From the NCBI GenBank assembly GCA_034231615.1, contig CM067312.1, forward strand, positions 9,431,885-9,495,884: DNA of 64,000 bases. The letters run 5' to 3'. The translations under genes and the position numbers were made by a program. Below are positions 1-64,000 of this stretch, one piece after another (positions within the stretch are counted from its first letter, which is position 1; each line of letters opens with the position of its first letter). The notes below the pieces were generated by a model that saw only the letters and a program-made list of their open reading frames with translations, was not told the origin of the DNA and made no database searches. The DNA is from Meghimatium bilineatum. Taxonomy: Eukaryota > Mollusca > Gastropoda > Stylommatophora > Philomycidae.

Positions 1-627
1 CGGCACGCCAATGAAGAAAGAAAATGTACCCTATCAGAAACTAGTATCTCCGCCATCATTACATCTTATACTTATCCGCCTCCGTCTTACCATCTCTACT
101 ACGAATCTTACAAAATTATTCCTTTTTTAACATTATTTGTCGCGCCTCTCTCATTCCTCCTTAAAAATAAACCTCAAAAAATCAAATAACCTTCCTCTTG
201 GGACAACATGGGAGACAACACGAATAACCTTTGAAATTTGTATGAGAAGTTCATGAGAGTAATTGTTGCATCAGTTGATTTACCTCCTCTTGGCTTCCGC
301 GTTTATTATAGAATATTCTTTACCCCGAGATCACGTGACATTCAATTTACTCCGTGTAGAAACTGCCAATATGGCCATGGATCTCTGCTCTTACATGCTA
401 CATTTCACAAATTATAATATAGTTCACAACGTCTGCAGCAATTGTTTCTTCTCCCCCTCTGTTACAGACCGAACTATAATATGAAATTGCCTTCGCGTCT
501 ATAGAAATAGAGGTCCGTTTATGCGACTTCTATGTTGACCATGAGTTACATCAACAGTTTATTTTCGTAAAACACAGGGTCGGTCAGCTTGGCAATAAAC
601 ACAAAGACTTTCAAAATATGGGGTACC
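1..627. other. No gene recognised
   Basis: No domain, tandem array or element end was recognised here. A short open frame of 73 codons at 263-484 (+) has no recognisable motif and is not supported as a gene. Confidence 0.4.
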
Positions 628-1070
628 ATCATCATCATCATTATTAAGTGTTGTACCGAATAACGTTATCGATCATATCTCTCCGACATCGATCTCCCAT
701 ATATGTCATCATCTCTGTTGGTGTCGTCAATCGAAGTCATTTAGTCAAACTGTTCAATATCTTTTATTTAGGTCTTCCCCTTGATCTTTTCCCTTCTTTC
801 TTTCCTGTTGTCATTATATTCTCAATGTCTCCTATTCTCAGTATGTGACCAATAAATGCTGACCGTCTTTTTCTTATATTGTCAGTAATACATCTTTTCA
901 CATGCATCCTTCTAAGACATGCTTCATTCGTAATCTTTGTTGTCCAAGGAATGCGTAACATTCTTCGAATAAACCACATTTCTGCTGGCTATAATGATTT
1001 TTGTAATGTCTTATTTATTGTCCATGCTTCACTCACATAGAGTAGCACCGGTTCAATATTAGGTACGGGA
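628..1070 (-). mobile_element. LINE 3' end, RT C-terminal part
   Basis: Read on the minus strand, this codes for the region after the reverse transcriptase palm of a non-LTR retrotransposon: a YVSEAWTINK-like segment, then MWFIRRMLRIPWTT, then a FIGHILRIGD segment and a basic GKRSRGRPK end. These motifs are typical of the LINE region after the RT. The plus strand at 628-646 is a run of ATC/ATT units, which is a (GAT)n-type 3' tail on the minus strand. The copy is 5' truncated. It is related to family 2 of this window. Confidence 0.75.
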
Positions 1071-1744
1071 ATTGCTAAATACAGATAACGGTATACACGA
1101 CAGTTTCACTGTTTCAATCTTCTATCTATTCGCTAAACTCTGTGTTGCCTTTCAGCGTCAGTTGTTGAAGAGTTTTCTGGAGACGGCCATCTTGTGTAAC
1201 TTTGGTATTTGTCTTCAGAAAACCCTCCATTTTACTACGAGCACTTTGAGCTCTCACTGTCGGATTGCTAATCCTGTCGCAATGTTGTATCAGGAAAACC
1301 TCAGCTGACTACGCTGTTATCTCTAATTAGCATATTCATTAATGAGGCTACTTATTCCAGATGAAGAATCCTGAAACATTGAACTCACTTCTTTTGCGAC
1401 GATAAAGAAATAACACAACCGTCATCTCGCGCCATTTTACCGGAAGTTTCAATGTTATGGTTGCAAAATTATTAAAATACAAGACAGACAGTGAATAAAC
1501 TAAAAATACAAGACAAACAGTGAACAAACTAAAAATAAAGACACTATCTAAAATTCATCAAACAGTAGACATTTAACAGCAGAGATATTCAGTTTCAATG
1601 ACGAATGTATATATAAGTGTTGTCATAGAGATGTACATTAAAAACATACAGGGAATGATAACGAAATAATATGACTGCGTTTGAAAACAACATGAACGAC
1701 AACACTACACAGACCCCAACACCTAAATCTAAATAAATGTATGA
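1071..1744. other. Unassigned stretch with small transposon-like pieces
   Basis: The stretch around 1138-1200 resembles 37385-37440, which lies at the end of a family 1 LINE, so it may be a small minus-strand LINE scrap. At about 1358-1382 (+) there is a GATGAAG ... GAAAC pattern like that seen at Penelope-type element ends elsewhere in the window. Nothing else was recognised. Confidence 0.35.
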
Positions 1745-2160
1745 TCTTTGTTAAGGCCACATTTCTTTTGTACCAAAGCGCATTATATAGCGATTTGCAA
1801 GCTCGTAACTACTTCCATCGTCAACTGTGCGGGATTTTATCACAGTACCCTGAATGTCGCCGGGACCACGATGAACAGCGTCATTGAAATGTATAGTAAC
1901 AGGTGTAGGTGATCTGTAGGTAACAACATGAAGTTGTTGGCAGAAAGAACACTTGGTTTTTTTGCCAGTTTCACCTATATATGTCATGTCACGGTGTTTA
2001 CAAATGATAACGTAAATGACTTTACGGGATACACATGTAAAGTGAATATGTACAGTGCAATCACCTTAGGAAATGGCACCGAGCTTATCTGCACTGCATA
2101 TGCTACAACGCCGGCGTCCGCAACGAACTGTGCCAAAATGGTCCTACATTTTTCTTGCAG
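1745..2160 (-). mobile_element. Penelope-like element remnant, GIY-YIG endonuclease part
   Basis: The minus strand codes for MTYIGETGKKTKCSFCQQL followed by a PVTIHFNDAVHRGPGDIQG segment and ELANRYIMRFGTKE. This is the order seen in GIY-YIG endonuclease domains of Penelope-like elements: YIGET, then a PV..HFN...H motif, then a glutamate-containing helix. Upstream on the same strand (about 2060-2160) is a conserved-looking FVADAGVVAYAVQISSVPF segment in another frame, so the copy is decayed. A stand-alone GIY-YIG gene is a less likely alternative. No complete element was found. Confidence 0.65.
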
Positions 2161-2332
2161 TAAAATCTTGTACTACTGACGACAGAGCTAGGTATTCCCT
2201 TGAAATCCTATATACTGGCAGTTTGGTACTTTTAATCAAGTTGGTCAGTTTTAAACCCAATTTTGTAAGGATAAATTTAATGTTCAGACATATAAATTTA
2301 AAAATGGGTTGGGCATAAATAGAACATAAGAA

Positions 2333-2650
2333 ATTTCTAATGACATAAGAAATATAGCATTATACTTAGCACTACTTGGTTTGGGAGGGGGTGAATATAA
2401 CATCTTACTTAGCACTACTTTTAGGGGGGGGGGGGTAGAAATAGAACATTATGCTTAGAATTACTTGGGAGGTACAAATGAAAATTATACTTAGCTCTAC
2501 ATGAGGAATAGAACATTATACTTAGCTCTACATGAGAAATATAACATTATACTTAGCTCTACATGAGAAATAGAGCATTATACTTAGCACTACATGTAGG
2601 GAACAGAACATTATACTTAGAACTACATGGGGGCGGGAATAGAACATATT
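2333..2650. repeat. Degenerate minisatellite, about 35 bp unit
   Basis: Repeated core GAACATTATACTTAGC followed by TCTACATGAG or CACTACTTGG variants, in about eight imperfect copies interrupted by G runs. Confidence 0.8.
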
Positions 2651-3325
2651 TTATTTTTAGATCTACAAAAGTAGTTTTAAAACGTGGAACTACTTTCTAC
2701 CTTTCCCCCCCCCCCCATTTTCTCTTTTTGCAATTTTTTTTTCTAAAAACTATCACCAAAAACTCACTAAACAAAAGAACTGGCAACATGTTTTTTAGGG
2801 ATCACTCTCTCATCTCATCTACGGCCCCGGTCATGTTGTATGTTGGTATAAAATGTTTAATTGATTTCCTCGTCATTTATACAGTCCCGTGGACTCATCC
2901 TTTTCATCCTTCAATAGTAACGCTATTTGACATTCTCGTGTTTTTATTGGTCACTTAGTGTCACGACCAATCGCCGAAATAAGACCTAACAACAGATTCA
3001 AAACAAAACAGAATCAGCCTTCCTACGTGGGTTTTTTAATTGCTGCCATGATTTTTGCTGGTCACTATTTACATGTTTCGTGTCGCCCGATGTCTCCTGC
3101 CAACATCGATCATCAAAATGTAGGAAAATAATCGAGAGTATGACCCACAGTGTTTGATTGAATTCTGTTGGTAGGTCCTCTATTGGAGAAGGTCATGTTT
3201 TGTATCGGCAGCCATAACAGAACCGACCACAGCATATTAATCCTATGTTTCTTAGTTTTGTTTGGCGAAAGTCATGATGTGTGTCAGTGAAGAATCGTTG
3301 GGGTTTTTTTTCACGTATAAGAACG
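2651..3325. other. No gene recognised
   Basis: Contains a C homopolymer near 2706-2716 and several T runs. An open frame reaching 2958 has no recognisable domain and starts inside the preceding minisatellite. Nothing supportable was seen. Confidence 0.4.
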
Positions 3326-3513
3326 TTAAATTCACTCCCGTATATCGTGTATTGTTGAATCATATATTAAATAGACACCCGTATACCGTGTATTGTTAAA
3401 TAATATGTTAAATTCCCTCCCGTATATCGTGTTTTGTTTAATAACATATTAAATTCACTCCCGTATATCGTGTATTGTTAAATGATATATTAAATTCACT
3501 CCCGTATATCGTG
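3326..3513. repeat. Minisatellite, about 50 bp unit, split by a LINE
   Basis: Four units carrying CCCGTATATCGTG, then TTGTTAAAT and ATATTAAATTCACT. The array resumes at 4432 after the LINE insertion. Looser relatives of the unit (TTAAATTGATTCCC, TATTGTTGAA) continue through about 4740 and 5081-5290. Confidence 0.85.
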
Positions 3514-4431
3514 ATTTGTGATTAGCAGAGGACTTTGTGATTAGCACAGGAGTAAAGCAGGGATGTGTATTATCCCCACTACTTTTTATTACATACATGG
3601 ACCATATAAACAAAACAGCAAATTCTAATGAAGCAAATGAACTGCTTTTTGCAGATGACCAGGTTTTATTCCACAACAGCATTAAAAACCTGCAAGACCA
3701 CCTAAGCATAATAGATACAGCAGGCAAGCAATTTGGAATGAAAATCAACATGGACAAAACAGAAGTAATGAATATTGCAAGAGAAAAGGAGAACATCAAC
3801 ATACAGATAAATAATAAACAACTAAAACAAGTAGATGAATTCAAATATCTCGGTAGCACATTGAGATATGACAACAAACAAGAAGCAGAAATAAACGCAA
3901 GATGTAATAAGGCCTGTCAGATCATTGGTCAATTAACACCTTTACTAAGAAACAAAGATATTACACTAGAAACAAAGAAAGCGCTTTTCAACACCATTTT
4001 CTTACCAACATTGTGTTATCAGTGTCAAACTTGGACATTAGATTCTAGAACAATACATAAGATTAACACCACTGAAATGAAATGTGTGAGACGTATGATT
4101 GGAGTTAGCTTGAGAGACAAAATCAGCAATGAAGCACTAAGGAAACAATTAGGGATCAAGCCAACAATAGAATACATACAGAAACAACAAGTTAAATGGT
4201 ACGGCCACATAACCAGACAGAAAGAGCAAAGTATTATCCAAAAAACACTTAACAAACGATACGAAAACAGGAGACCTATTGGACGCCCTCGTAAAAGGTG
4301 GATAGATAGTGTATTAGAGACAATCTGAAATATAACAGCAGAGGAGGCAAATAGAAGGGCAAAAGACCGTACACTCACTCTCCCCTCAACACCGAAAGGT
4401 ACATGAGGACAGAAAGAAGAAGAAGAAGAAG
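3514..4431 (+). mobile_element. LINE family 1, 5'-truncated copy with target-site duplication
   Basis: Non-LTR retrotransposon 3' part. The reading frame from about 3537 enters the reverse transcriptase at GVKQGCVLSPLLF, then has the catalytic palm box as LLFADDQ (FADD in place of the common YADD), then FKYLGSTLRYD, LCYQCQTWTLDS, RRMIGVSLRDK, KWYGHITRQ and the basic GRPRKRWIDSV end. It ends in (AGA)n. The 9 bp TATATCGTG stands on both sides (3505-3513 and 4432-4440), which is a target-site duplication made inside a minisatellite. The Met at 3537 is internal to the RT, not a true start. Compared with the copy at 17747, the frame is lost near 4322 (GAGACAATCTGA here, GAGACACTCGGA there). Confidence 0.92.
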
Positions 4432-4505
4432 TATATCGTGTATTATTGAATAATATATTAAATGACTCATGTGATATATTCTTGTCAGAACATGATTATC
4501 CTTAC

Positions 4506-4670
4506 ACTCCGCGATTCTGGGCGAGTTGAAATGCCGCAGCTAGAGATATTTCCAATCTGATATATCATTGCACACTCGTCGTCTTGCTCGCCCCCTTCCC
4601 CTGTTGCCGTTAACTTTGTCTTCATCTATAAATCTTTCCACGCTGTTATATCTCTTTATATCACCCAAAA
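4506..4670. repeat. Unclassified interspersed repeat (partner at 44455)
   Basis: Shares GCTAGAGATATTTCCAATC-like sequence, CTGATATATCA, the CCCCTG..CC.TTAACT block and the TTTCCACGCTGTT block, in the same order, with 44455-44605. No coding content or end structure was recognised. Confidence 0.6.
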
Positions 4671-4791
4671 AACACACATATTTCTTGTTATGATGTTGTT
4701 ACGGAGCCAATCTTCTTCGACGTCTATTGATCTTATGTTAAATTGATTCCCATATATAGAATATATATATTGCCCACTGAAATACTACAAT

Positions 4792-5080
4792 GGATAATCA
4801 CACACAGAGAATAAAGAACATAAAACTAGCATGGTTCGGACATGTATGAAGGATCGATTCCTTGTCAGAAACAATACTGCAGGGAACTGTCGAGGGTGGA
4901 AGAAGCAGAAGAGGACAATAAAGGCATAGATAGACAACATCAAGGAATGGACATGGCAAGATATTTCCACACTCATCCGCATCGCTGAGGATAGAATTCG
5001 CTGGAGGACTCTGTGTGCTGAGGCATCCAATGTGGTACCCCTACGACCCTGAAAGGTTGCGGGTTTATTGATTGATTGAT
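4792..5080 (+). mobile_element. LINE family 5, 3' end
   Basis: Codes in broken frames for a KNIKLAWFGHV segment, then DSLSETILQGTVEGG, a basic RRG segment, an RNGHGKIFPH-like stretch and a final RRTLCAEASNVVPLRP-like end. This is the usual C-terminal layout of a LINE ORF2. It ends in four ATTG/ATTGATTG units at 5067-5080. The element is 5' truncated. Its terminal coding segment matches the repeat unit of the minisatellite at 6985-7770. Confidence 0.8.
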
Positions 5081-5290
5081 AGTGTATTGTTGAAAAATAT
5101 GTCTCCTTTATATCCTGTATTGTTTAATTATTTATGTATTATTACGTTAAATTGGCTCCCTCATGTTCTGTATTGTTGAACTATTTATGTATTAAACGTT
5201 AAATTGATCCCGTTATATCGTGTTACATTTGTTACGTATTAATAAGTTAAATTGATTCCCTTATGGCTTATATTATTGAGTACTTTACAT
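5081..5290. repeat. Degenerate AT-rich minisatellite
   Basis: About four loose units with TGTATTGTTGAA, TTATGTATTA and GTTAAATTGATTCCC, related to the array at 3326-3513. Confidence 0.6.
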
Positions 5291-5730
5291 ATTACAGTAG
5301 AATTAAAATAAATTGAAGTTTTCTGCCAAATTATCATGGCATATCTCTAATACTTTCACTGTATGGTTCAGATCCTCTCTCGGGATCTGAGGACTTTAAA
5401 AACAAAATTGCAGAAGCGATCATTCAAGATGGCCGCATTTACAGGGAATAGAGAAAGGAAATATAACGTACAAAATGTTACTTGTAACGTGCTTTCTTGA
5501 ATGTACAAATATTATCAAAATAATGGAGATATGAAACGAGAAAATATTGCGACATTTAGAAATGTGTATTCAGCAAAATAAAACATTAAGTGTAACGAAA
5601 ACATGAAATTGTTGAAATACAACATGAATGTTCCTATTTCATCATCTGTTTTTTTAAAATTACTTTTCAGATTGATAACAACTAATGTTGCAAACTTGTA
5701 TAAGCAACTTTTAGTGCAGTGCAACTACTA

Positions 5731-5737
<7 letters not shown>

Positions 5738-5773
<36 letters not shown>

Positions 5774-5775
5774 TA
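5738..5775. repeat. (TA)n microsatellite
   Basis: Run of TA dinucleotides with one TG interruption. Confidence 0.95.
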
Positions 5776-5954
5776 TTCTACTTATTTTGTATAGGATGAA
5801 CATTTTAGCTGTGAGTAGGTAGTTATTGAGAGCATGGGGCCATTATGAAAATAAGTACATATCAACCTCAGTTGAGTAATCGAGGTGATACCAGTTCAAG
5901 TATACAGTTTGATGTGCCAAAATCGTGGTTGTGTTTAGTTGGTTTATTTTTTTT

Positions 5955-6255
5955 TATACATGTTTGCTCACCGAAAGAGCAGAAAGAAACATGCTCGCTC
6001 ACCGAAAGGGTGGAAGGATACATGTTTGCTCACCGAGGGGGCGGAAGGATACATGTTTGCTCACCGAGGGGGCGGAAGGATACATGTTTGCTCACCGAGG
6101 GGGCGGAAGGATACATGTTTGCTCACCGAGGGGGCGGAAGGATACATGTTTGCTCACCGAGGGGGCGGAAGGATACATGTTCACCTAAAGAGGTTAAGGA
6201 TACATGTTTGTTCACCTAAAGAGCGGAAGGATACATGTTTGCTCACCGAAAGGAC
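5955..6255. repeat. 31 bp minisatellite
   Basis: About nine units containing CATGTTTGCTCACCGAGG and GGCGGAAGGATA. The unit length of 31 is not a multiple of three, so all three plus frames stay open and give overlapping repeat proteins (CLLTEGAEGYMFAHRGGGRI-like). These are not genes. Confidence 0.93.
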
Positions 6256-6429
6256 AAAAGGCAGTACAGTATTTACGTATAAGCTAAACAAGCTATAGAT
6301 TAGGGCCCCCATTTTCCTGGGGTCCCAAAAAATCGTATTTGACACTGACATATTATATCTGGACTCATAAAGGGCTCCATATCTCAAATAGCTTATGGCC
6401 TTATCAAGTCTAAATCCGGCGCTGGCAAA

Positions 6430-6530
6430 AGGATACACGTTTGCTCTCCGAAAGGGCGGAAGGATACATGTTTGCTCACGAAAGGGCGGAAGCATACATG
6501 TTTGCTCACCGAAAGGGCGGAATGTAAGTG
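6430..6530. repeat. Second block of the 31 bp minisatellite
   Basis: Three more units (TTTGCTCACCGAAAGGGCGG) separated from the first block by about 175 bp of unrelated sequence with a GGGGTCCC stretch near 6320. Confidence 0.9.
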
Positions 6531-6584
6531 CGGCTGTATCATGTCCTGCCAGTGCGTAGCATATCATTATCATCAAACCCAAAA

Positions 6585-6790
6585 CCCTTCAGGGCCAAAC
6601 GGTTGCCACTCTGGAAACATCAACACAAAAAATTGGAATTCTTGGAATCGCATGTGAAAAATGGCCAAGGGGACTCCAAGTATATAAATAGCAATCAACC
6701 GAACGCTCAACAATAATAAAAATACGTAACAAAGGGGTATTAATTAATTCTGTTAGAACTCTTCTATACCGCTAGCGGTCTTATTTCACA
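6585..6790. repeat. Relic of a hairpin-type element
   Basis: Contains GGACTCCAAGTATATAAATA and CAATAATAAAAATACGTAAC. The same ordered blocks occur at 31740-31890 and 58809-58960, where the left half is an inverted copy of the right half. Here mainly the right half is visible. Confidence 0.5.
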
Positions 6791-6794
6791 CAAA

Positions 6795-7020
6795 TCAAGA
6801 TCAATGGAAATAGTTTTTCTATCGGGAGATTTACAAATTATTTTGCGAGGAACAGTCAGTGGTGAAAGGAGAAGAGACGGTCAGAGAAAATCGTGGATTG
6901 ATAACATAAAGGAATGGTCTGGCCATGATTTTTATACACTCTTCCGAATGGTTGAGCATAGAGATGTTTTGATGGTATTTTGTGCTGATGTCTCCAGTGT
7001 GGCATCCCTACCACCGTAAC
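6795..7020 (+). mobile_element. LINE family 5, 3' end leading into a minisatellite
   Basis: Open frame with a LRGTVSGERRRDGQRKSWID segment, then NIKEWSGHDFY and a final CADVSSVASLPP. These align with the LINE 3' end at 4792-5080 (ILQGTVEGG; CAEASNVVPLRP-like). The frame stops at 7018-7020. The last coding segment is the first unit of the 38 bp array that follows, so no ATTG tail remains at this copy. Confidence 0.78.
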
Positions 7021-7770
7021 GTGTTATAGTCTCCAGTGTGGTACCCCTACCACCCTAACGGGTTATAGTCTCCAGTGTGGCATCCCTACCACCGTAACGT
7101 GTTATAGTCTCCAGTGTGGTACCCCTACCACCCTAACGGGTTATAGTCTCCAGTGTGGTACCCCTACCACCCTAACGGGTTATAGTCTCCAGTATGGTAC
7201 CCCTACCACCCTAACGGGTTATAGTCTCCAGTGTGGTACCCCTACCACCCTAACGGGTTATAGTCTCCAGTATGGTACCCCTACCACCCTAACGGGTTAT
7301 AGTCTCCAGTGTGGTACCCCTACCACCCTAACGGGTTATAGTCTCCAGTATGGTACCCCTACCACCCTAACGGGTTATAGTCTCCAGTATGGTACCCCTA
7401 CCACCCTAACGGGTTATAGTCTCCAGTGTGGTACCCCTACCACCCTAACGGGTTATAGTCTCCAGTATGGTACCCCTACCACCCTAACGGGTTATAGTCT
7501 CCAGTGTGGTACCCCTACCACCCTAACGGGTTATAGTCTCCAGTATGGTACCCCTACCACCCTAACGGGTTATAGTCTCCAGTATGGTACCCCTACCACC
7601 CTAACGGGTTATAGTCTCCAGTGTGGTACCCCTACCACCCTAACGGGTTATAGTCTCCAGTGTGGTACCCCTACCACCCTAACGGGTTATAGTCTCCAGT
7701 ATGGTACCCCTACCACCCTAACGGGTTATAGTCTCCAGTATGGTACCCCTACCACCCTAACGGGTTATAG
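6985..7770. repeat. 38 bp minisatellite grown from a LINE 3' end
   Basis: About 20 head-to-tail units with TCTCCAGTGTGGTACCCCTA and CCACCCTAACGGGTTATAG. Positions alternate between GTGTGG and GTATGG variants, which suggests multi-unit duplication. The first units carry GTGGCATCCC and CGTAACGTG, closer to the LINE family 5 end at 5010-5060, so growth ran from that end. Confidence 0.95.
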
Positions 7771-8399
7771 TCTTATTATTGTTAAATACTGTAAACGTAA
7801 CATTGTATGGCTATCTAGACATGTCCGTCACCCCCCCCCAAAAAATAACCCATTTATTTCTTTGTAGTCCCAAGCAAACCGTCGTGGCCCCCAACCGGGA
7901 TACACGTGGACCACTTCGAGAATCACTGATTTATATCACTGCACATGCGCAATTGCTAACTGCACTTCACAGGATGTAATTATAACATTCTATTTCACAT
8001 TTGACCGTTAAAATAATATTTATTTTCTTTTGAATGATTGTGGATTTTTCGTGGTCAAATTGTATGTATAGATTTTTGTGTTTTCCCACAACAATCTCTG
8101 ATTAATGAAAATTTATTATACGAGTGGGGTTTTTATCGTAAACCTGCAGTGGAAACTTTTTTTAAAACTCTAATAATGTTGATGAAAATGAAGGCAAAGT
8201 TGAAAATATTTATGTTTTAATAAACACAATTATTTTTCTATATTGTGTTTATATAAAAACTAAACAATTTCTATTTAAAACTGTAGGCTTGTGTTTCTTG
8301 TGGTTCCTAGGATGTAAGGCTGCGCAAGAAGTTGTCATGTCTAAAAAAGGGTGTTATTTAGTAAAGTTTGGGAACCTCTGATTAGACCAAGCCCTTCTC

Positions 8400-8612
8400 C
8401 ATGAGTTTGGCTCTGTGGTAATGTTGTACAATGCGCGTCTCTAACGTTTAAGATACCGGATTCAACCCCCGCCATAGGTAACTGTACATCCGGACCGTTC
8501 AGAATGCAATGGCAATCCACTGAACGTATATATATTGCCTAGAAAATCACCAAAATATTCTTGGGAGATGGCTACGATCCTGGGTAGAATATGCTATGAA
8601 CCTGTTTCCCAA
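8400..8612 (+). mobile_element. tRNA-derived SINE (T1)
   Basis: The head has a B-box-like GGATTCAACCC at 8458-8468 with an A-box-like GTGGTAATGTTG upstream. The body reads CCGGACCGTTCAGAATGCAA, then CCACTGAACGTAT and TTGCCTAGAAAATCAC. The same body follows tRNA-like heads at 11478 and is partly present at 12890. Confidence 0.72.
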
Positions 8613-8729
8613 ATATATATTCTGATTTCACAAAGCGTCACTTATTTTGGCTCATTCTATCTTTTCCCGTTCTTTTCCTTGACTAACGACACAAAGTATT
8701 CGTAAGTGACCAATCATCAGTGGCATTAC

Positions 8730-9215
8730 TCTCTGGACATATGTTCTGTTGAAGGGCTTGCTTAGATAACATACTGTACTGGATATATGTTCTAGTGAAG
8801 GGCTTGCTTAGATACATACCTTGCTGGATATATGTTGTAGTAAAGGGCTTGCTTAGATGCATACCTTGCTGGATATATGTTCTAGTGAAGGGCTTGCTTA
8901 GAAACATACCTTGCTGGATATATGTTCTAATGAAGGGCTTGCTTAGAAACTAACCTTGCTGGATATATGAACTAGTGAAGGGCTTGCTTAGATAACATAC
9001 TTTACTGGATATATGTTCTAGTGAAGGGCTTGCTTAGATACATACCTTGGTGGATATATGTTCTAGTGAAGGGCTTGCTTAGATACATACCTTGGTGGAT
9101 ATATGTTCTAGTGAAGGGCTTGCTTAGATACATACCTTGATGTATATATGTTCTAGTGAAGGGCTTGCTTAGATACCTACCTTGATGTATATATGTTCTA
9201 GTGAAGGGCTTGCTT
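8730..9215. repeat. 45 bp minisatellite
   Basis: About eleven units with GGATATATGTTCTAGTGAAG and GGCTTGCTTAGATACATACC. The unit is 15 codons, so the minus strand is open over two stretches (YLSKPFTRTYIQQGM repeats); there is no start context or other sign of a gene. Confidence 0.95.
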
Positions 9216-9369
9216 AGAAGAATCTTCCTGTTAGGATGATGCGGTACCGTTGTGAGTTCCACCAATAGGTATGCAGAAATTCAATCTCATAACACGTGAA
9301 AATGCAACAATTGGAAAGTATACAAGATGAAGTTCTAATTGTGATCCCATATCCCATATCCCATATCTC

Positions 9370-9630
9370 CTTCTTCTTCTGCGTTCGTTCTCAAGCCCAT
9401 GCAGACTAGCATGATATAGTCCTGTGAAAAGGATGTGCTATGTCATGGTAGTTAGTTTTGCTGCCATATAAGCGCCGTTTCATCTTGACACGCACGACTT
9501 CAGCATGACCTCTGGATCACTTTGATAATATATGGGGTGTGACAGCTAAATCCACTCCTTTGTCGCCTTTCACAACATGCATGGAAGAAAACAGTGTTAC
9601 TATTCTTTTCTCCCCTATCTGGCGTCTGGC
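9370..9630 (-). mobile_element. SINE family A, decayed copy
   Basis: The plus strand shows the reversed element: CTTCTTCTGCGTTCGTTCTC, then CATGCAGACTAGCATGATATA, GCTGCCATATAAGCGCCGTT, ACTTCAGCATGACC and the CACAACATGCATGGAAG block. Matches the copies at 18722 and 34772 along the whole length but with many changes. Confidence 0.75.
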
Positions 9631-9639
9631 AGCACATAC

Positions 9640-10767
9640 GCGATATGAATGCGTGACTTCATTAAAAAAACCTGGGTAAAGAAACGTTTCTATATGCTTT
9701 TTACACTGCTAAAATAGGGACAAGCTGCCTACTCCATTCGCCTTAAAATTAGTCTAATGGTCTCAATTATCGGAAATAACCAAATCTGTAAATACTTGGT
9801 TATTTTAAAACAAAATAGTCAAGGCCATATAATGAATGTAATATTCCTAACGGTCACGCGTACTGACTCAAAGAAACATCGTATACGAAGTGCCTATTGA
9901 CAAACCTCCTAGTGGCACACAAGCTCCCAAAAAAATGTCGTCTTTCCTTTAGGGCCCATTCCTGAACGTTGGATAACATTAGAAGAGCCCTCTTTAATGC
10001 CTAAACAAGCATCCTGCACGGGGCTAATGCGCTCCTAAAAGCTCAGAGTTGTTCTCCCTGTCTTACAAATTAGTGCCTCTAGTTGCGAGAACTCAGCTGC
10101 AACAAACTTGTTAACCCTCCGCCTCTCCCCCTAGTTTGGTCACATCGTGTTTTCACCCTCGTACAATCCTCGTTTCTTCTTTTGAATAAAAACAATTTCA
10201 GACAAAAAAACCAATGCTGTCGCACATTTCCAGCTTTTCAAAACGCCAACATGTATCCGTCTGTTCCCTGACAAAATAATTTTTCCAAAACCTGGCAACA
10301 TCCTGATCATTATAAACAAATGTTCGTAATAGATTATTTTATAAAAAACTTTTAAAGTTCAAAGTTGGTTAGATCAAGTTCACGTTTTCATTTTTCTTCC
10401 GGTTCAAATAATGGATACTATCAGAAGTTTCCGCATGTGAACGTGGATTTTTAATTTCTTTTTTAAGTGCGTGTATCCACACATTTCTACTGTACTTTAA
10501 GACTTGGGGTAAAAATAACACGGGTCATGTGATCCTTGTTTACATTTGTTTCTATTACTGAATTGTGGTTCTCTGTAGCTGAGTGTCAGAAAATTAGAAA
10601 TTCCCATTAACTCATTATTTACCATATGTCATTACAATCGGCACTTAAACCAATTTGTCATACCAGTAAGCTAAGAAATATTCAATTTATATAGTAATTT
10701 TGAGATACATTTCGGCAGAATCAATTACATAACATTGTTTGCAGTTTTCAGATCCCCAGCCCCTACA
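9640..10767. other. No gene recognised
   Basis: Unique-looking AT-rich DNA. A 62-codon frame near 10083 has no motif. No element ends or arrays were seen. Confidence 0.4.
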
Positions 10768-11230
10768 AACTTAGGAAGTCAAAACATGATATTTGGTACT
10801 AGTAAACAATTCAAAACATGATATTTGGTACTAGTAAACAAGTCAAAACATGACATTTGGTACTAGTAAACAATTCAAAACATGATAGTTGGTACTAGTA
10901 AACAAGTCAAAACATGATCGTTGGTACTAGTAAACAAATCAAAACCTGACATTTGGTACTAGTAAAGAATTCAAAACATGATAGTTGGTACTAGTAAACA
11001 AGTCAAAACATGATAGTTGGTACTAGTAAACAAGTCAAAACATAGCATTTGGTACTAGTAAAGAAGTCAAAACATGATAGTTGGTACTAGTAAACAAGTC
11101 AAAACGTGATAGTTGATACTAGTAAGCAAATCAAAACCTGACATTTGGTACTAGTAAACAAGTCAAACATGACATTTGATATTAGTTAACAAGTCAAAAT
11201 GTGATTGTTGGTACTAGTGGACAAGTCAAA
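10768..11230. repeat. 32 bp minisatellite
   Basis: About fourteen units with AAGTCAAAACATGATATTTG and GTACTAGTAAAC, diverging toward the right edge. Confidence 0.95.
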
Positions 11231-11477
11231 TCTGGTACAACCTCCCCCGCTATGGTTTTCATTAATATATCCTGAAAAAATCCTAAGGAAACGTGGACAC
11301 TCCCCCCACCCTCACTTTTTTCGCCGAATCCGTATCTATGTTCATGGACGATGTTCAATTCATATGAAAGTCAAGTTTTAGACGCGCAACTAAAAACTGT
11401 TATTCTATTTTTCTTTAACATTGCACATTTCTTAGTCATCGTCGGAGCTACTGAGTAAATGTTTTAACGTTCATACT

Positions 11478-11705
11478 TGATGTCCGGCTCTGTGTGGCGG
11501 CGTGCTGTGGATCGCCTGTGTGACGGACAAGGTACTGGTTTAGAATCCCGCCGCAGACATTTCTTCATCCAGACCGTTCAAAAAGCAATGACAATTTACT
11601 GAACGTATTTTTATTGCCTAGATAATCACTACAGCCAAAACATATGATGGGTTGATAGATGATTATATCCAGAACAGGATATGGAACCTTTTGTTTTTTT
11701 CTTTT
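11478..11705 (+). mobile_element. tRNA-derived SINE (T1)
   Basis: tRNA-like head with a GGTTTAGAATCCC B-box-like segment near 11538-11550, then the T1 body: CCAGACCGTTCAAAAAGCAA, TTTACTGAACGTAT, TTGCCTAGATAATCACTACA, and the final ATCCAGAACAGGATATGGAACC, as in 8400-8612. Confidence 0.72.
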
Positions 11706-11924
11706 TTACTTGATGTATGAGATTTTGGGAATGCTACGATATGGCATTGGCGACTTTATACTATAAACAGTTTTCTGCTGGCTCTAAGTGAACAAAATCC
11801 AATCTGTTCCATTGGTTATATATGAGAGAACTGGATAAAAAAAATAATAAATGTTATGTATAAGAATAAATGTTACCAAAAACTACATAACAAGTTGTAC
11901 TGATAAGATATTGAAAGTAATCAT

Positions 11925-11990
11925 AATAGTAAATTAAACAATACAAATTAACGTTTCAGTATAATATCTTCGTCAGAAACACGATTAGCG
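11925..11990 (-). ncRNA. Possible decayed hammerhead-type motif
   Basis: The minus strand of 11949-11976 reads CTGACGA, then AGATATTATACT, then GAAACGTT. CTGANGA and GAAAC at this spacing are the two conserved core strings of hammerhead ribozymes, which Penelope-like elements are known to carry near their ends. Stem II here can form only about two pairs, and stems I and III were not convincingly found. This may be chance or a relic. Confidence 0.3.
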
Positions 11991-12465
11991 ACAATGATAA
12001 ATAATATATTTTAAAAAACTAAAATAATGAAAAAATGTTATAAATATTTACATATATATAGCAAATAAAACTATCAAACTCCCACAGACAGATGAATAAT
12101 GAAATCAGAAACAATAATATTAATATGTTTACAAAAATGTGTGTAGCATACGTACTTATTTACGTAATATTTACGTTTGTTTTTGTGCTACTGTCAACAC
12201 CTGATCATCAGGTTTTATTTTGGCTTTCTGATAGCTTACCTGTCGATACGAATTACATACAGGTGTGCAATAGCAGGGGCTTCCTACATTGTCTTGAAAT
12301 CTATCGATCGTAGATGTAAGGTTATAAACTACAAACTGAAAGAAGCATGGCAGTTTACCTGGTATCATTGGCTAGATTAAGTATGCACAGAAGTTAGAAG
12401 TGAGAGACGAACATCTGACAGAATGTCGAGAAACTAGAAGACTGAGGTAAGAAAAAGTATCCAAG

Positions 12466-12467
<2 letters not shown>

Positions 12468-12553
<86 letters not shown>
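12468..12553. repeat. (TA)n followed by (GA)n microsatellite
   Basis: About 25 TA units followed directly by about 18 GA units. Reading frames across it (IYIYIY, LSLSLS) are artefacts. Confidence 0.97.
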
Positions 12554-12558
<5 letters not shown>

Positions 12559-12775
12559 GTGCGTATATATATATTGTCGGCTCGGTGTTAGAGTGGGCAC
12601 TTGAAAGAATTAAATTTTGGTTCAAAATCCAATCCTCCACGATTTAATAGCTGATACGATTGGATAAATAAATGGTGGTACCTAAAATATTAAAAATGTA
12701 CATAGGATATATAATTGTGTTTCTAAAATGTGTGTGTCAGATCATAGTTTTCCTGCGGTTTATCTACAGGTATAA

Positions 12776-12806
<31 letters not shown>

Positions 12807-12889
12807 ATATAGCTGACAATATATAAAACACACTATGCGAAAAGTCGGTTTTTTTTTATATTAAATCTGGTTTTTCATCGCAGCTGGTG

Positions 12890-13015
12890 CATCAATACCG
12901 TTTATAAATCAATGGTAAACTACTGAACATAACACTTCCTAGAAAATCACTACAGCCAAAAAAAAGTATTGATTGTTGTCGACATCCTAAATAGTATATG
13001 CTACCAATTTGTAAT
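12890..13015 (+). mobile_element. tRNA-derived SINE (T1), partial
   Basis: Contains the T1 body (AATGGTAAACTACTGAACAT, TTCCTAGAAAATCACTACAG, CATCCTAAATAGTATATGCT) without a clear B box. Confidence 0.55.
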
Positions 13016-13656
13016 CATTACTTATTTTCGCCGGTGTGTCTTATGAGACAGATAAAGTCAGAATGAGAAATTTACAGATTGAGACACACAAGATGATAAA
13101 AACACGTCAATGACGTAAACAGACATAAAAGACAGAGGTAGACAAAGTTTTATATATGAGCATACTAAAAACACATAACCAGTCACTGAAATAGCAACAA
13201 AACGCAGAGTCATAAAGGTACTACATTGAGTGCATCTGGAGTAGAAGGTTGCTCAGCTCAAGGCATTATGCTCTACAACCGCAATGAGTAAAGTAATCTT
13301 TTAGGATTTGCATAAGCTCTGGAAATTCTCTTTATCAAAAACAATATCAAACAGACAATAATCTGAAGCTTAAAAAAAAAGCCCACTGCCTGCCATAGGA
13401 AACTGTCTTGGAGAGAAAGTGTTGTTCGGCACCCTTTAATGATTGATATTAAAGAGACACAGCGTCAAAAGTTTTTGCATTGATCTAGGGATGGTACTTT
13501 CGATCATAAGTAACAAACAAAACCTGCTCTGACTATTCAGGAACGGTTATGGTTCCATTTATCCCTGACTATCTTCTATTTGACCCCCAACCCCTTCCCC
13601 AATCTAAAAAAAGGGATTCCCCCTCTTCTCCAAACACACAGTCTTGCTAATTAACC

Positions 13657-13822
13657 GTCTTCTTCTTCAACGCTCATTCTCACACTCCCACTTTATTTCT
13701 CTTGTATCGGGACAATCGTTCGACTAGATGTCCAGCAGGATGTAGTCCAGAGAATGGAATGGCGTTGTGTCGCAGTTTTATTTACGTCAAATACCCGACA
13801 CATAGGTCTTCGGTTGTAACTA
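13657..13822 (-). mobile_element. SINE family B
   Basis: Reversed element: TCTTCTTCTTCAACGCTCAT, TCCCACTTTATTTCTCTTGT, GATGTAGTCCAGAGAATGGA, TTTTATTTACG and ACCCGACACATAGGTCTTCG. About 165 bp with a (GAA)n tail on the minus strand. Shares its 3' end with family A. Confidence 0.75.
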
Positions 13823-14668
13823 ATCGCGGTTATAAAGGGGACATTGTACTCTCTCCTTCATACGGACACAGCAATTGGGGAGGGGGATATATTAATTTGT
13901 GAACCACAGACCCGTCTCCGGTGACCACAGAAAGGTAATTTTGTGAATACAATTTCATAGGATTTACACTGACTTTCAATAATAAAACAAGGAATAACCA
14001 TGGCAAAAAAAACCCATCCCAAAAGGAAGCCATGGGGGGATGAATGGTTGATAACCACTGGTCCGAAAGATGAAAACGACATATATATATAAATTTGTCC
14101 ATCATCAATAATTTTCTGGATCTTTATATCAGAAGTAGGCAACCCTTTTTTTTTAAATTCCAGGGCCTGATTGAGATCTTCCGTGTTTTACGATGCTAGA
14201 CAGTTTTTTGTTCAGTCTCTTGGAACTCAAAATAGTTTTTTCTGTCATCGGCAGTAGAGGGAGGGGAGGAGGCAATACATATAGTAAATTTAGATTTGCC
14301 TGTTGGGCCAAAACAAAAATGGTTAGTCAGGTTCAGATTTGGCCTGCTATATCAATAAATCTGGCATTTTTTAATCTTTCTGTCTCTCATATTGTATATC
14401 ATGTATCAAACAATTTAAGTATCGATATAGTAAACTATTCAATCGTGTAATCACAACCTCGACCAAACACTCTTGCCGCACGACTCCACTTTTTATTAAT
14501 TCTCTCTATTTTATTGCGTCGACTCGCGTGCGTCAGGCTGGAGCATATAAATTTATTTCTTTTTTTCCAGCATTCTGAAGCTAACGAAAACCATTAACTT
14601 TTTCACTGCTATATTCAGTGTTTGAATTGTGTTCACGATTTTTTCTCAAATTGTGTCATTGAAACCGA

Positions 14669-14830
14669 TTCTTCTTCAGCGTTCATTCTCAAACTCCCGC
14701 TGGATCTCTCTTTTTAGCAAGGTAATGATCCTACTAGATTTCCAGCAGAATGTAGTCCAGAGAATGGAAATGCATTCTTTCGTCGTTTTATTTGCACCAA
14801 TGACCCGACAAATCCGTCTTCGGCGGGGAA
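14669..14830 (-). mobile_element. SINE family B
   Basis: Reversed element with TTCTTCTTCAGCGTTCATTC, TAGATTTCCAGCAGAATGTA, GTCCAGAGAATGGAAATGC and ACCCGACAAATCCGTCTTCG. Confidence 0.78.
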
Positions 14831-14981
14831 AGTGATTGAAACGGTGTTTTCCCTTCTTTGTCGTAAGGAAAGACTAAGAAAGTATTGGGTGGGGGGTCTG
14901 TTTTCTACAACGTCTTATAGAAGGTCTGCGACCCAAAGGCCGTGATGAAGTCGGATGTGTTAGACCAAAATGAGTGAATAG

Positions 14982-14982
<1 letters not shown>

Positions 14983-15047
<65 letters not shown>
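14983..15047. repeat. (TA)n microsatellite
   Basis: About 32 uninterrupted TA units. Confidence 0.98.
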
Positions 15048-15048
<1 letters not shown>

Positions 15049-15239
15049 TAATAGCATTTTGTTTTGCAGTAGGAACTTTCATACCACGCAGGGGGAGTGA
15101 AGCTAACCATGTTTTAATCCGCATTCAGGACAAGCTACAGTGTCAGACATTTAATACGCATGGGGTTCAATTCCAGAATTTGATTATTTTAGTAACCTCC
15201 ACAACAGAGATAAAACAACACAATTCTGAGATTCTGAGA

Positions 15240-15390
15240 ATACTATGTGTCGATACTAAGTAGTACATCGATACTAAATAGTACATCGATACTAAATAGA
15301 ACATCGATACTAAATAGTACATCGATACTAAATAGAACATCGATAATAAATAGAACATCGATACTACATAGAACATCGATACTAAGTGGT
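15240..15390. repeat. 18 bp minisatellite
   Basis: About eight units of the type TACTAAATAGTACATCGA. The unit is six codons, so the minus strand is open (FSIDVL repeats); not a gene. Confidence 0.92.
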
Positions 15391-15569
15391 ATATTTATTT
15401 TATAACATTGAGGAGATATTTCATTGATTATAGAGTACATCTATTCCGTCATATATTATATTCGTGAAATTACTGAGACTTCTTTTGCCATCAAGTTAAC
15501 TATATACCAATTACTTTGTTGTTCAGCTACTTAAAACTACCCCAGTACAAAACTGTACCCGTCTAAATT

Positions 15570-16483
15570 TGTTACACCTAATATAGTTATCGTTCAATCG
15601 TTAACAAAACAACATTTTGTGTTACACCTTATGTAGTTATCCTTCTAGCGCTAACAATACAACACTTTGTGTTACACCTTATGTAGTTATCCTTCTAGCG
15701 CTAACAATACAACACTTTGTGTTACACCTTATGTAGTTATCCTTTAGCGCTAACAATACAACACTTTGTGTTACACCTTATGTAGTTATCCTTCTAGCGC
15801 TAACAATACAACACTTTGTGTTACACCTTATGTAGTTATCCTTCTAGCTCTAACAATACAACACTTTGTGTTATACCTTATGTAGTTATCCTTCTAGCGC
15901 TAACAATACAACACTTTGTGTTACACCTTATGTAGTTATCCTTCTAGCGCTAACAATACAACACTTTGTGTTACACCTTATGTAGTTATCCTTCTAGCGC
16001 TAACAATACAACACTTTGTGTTACACCTTATGTAGTTATCCTTCTAGCGCTAACAATACAACACTTTGTGTTACACCTTATGTAGTTATCCTTCTAGCGC
16101 TAACAATACAACACTTTGTGTTACACCTTATGTAGTTATCCTTCTAGCGCTAACAATACAACACTTTGTGTTACACCTTATGTAGTTATCCTTCTAGCGC
16201 TAACAATACAACACTTTGTGTTACACCTTATGTAGTTATCCTTCTATCGCTAACAATACAACACTTTGTGTTACACCTTATGTAGTTATCCTTCTAGCGC
16301 TAACAATACAACACTTTGTGTTACACCTTATGTAGTTATCCTTCTAGCGCTAACAATACAACACTTTGTGTTACACCGTATGTAGTTATCCTTCTAGCGC
16401 TAACAATACAACACTTTGTGTTACACCTTATGTAGTTATCCTTCTAGCGCTAACAATACAACACTTTGTGTTACACCTCTGTA
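15570..16483. repeat. 50 bp minisatellite, very uniform
   Basis: About 18 units with ACACTTTGTGTTACACCTTA, TGTAGTTATCCTTCTAGCGC and TAACAATACA. Most units are identical; the leftmost are the most diverged. No coding content. Confidence 0.97.
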
Positions 16484-16548
16484 TTCATGCGAAATAAAAG
16501 CTCACATTTTTAATTTTCCTCCCGTGTAATAATTACAGGTGTTCTCAT

Positions 16549-17460
16549 TATCATCATCATCGAGTGCCGTCTCCGCAATGAATGTTGGCAGCAACAGACT
16601 TCCAACATCCCCTGTCTTTTGTGTTGGTGGTGCACTCTGTTAGACTGTGACCTGTCTATCTTGTGATGCTACTCTCCCACTTGTATCTCTGCCTACCTCT
16701 TGCTCTCTTCTCTTCGATTTTGCCCTCAAGTAAGGTCTTCAATAAGTTGTCATGTCTTTTAATATGTCCAAAAAATTGTATGCGTTTGATCTTTATTTCC
16801 TTTAATAATTCTTTCTTTATATTGCGTGTTGTTAGAACCGCTTTTGTTTGTTTTCTTATCTTTCCATGAAGGTCTCTCTTCTCTCCTATATACCCACATC
16901 TCAAAGGCATCAATTATGTCTTCTAATAGTTTGTTAGTGTCCATGCTTCGGAGCCATACATTAATATAGAATACTTGTAGCATGTTATAATTCTCATTTT
17001 TAACTTGTTTACAATTTGTTTAGATGTTAATATTTTCCTCATGTCATTGAAAGTAGTTTTAGCCATTCCCACTCTCCTTTGAACTTCTGTTTCACATCTG
17101 CCGTCATTTGTGATTATGTAACCAAGATATTGATAATGTTCTACTTGTTGTAGTTTCTCTACATGTATGTTTATGTTTAGCACCTGTACTTCTGTGACTT
17201 TGATGATTATCATGGTGGGTTTTTTTTTATTTTGGACATTTATATCTAGTCCAAATACTTTTCTTGATTTATCGACTCGATCTAATAGTCTTTGTTCACT
17301 TTCTGCTAAAAGAAGTGCAATCTGCATATCTCAGGTTTTTAATTATTTTCCCAGTGATCTTGAGTCCTGGCATTTCTTCTACATTTTTAAAGATATTTTT
17401 AAATAGGCTTTGTGATAAAAATACATCCTTGTCTTACCCCTCTTCTTATTTCAAACATAA
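16549..17460 (-). mobile_element. LINE family 2, 3' part
   Basis: On the minus strand, in order: a GVRQGCIF segment and LRYAD (RT palm) near 17290-17450, then LDINVQNKKK, LQQVEHYQYLGYIIT, MRKILTSKQIVNKLKMRIIT, SILMYGSEAWTLTN, then MWVYRREE, IQFFGHIKRHDNLLKTLLEG and the RARGRQRYKWESSITR end. The plus strand at 16549-16562 is ATCATCATCATC, giving a (GAT)n tail on the minus strand. The frame is interrupted several times. The end sequence matches 60359-60775 and 38981-39115. Confidence 0.9.
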
Positions 17461-17534
17461 GATCAAAGATCTTTATCAAAGATCTAATTGATTTGATTTA
17501 CTTTTGCTACCATGTTAGCAAAGATTTAGTAGAT

Positions 17535-17660
17535 ATAATTACAGTTTCAGAGTCCCACCTGTCCAGTAGATTTAATTACAGTTTCAGAGTCCCACCTGTC
17601 CAGTAGATTTAATTACAGTTTCAGAGTCCCACCTGTCCAGTAGATTTAATTACAGTTTCA
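17535..17660. repeat. 37 bp minisatellite
   Basis: Three to four units with TACAGTTTCAGAGTCCCACC and TGTCCAGTAGATTTAAT. Confidence 0.92.
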
Positions 17661-17746
17661 CTCAGAATACCCCCTGTTACAAAAGCCTGCTCACTAACTG
17701 CTGAGTTACCTCGGAACTAACATTTTTGTCAATCACCTCTGTTATC

Positions 17747-18441
17747 ATTTGGAATGAAAATCAACGTAGACAAAACAGAAGTAATGAATATTACAAAAGA
17801 AAAGGAGAACATCAACATACAGATAAATAATAAACAACTAAAACAAGTAGATGAATTCAAATATCTGGGCAGCACATTGAGATATGACAACAAACAAGAA
17901 GCAGAAATAAACGTAAGATGTAATAAGGCCTGTCAGATCATTGGTCAATTAACACCTTTACTAAGAAACAAAGATGTTACACTAGAAACAAAGAAAGCGC
18001 TTTTCAACACCATTTTCTTACCAACATTGTGTTATCAGTGTCAAACTTGGACATTAGATTCTAGAACAATACATAAGATTAACACCACTGAAATGAAATG
18101 TGTGAGACGTATGATTGGAGTTAGCTTGAGAGACAAAATCAGCAATGAAACACTAAGGAAACAATTAGGGATCAAGCCAACAATAGAATACATACAGAAA
18201 CAACAAGTTAAATGGTACGGCCACATAACCAGACAGAAAGAGCAAATTATTATCCAAAAAACACTTAACAAACGATACGAAAACAGGAGACCTATTGTAC
18301 GCCCTCGTAAAAGGTGGATAGATAGTGTATTCGAGACACTCGGAAATATAACAGCAGAGGAGGCAAATAGAAGGGCAAAAGACCGTAAACTCACTCTCCC
18401 CTCAACACCGAAAGGTACAAGAGGACAGAAAGAAGAAGAAA
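17747..18441 (+). mobile_element. LINE family 1, truncated copy next to enterin exon 1
   Basis: Nearly the same sequence as 3760-4431: FGMKINVDKTEVMNITKE, FKYLGSTLRYD, LCYQCQTWTLDS, RRMIGVSLRDK, KWYGHITRQ, RPRKRWIDSVFETLGNI and the (AGA)n tail. It lacks the RT palm because it is cut further at the 5' end. The 12 bp ACCTCTGTTATC flanks it (17735-17746 and 18442-18453) as a target-site duplication. Its frame stays open through the tail and runs on into flanking DNA, so the final residues up to 18494 are not element sequence. The insertion lies about 50 bp before a likely splice acceptor and about 105 bp before the enterin ATG. Confidence 0.93.
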
Positions 18442-18475
18442 ACCTCTGTTATCTTACATTTAAAAGTTACATTTA

Positions 18476-18490
18476 TTTGTATATTTTCAG
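18476..18490 (+). promoter_or_regulatory. Possible splice acceptor before the signal-peptide exon
   Basis: TTGTATATTTTCAG is a good acceptor match with the AG at 18489-18490. If used, the coding exon would begin at 18491 and a separate 5' leader exon would lie upstream. The alternative is that transcription simply starts near here; no TATA box or initiator was identified with confidence. Confidence 0.45.
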
Positions 18491-18545
18491 ATAATCTGGC
18501 GAAACATTTGAGACCACTCGTAGAATAAGAACTCTGTGCAGCCTC

Positions 18546-18618
18546 ATGATGATTGTTTACCTTCGGCCGCAGTGGTATGTGGCGATTGTCTTGCTTGCTT
18601 ATTTGAGCTCTGTACAAG
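18546..18618 (+). CDS. Enterin precursor, exon 1: signal peptide
   Basis: This exon encodes the signal peptide that would send the enterin precursor into the secretory pathway. The ATG at 18546 is the first in frame, after an in-frame TAA at 18492-18494; a second ATG follows at once. Translation gives MMIVYLRPQW (start with one Arg), then YVAIVLLAYL (hydrophobic core), then SSVQ plus the first base of a Gly codon. The exon ends at a consensus donor, CAAG|GTAAGA, in phase 1. Exon 2 at 47516 starts with the two bases GT, completing Gly, so cleavage after V-Q-G is plausible and the mature chain would begin NNKESINYLKE. The match of signal peptide, strand, phase and splice sites supports the pairing. 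Another unseen exon in the 28.9 kb between cannot be excluded. Confidence 0.8.
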
Positions 18619-18664
18619 GTAAGAAATCCGTATAAGAATCACTATTCTCTTGTCTTTTTCTTTC

Positions 18665-19165
18665 TCTCTTAAACTTGGGATGATGTTGGGCTCAGAACGG
18701 AAAATAATATAGAAGGTCATACTCTTCTTCTTCTGCGTTCATTCTCAAACTCCTGCAGATTAGCAGAATGTAGTCCAGAGAAAGGAATGCGTTGTGTCAT
18801 GGTTTCAGCATTGCTGCGATATCTGCGCCTTTCGGCCTGACACATCCGACTTCAGCATGGCTTTGGGTCACTGACCCTATATGGGATGGGACAGCCAACT
18901 CCATCCCATAACCTCCTTAGTCGCCTTTTACGACATGCGTGGAAGGTAACAGTGTTGCTATTCTTTGCTCCCATTCGGGCCCCGGGAACACACAGGCGAG
19001 AAGGTCATATACAGGTGGGCCTTAAGGGTTAGGGAGAATGGTGTTGAGCTGAGAATGGAAAATAATATAGAAGACCACATACAGGTGGGTCTTAAGGGCT
19101 AACCGTTAGGGAGAATGATGTTGGGCTGAGAAGGGAAAATAATATAGACGTTCATATACAGGATG
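18665..19165. repeat. Three-copy tandem repeat interrupted by SINE A
   Basis: Units begin GATGATGTTGGGCTGAGAA, continue GGAAAATAATATAGAAG and end CATATACAGGTGGGCCTTAA. The first unit was split by the SINE at 18722-18998. Confidence 0.8.
18722..18998 (-). mobile_element. SINE family A, full length with target-site duplication
   Basis: Flanked by AGAAGGTCATA on both sides (18711-18721 and 18999-19009). On the minus strand the element begins near CCCGGGGCCCGAATGGGAGC, passes through CAGCCTAAAGC-type diagnostic blocks (CATGCTGAAGTCGGATGTGT, GGCGCAGATATCGCAGCAAT) and ends GAGTTTGAGAATGAACGCAG with (AAG)n. It is 277 bp and non-coding. No clear tRNA A and B boxes were found, so the origin of the head is unknown. 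Confidence 0.85.
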
Positions 19166-19424
19166 GTCTTAGGAAAGGATGATCCAATGGGGATCTGGCT
19201 ATGTATACGTATTCGATTGACCAATCAATGAAAAGAACAAGTCGCATCAAACAAGATGGTTGATCACTTGCATAGACTTCTAGTTACATATGGAATTATT
19301 GACTTAGCAGTAGTCACAAAAAAAGACGGATGTTACTAAATATAATCGGGATTTCCTATTTTGAACCAAATATATTAGACAACAAGAATTTCCATAGGAA
19401 AGTTGTGTGCACTGAGATCATGTG

Positions 19425-19572
19425 ATCTTTCTGAGCTCATGCGGTCTTACTGGGCTCATGCGGTCTTACTGGGCTCATGCGGTCTTATTGAGATCATGCG
19501 GTCTTACTGGGCTCATGCGGTCTTATTGAGATCATGCGGTCTTACTGAGCTCATTCGGTCTTACTTATCCTG
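19425..19572. repeat. 19-20 bp minisatellite
   Basis: About seven units of GCTCATGCGGTCTTACTGG, alternating with GATCATGCGGTCTTATTGA. Confidence 0.93.
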
Positions 19573-19621
19573 GTATTTCCAACTGCTTCTGTCAAAATGA
19601 AATGTTACATTTAGTCAAGAT

Positions 19622-20000
19622 AAGTGAGATGCACAGTGACTCTGTGTGAGATGCACAGTGACTCTGTGTGAGATGCACAGTGACTCTGTGTGAGATGCAC
19701 AGTGACTCTGTGTGAGATGCACAGTGACTCTGTGTGAGATGCACAGTGACTCTGTGTGAGATGCACAGTGACTCTGTGTGAGATGCACAGTGACTGTGTG
19801 AGATGCACAGTGACTCTGTGTGAGATGCACAGTGACTCTGTGTGAGATGCACAGTGACTCTGTGTGAGATGCACAGTGACTCTGTGTGAGATGCACAGTG
19901 ACTCTGTGTGAGATGCACAGTGACTCTGTGTGAGATGCACAGTGACTCTGTGTGAGATGCACAGTGACTCTGTGTGAGATGCACAGTGACTCTGTGTGAG
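19622..20000. repeat. 22 bp minisatellite, open in three minus frames
   Basis: About 17 units of GTGAGATGCACAGTGACTCT GT type, with one unit 2 bp short. Because 22 is not a multiple of three and the minus strand has no stop in any phase, all three minus frames are open for about 140 codons (ESLCISHRVTVHLTQSHCAS cycles). No gene is implied. Confidence 0.96.
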
Positions 20001-20204
20001 ACCAGCAAGCACAAGTATTATTGTGATCTGACACATCCTAACTTCTGTAGGGAGAATTCTCGACTAGTTTTAGTAACAATAACCCTTCTTGGCGTCTGTG
20101 CTATGACCTTTGTGTATATGTATAACTGGCTTGAAATAATGTAACTTTGAATTTAATTTGGTTCTAACCACCGCCGACGAGATTTTTTTATCGTTGTTCA
20201 GTCA

Positions 20205-20275
20205 TTTATTAGCGCCAATATCTACAATTTTAGCGCTGATATCTACAATTTTAGCGCCGATATCTACAATTGGGT
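20205..20275. repeat. 21 bp tandem repeat, three copies
   Basis: Three units of AGCGCCGATATCTACAATTT type. Confidence 0.88.
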
Positions 20276-20373
20276 TTGTAATTCGCTTCAGGTCATTCAT
20301 GGAACTCCTCAGGCCAGGAAGTGGTGCCGTCTCAGTAGGTAAAATTTTCTCATCTTCTTGTTATAGATCATAA

Positions 20374-20537
20374 TCTTCTTCTTCTTCATCGTTCATTCTC
20401 AAACTCCCACTGAATCTCTCTTGTATCAGGACCATGGTCCTATTAGATTTCGAGAAACATGTAGTCCAGAGAATGAAAATACGCTGTGTCGTCGTTTTAT
20501 TTGCGCTAATGGCACAACACATCCATCTTCGGTGAAT
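20374..20537 (-). mobile_element. SINE family B
   Basis: Reversed element: TCTTCTTCTTCATCGTTCAT, CCCACTGAATCTCTCTTGTA, TCAGGACCATGGTCCTATTA, GTAGTCCAGAGAATGAAAAT and CACAACACATCCATCTTCGG. It directly abuts a LINE piece on its right. Confidence 0.8.
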
Positions 20538-20760
20538 TGATAGAGATGATATACATGAAGAATGTGCTCTGCAGTCTCTGGGCTCAGTCCACAGCTGTAC
20601 ATGTTTGTTTCGCCTATTTTGGACTTTCTGCACATGTGACTTCTCAACGGTGACAAGTTCGTAGTATGAAGATATGGTTTGTTATTTGTGTGACATTCGA
20701 TGGTGGGGGTCATTTGGTTCTGCAGTTGTGTGTATCTGCTTTCACATTTTCTTAAAGTCT
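20538..20760 (-). mobile_element. LINE family 4, C-terminal cysteine region
   Basis: Minus strand reads LSPLRSHMCRKSKIGETNMY, then SCGLSPETAEHILHVYHLYQ. The CG...TAEHIL..C-like pattern is the zinc-knuckle-like end found after RNase H in several LINE groups. Compare CTCGQAAQSGKHILQEC at 63482-63856. Confidence 0.78.
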
Positions 20761-20779
20761 GTTATTATCATAGATTTTT

Positions 20780-21364
20780 TCACATAAATATCGTTTTTAA
20801 AAACATTTCTAAACTTTAAGTTCCGCCTCACTCACTGGAATATTTCATGAAGGTATTTGTGAAAATCGTCTTCAATGCGAGAAATAAAATATTTCGTGTA
20901 ACACTTTGCACGTAATACGAAATTGTTAAAAAACTCTGTGAAAAAAAACCAAGTAAAGTGCTATAATAGGTTATTTGCTTCACTAGTTTTCAAGTGTTTA
21001 CATTAGCGTTGAAGATAATTGGTTGCAGAAGCTTACAAGTGTTGGGTTAAATCTCTACCACGACTGACGACATTATTTCAGGCTGTCAGTTCCTTTCAGA
21101 GTGAGTTCTTCATTGCTATTCATTTTCCACATCATTGATTTGGTGAGTACGTATATCGTCGTATTTAGAGACCCATTCATGTTTGAACTCTGATAAAAGA
21201 CAGTACGTGTAGAAATTGTAGGAATTTGTTGACCTCTAATCAGTTAAAATTCAAATTAATCAAGTAACACATAGTGCCGCAGGCATCTAAAGAGCTAAAG
21301 ACTTCAGAGTAATGTTTGATGGTAGTGATGTTAAAAATATGTACGAGTAGTAGAAAAAAGGAAA
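20780..21364. other. No gene recognised
   Basis: AT-rich stretch with no domain, array or element end that could be identified. Confidence 0.4.
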
Positions 21365-21369
21365 TTATC

Positions 21370-21775
21370 TTAGCCCTTTTCGACATCAAATCCCAGGTGC
21401 TCTATTGAAATAAACAGTAGCATGGCCCAAGCCAAATCGACATTTCTAAAAATTTGAAATATGATATATCTTCTTTCGTTCGCTTGAAATATGATATATC
21501 TTCTTTCGTTCGCTTGAAATGTGCTTATATTTGAATTTTTGTCTCCTCTATAAAACTGACTGTTGTGTAATTTGTACAGGAAGCCTGTGGAGTTGTTTTT
21601 TTCCCACTCTTGCTTCTCTGTGCCAATGTATTTACCTCGACATTTTATATTCTGGACATTCCTAAAGAGCATGATTTGCTATCTCAAGTACCTGTCCACA
21701 TGTACACATTGATGTGTTGCCATTCTTGAACGTTGTATACTTGTTCCTTAGAAGTCGGCTGTATTCTCTATTGAG
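21370..21775 (-). mobile_element. LINE family 4, C-terminal end
   Basis: Minus strand codes for LNREYSRLLRNKYTTFKNGN, then a CTCG...ANHALQECPE-like motif (broken between frames), then VGKKQLHRLPVQITQQ and RRQKFKYKHISSERK. The same layout is at 63482-63856 (CTCGQAAQSGKHILQECSEH; RRQNYRYRHVSSEQKKK). A 30 bp piece, CGCTTGAAATATGATATATC plus TTCTTTCGTT, is duplicated near 21480-21515. This is the left end of a family 4 LINE whose remainder lies further right on the same strand up to 26480, split by arrays and insertions. Confidence 0.8.
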
Positions 21776-24370
21776 GTACAGAATAACAACTTGGTCTGGT
21801 ATGTTCTGAGACTAGAATAACAACTTGATCTGGTATGTTCTGAGACTAGAATATCAACTTGATCTGGTATGTTCTGAGACTAGAATAACAACTTGGTATG
21901 GTATGTTCTGAGACTAGAATAACAACTTGGTCTGGTATGTTCTGAGACTAGAATAACAACTTGGTCTGTTATGTTCTGAGACTAGAATAACAACTTGGTA
22001 TGGTATGTTCTGAGACTAGAATAACAACTTGGTCTGGTATGTTCTGAGACTAGAATAACAACTTGGTCTGGTATGTTCTGAGACTAGAATAACAACTTGG
22101 TCTGGTATGTTCTGAGACTAGAATAACAACTTGGTATGGTATGTTCTGAGACTAGAATAACAACTTGGTCTGGTATGTTCTGAGACTAGAATAACAACTT
22201 GGTCGGGTATGTTCTGAGACTAGAATAACAACTTGGTCTGGTATGTTCTGAGACTAGAATAACAACTTGGTCTGGTATGTTCTGAGACTAGAATAACAAC
22301 TTGGTATGGTATGTTCTGAGACTAGAATAACAACTTGGTCTGGTATGTTCTGAGACTAGAATAACAACTTGGTCTGGTATGTTCTGAGACTAGAATAACA
22401 ACTTGGTCTGGTATGTTCTGAGACTAGAATAACAACTTGTCTGGTATGTTCTGAGACAAGAATAACAACTTAGTCTGGTATGTTTGTTTGTTTGTTTTTC
22501 GTTCGCTCCATTGTAACCATCACGGATATCCGTGCGATTTCCGCCGGGAGCGTGATTACGTTGTGCCACCGTTATGCGCCTTGTAGGCCTAGCACATCCG
22601 ATTTCGGCATGCCTTGACAATTCGGGTGGGCTACCCTTAGCCTGTGACAGCCTCTATATCTGTCTCCAGGCACGCGTAGTGGAGACTCTTCGCCCAGACT
22701 ATTTTCTTGCTCTTAGTCTGACTCAAACGAGGTGTTCCACTGTCTATGAACTTGTCTCGTGTAATTGGACGTGCTGTGCCTGTGCCCATTGGGTACTGAA
22801 CCGTTTCTCATCCGTGAGCCTGGTTCCTTAAGGGGAAGAACTCAACAGAGGAGTTGGACCCTGGCTCTTTCGCCCTCTTAGCCGAGGTGTCATTCACCGA
22901 CATCGTGTACCCCTTGTCCAAGTTCGAGTCTCACACCACGCGTTTGAGAGCAAGGCGTTCTCGAGCTGAGCGTCCTTGTCCCAATAGCGCCTGAGCCCAT
23001 CAGGTACTGAACCCTTTCTCTCTTCAAGTGTATTTCCGGTGTAGGAAAACCTGACAGTAGAGTTGGGCCAGGGCTAAATCGTTGTCCCTTTTGTGCCTGA
23101 GCACAGAATCGAGTACAGAACCCTTTCTCTCTGCAAGTTACTTCCGGTATAGGAAACCTTGACAGTAGAGTTGGGCCAGGACTGCCATCGTTGTCCCTTT
23201 CTTGCCTACACCCATCGGGTACAGAACCCTTTCTCTTTGCAAGCATATTTCCGGTTTAGGAAGGCTCGACATTAGAGTTGGGTTAGGTCTTTTGCTTTAC
23301 CAAACGCCGATGGATGGGTCTGGGTCTCTGCCTGTTAGGAATTCTGGTAACTAGAAGCCCGTCTCGAGCTGACGGAGCTTGTAGTTCCCTTTCCTAGGGA
23401 CTTTTCGCTTTCTATTTGCAGTTCGCGCTGCCCTCTAGCGCTGTTCTGCCCTTTCATTGTACTCTGTGTGAAACATATTTGTCTCTCGCCATGCATTTAC
23501 CTTTACGTGCATTTTACATTGGCCGCCCCTCCAATGTTCGGACTGGACTGACTAGCTTCACTGTATGTCGACAGTGTTGCTATATGTGGTGATGCTGGTG
23601 GTGTCGGAGATATTGTCTGTCTCTTGTGCAGTCAAATCTCTTTCCATCTGCTCCCTCCACATTCTCGGACACGATCCCCAAATGATTTGGCCAGAATCAG
23701 CACGAGCTGCTGTATTTCTGTTTCCAGGGTGCACCACGTGGAGGTACATTTGGGATCTTGGTTATCTGCTAACCCTGGGTCCGCCTAGAGCAATGCGTTC
23801 CCTTTGCACCCCTTAGTCTGGTATATTCTGAGACTAGAATAACAACTTGGTCTGGTATGTTCTGAGACTAGAATAACAACTTGGTCTGGTATGTTCTGAG
23901 ACTAGAGTAACAACTTGGTCTGTTATGTTCTGAGACTAGAATAACAACTTGGTATGGTATGTTCTGAGACTAGAATAACAACTTGGTCTGGTATGTTCTG
24001 AGACTAGAATAACAACTTGGTCTGGTATGTTCTGAGACTAGAATAACAACTTGTCTGGTATGTTCTGAGACAAGAATAACAACTTAGTCTGGTATATTCT
24101 GAGACTAGAATAACAACTTGGTCTGGTATGTTCTGAGACTAGAATAACAACTTGGTCTGGTATGTTCTGAGACTAAAATAACAACTTGGTCTGGTATGTT
24201 CTGAGACTAAAATAACAACTTGGTCTGGTATGTTCTGAGACTAGAATAACAATTTGGTCTGGTATGTTCTGAGACTAGAATAACAACTTGGTCTGGTATG
24301 TTCTGAGACTAGAATAACAACTTGGTCTGGTATGTTCTGAAACTAAAATAACAACTTGGTCTGGTATGTT
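21776..24370. repeat. 34 bp minisatellite inside a LINE, split by an insertion
   Basis: About 36 units of GAGACTAGAATAACAACTTG plus GTCTGGTATGTTCT, at 21776-22481 and 23812-24370. The unit corresponds to LINE family 4 coding sequence: an unexpanded form at 63826-63856 reads GTAGAATTACAACTTGTTCT then GATCTGTTCATAA, and both the array and that copy continue into CATAATTTGATAATCATCTTG-like sequence. Variants (GGTATG, GGTCGGG, ACTAAAATAAC) are shared by neighbours. Confidence 0.95.
22482..23811 (-). mobile_element. 1.33 kb (CAAA)n-tailed element inside the array
   Basis: Inserted in the 34 bp array with CTTAGTCTGGTAT on both sides (22469-22481 and 23812-23824). The same array region recurs without the insert at 24053-24105, which gives an empty site. 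The left edge is (TTTG)n, so the element lies on the minus strand with a (CAAA)n tail. It is visibly richer in G and C than its surroundings. It holds four imperfect copies of a block with GGTACTGAACCCTTTCTCTC, TATTTCCGG and GACAGTAGAGTTGGGCCAGG near 22787, 22994, 23102 and 23212. No convincing reading frame was found. The part at 22575-22616 resembles SINE family A. It may be a long SINE-like or LINE-derived non-autonomous element. Confidence 0.75.
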
Positions 24371-24590
24371 CATAATTTGATAATCATCTTGGTGTTGGTG
24401 TTGGTGTTGGCTTTCTAATTGCTTTGATGATCTGTTCTTTATGATGATTAAGTTATTGGCACATCTGGTTATCCAAACACTATTTTATCCGAATTCTCTG
24501 CTCTCTTGTTTCTTGGTACCCCACAACATGATCGTATTCACTACATAACTATTTAACACTATCTGCTTATATGTACTCACTGCAGCAAAA
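24371..24590 (-). mobile_element. LINE family 4, internal piece
   Basis: CATAATTTGATAATCATCTT and TTGATGATCTGTTCTTTATG followed by a GGCACATCTGGTTATCCAA block match 63855-63960 in order. Protein-level content is not clear here. Confidence 0.55.
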
Positions 24591-24597
24591 CTTAATC

Positions 24598-24972
24598 CAA
24601 CTGGTAAAACTTGGAACAGGATAATGAAGTAAATGAAGGTAATTATAAGTAATGACGGGAAAAGAACAGGGTAATGAAGTAAATTAAGGTAATGAAAGGT
24701 AAAGAACAGGGTAGTGACGTTTTGCTAATCACTGGAAACACACATAATATCACACAAACACAAATCGACGTTTCTCAAAACCAATTTTTTTACCCTTTAT
24801 TGTTAACTTCATATTTTGCTCTGCCATGTAAACGTCACTAGTGTCGTTCTTGCTTGTAGTTGTTTTGTTGTTTATATAGTCTTGAGAAAGGCATTTTTGT
24901 CGATGCGTCGATTTGTACGTTTCCAGTGATTATCAAAACTGCAGTATCTTGTTCCAAGTTTTACCAGCTGTC
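24598..24972. repeat. Inverted-repeat element inside the LINE
   Basis: Left arm: CAACTGGTAAAACTTGGAAC, a GTTTTGCTAATCACTGGAAA block near 24718 and CAAATCGACGTTTCTCAA near 24762. Right arm, inverted: TTGAGAAAGGCATTTTTGTC, GATGCGTCGATTTGTACGTT, TCCAGTGATTATCAAAACTG and TTGTTCCAAGTTTTACCAGC. The left arm also has GGTAATGAAGTAAAT repeats. The GAAAGGC...CGTCGATTTG part resembles sequence near Penelope-type element ends, but a foldback or MITE origin is equally possible. Confidence 0.65.
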
Positions 24973-25069
24973 TGCTTAGTTCGGTCAGTACTATTTGCAG
25001 GTCTGTTAGTTTTTTAGATTAAAGTACTGATCTTACATCTGTCAAGCATACTATAATGATGTAGCTAAC

Positions 25070-25745
25070 GTTTGAAACTCAGCACACAATGATGGGGACA
25101 ACATTTGAAGCTCAGCACACAATGATGTGGGCAACGTTTGAAGCTTATAATGATGTGGGCAACGTTTGAAGCTTATAATGATGTGGGCAACGTTTGAAGC
25201 TCAGCACACAATGATGTGGGCAACGTTTGAAGCTCAGCACACAATGATGTAGGCAACGTTTGAAGCTCAGCACACAATGATGTGGGCAACGTTTGAAGCT
25301 TATAATGATGTGGGCAACGTTTGAAGCTTATAATGATGTGGGCAACGTTTGAAGCTCAATACACAATGTTGTGGGCAACGTTTGAAGCTCAGCACACAAT
25401 GATGTGGGCAACGTTTGAAGCTCAGCACACAATGATGTAGGCAACGTTTGAAGCTCAGCACACAATGATGTGGGCAACGTTTGAAGCTTATAATGATGTG
25501 GGCAACGTTTGAAGCTTATAATGATGTGGGCAACGTTTGAAGCTTATAATGATGTAGGCAACGTTTTAGCTCAGCACACAATGATGTGGGCAACGTTTGA
25601 AGCTTATAATGATGTGGGCAACGTTTGAAGCTTATAATGATGTGGGCAACGTTTGAAGCTCAGCACACAATGTTGTGGGCAACGTTTGAAGCTCAGCACA
25701 CAATGATGTAGGCAACGTTTGAAGCTCAGCACACAATGATGTGAG
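25070..25745. repeat. 33/26 bp minisatellite inside LINE RNase H region
   Basis: Two interleaved unit types: GTGGGCAACGTTTGAAGCTC plus AGCACACAATGAT, and a shorter one with GAAGCTTATAATGAT. On the minus strand the long unit is 11 codons, SLCAELQTLPT, continuous at the right edge with LINE family 4 sequence KSADLQTFDEL. An AELQAL-type segment is usual in LINE RNase H domains. Confidence 0.93.
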
Positions 25746-26480
25746 CTCATCGAACGTTTGTAAATCAGCAGATTTTTGTTTCGGTTACCACCTTGATTGT
25801 CCAGATTTCTACTTTGTAATTATGAAATACTTTCCCCATCTATAATTTGATTGTATCCCTTGCAATGTTTGGCTATTCTATGTATATTCCTGCTCCACCA
25901 TTTTTGATTGCGTCATCTGCTGATAATCTGCATATACTCTGACCCATATGTCGTGTGGATATTCATATCCAGGAGACAGAGTAGCTATCTTATGTTGTAC
26001 ACTTCTGTTAATTCTCACTAAACATTTCTTTCACCTCAGTTTGGATATAAATAGATAATCCACTATCCTCTCTTCAAGGGGTTTGTCTGTTACAGACTTT
26101 AGCGGGCTGTCAAATTCAGACAAGTCTGAGATTGTTCTATGTAGACGTTTCACCTGATGGATAAATCTACTTTTTTTCATTTGCCCCATTTAAGTTTTGA
26201 AATCTTTCTTTCATTGGATGACTTTGGCATATAGGTGGAACATTTACGCTTGTATTAGCACATGTATTTCTGTGCATTCACCCAATGTTTGTAGCCTCCC
26301 CATTTTCTCCATCTCTAGTATTGCTGTTGATGATATTGCCGTAGTGATGAACCGAAGTACCTGGTTTTGAACCTTATCTAGCTCAGGTAATGTAGTATTT
26401 GATGCTGGAAACCATGCAGTCGACGCATATTCCAGGTGTGGTTGTATTTACCCATTTGATCCCCATGTGGTTTCACTTAG
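25746..26480 (-). mobile_element. LINE family 4, RT end and RNase H start
   Basis: Minus strand near 26280-26450 reads PHLEYASTAWFPASNTTLPE, then LDKVQNQVLRFITTAISSTA and ILEMEKMGRLQTLGE, which is the conserved block after the RT palm in jockey-like LINEs. Further on come LSEFDSPLKSVTD and a VRVYADYQQMTQSKM segment near 25890-25960, in the place of the RNase H start (usually VYTDGS). Frames are interrupted. With 25070-25745, 24371-24590 and 21370-21775 this is one element running leftward. Confidence 0.83.
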
Positions 26481-26499
26481 TATTGCTGCCTTTTCGGGC

Positions 26500-27110
26500 C
26501 ACGGCAACACGGGCGCTATTTATGCAATATGCTCTTGTACAACTGCCTCTTCTCCGATTGATAATAAAAAATCTCTTGTTATACTATCAAGCATAGAAAT
26601 AAAATGGTAATTTTTGTATTGTTTCGTTAAATAGTAGTATTTCTTCCATAGTAGGTCACAAATTATATCATTTTTTATAACATTTCAAATCTGATAACAT
26701 TGCATTTACTAAATGAGCTTTTAGATCAGTGTAACATAAAATGACGAATACAGATTATCAGGCCTACGAAACAAAACACGATCTTGTTTACAAGTGTAGC
26801 CGACGTGCCTAGAATACGTCTCGAAATTCTAATGCGGCAAAAAGTTCAATGAGCCAATGAACTAGATAACGCCCTGTCAACAGAAATTTACATTACCCTC
26901 CAAAGTTAAACAACAGCAAACAAGAGAAGAATTGTATTTATTTAATAAAATAGAATCGTTTCTTGACCGCTCAATTCAAACGTAACTGATTTTTAAAAGC
27001 TGCCGATCTTATTGTTCCGTCAACGATAAGTGTGTGATGTATGATACATGCTATTTCAATATTGCATGAATAACAAAATAGTTATGTTATTTGTATGTGA
27101 TTTTGTCGTC
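26500..27110. other. No gene recognised
   Basis: A TTTCGGGCCACGGCAACACG piece at about 26488 resembles the 5' end of SINE family A. The rest shows no identifiable feature. Confidence 0.4.
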
Positions 27111-27117
27111 CACCATA

Positions 27118-27530
27118 AGTTCTTCGTCTTCTTTTTCTGTCATTCTCAAACTCCTGCACTTTACCAGGATGTGGTCCGAGTAGACATCGAGAGAAGATAT
27201 TCTGATATCGTGGCATGTCAAAGAGTCCACGACGATACTGTAAGATATACTGGAAGTAGATATTTGTAGAGAACAATGATTGCTTATACTTGTCGGCACA
27301 GTATCTGATGATGATGAACAAAGAACAATTATCACCTAGCGCTTGTCGGCACGGCATCTGATGATGATATCCCCGATAAACGGATTGCATTGTGTAACGG
27401 TTGACATCCTGGTTGCAACATCTGCGCCTTTCTGCAAGACACATCCAACTTCAGCATGGCTTTGACCAAAAGAGTTGGGACAGCCAACTCTTCCCGCAAA
27501 CCTCTTTAGTCGTTTATTGCAATATGATTG
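27118..27530 (-). mobile_element. SINE family A, interrupted copy
   Basis: The 3' part is at 27118-27180 (TCATTCTCAAACTCCTGCAC, CAGGATGTGGTCCGAG). The 5' part is at 27370-27530 (GCATTGTGTAACGGTTGACA, CATCTGCGCCTTTCTGC, CAACTTCAGCATGGCTTTG, GGGACAGCCAACTCTTCCC). About 190 bp separates them, including a duplicated CTTGTCGGCACAGTATCTGA block. Confidence 0.7.
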
Positions 27531-27639
27531 CAGGTTCCGAGGTGTCTATTGATTTCTCACTTTTTCAAGAACCAGCAACACTAGGACGAGGCTTTCACTC
27601 ATTTATTTTCATTTTTTTATGTAAGAATTCTATCATATC

Positions 27640-27970
27640 TAATACGTAGCAATCAACCCATTTTTTTTAAATATAATATCTAATACGTAGCAATCAACCC
27701 AGTTTTTTAAATATAATATCTAATACGTAGCAATCAACCCAGTTTTTTAATATAATATCTAATACGTAGCAATCAACCCAGTTTTTTTAATATAATATCT
27801 AATACGTAGCAATCAACCCAGTTTTTTTAATATAATATCTAATACGTAGCAATCAACCCAGTTTTTTAATATAATATCTTATACGTAGCAATCAATCCAG
27901 TTTTTTTTCTAATTATATCTTATAAGTAGCAATCAACCCAGTTTTTTCTAATCGTATCTTACAAATTGCA
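27640..27970. repeat. 36 bp minisatellite
   Basis: About nine units of AATATCTAATACGTAGCAAT plus CAACCCAGTTTTTT; the last units drift. Confidence 0.95.
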
Positions 27971-27975
27971 ATCAA

Positions 27976-28240
27976 CCGTCTTCTCAAGCACTCGTTCTCA
28001 AACTCCCGCTGAATTTCTCGTGTAGAAAAAAACAGTCTATCTATGTTACGAGTGTGCTACATGACGTTGTTCTCACAGCAACTCTGTAAACCTTTCGGTT
28101 CTGTGCAAGAAAGTCCTGCAAGCTCTCCAGGTTCTTCTAGAGAACATAGTCGACCTACAAATTTCAAGCAGGACGTAGTTCCTAGAAAATAGATACATTA
28201 TGTCTCTATTTTAATTGCTCTAATTGTCCGAAATATCTAT
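27976..28240 (-). mobile_element. SINE family B, decayed copy
   Basis: GCACTCGTTCTCAAACTCCC and GCTGAATTTCTCGTGTAG mark the 3' end. A CAAGCAGGACGTAGTTCCTA and GAAAATAGATACATTATGTC part follows after about 130 bp of extra sequence. Confidence 0.5.
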
Positions 28241-28624
28241 TTTACTAATTCTTAAATCCAGGAGGTCGCGGTAAATGGATTACCAGAACAGCGACCTCAT
28301 TATTTTTATGGTCAATAGGTCTGATATAAACCTAATTGGATCAACGATCGCTTTTAAAAAGAATGTGTCTGATCATTAGAGGTGTTTTTAATTTACTTAA
28401 AAATAAATATACGGATTCCACTGAATTGCCTGCATCTGTGGTCATTTCACTAGTAGGTCTGCTAGTGCGTGGCAACCAGTGGTTTTTTTTCAACTCGCTT
28501 GCACAGAACCTTGACAGCAAACAAGTGTTTTTTTTCGCTGTAATGATACTCTAAAAAATATTTATATACAGTAGATTACTTATTACTTAATGACAGGTCT
28601 GGAAGACTATATGCAACTACTCCG

Positions 28625-28738
28625 CCGACGACGAATGTGTCAGGCCGTTGTCGAAAAATAAAACGGCGACACAACGTATTTCCATTCTCTGGACTATATC
28701 CTGCTGGAAATCTAATAGGACCATGGTCCTGCTTTGGA
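28625..28738 (+). mobile_element. SINE family B, 3'-truncated
   Basis: Forward copy: ACGAATGTGTCAGGCCGTTG, AAAACGGCGACACAACGTAT, TTCCATTCTCTGGACTATAT, CCTGCTGGAAATCTAATAGG, ACCATGGTCC. The GAA tail is missing. Confidence 0.75.
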
Positions 28739-28909
28739 CTAACGTATGTGGTTGAAAGAACAGCACCTCACCACTAAAGATCTTTTTTTAATAATTATAA
28801 TTATAATATATTTTATTTTCTAAATTTATTATTTTAGAAAATATCGCAGTTTGATATTTTCTAGTGTTTGCAAGTTTGTTATGAATTCATTCCGGTTAGT
28901 GTTATAACG

Positions 28910-29130
28910 CGTGTCACAATGGTTAGTATTCTGATCTCAGAAACATATGTTTTCTGGGGTCTTGGATTCAAACCAACGGTTGAGACAGGATTTTATCTTT
29001 CGACGACAAAAAAAAATATATAAATATATATATATATAAAATCCTGGTATACGTCGCAGCAAACGGCGTTTATTTACTAAGCCCATAAAAAAACTTCCCT
29101 GCACACCTTAACAGAACAACATGCAGTAAC
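28910..29130 (+). mobile_element. tRNA-derived SINE (C)
   Basis: Head with an A-box-like AATGGTTAGTATTCTG and a B box GGATTCAAACC at 28964-28974. Its 3' part, TTCCCTGCACACCTTAACAG and AACATGCAGTA, recurs at 52855-52925. An AT microsatellite lies inside. Confidence 0.65.
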
Positions 29131-29139
29131 GAAATACAC

Positions 29140-29345
29140 ATTTAGCGGGGATCTCCCTGTCAAAAGGTCACGGGTTCGAATCCGGCTCGTGTCGTCCTGT
29201 TTATAAGGTGGATTTTTTTGGAGATCCCTGTGGATTATCACTTGAAGCTACGGAGTTACGTGCTATGAGTAGTACTCTCGGCAGGCGGCGTGCCGCTTCG
29301 TTGAGAGTGACGAAGTACATATGGGAAACCGAGTACATTGAAGTC
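29140..29345 (+). mobile_element. tRNA-derived SINE (D)
   Basis: Perfect B box GGTTCGAATCC at 29173-29183. Body GGAGATCCCTGTGGATTATC, GAAGCTACGGAGTTACGTGC and GGCGTGCCGCTTCGTTGAGA. Other copies are at 50650 (+) and 56130 (-). Confidence 0.78.
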
Positions 29346-30118
29346 AATCTTCTATGGCTTTTAAACCCTTTGTTTAACATTTAACCATTTTAATGTTATA
29401 TATTCAGTTTTCAAGACCAACTATTTTCAAATGTAATTGGTTTCGTCTCCACTGTTATTTTCCAAGTCACAATCATATATTAGCACAGATATGAATTACG
29501 TTGAACTTAAACAGTAAGCGTTCAGAATTTTTACTTAACGTGTTTGATTTCCAGAGGTTTGTTATGTGGTTGAATGTGCCTGAAGGCAAAAACAATTCTT
29601 AATTACTTTATGCTGTAATGTTTCGTCCGTTTCATTCAGTTACCGATCTTCGTGTTTCATTTTTTTAATGATACATTTGTTGCGTCAGAAAATAGAAGTT
29701 CCCGATTTTAAAATTCGTACTTATATTTATCTATGTTTCTCTACAACCTTAATACGCCCTCAAGCATTATTTGTTTCGTTGTCTCTCCACTCTCATTTTA
29801 AAACTCATTAGTTCTAGTCTGTTAAACAAAAGTTTCATTTCCCGGGTCAGCAAGACTTTTATGATTTCAGGACGTGAAAACTACTCCGATCCAATATTTT
29901 CAACCGGACGTTTCATTTTATAAATAGTTTCTGTTCTTGCGCCTGATCAGCTTAACTATATATGCATCCAATGTCAGATTCGCGTTTTATTGCTTATAAA
30001 TAATAATTTTCGGGATGTGTCAACGAAAATGAGACAGGATAATAAATCTAGCACTGCAATTACTCATGCGGTTGCGTCTGTGGGTCTCACCAATGGCCCA
30101 CTAGACAACCCACCCATG
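29346..30118. other. No gene recognised
   Basis: AT-rich sequence with no identifiable coding or repeat content. Confidence 0.4.
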
Positions 30119-30119
30119 T

Positions 30120-30285
30120 AACAAAACCTTAGTAGATGACATGCCGTTACATTAAGGTTATAGTATATGACATGCTGTTATATTGAGAATATAGTAGATG
30201 ACATGCCGTTATATTGACGTTATAGTAGCTGACATGCCGTTATATTGAGGTTATAGTAGATGGCATGCCGTTATAGTGAGGTTAT
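30120..30285. repeat. 31 bp minisatellite
   Basis: About five units of TATAGTAGATGACATGCCGT plus TATATTGAGGT. Confidence 0.92.
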
Positions 30286-30429
30286 CTCTTCTTATAGAAG
30301 CTTCAATGCACGTCATCTAGACAATTATGCTTCTCATGCTTTTATTTTGTTGTTGCGCTGTTTTTATGCTTTGGTATTTTTATATATGTATGCACCCTCT
30401 GTAGTTGGGAGGTAGCCAGAGATGTACTG

Positions 30430-30730
30430 CGTAGCACTGGGGAGGAGGAAACTGACAGCACTATTTTTTCCTATGACTGAGACCCATCATAGAAGCCCAG
30501 TGACTCAGGACGTGACAATTCTTTTGACTTGAACATTTGGTTGCATTCCTGGAGCAATAGAGAAGTTTGACATAGCCAGTAGTCAATTGGTTGCGGAAAT
30601 GAGCACAGTGAACTCTATCTTGGCTGCAGTGGATCGGGGCAACGCACACCTTCCGGGTGGTGTGATAGTTGTTCTCTGGCTCTGGTCCTAGTTGGACCGA
30701 AAACCAACGACATGATCCCATGGACCTCTG
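30430..30730 (+). mobile_element. (CCAA)n-tailed retroelement, unclassified
   Basis: Ends in AACAACCAACCAACCAGC after ATGATCCCATGGACCTCTGG. The same end, reversed, is the 84 bp insertion at 47076-47159. Upstream sequence (GTGATAGTTGTTCTCTGGCT) has no recognised domain on either strand. Confidence 0.5.
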
Positions 30731-30919
30731 GACCAACAACCAACCAACCAGCATTGCAATAATCATTGTGTACTTCCGGTAATGACGTCCGTTGATAGGG
30801 GGTGTTTCTCTAATCAAGTCTGGGTCATTCCGTCGATCGTTGGATTAATCAACTAACATCGTAAAGTCCAGACCGATTTGTATAACAGAAGTCAGTTCAT
30901 TCCAATTCTTTTTTCATTC

Positions 30920-31235
30920 AAAAATCAGAGAAGAGACACATCAATATTTCATCACAGATGTTATCAGAAAACGCCGTTGGTCCTACATCGGGCATGTCCT
31001 ACGCGCAGACACCAACAGAATACACCACCAATCTCTTGAATGGATACCTACAGGCAAAAGAGCAAGGGGTAGACCAAAAGAAACACTCAGAAGAACAATA
31101 CTTAGAGAAAGTAAAACAACCAATATTCATACTATTCAAGAACTGCACAGAATAGCTTTGAACAGACAGAATTGGAGAGATCTGACCTCTGCGCTAACTT
31201 CAGCGCAAAAGGAAAATGAATGAATGAATGAATGT
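30920..31235 (+). mobile_element. LINE family 3, 3' end with (TGAA)n tail
   Basis: An open frame without its own Met runs from 30963 to the TGA at 31221-31223: IRKRRWSYIGHVLRADTNRI, then LEWIPTGKRARGRPKETLRR, then ELHRIALNRQNWRDLTSALT. This is the classic LINE ORF2 end (GHVLR, GRPK.T.RRT, NR..WR.L). The tail AATGAATGAATGAATGAATG follows at once. The copy is 5' truncated but its remaining coding end is intact. Confidence 0.88.
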
Positions 31236-31374
31236 CTGCATGCGGTGGGTATAAAGGTCGCAATGGTGACACACAAGACCAACAACTATCTAGCAGCGGA
31301 AACCCAAGCTGATGGCATGTCAACTATATAGTGAAACTTCACTCTTGTGAGAAATCTACTTCACCTATCTACGC

Positions 31375-31631
31375 AATTATGGTTCTCATATTCCTGCAGA
31401 TTAGCAGGATGTGCTCCGGAGAACGGTATGCGTTGTGTTAAGGTTTACATCTTAACTGCAATATCTGTCCCATTCGGTCTGACACATTCAGCTGCATGGT
31501 GGCTTCTGTGTCACTTTATCCCTATATGGGATTGAAATGTCATTTCAATCCCAAACCTCTTCAGTCGCATCTTACGACATGCATGGAAGGTAATCAGTAT
31601 TGGTATTATGTGCTACCCTTTCGGGCCCTTT
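31375..31631 (-). mobile_element. SINE family A
   Basis: Reversed copy: GTTCTCATATTCCTGCAGAT, TAGCAGGATGTGCTCCGGAG, CTGACACATTCAGCTGCATG, ACGACATGCATGGAAGGTAA and CTACCCTTTCGGGCCC. An 8-10 bp local duplication around CATTTCAATCCC is seen near 31530. No clear target-site duplication. Confidence 0.78.
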
Positions 31632-31739
31632 CAAGGAACGGACGCTACGTTTAGAAGATAAACTAAATTTATATAGATAAAGTGTGATTCTTGACAGTAC
31701 TATAAGACCTTTCAACAGAAAAATTAAACATGACCTGGG

Positions 31740-31890
31740 AGACCCATTTTGATTATGTCCGTGAATTTCGTTGGTCCGCCTTGGCTATCTTTGGCATGCG
31801 ACTCGAAGTATATAAATAGTGACCAACAGAAATCACGGCAATAATAAAAAAATGTAACAAATAAAGCTCAAACTAATTATGTTAAGAGGT
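31740..31890. repeat. Hairpin-type element, decayed copy
   Basis: Blocks TTCGTTGGTCCGCCTTGGCT, ATCTTTGGCATGCGACTCGA, AGTATATAAATAGTGACCAA and CAGAAATCACGGCAATAATA match 58830-58910. Confidence 0.6.
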
Positions 31891-32029
31891 CTTATATATA
31901 ATACAGTCGGTCATCGATAAAAAATTTTTTTAATCGGTAGCATACTTTCAAAGAACGTCAATGACCTATTATTTGGCATCGGCGGGGGGGGGGGTGCAAC
32001 GAAGAAAATTCTGTACTAAATGGGGGAAC

Positions 32030-32205
32030 GGAGGGAAATGTATACCAAAAGAGGTGAAGTAAAATATGTGTCAAAAGAGGGGCCATGAAGAAAAATACGT
32101 GCCAAAAGAGGGGGCGACGAAGAAAAATACGTGCTAAAAGAGGGGCAACGAAGAAAAATACGTGATAAAAGAAGGACCACGAAGAAAAATACTTGCTAAA
32201 AGAGG
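32030..32205. repeat. 31 bp minisatellite
   Basis: About five units of CCAAAAGAGGGGCGACGAAG plus AAAAATACGTG with drift. Confidence 0.85.
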
Positions 32206-32814
32206 TGTCACTGAAGGAACTTTGTCTTGGTCAAAAAAGGTACTACTGATGATAGGTTGTGCAGAAAGAAAGGCCACGAGTGAAAAAAGGGTGAGAACCA
32301 TTACACTACATAACTGATTTTAAACAGACATTTTTAGCAACCCTTTAGAAAAGAAGGGGACGAATGAAAAAAAAATTGAGAACCATTACACTACATAACT
32401 GATTTTAAGCAGAAATTTTTCTCCTCAGTCTAATGTAGATCGTGATTTCAGAAACTTTCTAAATAATCCTTTACCTACATAGGATTATTCTGTTTTTTTT
32501 AATCTTCTTACGTATTAGAAAATGTAGATATATTGTACTGGACATCTTTCTTTTCAAACTAAAAATATATATGACATCATTTCTGTGTTTCTGGAAACTC
32601 TGCGTTCTGTTTGGGTAAATGATTATATTGGTATTAGCTGTCAGTGATGTTTGTTCTGTGAATGAGTTTATGTTGTTATTTTGGGAGTTTAGGAGTTTTC
32701 ATTTGTTTGTTCCAAGTGTGGTTAGATTGTGCGGGGAATCAAGGGGGAGAAGGTGATTCTGGAGAATAAATAATTGAAATAAAAATGAGGGAAGGATGTG
32801 AGGATTAGATAATG

Positions 32815-33183
32815 TGTGAGTAGATGTTTGAGTAGATGTTTGAGTGAATCAGTGAATGATTGAGTAGATGTTTGAGTGAATCAGTGAATGATTGAGTAGA
32901 TGTTTGAGTGAATCAGTGAATGATTGAGTAGATGTTTGAGTGAATCAGTGAATGATTGAGTAGATGTTTGAGTGAATCAGTGAATGATTGAGTAGATGTT
33001 TGAGTGAATCAGTGAATGATTGAGTAGATGTTTGAGTGAATCAGTGAATGATTGAGTAGATGTTTGACTGAATCAGTGAATGATTGAGTAGATGTTTGAG
33101 TGAATCAGTGAATGATTGAGTAGATGTTTAAGTGAATCAGTGAATGATTGAGTAGATCTTTGAGTGAATCAGTGAATGAGTGT
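32815..33183. repeat. 32 bp minisatellite
   Basis: About eleven near-identical units of GATTGAGTAGATGTTTGAGT plus GAATCAGTGAAT. Confidence 0.96.
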
Positions 33184-33396
33184 ATTAGAGAGAAGAGCAT
33201 CTGCATAAAATGAGGGGAATATAGGTTAAAATATGAGTGAAGGAAATGAGGCAGTAAGAGTAGAGTGTGAATTTGTGTTGCGTGATGAAGTCAGTGTATG
33301 AGTGAGTGTTGAGTGAGTGTGTGTGAATGGTGAGTGTGGGTGATTGTTGAGTTAGTGTGTGAGTAAGTATTTGTTGTGTGAGTGTGTTGTGTGTTG

Positions 33397-33398
<2 letters not shown>

Positions 33399-33489
<91 letters not shown>
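33399..33489. repeat. (TG)n microsatellite
   Basis: About 45 TG units. Open frames across it (CVCVCV, HTHTHT) are artefacts. Confidence 0.98.
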
Positions 33490-33491
<2 letters not shown>

Positions 33492-33499
33492 CTCCGGTC

Positions 33500-33720
33500 C
33501 ACGAGTCACCAGTGACCACTTCATAAGCCTAGCAATCAGTAATTGCTCCATAACACATCAGTGACCGATCCAGAAGATTTCAGTGACCGTCCATAAGCCA
33601 TCAGCGAACGCTCCATAAGCCATCAGTGACCGATCCATAAGTTCTCATTGACCGTCCATAAGGCAACATCGACCGCTCCACAAGCTTCGGTGACCGCTCC
33701 ATAAGCCATCAGTTCAAATC
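33500..33720. repeat. Degenerate 21-25 bp minisatellite
   Basis: Units of CAGTGACCGCTCCATAAGCC type, about eight copies with variable length. Confidence 0.82.
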
Positions 33721-34724
33721 ATTATATACGTCATATAAGACCTTTGACCGCAGCGACCACACAAGTCCTTTGCACTTTGGTAAACAAAATGCAGGTCTGC
33801 AGCAACACAAATTTTGAGAAACGTTGAATTTGCAAGTTAGCGCAGTTAGCGCAAGTTAGCCTGCCCATAAATTATGTCAACAATGAAGAAAAATGTTGAC
33901 AGTTGTTGACAAGTGCACTTTTATATACAAATTAAATTGTTGAAATTAGAAACATATTTCTAATAATGTGAAACAAATCATGACATTTTTGGTTTGTTTA
34001 TTTTTTACTTATTCTGCTAATTTGGATTTTTTGGAGGAGGGGTTAATATTTTATTAAAGAGTCGGGTGAAATAATTTAACTTAATTATGTAGTGTGATCC
34101 CTGAATTCATCACAGTTGTTGACAAATTTGGTGAATATCAACAATTGGCAAAATAATTTTTACATACTTAATGAACTAAGAGGTAGTGGCCAGTATTGAC
34201 TATACAGGCACGTCGTAAAAGTAAAGACAGTAAAGACGTCCTTACAGAAATTAAATAATTTTTTAATTCGTAACATTTTTTTTTATTGTCGTCATTGTCG
34301 GTGGTCACTATTTATATACTTGGAGTTCCGTGCAAAAAAGTCAAGTCCGACCAACCAAATGTACGGAAATAGTCAAAAATTAACCTTTGAGGTCATGGTT
34401 ATTTTCTGTACACAAGTCTTTACTGAAACCTGGTCACGGTACAGACTTCAATTTACAACCCTTCCATTTGTAGTCGCTCCTTACACATGAAAAGAAAGAT
34501 TATGTTTAATACGGCGATGAAGATCTTACGTATCATCCCTACAATATTAAATGCTTTGAAAAGTTTTATTAAAACTTTGTCTTTCGTTACTACATGTTTT
34601 TCTATGAAGGAGTGCAGTGAGGCTTTCTGTAGTCTATGGAAATAAAGGCCGCTTTGCCATAACAGACGCCGCGACATGTACAGGAAGGATTTTGATTGTA
34701 CCTCCGAAAAAAAAAATCATGTCC
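33721..34724. other. No gene recognised
   Basis: Contains half of the hairpin element near 34299-34340 (GGTGGTCACTATTTATATAC, TTGGAGTTCCGTGC). A 74-codon minus frame near 34453-34677 has no recognisable domain. Confidence 0.4.
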
Positions 34725-35090
34725 CAACCGCAGATTGAACCGGGGACCTCAAGTGTCTGAGAACAGTATTCTTCTTCTTCTTCTTCTGCGTTCGTTCTCA
34801 AACTCCTGCAGATTAGCAGGATCCAGTCCGGAGAACGGAATGGGTTGTGTCATGGTTTACATCATTGCTGCGATATCTGCGCTTTTCAGCCTGATACATC
34901 CAGCATGACTTCAGCATGGCTTTGGGTCACTGACCCTATATGGGATGGGACAGCCAACTCCATCCCATAACCTCCTTAGTCACCTTTTACGACATGCGTG
35001 GAAGGTAAACAGTGTTGCTATTCTTTGCTCCCCTTTCGGGCCCGTAACACGGGCGAGAACAGCATTCTAACCGTAAGGCCACGCTTTCCA
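34725..35090 (-). mobile_element. tRNA-derived SINE head, split by SINE A
   Basis: With the insertion set aside, the minus strand has GTGGCCTTACGGTTAGAATG (A-box-like) and CCCCGGTTCAATCTG (B-box-like) at tRNA spacing. It is not an intact tRNA gene because no cloverleaf acceptor pairing was found. Confidence 0.6.
34772..35054 (-). mobile_element. SINE family A, full length with target-site duplication
   Basis: Flanked by GAGAACAGTATTC (34759-34771) and GAGAACAGCATTC (35055-35067). Reversed element TTCTTCTTCTTCTGCGTTCG ... TTGCTCCCCTTTCGGGCCCG, 283 bp. It is the cleanest copy in the window. Confidence 0.88.
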
Positions 35091-35988
35091 TGAAAAAGTG
35101 TGCAGCAGTCGAGGAAATTTGAAACAATATCTATCAATATTGCTGTATGATTTGGCTTTGTATTATTCCAAAATTTTCTCATTTCCGGAACTCAGAAAAC
35201 ATGTATCAAGTTGTCGTTAAATCAATTATCCGGAGTGAATTATTCAAAACCTGTCGCTAGACATGTATACAATAAACCAGCATTCACTAGGGACATGAGG
35301 CCATAAGCACTCAGCGGAAGGGTAATTCTCTGTTTGAATTCTAGCCCAGCATCTTAATCTTTTTGTGTCATTTTCGCGTGAAGTTTACATTCCGCGTAAA
35401 TTGGCCTCAATGACCTGGTATCTGTAAACAGGAAAATAATATACGGGCGTTATCGTGAATGGAAGGACGAGCGCCCTGCATATTAAGTAATGAATTAGAC
35501 GTTATTTAGATGTTTTCCATTTACGACGAGTTAGCTTTGCGAGCCATGAAAACGATAAGATTTGGTGTCAGTGAATCAAAGTAAACAAGATTTCGGGGGA
35601 AAGAGGTTTGGATAGAAAGCATATCGAATGCTGTTAATGGCAATTTATTTTTTTCTGTCTGCCGTTACCATGGATATCTTTATTGATTAGGAGTACAAAG
35701 TAAACTTTCTCTAAGTTAATTATTGTGAGAGGTAACTAGTAAATAGGTTACATTTTCTGATAATTAAGTATTTAGTGGAATAATTATTATAGAAATTCAT
35801 TTTTAACGGAATTTGCTGTTCACAGAATTAACCGCTACAGGAATTAACTATTCTGGGAAATAACTATTTTAGTGATTTAATTTATGTGAAGTAGCTATTG
35901 TATGAAGTACTTATTATGAGAAGTAAATGTTGCTTGAATTATATATTCTGGGAAGTAATTATTATCAGAAGTAATTATTCCGAGAAGT
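35091..35988. other. No gene recognised
   Basis: AT-rich; toward its right edge loose AGTAATTATT-type units foreshadow the next array. Confidence 0.4.
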
Positions 35989-36205
35989 AACTATTCTGGA
36001 AAATAACTATCATGCTATGCAACGTTTCCGAGAAGCGACTATTCCGAAAAGTAACTATTCCAAGAAGTAACTATTCCGAGAAGTAACTATTCCGAGAAGT
36101 AACTATTCCGAGAAGTAACTATTCCGAGAAGTAACTATTCCGAGAAGTAACTATTCGGAGAAGTAACTATTCCGACAAGTAACTATTCCGAGAAGTAACT
36201 ATTCT
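35989..36205. repeat. 16 bp minisatellite
   Basis: About thirteen units of GAGAAGTAACTATTCC. Confidence 0.95.
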
Positions 36206-36279
36206 GGAAAGTGAGAGATAAAACTCTAGTGTCGGAAACACAACCCGAAACTGGAAATGGGGGAAGGCCTTGGGTAACA

Positions 36280-36425
36280 CGCTGCAAATGTCAAAGTGAA
36301 CAGAAATAGGTATAACTGTTAACGAATATTAGTAAATAAAACAATTAAGCAACGAGACAGTGGCAGACGACGTTTCAACTAAAAGCCTTCATCAAGACAA
36401 AATACAACAACCAAAATAAAGAATG
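36280..36425 (-). mobile_element. Penelope-type end sequence, possible decayed hammerhead
   Basis: The minus strand of 36370-36397 reads TTGATGAAGGCTTTTAGTTG then AAACGTC, close to the CTGATGAAGGC..GCCGAAACGTC pattern of Penelope-like element ends, but with T at the conserved first C. Neighbouring sequence (GAACAGAAATAGGTATAACT, AATTAAGCAACGAGACAGTG) resembles 58366-58432. Confidence 0.4.
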
Positions 36426-36429
36426 AACT

Positions 36430-37370
36430 AAATGTGAAATTGCACATATGATAATGGTAGGAGGAAGAGCGAAAAGCGTGGTAAGAAACAGGTCGTGGGA
36501 AAGATAACATTTTAAGACTGGAGGAGTCCAGCAAAGAAGAAGACAAATATAGCATGACGAGAATAAGTGGTGGATGATATCGTGATGATATGAGTGAGTA
36601 AAATTAGCTAAACATTAACAATAGAAAATATGTATCGTCATAATATAGTCACTATAACGTAAAGTCATGAAAAGTAGAATGAAATGAAATAAAGTGTAAT
36701 GAAATTAGAGTAATATTTTTTTAAAATAAAATAAAATAACATAAAATAAAAAACAAAATAAAATTAGTTTAAATGAAATTAAGTAAAGTTAAAAAAAAAA
36801 AATTAAATAAAGTACTTTGAACTCTCCAGTCTTCATAATCTCCCGACCTTGCACGGGCTGATTATTTTCTTGTTCCCTCGACTGAAATCGGCACTGAAAG
36901 GACAGCGATTCAAGGATACAGAGACCTTATCAAGCAATGCGACAAGATCCCGAGAAAATGGATCAAAGAATGGAATCCACGAATGTTTTCATCAGCTGTA
37001 TGCACGTTGACAAAAGTTTGTAGTTGCCAAAGGGAACTACTTTGAAGGAAATGTAGTGCATGTATATTCTATTATTATTACTAATTTTTTTCTACCTAAG
37101 CCACTACTAATTACTGGAACTTCTTGAAGTTTCCTCGTAAATCTAAAGAATGACTTCAGTTGATACATGACACAGAGGATATAATAGAAATGGCATATTT
37201 TTGAAGTCGGAAAACTTGTTGACCATGTTGCGAGGTGAATCGGTGACAGTCAAGAGGACCTGGTTCAAATCCCTTCTGTTACCTTCTAATGTTATGAAGA
37301 TCAAGGATAGCCTATTCCACTGAGCAGATCTCATTGTGAGGATGATGGAATTTATCTAGTTATCTAGCTA
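36430..37370. other. No gene recognised
   Basis: Includes an A-rich AAAATAAAATAAAAT stretch near 36720-36810. No coding features were supported. Confidence 0.4.
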
Positions 37371-37379
37371 TCTGTACAC

Positions 37380-37880
37380 TGTAGTCCTTGTTTGCCTTGC
37401 GGCGTCAGGGGTAGAAGAGTTCTCTGGAGATGGCCTTCTTGTGTACTGTGTAAACTTGTTCCTGTGGCTTCTTTGATTTCTGTGATTCATCTTTTACATG
37501 GTCTACCTCGGGTAGCCGTTATGTCTATCTGTCATGGCCATCTGTGGCATGCTGTCTGTTGGTAGTCTGGAAGCGTGTGAAAACCACTTGATCTGTTGTC
37601 TTTTGATGTGTTCCAATACTGGTATTGTTTTGGTTATATGTCTGATGTTATAATTTCTAATTCTATCTCTTAATGACACTCCGAGTATTCTTCGTAGACA
37701 TATCATTTCTGTTGTCACTATTTTTCTTTTGTCGTGTGCCGTCATTGTCCAGGTTTGGCACTGGTAGCACAGTGGTGGGATAATAATAGTCTTGTTTAAT
37801 GCAACTTTAGTGTTTATATTTAAATTTTGGTTTTTGAAGAAATTTTTGTCATCTGTCCTAGGATCTGGTATGTTTTGTAA
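37380..37880 (-). mobile_element. LINE family 1, diverged copy
   Basis: Minus strand: NINTKVALNKTIIIPP, LCYQCQTWTMTAHDKRKI, EMICLRRILGVSLRDRIRN, KRQQIKWFSHASRLPTDSM. The order and motifs follow the family 1 copies at 3514 and 17747 (LCYQCQTWTLDS, RRMIGVSLRDK, KQQVKWYGHI) but with clear divergence, so this is an older or distinct subfamily. The RT palm is absent. Confidence 0.85.
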
Positions 37881-38141
37881 AGGAATTAATGTAATTAATA
37901 AGAGGCTGAAATTTGAGCGGTGATTACTCGCATTTTTTACCAAATGAGGTAATATAACCCTGATCCATATTGACATGTAAACATATTACAAACAAGCTAT
38001 ACATGAGAATTATAATATTCTATATCTATTCTATATTATTGTATGGCTCAGTAACATGGACAATAAACAAACAACTAGAAGACAGAATTGATGCCTTTAA
38101 GATGGGGATATGTAGAAGAAATACAGTATTAGAACGGGAGC

Positions 38142-38400
38142 ACTAGCGGCGGAAGAGACCAGACAAGAAACTGCAAGACAGAAGCGGGCACGTAGAAAAG
38201 AAAAAAACATCTCAACCTCACATAGATACCTTCTATTGTTGTCAATTCTGTAAAAGAACATTTTGTGCGCGCATTGGACTTGTTAGTCATTTAAAAACGT
38301 ACTATTAACTTTTAATAGTTGTTTATTATTTATTGTTATTATTATTATGGTTGAGTTTTTGGGTCATCATCTATTACGACGGACGAACATCATCATCATA
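38142..38400 (+). mobile_element. LINE 3' end with C2H2-like finger
   Basis: Reads KKTSQPHIDTFYCCQFCKRT then FCARIGLVSHLKTYY and stop at about 38305-38307. A C..C...(F)..RIGL.SH motif is common at the C-terminus of some LINE ORF2 proteins. The 3' region runs on to CATCATCATCAT at 38389-38400. Imperfect AGAAATAC / AGAATAC duplications at the two ends suggest insertion into the family 2 LINE. Confidence 0.65.
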
Positions 38401-38551
38401 TAGAATACTATGGAGAACTTCGTGGAAAGCGAAGAAAAAAAAGAGGTTCTAATAACACTTAATATGAAGAAAGAATTATTAGAGAAAATAAAGATCTGAC
38501 AAATAAAATATTTTGGACATTAAAAGACATGTCACCTTCTTGAAGACCTTA

Positions 38552-38980
38552 GTTAGTCAGTTAGTCGTCGGATCATCGTCACTGCAAACTGGACACATCC
38601 ATAGTTGCTCCGATCTCTCCTTGAGTGTATCCGCCATCACACTTCTGCTGACAGTACCGGTCCTATGCTGTTTGACCATCATTCTTCTGCGCCCTCCAAA
38701 ATGTTCACCTCTAGCAACACCGCCTTTCAATCCCTGATCTTTAATCCTAGCCATTGAAAAGGAATCATCATCCACATTAGTCTCACTCTCGCGTGTTATA
38801 TCTCTTAAGGAGTTCGCAACGTCAGCGCGATCCATTGCCCCATCGCCCTGTGTCACAATCGCGCACGATGCCAGTTGATCGCTCTTTATTGCCTCGAACG
38901 CCCACATGTCCCGGCACGAAAATAAATGTAACCACTTTCAAGCTCGCCTTTCTCAAGGCCTCAATCCACTGTTCATGAAC
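38552..38980 (-). mobile_element. (TAAC)n-tailed retroelement, unclassified
   Basis: Inserted in a LINE with GAAGACCTTA on both sides (38542-38551 and 38981-38990). The minus strand is open for 116 codons: MWAFEAIKSDQLASCAIVTQ, then NSLRDITRESETNVDDDS, FSMARIKDQGLKGGVARGEH, FGGRRRMMVKQHRTGTVSRS, VMADTLKERSEQLWMCPVCS, DDDPTTN, followed by a short imperfect TAAC tail. The 53216 copy keeps the same final 60 residues. CPVC and the basic GGRRRM stretch are the only visible motifs. It could be the C-terminus of an unrecognised non-LTR element. Confidence 0.75.
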
Positions 38981-39129
38981 GAAGACCTTACTTCTTTGAG
39001 AGTAACATCACGAGATGGACAGGTTACAGTCTAACAGAGTGCACCACCAATACGAGATACAGGGAATGCTGGAGGTCTGTTGCAGCTAATCGTCTTTGCG
39101 GAGACGGCATTTAATGATCATGAACCCTG

Positions 39130-39690
39130 ATCCGGACAAGTTAACCATCAGATGCACTAGTAAAACAGTATTTTAAATAGCCATCTCCCAGTTGCTAAAG
39201 TGACTATCGACCAGATTACAATGTTGACACGAAGCCCTGGGGGCCACAGTGCCTATCATCAACCGTCACATGAAGCCCGCATAAATAAGAACGATTTTGA
39301 GTTCGTTGAATTGTGAATTTCTTTTTTATTGCCAGGATGCAAATCGTGTATTGATCACAACACACTGATTGTTGCCTGGACAAAAGCCTCCGCAATGACA
39401 GATCTAAGTAATACTCACAGAAACCTGGTCAATGATCCGGAAATCAGTGTTTTTGTTCTCCACTTTATATAAAAGTCCGAGCGATTTTCGAGTCGACCGA
39501 TTTAGAATTAGTGGCCGGGGTTGCCGTTTCTAGAGATTCCTTTCACGCTTCAGACAAAGCTCTTTTTTTACAGAGCCAATTTGAAGGTGTATCGGTGCAA
39601 TGTATTGTTTTGTATCAATTGTTAAAGTTTTGATATTTACACACTTTGCGGCGCCCAAACAGACAACAAATCATGTATCTCAGCAGCTAT
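39130..39690. other. No gene recognised
   Basis: No domain or repeat identified. Confidence 0.4.
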
Positions 39691-39699
39691 TGTTTCGTC

Positions 39700-40165
39700 A
39701 ATGTTAGACAATTTGCCAATCTACATTTAATGTCTATAGTCAGAGAATCAAATAGAATCAACATAACGATACATGATCAATTAATAAAACAAGTGCTGGA
39801 ATTTAAATATCTTAGATGCATTTTTACATCGACAGAAGAATAGATAGAGAGAGGGAGACAAGAATTCAAAAACACAAACGATGCAAATTATGAACTTACA
39901 CCAATTGTCAAACACGCATCTATCCTGATGTAAACCAAAATCATAACTTTAACTCTCATAGCAACATTGTATTATTACTGTCAGATGTGGACGCTAATTA
40001 AATAACAAGAGAGAAAGCTTATTTCATGTCTAAGAAAAGCAGCAAACAGAACAAGAAGAGATCATGTGAGGAATGAAGTGGTTGCAAGAACTATTGGAAC
40101 AACATGTGTGCTCATATAGATTGAAAAACAGAGACTGAAATGATTAGGTCACTTAATGTGTATGA
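39700..40165 (+). mobile_element. LINE fragment, diverged, family 1-like
   Basis: NRINITIHDQLIKQVLEFKY, then an ELTPIVKHAS segment, then LYYYCQMWTL, LRKAANRTRRDHVRN and KQRLKLGHLM-like residues. The order follows family 1 (NINIQINNKQLKQVDEFKYL; LCYQCQTWTL; RRMIGVSLRDKISN) with decay. Confidence 0.65.
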
Positions 40166-40604
40166 ACCCATATATGGTTTTCTAATAAATCATAACATGA
40201 TTTTCTAATAAATCATAACATGATTTTCTAGTACTAGAAAGTTAACCAAAAGTCTGGTATTCCCCCCCTCCCCCCAGCTCTTTAACAATTTTCCCAAACT
40301 TTTGAAGTGTATCTTTATTTAGGTAAATCTATCCTCCTTGCTGTTACTGAATACATTTCTGCGACCCTGGACATGTTACCAACAAATATGAGGAGATGTA
40401 AAAGTTCCAGGAGTTTGTTTGTTGATTAAATAAAAAATACATCATATGCTGAGGTAAGCCTCTGTCAACCGCGGAAATTAGTTAAATTTGTACCAAGAGG
40501 AACACAAAACCCCTATACATATATAAGTATTAGAAGAAATACCCGGCGTTGCCCGAACAAGAATATTTTTTTTAATGAATAAATGTGAATATTGGAGGAA
40601 AACA

Positions 40605-40682
40605 TTCAGTCCTTACCGGGGATCGAACACTAAACTTCACTAGTGTGAGACAACGCTCTAATCTCTCGGCCATGCGCCATAC
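40605..40682 (-). mobile_element. tRNA-like SINE head
   Basis: Minus strand GCGCATGGCCGAGAGATTAG, AGCGTTGTCTCACAC and GTGTTCGATCCCCGG hold A-box and B-box matches with a long variable region as in Leu/Ser-type tRNAs. The acceptor stem does not pair, so it is not a working tRNA. Confidence 0.5.
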
Positions 40683-40689
40683 AAATAGG

Positions 40690-41385
40690 GGAATTTCATC
40701 CAATAAGACAAGGAGTCCGACAAGCGTGTGTGCTATCACCTGATCTGTTTAACTTATACAGTGAAATGATTTTTAGATCTATAGAAAATATGCCAGGAAT
40801 AGCTGTTGATGGGTATAATGTGAATAACCTGAGATATGCTGACGACACGATTCTGGTAGCAGAGAATGAAAAAGAACTACAATAATTTATTACAACTATA
40901 GTAGAAGAAAGCGCAAACAAAGATCTCAGCTGGAACACCAAGAAAACATAGCTAATGGTTATATCTAAAACATCTAACCCTTCTTAACATCAAGGTCAAC
41001 GGGACAATTCTCAAACAAGTAGTCAAATTTAAATTTTTGGGCACAATTATTACTTCAGATGGTAGATGCGTCACTTAAATTTTTTAAAAGGTCGAACAGC
41101 ACAGGCAAAAGCAGCATTCCAGAAGATAAGGAACATCTTGTGTAATAATTCATTATCAATAGAAGTAAGAAAGAACATACTAAAATGTTACATAGAGCCC
41201 ATACTGTTATATGGTAGTGAAGCATGGACAATTCACAATATTGCAAGAAAACGTCTGGAGGCCACAGAGATGTGGTTTTATAGAAGAATGTTGATAATAT
41301 CATGGACAGCTAAAAGACATGGATCAGAGCAAAGCAATGATGCGTACCCTGACATCAGTCACGGATATCAGAGCCAATGAACACC
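40690..41385 (+). mobile_element. LINE RT fragment with YADD box
   Basis: PIRQGVRQACVLSPDLFNLY, then IAVDGYNVNNLRYADDTILV (catalytic YADD), AENEKELQ, then after a frame change FLKGRTAQAKAAFQKIRNIL, KNILKCYIEPILLYGSEAWT and EMWFYRRMLIISWTAK. Related to family 2 and to 628-1070 (WFIRRMLRIPWTTK). It ends near 41385 without a clear tail. Confidence 0.88.
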
Positions 41386-41514
41386 AGCTTGCATATGTTG
41401 AATAAGTGCAACTCGCTATTAAGAATACATCTGATGGCGCTCCTGGCCCGAATAGAATCCGGCACCGTTTTTTGTGTATATTGCAAAACACTGCGTCATA
41501 TTTCTCTTCATCTA

Positions 41515-41665
41515 TACAATAGTTATAATGTTCATCTGTTATACTCTTATTCTGTTATAATCTTCATCTGTTATACTCTTATTCTGTTATAATCTTCATC
41601 TGTTATACTCTTATTCTGTTATAATCTTCATCTGTTATACTCTTATTCTGTTATAATCTTAAGTT
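41515..41665. repeat. 32 bp minisatellite
   Basis: Four units of TTATAATCTTCATCTGTTAT plus ACTCTTATTCTG. Confidence 0.93.
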
Positions 41666-41775
41666 TTTATTCAGTATATTAAAACAGTATTATTACCTTT
41701 ACTATATTTTTTATTTTAGTATAACTTTACTGTTACACTGTGTCTGTTAATTAGTATTAAAATAGTAGATGTAAT

Positions 41776-41945
41776 AGTAGTAGTAGTAGTAGCAGTAGTA
41801 GTAGTAGTAGTAGCAGTAGTAGTAGTAGTAGTCGTAGTAGCAGCCGTAGTAATAGTAATAATAGTAAAAGTAATAATAATAACAATAATATTTGTTCTTG
41901 CAGCAGTAATATAAAATAGTAATAATAGTAATAATAATAATAATT
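41776..41945. repeat. (TAG)n and (TAA)n microsatellites
   Basis: TAG runs with CAG interruptions, then TAA runs. Confidence 0.95.
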
Positions 41946-41967
41946 GCACTTGTAACAATAACAGTAA

Positions 41968-42065
41968 CAGTTTGGTTTTAGTTTGGTTTTAGTTTGGTTT
42001 TAGGTTGGTTTTAGTTTGGTTTTAGTTTGGTTTTAGTTTGGTTTTAGTTTGGTTTTAGTTTGATG
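41968..42065. repeat. 11 bp tandem repeat
   Basis: About nine units of GGTTTTAGTTT. Confidence 0.95.
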
Positions 42066-42319
42066 AATTAACTGACACACACTTAGTTTCGGCGTTGACG
42101 CGCTCTCCCATCTTGTCAAGAACTGACAAGAATTCAGAAACCCTGTGATTAATTATGTCAATAAAAATGCATCTCCTCACTTCCCACTCTTGACTTCACA
42201 GAAAAAAAGGACAATGAAAACACATGTTTCACATTTTTGGAAACAGATTTCACATTCAAAGAATTTAGTTGGTGTATAAAACAAACGGAATCAAACATAA
42301 AATCGTGCTAAGGCACAAG

Positions 42320-43055
42320 ATATGTTCAATCGACTTTGTCATATTTCAGAACAAATTGGCCTTCAAGTCAACACTTCCACGACTAAGATTATGAATTTTA
42401 CTAACTGTAATTTTAAAATCACTCTCAGCGGAGACACAATTCAAACGGTTGATAACTTTTATATTTTAGCAGCAAAATAACAAGATGGAAATACAATCAA
42501 ATAGACTTCTGCCAGAATTGCGTTGGCATCAAGTGCGTGCAACCATCTAACAAACATCTGGAATTCAAAAACAATAAGTGAATATACCAAACTACAACTG
42601 TTCAACTTCAATGTTATATTCGCAGTAATATATGGTTGCGAAAGTTGGAAAATAGCAAAAGCACTGGAGAAGAAACTAAATTCATATGAAAATAAATGTC
42701 ATAGAAAACTCTTAAATATTGGTTTGGGAAGAATTCAAGTCAAACAAGCAGTTGAGAGAAGACAGCAAACAACAATATGCTTCTACAACAATAAGAAGGA
42801 AACGATAGTCATATATTGGACATGAACTTAGAATAAATGAAAACAGACTGCCACTACAAGCATTAAAATGGGTACCAGATGGCAGAATAAAATTATGGAA
42901 GCCAATATACGCTCTTCGCTGTACAACCATCACGGAGGTTGTGGACTATGGATTTCAACAACATACAAGAATTGTACACAGTAGCATCACATCGCTCGAA
43001 CTGGAGAGTTCTGGTTTCTGCCTCATGCGCGGTATTCGGCGCTGAAGGAACATAG
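42320..43055 (+). mobile_element. LINE fragment
   Basis: Reads MFNRLCHISEQIGLQVNTST-like sequence early, then LTNIWNSKTISEYTKLQLFN, FNVIFAVIYGCESWKIAKAL (the YG.ESW block of the RT C-terminal region) and KCHRKLLNIGLG. A tail-end segment near 42990-43040 gives ASHRSNWRVLVSASCAVFG, like the A.DR..WR..V...C end of LINE ORF2. Diverged and frame-broken. Confidence 0.75.
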
Positions 43056-43254
43056 ATTAAAAAAACGGATTACTGACGTCAACTTTTGACAACCCCCCCC
43101 CCCCCCCAATTCTCTCCCTCTTGTCAACAACTGTCAAATATTTTCTGATTTCCTCCCCTAATTGTTCACAGGGATGTATTGACAGCCCCTAAGGTGGTTT
43201 GGGGGATGGGATTCGCCGTTCCATTAGATGTCAAAAGTGATCTAAATTCCATGT

Positions 43255-43385
43255 AAAACTTTGATGTATCAGACACACCGGCGCAGATATCGCTGCCAAG
43301 CTATAAACTACAGACATCACAATCCGTTCTCCTAACTACATCCTGCTAATCTGCAGGAGTTTGAGAACCAGCGAACAAGAAACAA
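43255..43385 (+). mobile_element. SINE family A, 3' half
   Basis: Forward: GCGCAGATATCGCTGCCAAG, AACTACATCCTGCTAATCTG, CAGGAGTTTGAGAACCAGCG, then an AACAAGAAACAAAAAA tail. Confidence 0.8.
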
Positions 43386-43465
43386 AAAATTGCGCTAATA
43401 GTCTTCTTTGTTTTTCTTTATTTGTCAATCACTGCCACTTCCGGCAACCCATCTCTCTATTTTTA

Positions 43466-43501
<36 letters not shown>

Positions 43502-43503
43502 CT
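43466..43503. repeat. (TC)n microsatellite
   Basis: About 18 CT units. Confidence 0.97.
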
Positions 43504-44040
43504 TCCGGTGCCATTTTGGTAAAATCTTGTTTTCTTGTCAACACTGTGAGGCTTCATTTTTCTCAATTTTTTTACTATATAATTTGTCTTGTCTTTCCCA
43601 ATGTTGATGTATTTTTCCTCCATTTTCCTGTGTGTGCTTAGCTTCAAGTTTTGCATTCTTGTGTTTAATTTACATGTCTCTTTTCCATTTTGTTTTCATT
43701 TTTGAAATGTCACTTTTTCATCTTTTTTTTCTTCTTATAATTCTTGTCCTCTTCAATATTTTTTTTTCTTATAATTATTTGCTGTGTTCCTATATTGTGT
43801 TTTACACTTTATGTTTGTTTTAATATTTATATCTTGTTTCTTATTTTATCTTTAGTTTTGAATTTATGTTTTTCATTTCACAATTATGCGAGGTAGAAGC
43901 GTATTCGTGATTGGTTATGGTAGCAAATTTTATATTTGCAGTCCGGCAAAGCGAATATGGTTTGTTCAAGGAATACAAATCTAGTGATAACAAAACCGTG
44001 GGATTTTTAGGGGTTTTTTGGTTGGGGGTCCAACTTCCAA
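43504..44040. other. T-rich stretch, no gene recognised
   Basis: Pyrimidine-rich plus strand with many TTTT runs; short frames through it have no domain. Confidence 0.4.
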
Positions 44041-44044
44041 TGAA

Positions 44045-44145
44045 CCCCTCTTATAGCAGGACAATGGTTCTACTAGATTTCCAGCAGGATGTAGTCTAGA
44101 GAACGGAAGTGCGTTGTGTCGCCGTTTTATGGTTGCAACCATATC
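44045..44145 (-). mobile_element. SINE family B, partial
   Basis: CTTATAGCAGGACAATGGTT, CTACTAGATTTCCAGCAGGA, TGTAGTCTAGAGAACGGAAG and TGCGTTGTGTCGCCG. Confidence 0.75.
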
Positions 44146-44454
44146 GCTAGTAGAGTAGGTCGACAGTACGAAAGAACCGGGTCTCATACTTACACGCTGG
44201 TCACCAAGCTCAAATCTAACCACGGTCACGCAGGCTAGATATATTTGCCGTTGTCCTTGTCGCTATCCACATAGCCAGACACGCTCACAATACCGTGTTT
44301 AAAGCAGATTTTTTAAGTTCTATCGAAAGGTGCAGATATCGCAGCCACACTTCCAACTCTAATTCAACATCAGGGCCGTATATACGTTTTCCCTAGATCG
44401 CAGGAGCGAGGGCTTATATCATGATGTGACATATTATTTCCAGAACGTGATCTT

Positions 44455-44605
44455 CCTTGTGGATTCTCTGCCGGAGCTAGAGACATAAACAATCTGATAT
44501 ATCACTGCAATATTGTCGTCTTTGGAGCGCTCTTCCCCTGCTACCCTTAACTCTGCCTTCAGTTATTATTCTTTCCATGCTGTTGTCTCTTTATATGACA
44601 TAGGG
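44455..44605. repeat. Unclassified interspersed repeat (partner at 4506)
   Basis: Shares GGAGCTAGAGACATAAACAA, TCTGATATATCACTGCAATA, CTTCCCCTGCTACCCTTAAC and TTTCCATGCTGTTGTCTCTT with 4506-4670 in the same order. Confidence 0.6.
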
Positions 44606-44739
44606 TTTATATGAAATATAAAATTTAAAAAAAAGATAATTCCCTTGTTTTCGTGCGATTTTTAATGACCTTTAGGGGGGGGGTAGGAGGGAAGAGAGGT
44701 GGCATATATCCTGCCTCTTGCGGTTTGCTTCCTATCACT

Positions 44740-44950
44740 TCTTCTTCTGTGTTGGTTCTCAACGCCCAATAGAAGCAGGTCGTCAACATGAGAACAACTT
44801 CGTTGAGATATCTGCGCCTCATACCCGAGACATCCTACTTCTTCATGACTTCTGTGCCACTGTAACTCTTTGAGGAATGGGTCAGGCAACCTCACTCTCA
44901 CAATCCTCCTTATTCGCCCTTTACGACATTTATGGCAGGTCACTATTCAT
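44740..44950 (-). mobile_element. SINE family A, decayed copy
   Basis: TTCTTCTTCTGTGTTGGTTC, TGAGATATCTGCGCCTCATA, CCGAGACATCCTACTTCTTC, CCTTATTCGCCCTTTACGAC. The middle is diverged. Confidence 0.65.
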
Positions 44951-45314
44951 CGATCCACTTTTATGGCCCATCAACACACTGGACGTAAACAACATACAAA
45001 GTAAACCGAAATTTTCTAACATTTGTATACTTCGTGACTACAAAAAAAAGCTTTCAAAGATACAAATAGAATCAATTCAGCGTTGATAAGATGAGGTGCC
45101 GGTAAAACAAGACGGTATGTCTGTCTATAGAGGAGCTCACAAACACAATTATAACCATTCGCTACCACTACAATCTGATTATTATCCCACTATTATCTTG
45201 TGTGTTATAACTCCTTATCATTACAGAACTAAAAGCTTTAGAAACAGTTTGGTCAAGGTCATGATCATTTTACGAGATAAATATTTTTTTCTTTTGTGAA
45301 GTCATGCTATCTAT

Positions 45315-45605
45315 TTGTGCACCGTGATACCGTGCTAGGTGATACCGTGCTAGGTGATACCGTGCTAGGTGATACCGTGCTATGTGATACCGTGCTAGGT
45401 GATACCGTGCTATGTGATACCGTGCTATGTGATACCGTGCTATGTGATACCGTGCTATGTGATACCGTGCTAGGTCATACCGTCCTACGTGATGCCGTGC
45501 TATGTGATACCGTGCTATGTGATACCGTGCTAGGTGATACAGTGCTATGTGATACCGTGCTAGGTCATACCATCCTACGTGATACCGTGCTATGTGATAA
45601 CATGA
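45315..45605. repeat. 15 bp minisatellite, open on both strands
   Basis: About 19 units of GATACCGTGCTAGGT / GATACCGTGCTATGT. Five codons per unit and no stop on either strand give a 127-codon plus frame (GDTVL) and a 144-codon minus frame (ARYHI). Neither has gene features. Confidence 0.95.
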
Positions 45606-45714
45606 TTGCTGGTGCGCCTCTTGTCCTTGTATTTCCGGCATTAGAACCTGTGCTTTCGTGCCCTGCTCGATATAGATGATGGGCCTACTAATCGTAGTTA
45701 ACAACCTCAGTTGG

Positions 45715-46335
45715 CTAGTCCTATCTCCACTTCAAGGAATTAGCTTAGGTTAAGGCACAAAATAGATCATTACGTCCCATCTACACTTCAAGGAATTAGC
45801 CTACGTGAGGACACAAGATAGATAATTAAGTCACATCTCCACTTCAAGGAATTATCCTAGGTGAAGGCACAAAATAGATAATTAAGTCCCATCTCTACTT
45901 CAAGGAATTAGCTTACGTGAGAACACAAGATAGATAATTAAGTCACATCTCCACTTCAAGGAATTAGCCTAGGTGAAGGCACAAAATAGATAATTAAGTC
46001 CCATCTCCACTTCAAGGAATTAGCCTAGATGAAGGCACAAAATAGATAATTAAGTCCCATCTCCACTTCAAGGAATTAGCCTAGGTGAAGGCACAAAATA
46101 GATAATTAAGTCCCATCTCCACTTCAAGGAATTAGCCTAGGTGAAGGCACAAAATAGATAATTAAGTCCCATCTCCACTTCAAGGAATTAGCCTAGGTGA
46201 AGGCACAAAATAGATAATTAAGTCACATCTCCACTTCAAGGAATTAGCCTAGGTGAATGCACAAAATAGATAATTAAGTCCCATCTCCACTTCAAGGAAT
46301 TAGCTTAGGTGAGGGCACAAGATAGATAATTTGTA
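45715..46335. repeat. 56 bp minisatellite
   Basis: About eleven units with TCCACTTCAAGGAATTAGCC, TAGGTGAAGGCACAAAATAG and ATAATTAAGTCCCATC. Confidence 0.96.
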
Positions 46336-46344
46336 GAATCGTTG

Positions 46345-46740
46345 TGTATCATCACCATCAGGTCTGGTCTCTACATTGCAGGTTGACTACAACGGACACA
46401 GAACATCTTCTTCACTTTCCTTGGTTGTGCACTCTGATAGACTGTATCATGTCCATCTCATATCCCCCTCCCACGTGTTTCTTTCTCTCCGTCCCTCCAC
46501 TCTACGTTCAAATAAGGTCTTCAACAAAGTTTCATGTCTAAAGTATTTAATTTGGTGGGATTTTTCTGTTAATAGTTCTTTTTTCATATGAAGTGTTGAC
46601 AAAACATTTTTGTTTTCTTGTATTTCCATGAAGTTCTCCCTACGCTTTTCCATCTCAAATGCATCAATTATGTCTTGTAGCTGTTTGATCATTATCCATG
46701 TTTCTGAGGCATATATTAATATATAATAGGTCAAGAAATT
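46345..46740 (-). mobile_element. LINE family 2, 3' end
   Basis: Minus strand: YYILIYASETWIMIKQLQDI, IDAFEMEKRRENF, STLHMKKELLTE, IKYFRHETLLKTLFERRVEG and RRERNTWEGDMRWT. The order matches family 2 (LYGSEAWTLTN; GHIKRHDNLLKTLLEG). Confidence 0.8.
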
Positions 46741-46869
46741 TATAATTATATTTTTTTTTCCATTGCAATTCCATCTTTTTCTTCGATTTTTTCATAACAT
46801 ACTTTGCAGAAAATATTTAGAGGGAGTGGGGACCGTTTCATTCACCATTTGTCTTAATGCTTTTAGTAC

Positions 46870-47455
46870 TGAAAGTCATGTGTACTGAACGACATGGTGT
46901 TTTAGTTCACATGTTGCAACAAACACTGTGTTTTAGTTCACATTTTTCATGAAACACAGTGTTTTAGTTCACATGTTGCAACAAACACAGTGTTTTAGTT
47001 CACATGTTGCAACAAACACTGTGTTTTAGTTCACATGTTGCAACATACACGGTGTTTTAGTTCACATGTTTCATGGTTGGTTGGTTGCTAATCCAGCGGT
47101 CCATGGACTCATGTCTTTTGACCTAATGCCATTAAATGGCATTATATTGCTGGGAAGTAACATGTTTCATGAAACATAGTCTTTTAGTTCACATGTTTCA
47201 TGAAACACGGTGTTTTAGTTCACATTTTTCATGAGACACAGTGTTTTAGTTCACATTTTTCATGAAACACGGTCGTTTAGTTCACATTTTTCATGAGACA
47301 TGGTGTTTTAGTTCACATGTTTCATGAAACACGGTGTTTTAGTTCACATTTTTCATGAGACACGGTGTTTTAGTTCACATGTTGCAACAAACACTGTGTT
47401 TTTAGTTTATATGTCTCATGAAATACGGTGTTTTAGTTCACATATTTCCACAAAC
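46870..47455. repeat. 31 bp minisatellite just before enterin exon 2
   Basis: About seventeen units of GGTGTTTTAGTTCACATGTT plus TCATGAAACAC, with GCAACAAACAC variants. It ends about 60 bp before the exon 2 acceptor and is interrupted by a small insertion at 47076-47159. Confidence 0.95.
47076..47159 (-). mobile_element. (CCAA)n-tailed element, 84 bp copy
   Basis: GTTGGTTGGTTGCTAATCCA, GCGGTCCATGGACTCATGTC and ATTAAATGGCATTATATTGC. ACATGTTTCATG flanks it on both sides (47064-47075, 47160-47171), but this string is also part of the array unit, so the duplication is likely rather than proven. Matches the end at 30680-30730 in reverse. Confidence 0.65.
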
Positions 47456-47515
47456 AAACACATAAATAAACCCACAGTAAAGATGTAACCGTATTTATTT
47501 ATTCTTTCCATACAG

Positions 47516-49614
47516 GTAACAATAAAGAAAGCATCAATTATCTGAAAGAGCGACTAAAACGAAACACGTTTAGGAATGGTTTCACAGACAAGAACAAAGA
47601 TGAATATGTCAATCTACAGACCAACAACCAAGACATGTTTCCTTATTCAGACCATAGCGAATCACCTTACAGACTTGGGTTTGTTAGCAAGTCATCTGGG
47701 GACAATTACAATACATTATCAAATCTGATATCAGAACTAGAATCACAGAACTTACAACGTGACACAATAGAGGCCCCTTCAAATTTTGAGTATTTGTTAA
47801 ACTCTATTAAGAAACGAGATCCGGAGATTGATACAGATGACCGGTCGGATTTAGATGACCTCAGGAATTTTGATAATGAAGATGATATAGATGTTGTTAG
47901 ACGAAGGGTGCCACAGTTCGCTCACAGCTTTATAGGAAAACGGCGGCATCAAAACACAAATAATGGCAGCCTGTTGAAAAGAATGCCAGCGCAGTTGTTT
48001 GTCAGAAGAGCCCCGCATTATTCTCATAGTTTTGTTGGGAAAAGATCTGTAAGGCAACAAGATTTTAACTCTAAGAACATTCACGGCGACTTGTCTGATA
48101 AAACATTTGATTACCCTGATATTTTTCAAGGCAAGGAACCTACTTTCGTACTTCCTTCTCATGCTGGGTTTCAGGAGAATGGCAACTTCATATCAGACCC
48201 ACATTCTCAGTACAACGAGAAGTCACCGGTTCATAATGTGGTAAAGAGGTCTACTGATGAGGATAAAAGAGGTCCGACCTTTGGTCATAGTTTTGTAGGA
48301 AAGAGAGGACCACGATTTGGTCATAGTTTTGTAGGAAAGAGAGGACCGCGATTTGGTCATAGTTTCGTGGGGAAAAGGCTCAGTTTTGGTCATAGTTTCG
48401 TGGGGAAACGTGAAGATGACAGCGAGGAAGATTTTGAAACTAATGTGATTAATGATGATGATGAAGGTGACATGAGTAGAGTTTTGTCTCTAGAGGAATA
48501 TCCAGAACAGACTGACTTTGACAGTGACCATGATTCCTCTGAGGAAAGTGTGGAGATTGCAGATAAAAGGCAACAGCGATATAATTACAATCCTTCAAAT
48601 TTTTTGGGAAAACGCCCAAGTTTTAGTCATAGTTTTGTTGGTAAAAGAGGTCCAAGATTTGGTCATAATTTTGTAGGAAAACGGCCAAGCTTTGGTCATA
48701 GTTTTGTAGGTAAAAGAGGTCCAAGTTTTGGGCATAGCTTTGTTGGGAAGAGAGGTCCAAGATTTGGTCATAGTTTTGTTGGAAAGAGAGGCCCAGCTTT
48801 TGGTCATAGTTTTGTTGGAAAGCGTCCAAGCTTTGGTCATAGTTTTGTGGGTAAGAGAGGTCCAAGTTTTGGTCATAATTTTGTTGGGAAACGTCCAGGA
48901 TTTAGCCATAGCTTTGTAGGAAAGCGTGATGGAAGCTTTGATAATATTCTTTCAGAGAAACAAAGAACAAGCATTGCAGACTTTATGGCGACTGAAAATG
49001 ATGTTGAAGACTTTAGCAGAAATGCGGTCCCAGTTGAGTTGCAGAAAAACAGCAGTGACTCAACATCACTGAAGGATTTTTTTGAGCAAGGAAATTCTGA
49101 GACTGATCTGAACACATCACCAGACGCTAGTGACTCCGAAGACGATAAAAGAGTACCAGCTTTTGGGCATAGTTTTGTAGGTAAAAGGGCTCCCGGATTT
49201 GGGCATAATTTTGTAGGCAAAAGGGCTCCAGGATTTGGGCATAATTTTGTAGGCAAAAGGGCTCCCGGATTTGGGCATAATTTTGTAGGCAAAAGGGCTC
49301 CAGGATTTGGACATAATTTTGTAGGCAAAAGGGCTCCAGGGTTTGGACACAGTTTTGTCGGGAAAAGAGCTCCAGGGTTTGGCCACAACTTTGTTGGTAA
49401 AAGAGTTCCGGGGTTTGGACATAGTTTTGTAGGTAAACGTGAGAATGATTTGTATGATATTGATAACATTTCATCAGAAGAAGTATTAGCATCTGAAAAT
49501 ATGGAAGATCTAGTAAACCATGTCAGTGAAGAACAGTTTAAACAATATCAAGAAGGCAACAGTATATCCGATATCAACAGCAACAAAATAGGCGTATTTT
49601 ATTCTGATAATTAA
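47516..49614 (+). CDS. Enterin precursor, exon 2: neuropeptide repeats
   Basis: Encodes the prohormone cut into enterins, amidated peptides ending in HSFV-amide known from Aplysia gut and nervous system, where they inhibit gut movement. The exon starts after TTCTTTCCATACAG and is open from 47516 to the TAA at 49612-49614; an in-frame stop at 47467 lies before the acceptor. Order: NNKESINYLKERLKR, an acidic spacer, two single peptides (VPQFAHSFIGKR at 47908, APHYSHSFVGKR at 48010), a group of four (48271-48411), an acidic spacer, QQRYNYNPSNFLGKR (48571), a group of nine (48616-48927), a spacer, a group of eight (49153-49440), and an acidic tail. That makes 23 enterin-type copies, each followed by GKR (amidation Gly plus dibasic cleavage site). 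Seven copies end HNFV rather than HSFV. The spacers are rich in D, E and S. With exon 1 the product is 723 residues. Identity is certain at family level; orthology to Aplysia enterin is inferred. Confidence 0.95.
48271..48411 (+). repeat. Enterin coding repeats, group of four
   Basis: GPTFGHSFVGKR, two GPRFGHSFVGKR and LSFGHSFVGKR. Units are 36 bp, the last 33 bp. Confidence 0.97.
48616..48927 (+). repeat. Enterin coding repeats, group of nine
   Basis: Mix of 36 bp units (GPRFGHNFV, GPSFGHSFV, GPRFGHSFV, GPAFGHSFV, GPSFGHNFV) and 33 bp units (PSFSHSFV, PSFGHSFV twice, PGFSHSFV), each plus GKR. Confidence 0.97.
49153..49440 (+). repeat. Enterin coding repeats, group of eight
   Basis: Eight exact 36 bp units: VPAFGHSFV, four APGFGHNFV, APGFGHSFV, APGFGHNFV, VPGFGHSFV. 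The four consecutive HNFV units alternate CCC and CCA proline codons, a sign of a recent 72 bp duplication. Confidence 0.97.
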
Positions 49615-49782
49615 TGTTGCAATGTTATTTTGTTGCATGATTTCAGTTCTTGAAACTTGAATCAACCTTCACGACAACATTGTTATGTTTGCGTGAAAAC
49701 TGACAATGCAAAAGTTACAATTTGCATTGCTTTAAAAATATTATTTAGCAACTTATTAGCAACAACAAAAGCATGATTAAAG

Positions 49783-49788
49783 AATAAA
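49783..49788 (+). terminator. Enterin polyadenylation signal
   Basis: AATAAA about 170 nt after the stop codon, in AT-rich sequence with T-rich stretches after it. The 3' untranslated region would be about 190-200 nt. Confidence 0.7.
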
Positions 49789-49799
49789 CATACAATGTA

Positions 49800-50205
49800 T
49801 TATTTATTGTTATAAGGACACAAAAATACAAGATCTACAACTTGTCTTTGCCAGTTCCATTGATTTCTTTATTATAGTTTATTTAGTTAAAGTAATAACT
49901 GTTATGTCATGATCTACTTAGTTCTTTGTTCGAAATTTTTTAGTTTCTCATTTTCAATATTATTCGTTGTCTTGTTTATTTGATTCTCGAGAACTTAAGC
50001 AACTAAGCTCTTGTTTTTCATGTGAAATTTTATTTTAAAACTTATTTTTTTATGGATGGAAGTTTTACCACAGCTTTTTTCCATACCCTTAAGACTTCTC
50101 CCAGCGTTATGTAAGTCTGTGAAAAGGAGTCTCCTACTCACAGAAGGGCTCGTGAGTGTGTATGTAGAAGCCATGTTTTGTCATTTCAGACATTTCAATC
50201 ACATT
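49800..50205. other. Downstream of enterin, no gene recognised
   Basis: AT-rich with no array, domain or element end. Confidence 0.4.
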
Positions 50206-50214
50206 AAAGCCTGA

Positions 50215-50455
50215 AACATTTTGGTGGTCTCAGTGTTGACCACTTCTGACCACATACTCAAAATGTTGACCACTTCTGACCGCACACTCAAAATGTTGAC
50301 CACTTCTGACCACACACTTAAAATGTTGACCACACACTCAAAATGTTGAGCACTTTTGACAACACACTCAAAATATTGACCACACACTCAAAATGTTGAC
50401 CACTTCTGACCACAGACTCAAACTGTTGACCACTTCTGACCACACGCTCAAAATT
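50215..50455. repeat. 30 bp minisatellite
   Basis: About eight units of AAAATGTTGACCACTTCTGA plus CCACACACTC. Confidence 0.94.
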
Positions 50456-50649
50456 ACTGAATGGTATTAAAACAGGAGAAACATGATAACTAAGATTTGA
50501 TATTTTTACAATGGGATTCTGCAACACGCTAATGATACCATCACAGTTGCTACAAATGGAAGAAAACGTGTAATGGCGGAGCATCAGTGTAGCAACAGAT
50601 ACTGGGAGTACAGCATTCAACGAACACAAATAGCAAGAGAACATTAGAG

Positions 50650-50885
50650 ATCTGCGAGTCGAAGTGGTTAAAACGATCGCCTTATGTTCAAGAGGTCACG
50701 GGATGAAATCTGGTTGGTCGACTTCTTGTATATAAAATGATTTTTGTTGGTTGTTTTTTTTCTCGAATATCCCTAGGAAATCGCTGGACGCTATAGGGTT
50801 GCATGCTATTGTTGTTACTTTCTGCAGGCAGTGTGTCGTTTCGTTGAGAAAGGGCAAAGTACATATGAGAAAACCCGAATACAAT
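50650..50885 (+). mobile_element. tRNA-derived SINE (D), decayed copy
   Basis: Head GAAGTGGTTAAAACGATCGC and AGAGGTCACGGGATGAAATC (degenerate B box). Body GTGTGTCGTTTCGTTGAGAA and AAGTACATATGAGAAAACCC, as at 29300-29340. Confidence 0.65.
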
Positions 50886-50889
50886 GAAA

Positions 50890-52130
50890 TCAGTCCTTTG
50901 CGCATTTGAAACTTCCTTTGAAATCGCAGAAATACAATGTTAATGGTCGATTTTAAGAATCAAAACTTCTGTGAAAACAATAACATTACATGAATGGCTC
51001 AACGCTTGAACAATTCCATAGTTTAAATATACTGCAACCCATGTTTCACATCTATAAATTGCTGATTGGAATATGTTTGCTCTGATAAAATATTATTCAA
51101 CTTTACTTGTTGGTGCATTGTCAAAAACGTTTTCATTTGTGCAAGTTGTGATGTCGCTTTTGCAATTCTTCTCTTGATTTCTTCTATTATTTTTACATTT
51201 CAACAACGGTACCTTGCTTTTTTTGTTGTTATTGTTGTTTGTTTTTTTTTGTTGTTTTTTTAATGGCTTCAGAGGTCAGTTCCCCACTATGATCAAGTCT
51301 TTGTGAAAGCATGCACTCGATAGTCCCTCTGTCCATGATATTCTTAAGACACCCATCGTCTTGTTTATACAGTGGATTTTGTGTCTGAAATCACTGAGTA
51401 TTATCGCTTGGCGCTACGGGGTGATTGCCACGAGCAACAAGCGACGTGATATTTTGCTGCGAGAGATACGCCTTTTGATGCCTTTTCTAGAATTTCTTTC
51501 AAGTACAGATATCTTTTTTTCATCGGCGATGCCATTGCCTATGTCTCAACTTTCTTTTGCGATCAATTACTATGTATCCAGTCTGATATTAGTCATGTAT
51601 AGAGGGTTAGTTTAAGTTCGTTGTGTGGTGCCCTATAGTTCCTATAGATCAGATTATCGCTCTGTAAACAGAGAAATTTGAATAGTTCTGTATTATATAT
51701 TCTGATTCCGTGTTATGTCTCTTACTTCTTCCAGTTTCGCTGATGCAGGCTGTAGAGCCTCTGATGCTGATTTCGTGAAAGTATGTTTTTAGACCAGTGG
51801 ATTTAAACCAAATTGGCTAGTGGATCCCTTTTTGAAGAAAAAAATAATAATTTCTGCCGTGACACCCCTGGTGAATAAATAAAAGGAGGCTTTCACTTTA
51901 TGTACAAGTCACCGCGATTTGTTAAGCTTTATCTCTATAATTGTTGTGTATCGATCAAATGGCTACCTTCTTAGTACCCCCTCTGGACGACCACCACCCT
52001 CCGCCCCAGTTTCAAAATTTGTCTCCGTTGCTTCTTTGGGGGCCATATGGCCCACTTTGAGAATCTACATTCTAGACTGCAAGTGTTCTCACAATATTCT
52101 CACTTGTTCGTTTCTCTTCCATTTGTGTAT
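50890..52130. other. No gene recognised
   Basis: The minus strand near 51415-51540 has a basic DEKKISVLERNSRKGIKRRI-like segment, perhaps transposon-derived, but nothing diagnostic. The stretch 51790-52030 has CCAGTGGATTTAAACC and GTACCCCCTCTGGACGACC, reminiscent of hAT-type MITEs; no paired ends were found. Confidence 0.35.
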
Positions 52131-52134
52131 GTGG

Positions 52135-52330
52135 TCTCTTCCATTTGTGTATGTGGTTGTCTACCTATATATTTATGTGTTTATCTACCTATATATGTGT
52201 GTGGTTTTCTACCTATATATGTGTGTGGTTGTCTACCTATATATGTGTGTGTGTGTGGTTGTCTACCTATATATGTATGTGTTTGTCTACCTATATATGT
52301 GTGTGGTTGTCTACATATATATTTATATAT
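52135..52330. repeat. 24 bp-type minisatellite
   Basis: About seven units of GTGGTTGTCTACCTATATAT plus GTGT, variable length. Open frames through it (WLSTYICV) are artefacts. Confidence 0.9.
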
Positions 52331-52637
52331 CTTCGTCGTGAACTCTCAGTTTTCCATCCTGCTTTAACAAATACAAACAAATTACCTCCTGTCCACTCAA
52401 AAATAAACAACATTGATCAACATCTATAACAGGTAAAAGTAAACAGTGGAGAATCTACAGCAACCTCCGGACACTCACAGACAAGGTTGCAAGACCAGCA
52501 CTCACCTTCAGATCCGTCAAGTCTACATAATAGACCTACTGTGCCACGTTAATGGTTTGCTATTTATAGGAAAGTCCTACATATTTGAGTAACTAATGTA
52601 AACAAATATTGACTATCCCAAGAAAGTATCCGTCTAT

Positions 52638-52800
<163 letters not shown>

Positions 52801-52854
52801 ATGAATGTTTCACCTAGTGGCTTCTGGTGACATTTCTAAAGTATGGCTAAGTCA

Positions 52855-52925
52855 TCAAACTATGGATGCTTGCCTACAACTACAAAATTCCTCCCTGCAA
52901 CACCTTAACAGGAAACATGCAGTAT
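52855..52925 (+). mobile_element. SINE (C), 3' fragment
   Basis: TTCCTCCCTGCAACACCTTA and ACAGGAAACATGCAGTATAT match 29088-29125. Confidence 0.55.
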
Positions 52926-52975
52926 ATGACAGTTGACTAAGTCATTATCAGTATGGGATTAAATAGGAGTACAGT

Positions 52976-53199
52976 CATCATCATCAGGTGCCATGCCGGC
53001 TGACGTAGGCGGTTATGGCTCTCCACAGCTCTGTCCAATGTTTTATGTATCAAAGTCGTTGTTGTTTCCTTGCCGTGCCACGTGTACAAACTGTCTAATA
53101 TTTTCTCACGTTGTCGCCCTCTGTCTCTGTTGCCTTCAATTTTGCCTGTTGTGACTATGTTCTCTAAACCTGACTGTCTCATGAAGTGGTCAAAAAAAG
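52976..53199 (-). mobile_element. LINE 3' end inserted in the MITE
   Basis: Flanked by GGAGTACAGT (52966-52975 and 53200-53209). Minus strand: HFMRQSGLENIVTTGKIEGN, RDRGRQREKILDSL, then TLIHKTLDRAVESHNRLRQ. The (GAT)n tail is seen as CATCATCATC at 52976-52986. Similar to 61085-61265. Confidence 0.85.
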
Positions 53200-53215
53200 G
53201 GAGTACAGTAGAAAT

Positions 53216-53404
53216 GGTAAATGGATTAAAGATCAGGGATTGAAATGCGGTGTTGCTAGAAGTGAACATTTTGGAGGGCGCAGAAGAATGATGGTCAACC
53301 AGCATAGGACCGGTACTGTCAGCAGAAGTGTAATGGCGGATACACTCAAGGAGAGATTGGAGCAGCTTTGGACGTGTCCAGTTTGCAGTGATGATGATCC
53401 GACG

Positions 53405-53440
<36 letters not shown>
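53216..53440 (+). mobile_element. (TAAC)n-tailed retroelement, truncated copy
   Basis: Flanked by ACAGTAGAAAT (53205-53215 and 53441-53451), a target-site duplication in the MITE end. Codes for NGKWIKDQGLKCGVARSEHF, GGRRRMMVNQHRTGTVSRSV, MADTLKERLEQLWTCPVCSD, DDPTTN and stop, then nine to ten TAAC units. Same coding end as 38552-38980. Confidence 0.85.
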
Positions 53441-53442
<2 letters not shown>

Positions 53443-54019
53443 AGTAGAAATTCGATTAAACGAACTAATTGGGATCAGCCGATTCAGATAATTAGATGTA
53501 GTTCAAGAAATAAATAATACAGTATATACACATACAATCATGCATTGAAATGAACGGAATTCTATTGATAAAAGTACATCAATATGTGAGCAACTATGTA
53601 TTGCAAATAAACTACACAGTAACGGCACGTGCGCACTGCGCCGGGATCTCTCTACCGCGTCCGCTAACGCTCTCACGCTAAAATTATTTCACCCAGATTC
53701 GATTCAGATAATTGGGGATTCGGTTAATTGAGATTTGAATACTTGGTTTTCTACTGTATTTTAGTTTTTGCTGACAGTATTACCTGAAATGCGACTTTCA
53801 TTATTTTGTATGGTCACGCGATATCATATATCAAGAATATGAACTGGACATGTTCTTGCACCGTCACCTCTGTCCTGATTCATGTCCATTCCCTATACAT
53901 TTTAGACAATTATATCTAAGTCAGAGATTTTGTCACTTTTTTCCACCTCCACCTAACTGTCCAAGCTTGATTAGTTTTCCCTTTCTCGAATCTAGGCGTT
54001 GGTGTAAGGGGTGGTGGTC

Positions 54020-54300
54020 CTCTTCAGCGTTCTGTTGCAAACTCCAGCAAATTCGCAGGATGTAGTTCGAAGAACTGAAGAAATTGTGTCATTGTTTGGA
54101 GATGATTTGCAGCGATATCTACGTCTTTCGACTCACATATCCGACTTCAGCGTGTCTTCTAGGTCACATTGATCCTATATGGAATGGGACAGTCAATCCC
54201 ACCCAATAATCCCCTTATTCGCCTCTTACTCAATGTATGGGAGGTAATAAGGCTGATATTCTTTACTACACTTTCGGACACCTACAACACATGGACGAGA
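54020..54300 (-). mobile_element. SINE family A with target-site duplication
   Basis: GGTGGTGGTC on both sides (54010-54019 and 54301-54310). Reversed element: TCTTCAGCGTTCTGTTGCAA, ATTCGCAGGATGTAGTTCGA, GCAGCGATATCTACGTCTTT, GACTTCAGCGTGTCTTC, ending at TTTCGGACACCTACAACACA. 281 bp. Confidence 0.82.
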
Positions 54301-54344
54301 GGTGGTGGTCATTGCTGGCTACCTTAAGGTATGTCTTTTCCTGC

Positions 54345-54930
54345 TCAATGGATGTCGTACCTGTTCACTGGATGTCGTACCTGCTCACTGGGTGTCGTAC
54401 CTGTTCACTAGATGCGGTACCTGTTCACTGAATGTCGCACATGTTCACTGGATGTCGCACATGTTCACTGGGTGTCGTACCTGTTCACTGAATGTCGCAC
54501 ACGTTCACTGAATGTCGCACATGTTCACTGAATGTCGCACATGTTCACTGAATGTCGCACATGTTCACTGAATGTCGCACATGTTCACTGAATGTCGCAC
54601 ATGTTCACTGAATGTCGCACATGTTCACTGGGTGTCGTACCTGTTCACTAGATGCGGTACCTGTTCACTGAATGTCGTCCCTGTTCACTGGGTGTCGTAC
54701 CTGTTCACTGAATGTCGCACATGTTCACTGAATGTCGCACACGTTCACTGGATGTCGCACATGTTCACTGAATGTCGCACATGTTCACTGGATGTCGTAC
54801 CTGTTCACTGGATGTCGCACCTGTTCCCTGGATGTCGTATCTGCTCATACGAACTAGCTAGTCCCCACCTGTTCACTAGATGTCGCACCTGTTCACTGGA
54901 TGTTGTACATGCTCATACGAACTAGCTAGT
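54345..54930. repeat. 20 bp minisatellite
   Basis: About 28 units of TGTCGCACATGTTCACTGAA, with TGTCGTACCTGTTCACTGGG variants in blocks. A GCTCATACGAACTAGCTAGT module occurs twice near the right end. All three plus frames are open for long stretches. Confidence 0.96.
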
Positions 54931-54994
54931 TCCCACCTGCTCCGTTCGCTAAAATTGGACAGCTTCCAATACATGTAGTGTGGCAGCAATGAAG

Positions 54995-55033
54995 GATATC
55001 TCTCTCACTCTCTCTCTCTCTCTCTCTCTCTGT
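54995..55033. repeat. (TC)n microsatellite
   Basis: About 18 CT units. Confidence 0.97.
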
Positions 55034-55039
55034 GACGTG

Positions 55040-55190
55040 TCTTTTGCAGAACGCTGCCCTCACTGCCACTCGTACATCTCACGGTTCTGTGCTAGCTGCC
55101 CAACCTCTTCCAGTGTCATGTTCAGAAGGTCTTCAATATTTTGTGTCCATCGTATTCTTAGTCTCCCTCTTGTTCTCTTTCCTGGACAAT
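55040..55190 (-). mobile_element. LINE 3' end fragment
   Basis: Minus strand: PGKRTRGRLRIRWTQNIEDL, then LNMTLEEVGQLARNREMYEW. This is the basic GR.R.RW..N...... A.NR..W pattern at LINE ORF2 ends. Confidence 0.7.
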
Positions 55191-55504
55191 GAAATATAGT
55201 GTGACACAAATTAAAATTCCGCGTTGAGTGGCAACACTGTTTCTGTTGCTGATTCTCTATGTATGTTTATGTTTCACATTCCGTGGAAATAAAATCTCAA
55301 AAAATTTTGTTAAAGATATTTAATCCAACTAGTCAAATACAGTATGTCGCTGTTTACATACTCACTGTCGATCAGCCTATCCCTATTATGAGATCAACCG
55401 TGCACTCTCAATAGATAGAATCACTTTTCTGAACTGCTTTTACCATTGCAATTAAAATGAGATAAACTGACTGATATAAAAATATAAATAGTAAAACAAG
55501 GAAA

Positions 55505-55612
55505 AAGCGTGCACACGTTAATTTAGACTGAGTACACACGTTAATTTAGACTGAGTACACACGTTAATTTAGACTGAGTACACACGTTAATTTAGACTGA
55601 GTACATACAATT
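55505..55612. repeat. 23 bp tandem repeat
   Basis: Five units of GTACACACGTTAATTTAGAC plus TGA. Confidence 0.94.
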
Positions 55613-55870
55613 AAATGTCAATTAGGGGATTTAGATAGATAGACGGACAGACCGACCAACAGACAGACAGACACGAACAGATAGATAGATAGATAATTCT
55701 TGAATATTTTCAAATCTCGAGTATGGTGGCCGTCCACATAGAGAAGCAAATATTTATATGAAACTACGGAGGAAACAAAATTTATAGGAAGCCAAGGAAA
55801 AAAAAATTACAAGGTATCGCTGTCACGGACTATTTTACAAGTCCTTCTCCTCTAACAGCCCTGCTTGAGT

Positions 55871-56014
55871 CATGCTTGATCTCATGCAGCGCTATTTATC
55901 TTGGCTGATGCGACTGCTCATTGGCTTCTTTGTCTATATTTTGTGTCGCCAGCCAATGAGAAGGGCTGAAAAGTCTGATAAAAAAGATGAGTGACACTAT
56001 ATGAGATCAACACG
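55871..56014. repeat. Imperfect long inverted repeat (MITE-like)
   Basis: Left arm CATGCTTGATCTCATGCAGC ... TGCTCATTGGCT and right arm AGCCAATGAGAAGGGCTGAA ... ATATGAGATCAACACG are inverted copies around a 24 bp loop. A related GGCTTATTTTGGCTGATCCA piece is at 59150. Confidence 0.6.
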
Positions 56015-56129
56015 TATGACTATTCTGAATAAGGATTTGTTAAACACGATGATTATACAGATTCCATCTATTCTCGCTACAAATGATTCAAGGACAGAAC
56101 ATCCTGGCAACACTTCTTTGTTTTTGTAA

Positions 56130-56345
56130 TGCGTAGCGGGACCTTTATATGTGTAGATAATCTTAATACCACTCGTAGCACGTAATTCCGTAGCCTCATC
56201 TGATAATCAATTTTCAGAGATCTCCTAGAAAAGTTACCTGTATACAAGACATCACAAGCCGGATTCGAACCAACGAACTTTACAGCATACAAAACATACT
56301 GCTTAACTACTGCACCTGCAATTTCTGTCCTTGAAGCCCTTGACA
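56130..56345 (-). mobile_element. tRNA-derived SINE (D)
   Basis: Minus strand: A box within GTGCAGTAGTTAAGCAGTAT (TAGTTAAGCAG at 56299-56309), B box GGTTCGAATCC at 56261-56271, body GGAGATCTCTGAAAATTGAT, GAGGCTACGGAATTACGTGC. The best-preserved tRNA-like head of this family here. Confidence 0.83.
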
Positions 56346-56397
56346 GTGATAAACTGTCACACCTGAAGAAAACATGCAAGAAGTGAACATCCAAAGA

Positions 56398-56800
56398 AGG
56401 GTAGTACTACAATTGATACCATTCAACTATGGCATACCAGGAAATTAAAAGCAGATACGCTGGAAAAAGATGGATCAACACAGGAACAAAAAAGACCAAG
56501 AAACCACTTACCTGGTAAAGAGAACCCTCATCAAAGCTATTAGGAAAGTCAATCACCTAAAGTACAACTACCACTATTTTGACAGAGCTGAGCAAGTTAT
56601 GAACTTCTGCATGAGGACAGGATACAAAAGACTAAAATACTACTTAAATAGACAAAGACTGGTTCCATCATCTCTGTGCCCATGTGGGCAGGCAGTACAG
56701 ACCTGCGGAACATATCCTGAAATACTGTATTCAATTAAATCAGTTAAAGGAGGAACACTGACCCACAGAGACAGATATCCACAGAAAGCTGGATAGGAGC
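56398..56800 (+). mobile_element. LINE family 4, RNase H end and cysteine region
   Basis: VVLQLIPFNYGIPGN, KADTLEKDG (the V.LQWIP.H.GI.GNE.AD.LAK.G end of RNase H), then MDQHRNKKDQETTYLV, RAEQVMNFCMRTGYKRLKYY, LNRQRLVPSSLCPCGQAVQT. Diverged relative of 63482-64000. Confidence 0.82.
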
Positions 56801-56999
56801 ACTGAGGATCTATCAAATACAGCAACATTTTTTTTAAAGAAAACCGAATCTGCTGTGTAGGCTAATGGGATTTGAATCAGGTCCGTTCTAGCATCACTGA
56901 ATCGCCTTGCAACTCAAGTAAACGGATTTTTCCGTACTTGACCAACCACATGAATATTTCATTTATCCTCATGATTCCTACAATAATTTACTTGCTGTG

Positions 57000-58140
57000 T
57001 AATCATGTTTATCTGCAAAGGAGAAGACGAAGAAGAAGAACTACTGTACCAGGGAGATCCCCAGCTATCATTTCTCAATATACTTGCTATATCATTGCTG
57101 TTATCTACAAACTAAACAAGACATTGACATGATGAACCACATCTCAGATCTGTGTGAGCTAATTACCTCAACCTGCGTGTTTACACCTCAAACAAGAGTT
57201 GACTGTAAACAGTGTGACAAGATGTAACATTTGGTGCTGTGTGGTACGCCCCCATTTAGACAATTAAACTTATTTCTGTCGCTGGCACAGATAACAGAAC
57301 TTCAAATATATGGATAAGATTTTCCTATTTCCTATTTTATTTCGTTGGTTTATATAGGTACAAAAAATAGTAGATTGCTGTTTTGATTATTCGTGACTAA
57401 AAAATACAGAATTTTGACATTGTACATCTTGTAATAGTTGTTATATTTATCCAGATAGTTTAAAAATCGTACAACCCCCACACTTTGTTATTTTCAAGAC
57501 ACAAATCGAAATAAGTGGATTTTTTTCCTTTTTTTTTTATTATTTAATAACTTTGTTTTTTGTAGTTTTGCTATTTCGTTTCATAATTTCACAACTCGTG
57601 ATAGTGGTTACCGATAAGCACGGCCTCATCATTTCATATTTATTAGTGTTGGCGTTGAGTTGTTTCGTTTCTGAAAGATAATTTTTAATTTCTTATTTTT
57701 TTCGTTTCTTCTACGTTTGCTCTAAGATTTACACTCTATTGATTCACGAATCTGAATGTTGATCGAGATAACTCTATAATGACCCCGTTGCAAATTGTCA
57801 TTATACCGACAATTAAAATTCTGCTTTGTCATTGACTGCAGGCGTTTCTAATTTGTTGTTTGTTATCTTTAGTTACCGCAAAAATAAGAGAGACAATTCT
57901 AGCTATACATGCGAACATTTCAGTATTTACTGACGCAAGCTGCACGACTATGAACCAGATTTTATGAGAGTACGTGGATAACCAATGTGAATAGTCTAAA
58001 CTCTAAATGTAAAAGTGAAATTTATTTATAAACCAGCAACCTAGTATACGGTTGTCCATACGTGTTGAGTTGTTAAAAATGTTTAGTCCAACTAGTCAAA
58101 TACAGCATGTCACTGTTTACACACTGTAGATCAGACATTT
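57000..58140. other. No gene recognised
   Basis: AT-rich, unique-looking. TTTAGTCCAACTAGTCAAAT followed by ACAGCATGTCACTGTTTACA at 58081-58125 also occurs near 55319-55360, so there is a short dispersed repeat at its right edge. Confidence 0.4.
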
Positions 58141-58235
58141 CTAATAGGTGATCAATCGCGCACTCTCAACCACGCACTCTCAATCACACACGCTCTCAAT
58201 CGCGCACTCTCTCAATCGCGCACTCTCAATAGATA
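58141..58235. repeat. Short CACTCTCAAT repeat
   Basis: About six units of CACTCTCAATCGCG type. Confidence 0.8.
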
Positions 58236-58444
58236 AATTGCCTAGTCAGTGGGTGACCAGAAACCAACTGACTAGAGTCACCTACAACACTTGGTCTGAA
58301 GCGATGGTACCTTTCCTCTGCCTTTTTAGAGCATGAGCTCTGGTACCCTACTTCCTTGAAAAAAGGAACGGAAATAGGTACAAGTGTTAGCAACATTTTT
58401 AAATAAGACATACTAGCAACAAGGCGCAGTGACATTGCTGGTAT

Positions 58445-58655
58445 GTTGTATGATACTAGCAACAAGGCACATACTAGCAACAAGGCACATACTAGCAACA
58501 AGGCACATACTAGCAACACGGCTCATACTAGCAACAAGGCACATACTAGCAACAAGGCACATACTAGCAACAAGGCACATACTAGCAACACGGCTCATAC
58601 TAGCAACAAGGCACATACTAGCAACAAGGCACATACTAGCAACAAGTCACAATGA
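58445..58655. repeat. 18 bp minisatellite
   Basis: About eleven units of ACATACTAGCAACAAGGC, some CTCATACTAGCAACACGG. It grew next to sequence (GAACGGAAATAGGTACAAGT) shared with the Penelope-type end at 36300. Confidence 0.95.
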
Positions 58656-58808
58656 CGCTGCTGGTATAATTTATTGACAAGTATTAGTAAGACTTGTACT
58701 TATATCCGTTAATTTTCACATTTTCCTTGTTACCGCAGCCACGACCATCATCGGTGGTAAGACTTATTATCTAGAAATATCACGTGACCGGCCTATGGTC
58801 CCTATTGG

Positions 58809-58900
58809 GCTTTCGGTGTGTCACTATTTATATACTTGGAGTCACATTGGCTATTTTTGGCGTGCGATTCCAAGTAAGTAAAAAGTGACTAACCGAAATC
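58809..58900. repeat. Hairpin element, best copy
   Basis: Left arm 58809-58843 (TTTCGGTGTGTCACTATTTA, TATACTTGGAGTC) and right arm 58866-58900 (GATTCCAAGTAAGTAAAAAG, TGACTAACCGAAATC) pair as an imperfect inverted repeat around a 22 bp loop. Relics occur at 6585, 31740 and 34299. Confidence 0.7.
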
Positions 58901-59509
58901 CCAACAATAATCACAAACGTAACGGATGGGGCCTAATTAATTCAGTTGAAAGGTCCTTGTTGGATCTCCAGTATCTGGAGTATCTCCAGTATTTCCAGTA
59001 TCTGGTTGCTTTCCGACACCAAATTTGTATCTCGTAAGTACCTTACTTCCTTGTGGCTGGGTGAACTACGGGGGTAAGGTTTTATTTCAAACCAGAAATA
59101 ACCAGGGAATTATAAACCTGGTGGGTCGTTTGCGATGTTCTCAGAGCGGCTTATTTTGGCTGATCCAACTTTTTGCGGGCGACACAAAATGCTGTATGGA
59201 TTAGTCACCATAAGAGACGATGACATGAGACCGACGCGCATGACATATCTGATCATGGATGAGCAAGAGACCGACGCGCATGACCTATCTTGACATGGAT
59301 GTGCTTGATTTGATAATCCAATCTTTTTTTCATCTACTTACATTCTAAAACTTCTACAAACTCGCAGAATGTAGTCCAGAAGTGTTCTGATTTACAGCAC
59401 ACTGCAATGTCTGCGCCACTCGATCTAGTACATCCGACTTCAGCATGACCTATGGATCACTCGAATCTTCTATGGGATTTGACAAACAATTCCATTCCTC
59501 AAATAGGGT

Positions 59510-59745
59510 AGCTTCTCCAGAGCTTTATTTCATACCCAGAAGACGGATGTGTCGGGTCAATGACCAAAATAAAACAGATGACACAACCAGCTTCCATTAT
59601 CTGGACTACAAGCTTTTGTAAATCTAAAGCCGCCGAATACGGATATGTCGGGTTATTGGCGCAAATAAATCGGCGACTCAACGCATTTCCGTTCTCTGGA
59701 CTACATCCAACTGGAAATATTGCAGGACCATAAGAGAAATTCAGC
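59510..59745 (+). mobile_element. SINE family B, two copies side by side
   Basis: First: AGAAGACGGATGTGTCGGGT, CAATGACCAAAATAAAACAG, CATTATCTGGACTACAAG. Second: GCCGAATACGGATATGTCGG, CGCAAATAAATCGGCGACTC, CATTTCCGTTCTCTGGACTA, CATCCAACTGGAAATATTGC. Confidence 0.75.
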
Positions 59746-59749
59746 AAGT

Positions 59750-60195
59750 TAAAAATGAGAATTATAAAATACTACATCTATTCTATAAGTAAGCCAGGGG
59801 TAGACCAAAAGTTAAAAATGAGAATTATAAAATACTACATCTATTCTATAAGTAAGCCAGGGGTAGACCAAAAGTTAAAAATGAGAATTATAAAATACTA
59901 CATCTATTCTATAAGTAAGCCAGGGGTAGACCAAAAGTTAAAAATGAGAATTATAAAATACTACATCTATTCTATAAGTAAGCCAGGGGTAGACCAAAAG
60001 TTAAAAATGAGAATTATAAAATACTACATCTATTCTATAAGTAAGCCAGGGGTAGACCAAAAGTTAAAAATGAGAATTATAAAATACTACATCTATTCTA
60101 TAAGTAAGCCAGGGGTAGACCAAAAGTTAAAAATGAGAATTATAAAATACTACATCTATTCTATAATAAGTAAGCCAGGGGTAGACCAAAAGAAA
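59750..60195. repeat. 63 bp minisatellite across a LINE-LINE junction
   Basis: Seven units at exact 63 bp spacing (59755, 59818, 59881, 59944, 60007, 60070, 60133). Each joins family 2 LINE sequence (KLKMRIIKYYIYSI) to family 3 LINE sequence (GVDQK in this frame; AGGGGTAGACCAAAAG). Being 21 codons, it is open for 172 codons. The seventh unit keeps 3 bp (ATA) missing from the others. Confidence 0.96.
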
Positions 60196-60358
60196 CACTC
60201 ACAAGAACAATACTTAGAGAAAGTAAAACAATCAATATCTATACTATCCAAGAACTGCACAGAATACATTTGAACAGACAGAATTGGAGAGATCTGACCT
60301 CTGCCCTATGCGCTAACTTCAGCGCAAAAGAAAAGTAAAATGAAACGAAATGAAATTA
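60170..60358 (+). mobile_element. LINE family 3, short 3' copy inside a family 2 LINE
   Basis: AGGGGTAGACCAAAAGAAAC, ACTCACAAGAACAATACTTA, ACTGCACAGAATACATTTGA and CTAACTTCAGCGCAAAAG match 31070-31215. TATAATAA stands at both ends (60162-60169 and 60359-60366). The tail is AAGTAAAATGAAACGAAATG. Confidence 0.82.
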
Positions 60359-60775
60359 TATAATAACGTATGGCTCAGAGACATGGACACTAAACAAACA
60401 ATTAGACGACATAATTGATACCTTTAAGATGTGGATATATAGAAGAATATGGAGAACATCATGGAAAGAAAAGGAAACAAACAAAGAGGTTCGAACAACG
60501 CTTACATTGAAGAAAGAATTATTAAAGAAATAAAGATCAAGAAAATTAAATATTTTGGACACATTAAAAGACATGACACATTGATGAAGACCTTAATTGA
60601 GAGTAAAGTCAAAGGGAAGGGAGCAAGAGGTAGGCAGAGACACAAGTGGGAGAGTAACATCACAAGATAGACATGTTACATTCTAGCAGAGTGCACCACC
60701 AAAACAAGAGACAGGGGATGTTGGAGATCTGCTGCAACCAATCTTCGTTGCGGAGACGGTACTTGATGATGATGA
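60359..60775 (+). mobile_element. LINE family 2, 3' end
   Basis: YGSETWTLNKQLDDIIDTFK-like start, MWIYRRMWRTSWKEKETNKE-like segment, then the open YIEERIIKEIKIKKIKYFGH, IKRHDTLMKTLIESKVKGKG, ARGRQRHKWESNITR and stop. The non-coding end GCGGAGACGGTACTTGATGA leads into (GAT)n / (AAT)n at 60760-60782. Confidence 0.88.
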
Positions 60776-60794
60776 TAATAATGAAGAGAAATGC

Positions 60795-60832
60795 AGCGGG
60801 AGTTTGAGAATGAACGCCGAAGAAGAAGAAGA
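60795..60832 (+). mobile_element. SINE A/B 3' end fragment
   Basis: GCGGGAGTTTGAGAATGAAC, GCCGAAGAAGAAGAAGAA: the shared end of both families, attached to a LINE tail. Confidence 0.7.
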
Positions 60833-60912
60833 ATACCAGACGACCAACTTATAGTGGTGTTCAATGCTTTGAGAAGAATTCCCCCACTTAGAGAAGGTAA
60901 ACTGTAACGTCG

Positions 60913-60916
<4 letters not shown>

Positions 60917-61006
<90 letters not shown>

Positions 61007-61021
61007 ATAATAATTGTAGTA

Positions 61022-61061
<40 letters not shown>

Positions 61062-61070
61062 TAACAACAA
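60917..61070. repeat. (ATT)n / (AGT)n / (AAT)n microsatellite
   Basis: Three adjoining trinucleotide runs; homopolymeric frames (LLLL, TTTT, IIII) across it are artefacts. Confidence 0.98.
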
Positions 61071-61084
61071 CTCGGTTCCGTGGT

Positions 61085-61265
61085 GTAGATTGGTGTATGC
61101 TGTCATGGATCTCCGCCACTGTTTCCAGTATCTGTTATCCGGATCGTTGTTCACACTTTATCATGCAATGATGTCAGACTATCTAATATTTTCTCATTCC
61201 GTTGTCCTTGATTTCTCTTACCTTCAATCTTGCTGGTACAACTATTTTCTCTTAACCTTGCTACC
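61085..61265 (-). mobile_element. LINE 3' end fragment
   Basis: Minus strand has a KIEGKRNQGQRNEKILD-like basic segment, then NNDPDNRYWKQWRRSMTAYT. Layout as at 52976-53199. Confidence 0.65.
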
Positions 61266-61269
61266 TCGT

Positions 61270-61945
61270 GTGCGCACAAAATAAAGATTGTCTTTGATAT
61301 AATGAAGTACCAGGACCGTAGACACAACTTCCGTAATGGAGCAGGTTCCTACTTTTAAAACAGGTCATTTACTCTTTCCGATTTTAATTAATTTTTTTTT
61401 CTAATAAGAAACTTGATTATTTTTTTTCGACAAATCGTTGACGAGGTGGTCGAGGTCCTTTCACCAATTCTCTCTAGCACTGTAAGTCATGTTCTGATTT
61501 CCTTAAAGGGGTTGGGGACGGGTTGAAAACTGGGGATATTCTTAGGTAATACTGAGATACGGGTGTACTAGAATACCTCCCTTCGGGGACTAAACATGCG
61601 TCCATAAACCCTTTCTTACACACCCATGCCTTTGAGATCGTATATGAACCCGGATGTCGCCTCAGTTACACAACTTAAAAGAATCTGTGATTAGTCAGAA
61701 AGGCTGTCAAGAGCTACCTGCTAACAGCTAAAGGGATTATTTCATGATTAAAAATCACAAATATACGTAGAGTTATAAACTGCGTGTATTTTGGGATTAT
61801 AAGATCAGAGAAGATTATGTTTTAATCACATTTGCAGAGGATCACTGAATCGAAGAATGCTAAATGGAATACAAATGCACGCAAAATAGAAGCAAATGAC
61901 GAGATACACTGTAAGAATTCTCCATAAAATAACAAAGAGTCTGGG
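61270..61945. other. No gene recognised
   Basis: No domain, array or element end identified. Confidence 0.4.
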
Positions 61946-61947
61946 TG

Positions 61948-62058
61948 AAGTCGGATGTGTCCGGATAAAAGTTGTAGATATCGCAGCCAAGCTGTAAATC
62001 ATAACACTGACTACATCTTGCTAATCTTTACGATTTTGAGAACAAAGGTAAATGAAGA
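61948..62058 (+). mobile_element. SINE family A, 3' half
   Basis: GAAGTCGGATGTGTCCGGAT, GTAGATATCGCAGCCAAGCT, GACTACATCTTGCTAATCTT, GATTTTGAGAACAAAGG, then AATGAAGAAAAGG. Confidence 0.75.
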
Positions 62059-62119
62059 AAAGGGATCTGAGTAACATGAAAAAATAACAAGAACATGAGT
62101 GGCAGATTTTTAGAATAAT

Positions 62120-62450
62120 GAGGTACATCAATACAGAAAATTAAAACGATACTGGGTTGGGAAACATTAATACATAACAAGAAAACAATATAGGGTTGGG
62201 GAGTAGCAATACACAACAAGAGCACAGTACAAGGTCGGGGAATATCAATACACAACAAAAATACAATATAGGGTTGGGGAACAGCAACACAATAAAAATA
62301 CAACATGGAGTTGGGGAAGAGCAATATACAACAATATAAAAAATATGGGATTGGAGAACATCAATAAACAACAACAACACACTGTAGAGTTGGGAAACAT
62401 CAATACACAAGTGCACAATATGAGGGATGAGGGATATCAGTGCACAGAAT
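62120..62450. repeat. Degenerate 38-40 bp minisatellite
   Basis: About eight units of CAATACACAACAAGAACACA plus ATATAGGGTTGGGGAACAT with drift; echoes continue to about 62650 (AACAATGAGGGAC). Confidence 0.82.
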
Positions 62451-62659
62451 GATACATTAAGGGACCGAGTTAAACCACTGCACAAAAGTAAAACAATAAG
62501 GGACAGAGGCACAAAAAGATAACAATGAGGGACTTTGTAAAACCACTGGGCAAAAGGAAAAGCAGTAAGGAGATGGAGTTAAAACAATGCAGAAAACGAA
62601 ACAGAGTATGTTATGATCAATGTGCATACAACAATATTGAGGCACTGAGTGAAATTAAA

Positions 62660-63480
62660 CATCAGAAATAGACAATATGGCTGCAGATCAAGATAGACAG
62701 AGAATATGGGATAGAATTTCTTTTTTGTCCGAGAAAACTTTAGAAAACGTCGAATCTATAAGATGCCATACTTCCGGAGTTCGGTACGGAAACTATCATT
62801 GGTCACGAACGTTAACGGAAAAAAACGAAGTAAATAACTAAAAATAGCATCCTTGTATCACGCACTCTATCTTCCATGATTCCACTGAAGAATATTAAAT
62901 ATTCGCTTTTTTTAAAATAAATATTAAAAAAAGTCCGATGACTGGAAGAAACAGGCACCAGTGATAAACAATTAAGACAGTCAACGCTGAGATGTAATTA
63001 ACAGAACGCCAGCCACAAGAATTCGCATTAGGTCCATAATTTAATTTCAACATTTTCCATTAAAGAATTAAAATAATAAATGTCATTACAGATTTCATAG
63101 CTCTTCCTCTATGATTAGCCGGTTGATAGCTTCGTGTGGTTTCTCAATGCCCCCCTTATCTTTAAGCTCAAGCTCTCAGCGATATTCTGTGTTTTAGTTT
63201 AAAGAACCATAAAAATGCACAAAAGGGATATGCTAATTTGCAATAAAAACCGTAGAAATTGCGGGGAAAACAAGCAGAGCTGTATAAAAGCAGTCAAATT
63301 GTATTTATGAAAATAGCAGATGAGTATTGACAAAAATAAATAATCGAATATGCTCAGTAACCAAAGTATTTTAGGGAAAAAAGATAACGGTGATTATAAG
63401 TTGCTGTTTGTTATGTATCGCGAGATCGTAAATGCCGAAGTCGGATGGGCATTTGAACAAGGCTGAAATTGCGCTGCTTA
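62660..63480. other. No gene recognised
   Basis: AT-rich. GCCGAAGTCGGATGGGCA near 63433 resembles a scrap of SINE A. Nothing else was supported. Confidence 0.4.
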
Positions 63481-63481
63481 C

Positions 63482-64000
63482 TTACACAACTAACAGAGTA
63501 ACGTATTCACGCTCTCTGATGATGGTAATGATGACGGCGATGATGATTTTCTTCTTCTTTTGTTCACTTGAAACATGTCTATATCTGTAATTCTGTCTCC
63601 TTAATAAAACTGTCTTTTGTAGTTCATACAGTGTCCCATAGAGCTTTGATTCCAGTGTTGTTTCCTCTGGCCAATATGTCTGCCTCAGCGTTTCATGCTC
63701 AGAACACTCTTGAAGTATATGTTTGCCACTCTGTGCTGCCTGTCCACATGTACACATGGCCGTGTTGCCAATCTTGAACTTTGTGTACATGTGACTGTGG
63801 AGTCGGCTGTGTCCCATTCTGAGGCGTAGAATTACAACTTGTTCTGATCTGTTCATAATGTGATAATCATCTTGTGTTGGAATATGTGGCTTTCTTATTG
63901 ACTTGATTCATCTGTTTTTGTCTGATGGTAGGTGATTGGTACATCTTGTTGGTCTTTGGCAACACCCTTCCTTGGCCAGTTGGTCTGTTTTTTTCATTTC
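63482..64000 (-). mobile_element. LINE family 4, 3' end (cut by window edge)
   Basis: Minus strand open for 124 codons: MNRSEQVVILRLRMGHSRLH, SHMYTKFKIGNTAMCTCGQA, AQSGKHILQECSEHETLRQT, YWPEETTLESKLYGTLYELQ, KTVLLRRQNYRYRHVSSEQK. RTGH.RL and C.CG...T..H.L..C are characteristic of LINE ORF2 ends after RNase H. In the same frame, (ATC)-rich tail sequence follows at 63520-63550. It is the least damaged family 4 end here and shows what the 34 bp array at 21776 grew from. Confidence 0.88.

Follow-up and report, generated by a model that had tools for sequence, protein, structure and literature searches.

Enterins have been described as nona- and decapeptides of the Aplysia gut and central nervous system (CNS), most of which end in HSFVamide (PMC4603347). 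According to the accounts of the Aplysia precursor, it has a length of 837 aa (PMC8735849) and contains 35 enterins (PMC2575521), and enterin is present in the radula mechanoafferent neurons (PMC3493602). Among other gastropods, enterins have been detected by mass spectrometry in Biomphalaria (PMC5455113), broad enterin expression has been described in Charonia (PMC8270824), and Reishia is credited with two enterin-related precursors, TERP-1 and TERP-2 (PMC10036341). Two surveys describe enterin as a gastropod family (PMC6425005, PMC6778792), and the account of two oysters lists it as not found (PMC4200219). A scallop record bears the name enterin, but the similarity quoted in it concerns YxPF repeats (PMC6522055); given this case, enterin labels vary between records. 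A paper on Theba (PMC4408573) contained none of the terms sought in it, and another (PMC9396074) names enterin in its reference list alone.

In this study, we analysed a 64,000-nucleotide stretch of DNA (the window; C15:9431885-9495884 in a 1.61-Gb assembly of 32 contigs) that very probably carries a functional enterin prohormone gene, the family being set by motifs and published descriptions, with the Aplysia precursor compared by description and not by alignment (features are collected in Table 1). Like the Aplysia precursor (UniProt Q95P23) as it has been described, the predicted product combines many amidated peptides, mostly ending in HSFV, in one precursor; there are 23 enterins in a predicted 723 aa here versus 35 in 837 aa in Aplysia. 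Nonapeptides prevail (18 of 23), a length that belongs to the published definition of the family. The other five copies are predicted octapeptides, no decapeptide is predicted, and seven copies end in HNFV; neither octapeptides nor HNFV endings are named in that definition as quoted. The enterin-type genes of other gastropods (Biomphalaria, Haliotis enterin-1, Charonia, Reishia TERP-1/-2) have the family name in common with this one, and it is by name that they are compared. The window gene is an ordinary, well-preserved addition to the known enterin family, and it records the family in a genome without annotation, together with a candidate structure, namely a separate signal-peptide exon and a 28.9-kb intron.

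Table 1. Features of the enterin locus, in window coordinates
Feature	Position	Strand	Basis or remark
Candidate first coding exon, with a 5' leader, its start codon (ATG) at 18546 and a phase-1 donor, GTAAGA, at 18619	18491..18618	+	
Predicted phase-1 intron of 28,897 bp, containing minisatellites and pieces of transposons	18619..47515	+	Placed from the two exon ends
Main coding exon, enterin precursor	47516..49614	+	Open frame; 698 aa follow the split Gly codon; stop codon at 49612-49614
Unit 1, VPQFAHSFI-amide, first lone N-terminal copy	47908..47934	+	Aligns with N-terminal module of the paralogue
MPAQLFV, with KR before and RR after it; not amidated for lack of a Gly	47983..48003	+	Same place is IPLELIS in the paralogue
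Unit 2, APHYSHSFV-amide	48010..48036	+	VPHYSHSFI in the paralogue
Block 1, four enterins: GPTFGHSFV, GPRFGHSFV (two), LSFGHSFV	48271..48402	+	In-silico cutting
Acidic linker, 51 aa, net charge -22	48412..48564	+	In-silico cutting
Diverged 24th unit, predicted QQRYNYNPSNFL-amide, dodecapeptide	48571..48606	+	GKR site, in-silico cutting
Block 2, nine enterins; four are octapeptides starting with Pro directly after KR	48616..48918	+	
Acidic linker, 73 aa, net charge -14	48928..49146	+	In-silico cutting
Block 3, eight enterins, five identical (APGFGHNFV)	49153..49431	+	In-silico cutting
Acidic C-terminal tail, 57 aa, net charge -12	49441..49611	+	In-silico cutting
Possible polyadenylation signals, ATTAAA (49776) and AATAAA (49783)	49776..49788	+	Consensus match only

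An open-frame scan of the window found 714 codons open at 47470-49611 on the forward strand. Fifty 64-kb sequences drawn from a first-order Markov model had longest open reading frames averaging 140 aa, with a maximum of 183, and the runner-up frame in the real window, of 292 aa, crosses a tandem array (6989-7864). The splice acceptor ending at 47515 does well on a simple score: 18 of the window's 3639 AGs score higher, and 30, counting the acceptor itself, score the same. It leaves a split Gly codon in phase 1; this good acceptor upholds the exon bounds given in the preliminary description. The exon contains 24 GKR sites in frame, 23 of which are preceded by H(S/N)F(V/I). The earlier count of 23 copies before GKR, 22 with H(S/N)FV and one with HSFI, was reproduced on recounting, with 15 HSFV, seven HNFV and one HSFI. 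A 24th unit that the preliminary description had not mentioned, YNYNPSNFL-GKR, is diverged. The grouped layout with acidic spacers was likewise borne out: two lone N-terminal units precede blocks of four, nine and eight, with linkers between them, and four acidic linkers have net charges of -11, -22, -14 and -12, those of -22 and -14 standing between the blocks. Cutting in silico at runs of basic residues (K/R) predicts 24 amidated products, 17 of them distinct, and the locus thereby supplies 16 distinct predicted enterin peptides in addition to the diverged unit. A Pfam search returned no family for either this precursor or that of a diverged paralogue on contig C22, and the prokaryote and viral collections yielded 38 and 3 pattern matches, respectively, with no confirmed relatives.

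Silent sites of the repeat units vary, whereas the encoded residues change little (pS 0.75 versus pN 0.064 over nine codons in 23 units), a pattern which indicates that the exon is under selection and excludes a chance origin. The other two forward frames of the unit DNA run into stops, so that no ratio is computable there. Among the 21 units of the three blocks, the two lone units being left out, units differed at 4.31 of 27 positions within a block versus 5.26 between blocks, a difference as extreme in 11 of 5000 shuffles. As expected, this closer likeness within blocks fits local duplication of units.

The main exon has no signal peptide, a point absent from the preliminary description, and its frame is therefore not the whole gene. 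We searched the 47.5 kb upstream for an ATG followed by a hydrophobic core and a phase-1 donor. The top match of this signal-peptide-plus-donor scan in the needed phase was 18546-18618, which encodes the signal peptide MMIVYLRPQWYVAIVLLAYLSSVQ and the first base of the split Gly codon. Of 60 second-order Markov sequences, two matched its score, and the window has a higher-scoring candidate at 12125 in the wrong phase. The donor at 18619 is near-consensus, and only two of the window's 4037 GTs score better; among the 3639 AGs, 53 score better than the acceptor ending at 18490. The candidate exon has no other copy within the window, and it lies in a stretch between the end of a LINE and a SINE-like repeat. 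We consider it likely from these signals that 18546-18618 represents the first exon of the enterin gene, 28.9 kb upstream of the main exon, in which case the two joined exons would encode the predicted precursor of 723 residues.

On this structure, the separately encoded signal peptide would route the precursor into the secretory pathway, where, as in established prohormone biology, prohormone convertases would cleave it at KR and RR sites. Once a carboxypeptidase had trimmed off the basic residues, the glycine left at the end would serve C-terminal amidation. The output would be 23 enterins and one diverged peptide. Having many copies would multiply the dose of a single message, with the acidic linkers acting as processing spacers, and the released enterins would presumably act, through a receptor, on gut and feeding circuits. 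Convertase cleavage before Pro is often poor, and four peptides of block 2 (PSFSHSFV, PSFGHSFV twice and PGFSHSFV) begin with Pro right after KR; were these four sites left uncut, fused peptides of about 19 residues would be released in place of octapeptides. We regard this outcome as unlikely: the amidated PRQFVamide of Aplysia starts with Pro (PMC2762978), mass spectrometry has detected PMNMLRLamide in Biomphalaria (PMC5455113), and Pro starts most units of the C22 paralogue.

A search of the genome found two further copies of the main exon, the diverged one on C22 and a near-identical one on C15. The latter lies at C15:9527355, on the same strand and 47,953 bp downstream of the window copy. 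Because both exon copies sit on one assembled contig in the same orientation, they could represent a real and recent tandem duplication, with two enterin-1 genes side by side, and this was our first idea. It was dropped given what surrounds the copies. A gap of 100 Ns (C15:9495885-9495984) starts one base past the window end (64000), and the sequence after it is collinear with window 13467-64000, in pieces that share about 92-98% identity in the main run. Such a repetition of the sequence before a gap is the signature of an uncollapsed haplotype, and not all gaps of the assembly show it, since the sequences flanking a gap on C22 do not overlap. We therefore read the second C15 copy, on the overlap of contig ends across the gap, as very probably the other allele, left uncollapsed where the contig ends of two haplotypes meet; an actual tandem duplication is improbable. 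Between the two copies, 3 of 2172 coding bases differ, one silently and two with a change of amino acid. Across four chosen non-coding segments, 181 of 13,508 aligned bases differ, which gives an odds ratio of 0.10 for the coding sequence (p = 9e-9); taken alone, the 3' flank differs at 20 of 2961 bases (p = 0.005 versus the coding sequence). A working gene agrees with both the allelic and the duplication reading.

The comparison of alleles extends to the candidate first exon, whose coding bases (18546-18618) are identical in the other allele, a weak indication by itself given 73 bases and low allelic divergence. The surroundings of this exon differ, as the other allele lacks the LINE and SINE-like insertions on either side of it. 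The LINE piece is a 3' fragment at about 17747-18453, separated by about 40 bp from the candidate exon downstream of it; with an apparent target-site repeat, acctctgttatc, on both ends, it reads as a polymorphic insertion. The SINE-like copy that adjoins the exon (18723-18800) belongs to a short element present in many copies on both strands, among them those at 9370, 34776, 43381 and 54018.

The identity of the peptides bears on both the family and the host. In support of the enterin reading of the preliminary description, 15 of the 23 copies carry the published HSFVamide hallmark, the Aplysia precursor again entering by description only. The Aplysia peptides AMRP/MIP and PRQFVamide are similar in that they have an FVamide C-terminus and belong to gut and CNS, but, as they are described, other residues precede their FV and they have no His. 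A merely convergent resemblance to enterin, in a gene that is really a member of a different FVamide family of molluscs (PRQFVamide, fulicin-like, or Mytilus inhibitory peptide/AMRP), is highly improbable. Although the FVamide end is common to these families and three act on the Aplysia gut (PMC2762978), none of the 23 copies has the PxFVamide core of Mytilus inhibitory peptide (PMC4200219), the PRQFVamide ending (PMC2762978) or the fulicin-like LRNFVamide ending (PMC5455113), seven of them ending in HNFV instead, and all 23 have H(S/N)F, with a His three residues before the terminal V or I that is absent from the rival endings as described. With the gene taken as enterin, the molluscan host proposed in the preliminary description can be narrowed by the published distribution of the family to a probable gastropod, since the two surveys place enterin among gastropod families and it was reported as not found in the two oysters.

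The diverged copy, C22:50023594-50025875 on the reverse strand, is an exon of 760 residues. Like the window gene, it has a phase-1 acceptor (TACAG|GT), an N-terminal module and GKR-spaced repeats. BLASTP of the two exons gave E = 2e-79, a value inflated by the repeats, and both genes share a non-repeat module, HxFS(Y/F)IGKR...LLKR(M/I)P..L..RR(A/V)PHYSHSF(V/I)GKRS. By these features of its sequence, the C22 gene is a true paralogue of the window enterin gene. The MPAQLFV slot within the module is conserved in the paralogue as IPLELIS, although it is not an enterin. Repeat units of the paralogue again vary mainly at silent sites (pS 0.64, pN 0.11), and the 17 canonical ones end mostly in HKFI (seven) or HKFV (four), versus HSFV and HNFV in the window gene, with HRFV (two), HSFV (two), HSFI (one) and HTFV (one) making up the rest. 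The H-x-F-V ending is gone from several others (SYFDDSFS, SYVDDILA, LYFDNSFA, PSLNNSHA and SDLENKFA), mostly acidic units that keep the repeat rhythm. No convincing signal-peptide exon was found for the paralogue among nine candidates, in 49 kb and then 149 kb upstream; a hit resembling the enterin-1 signal peptide was rejected for want of a start codon.

It is possible, although we would lean against it, that the C22 gene constitutes a second enterin channel, in which a duplicated pair has shifted the endings of one member from HSFV to a positive HKFI/HKFV-amide with a different receptor preference, some of its copies turning into spacers, and the window gene has retained HSFV and HNFV. If true, duplication would have split one peptide signal into two channels that differ in the receptors they prefer. 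The strings HKFV and HKFI had no match in a text search of the open-access literature, which is not proof that they are unpublished. With the paralogue, a single genome offers two genes in which to study how a neuropeptide gene with many peptide copies divides its message once duplicated. Reishia, too, is described with two enterin-related precursors (PMC10036341), and it would be a guess that TERP-1 and TERP-2 correspond to the two genes seen here.

The genome search as a whole reported 110 matches, with 64 of 1048 first-look candidates scored; of the matches, four lay within the C22 gene and two on C15. Ten other matched places were fetched, and the one or two longest open frames at each proved to be simple tandem repeats and not GKR precursors, so that these weaker matches looked like translated minisatellites. 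The enterin-type genes found in the genome are thus the window gene and its C22 paralogue, at least two in number. Elsewhere in the window, a search of 20 other frames against Pfam gave one match above the cut-off, a reverse transcriptase fragment at 3522-4325 on the forward strand (RVT_1, E 5.4e-20), and the window contained no tRNA and no Rfam match. Minisatellites are very dense in it, amounting to 101 tandem-repeat rows, with arrays such as 15570-16478 (18 copies of a 50-bp unit) and 6990-7773 (20 copies of a 39-bp unit), and several of them translate as long open frames that mimic peptide precursors, which makes them a trap for searches of this genome.
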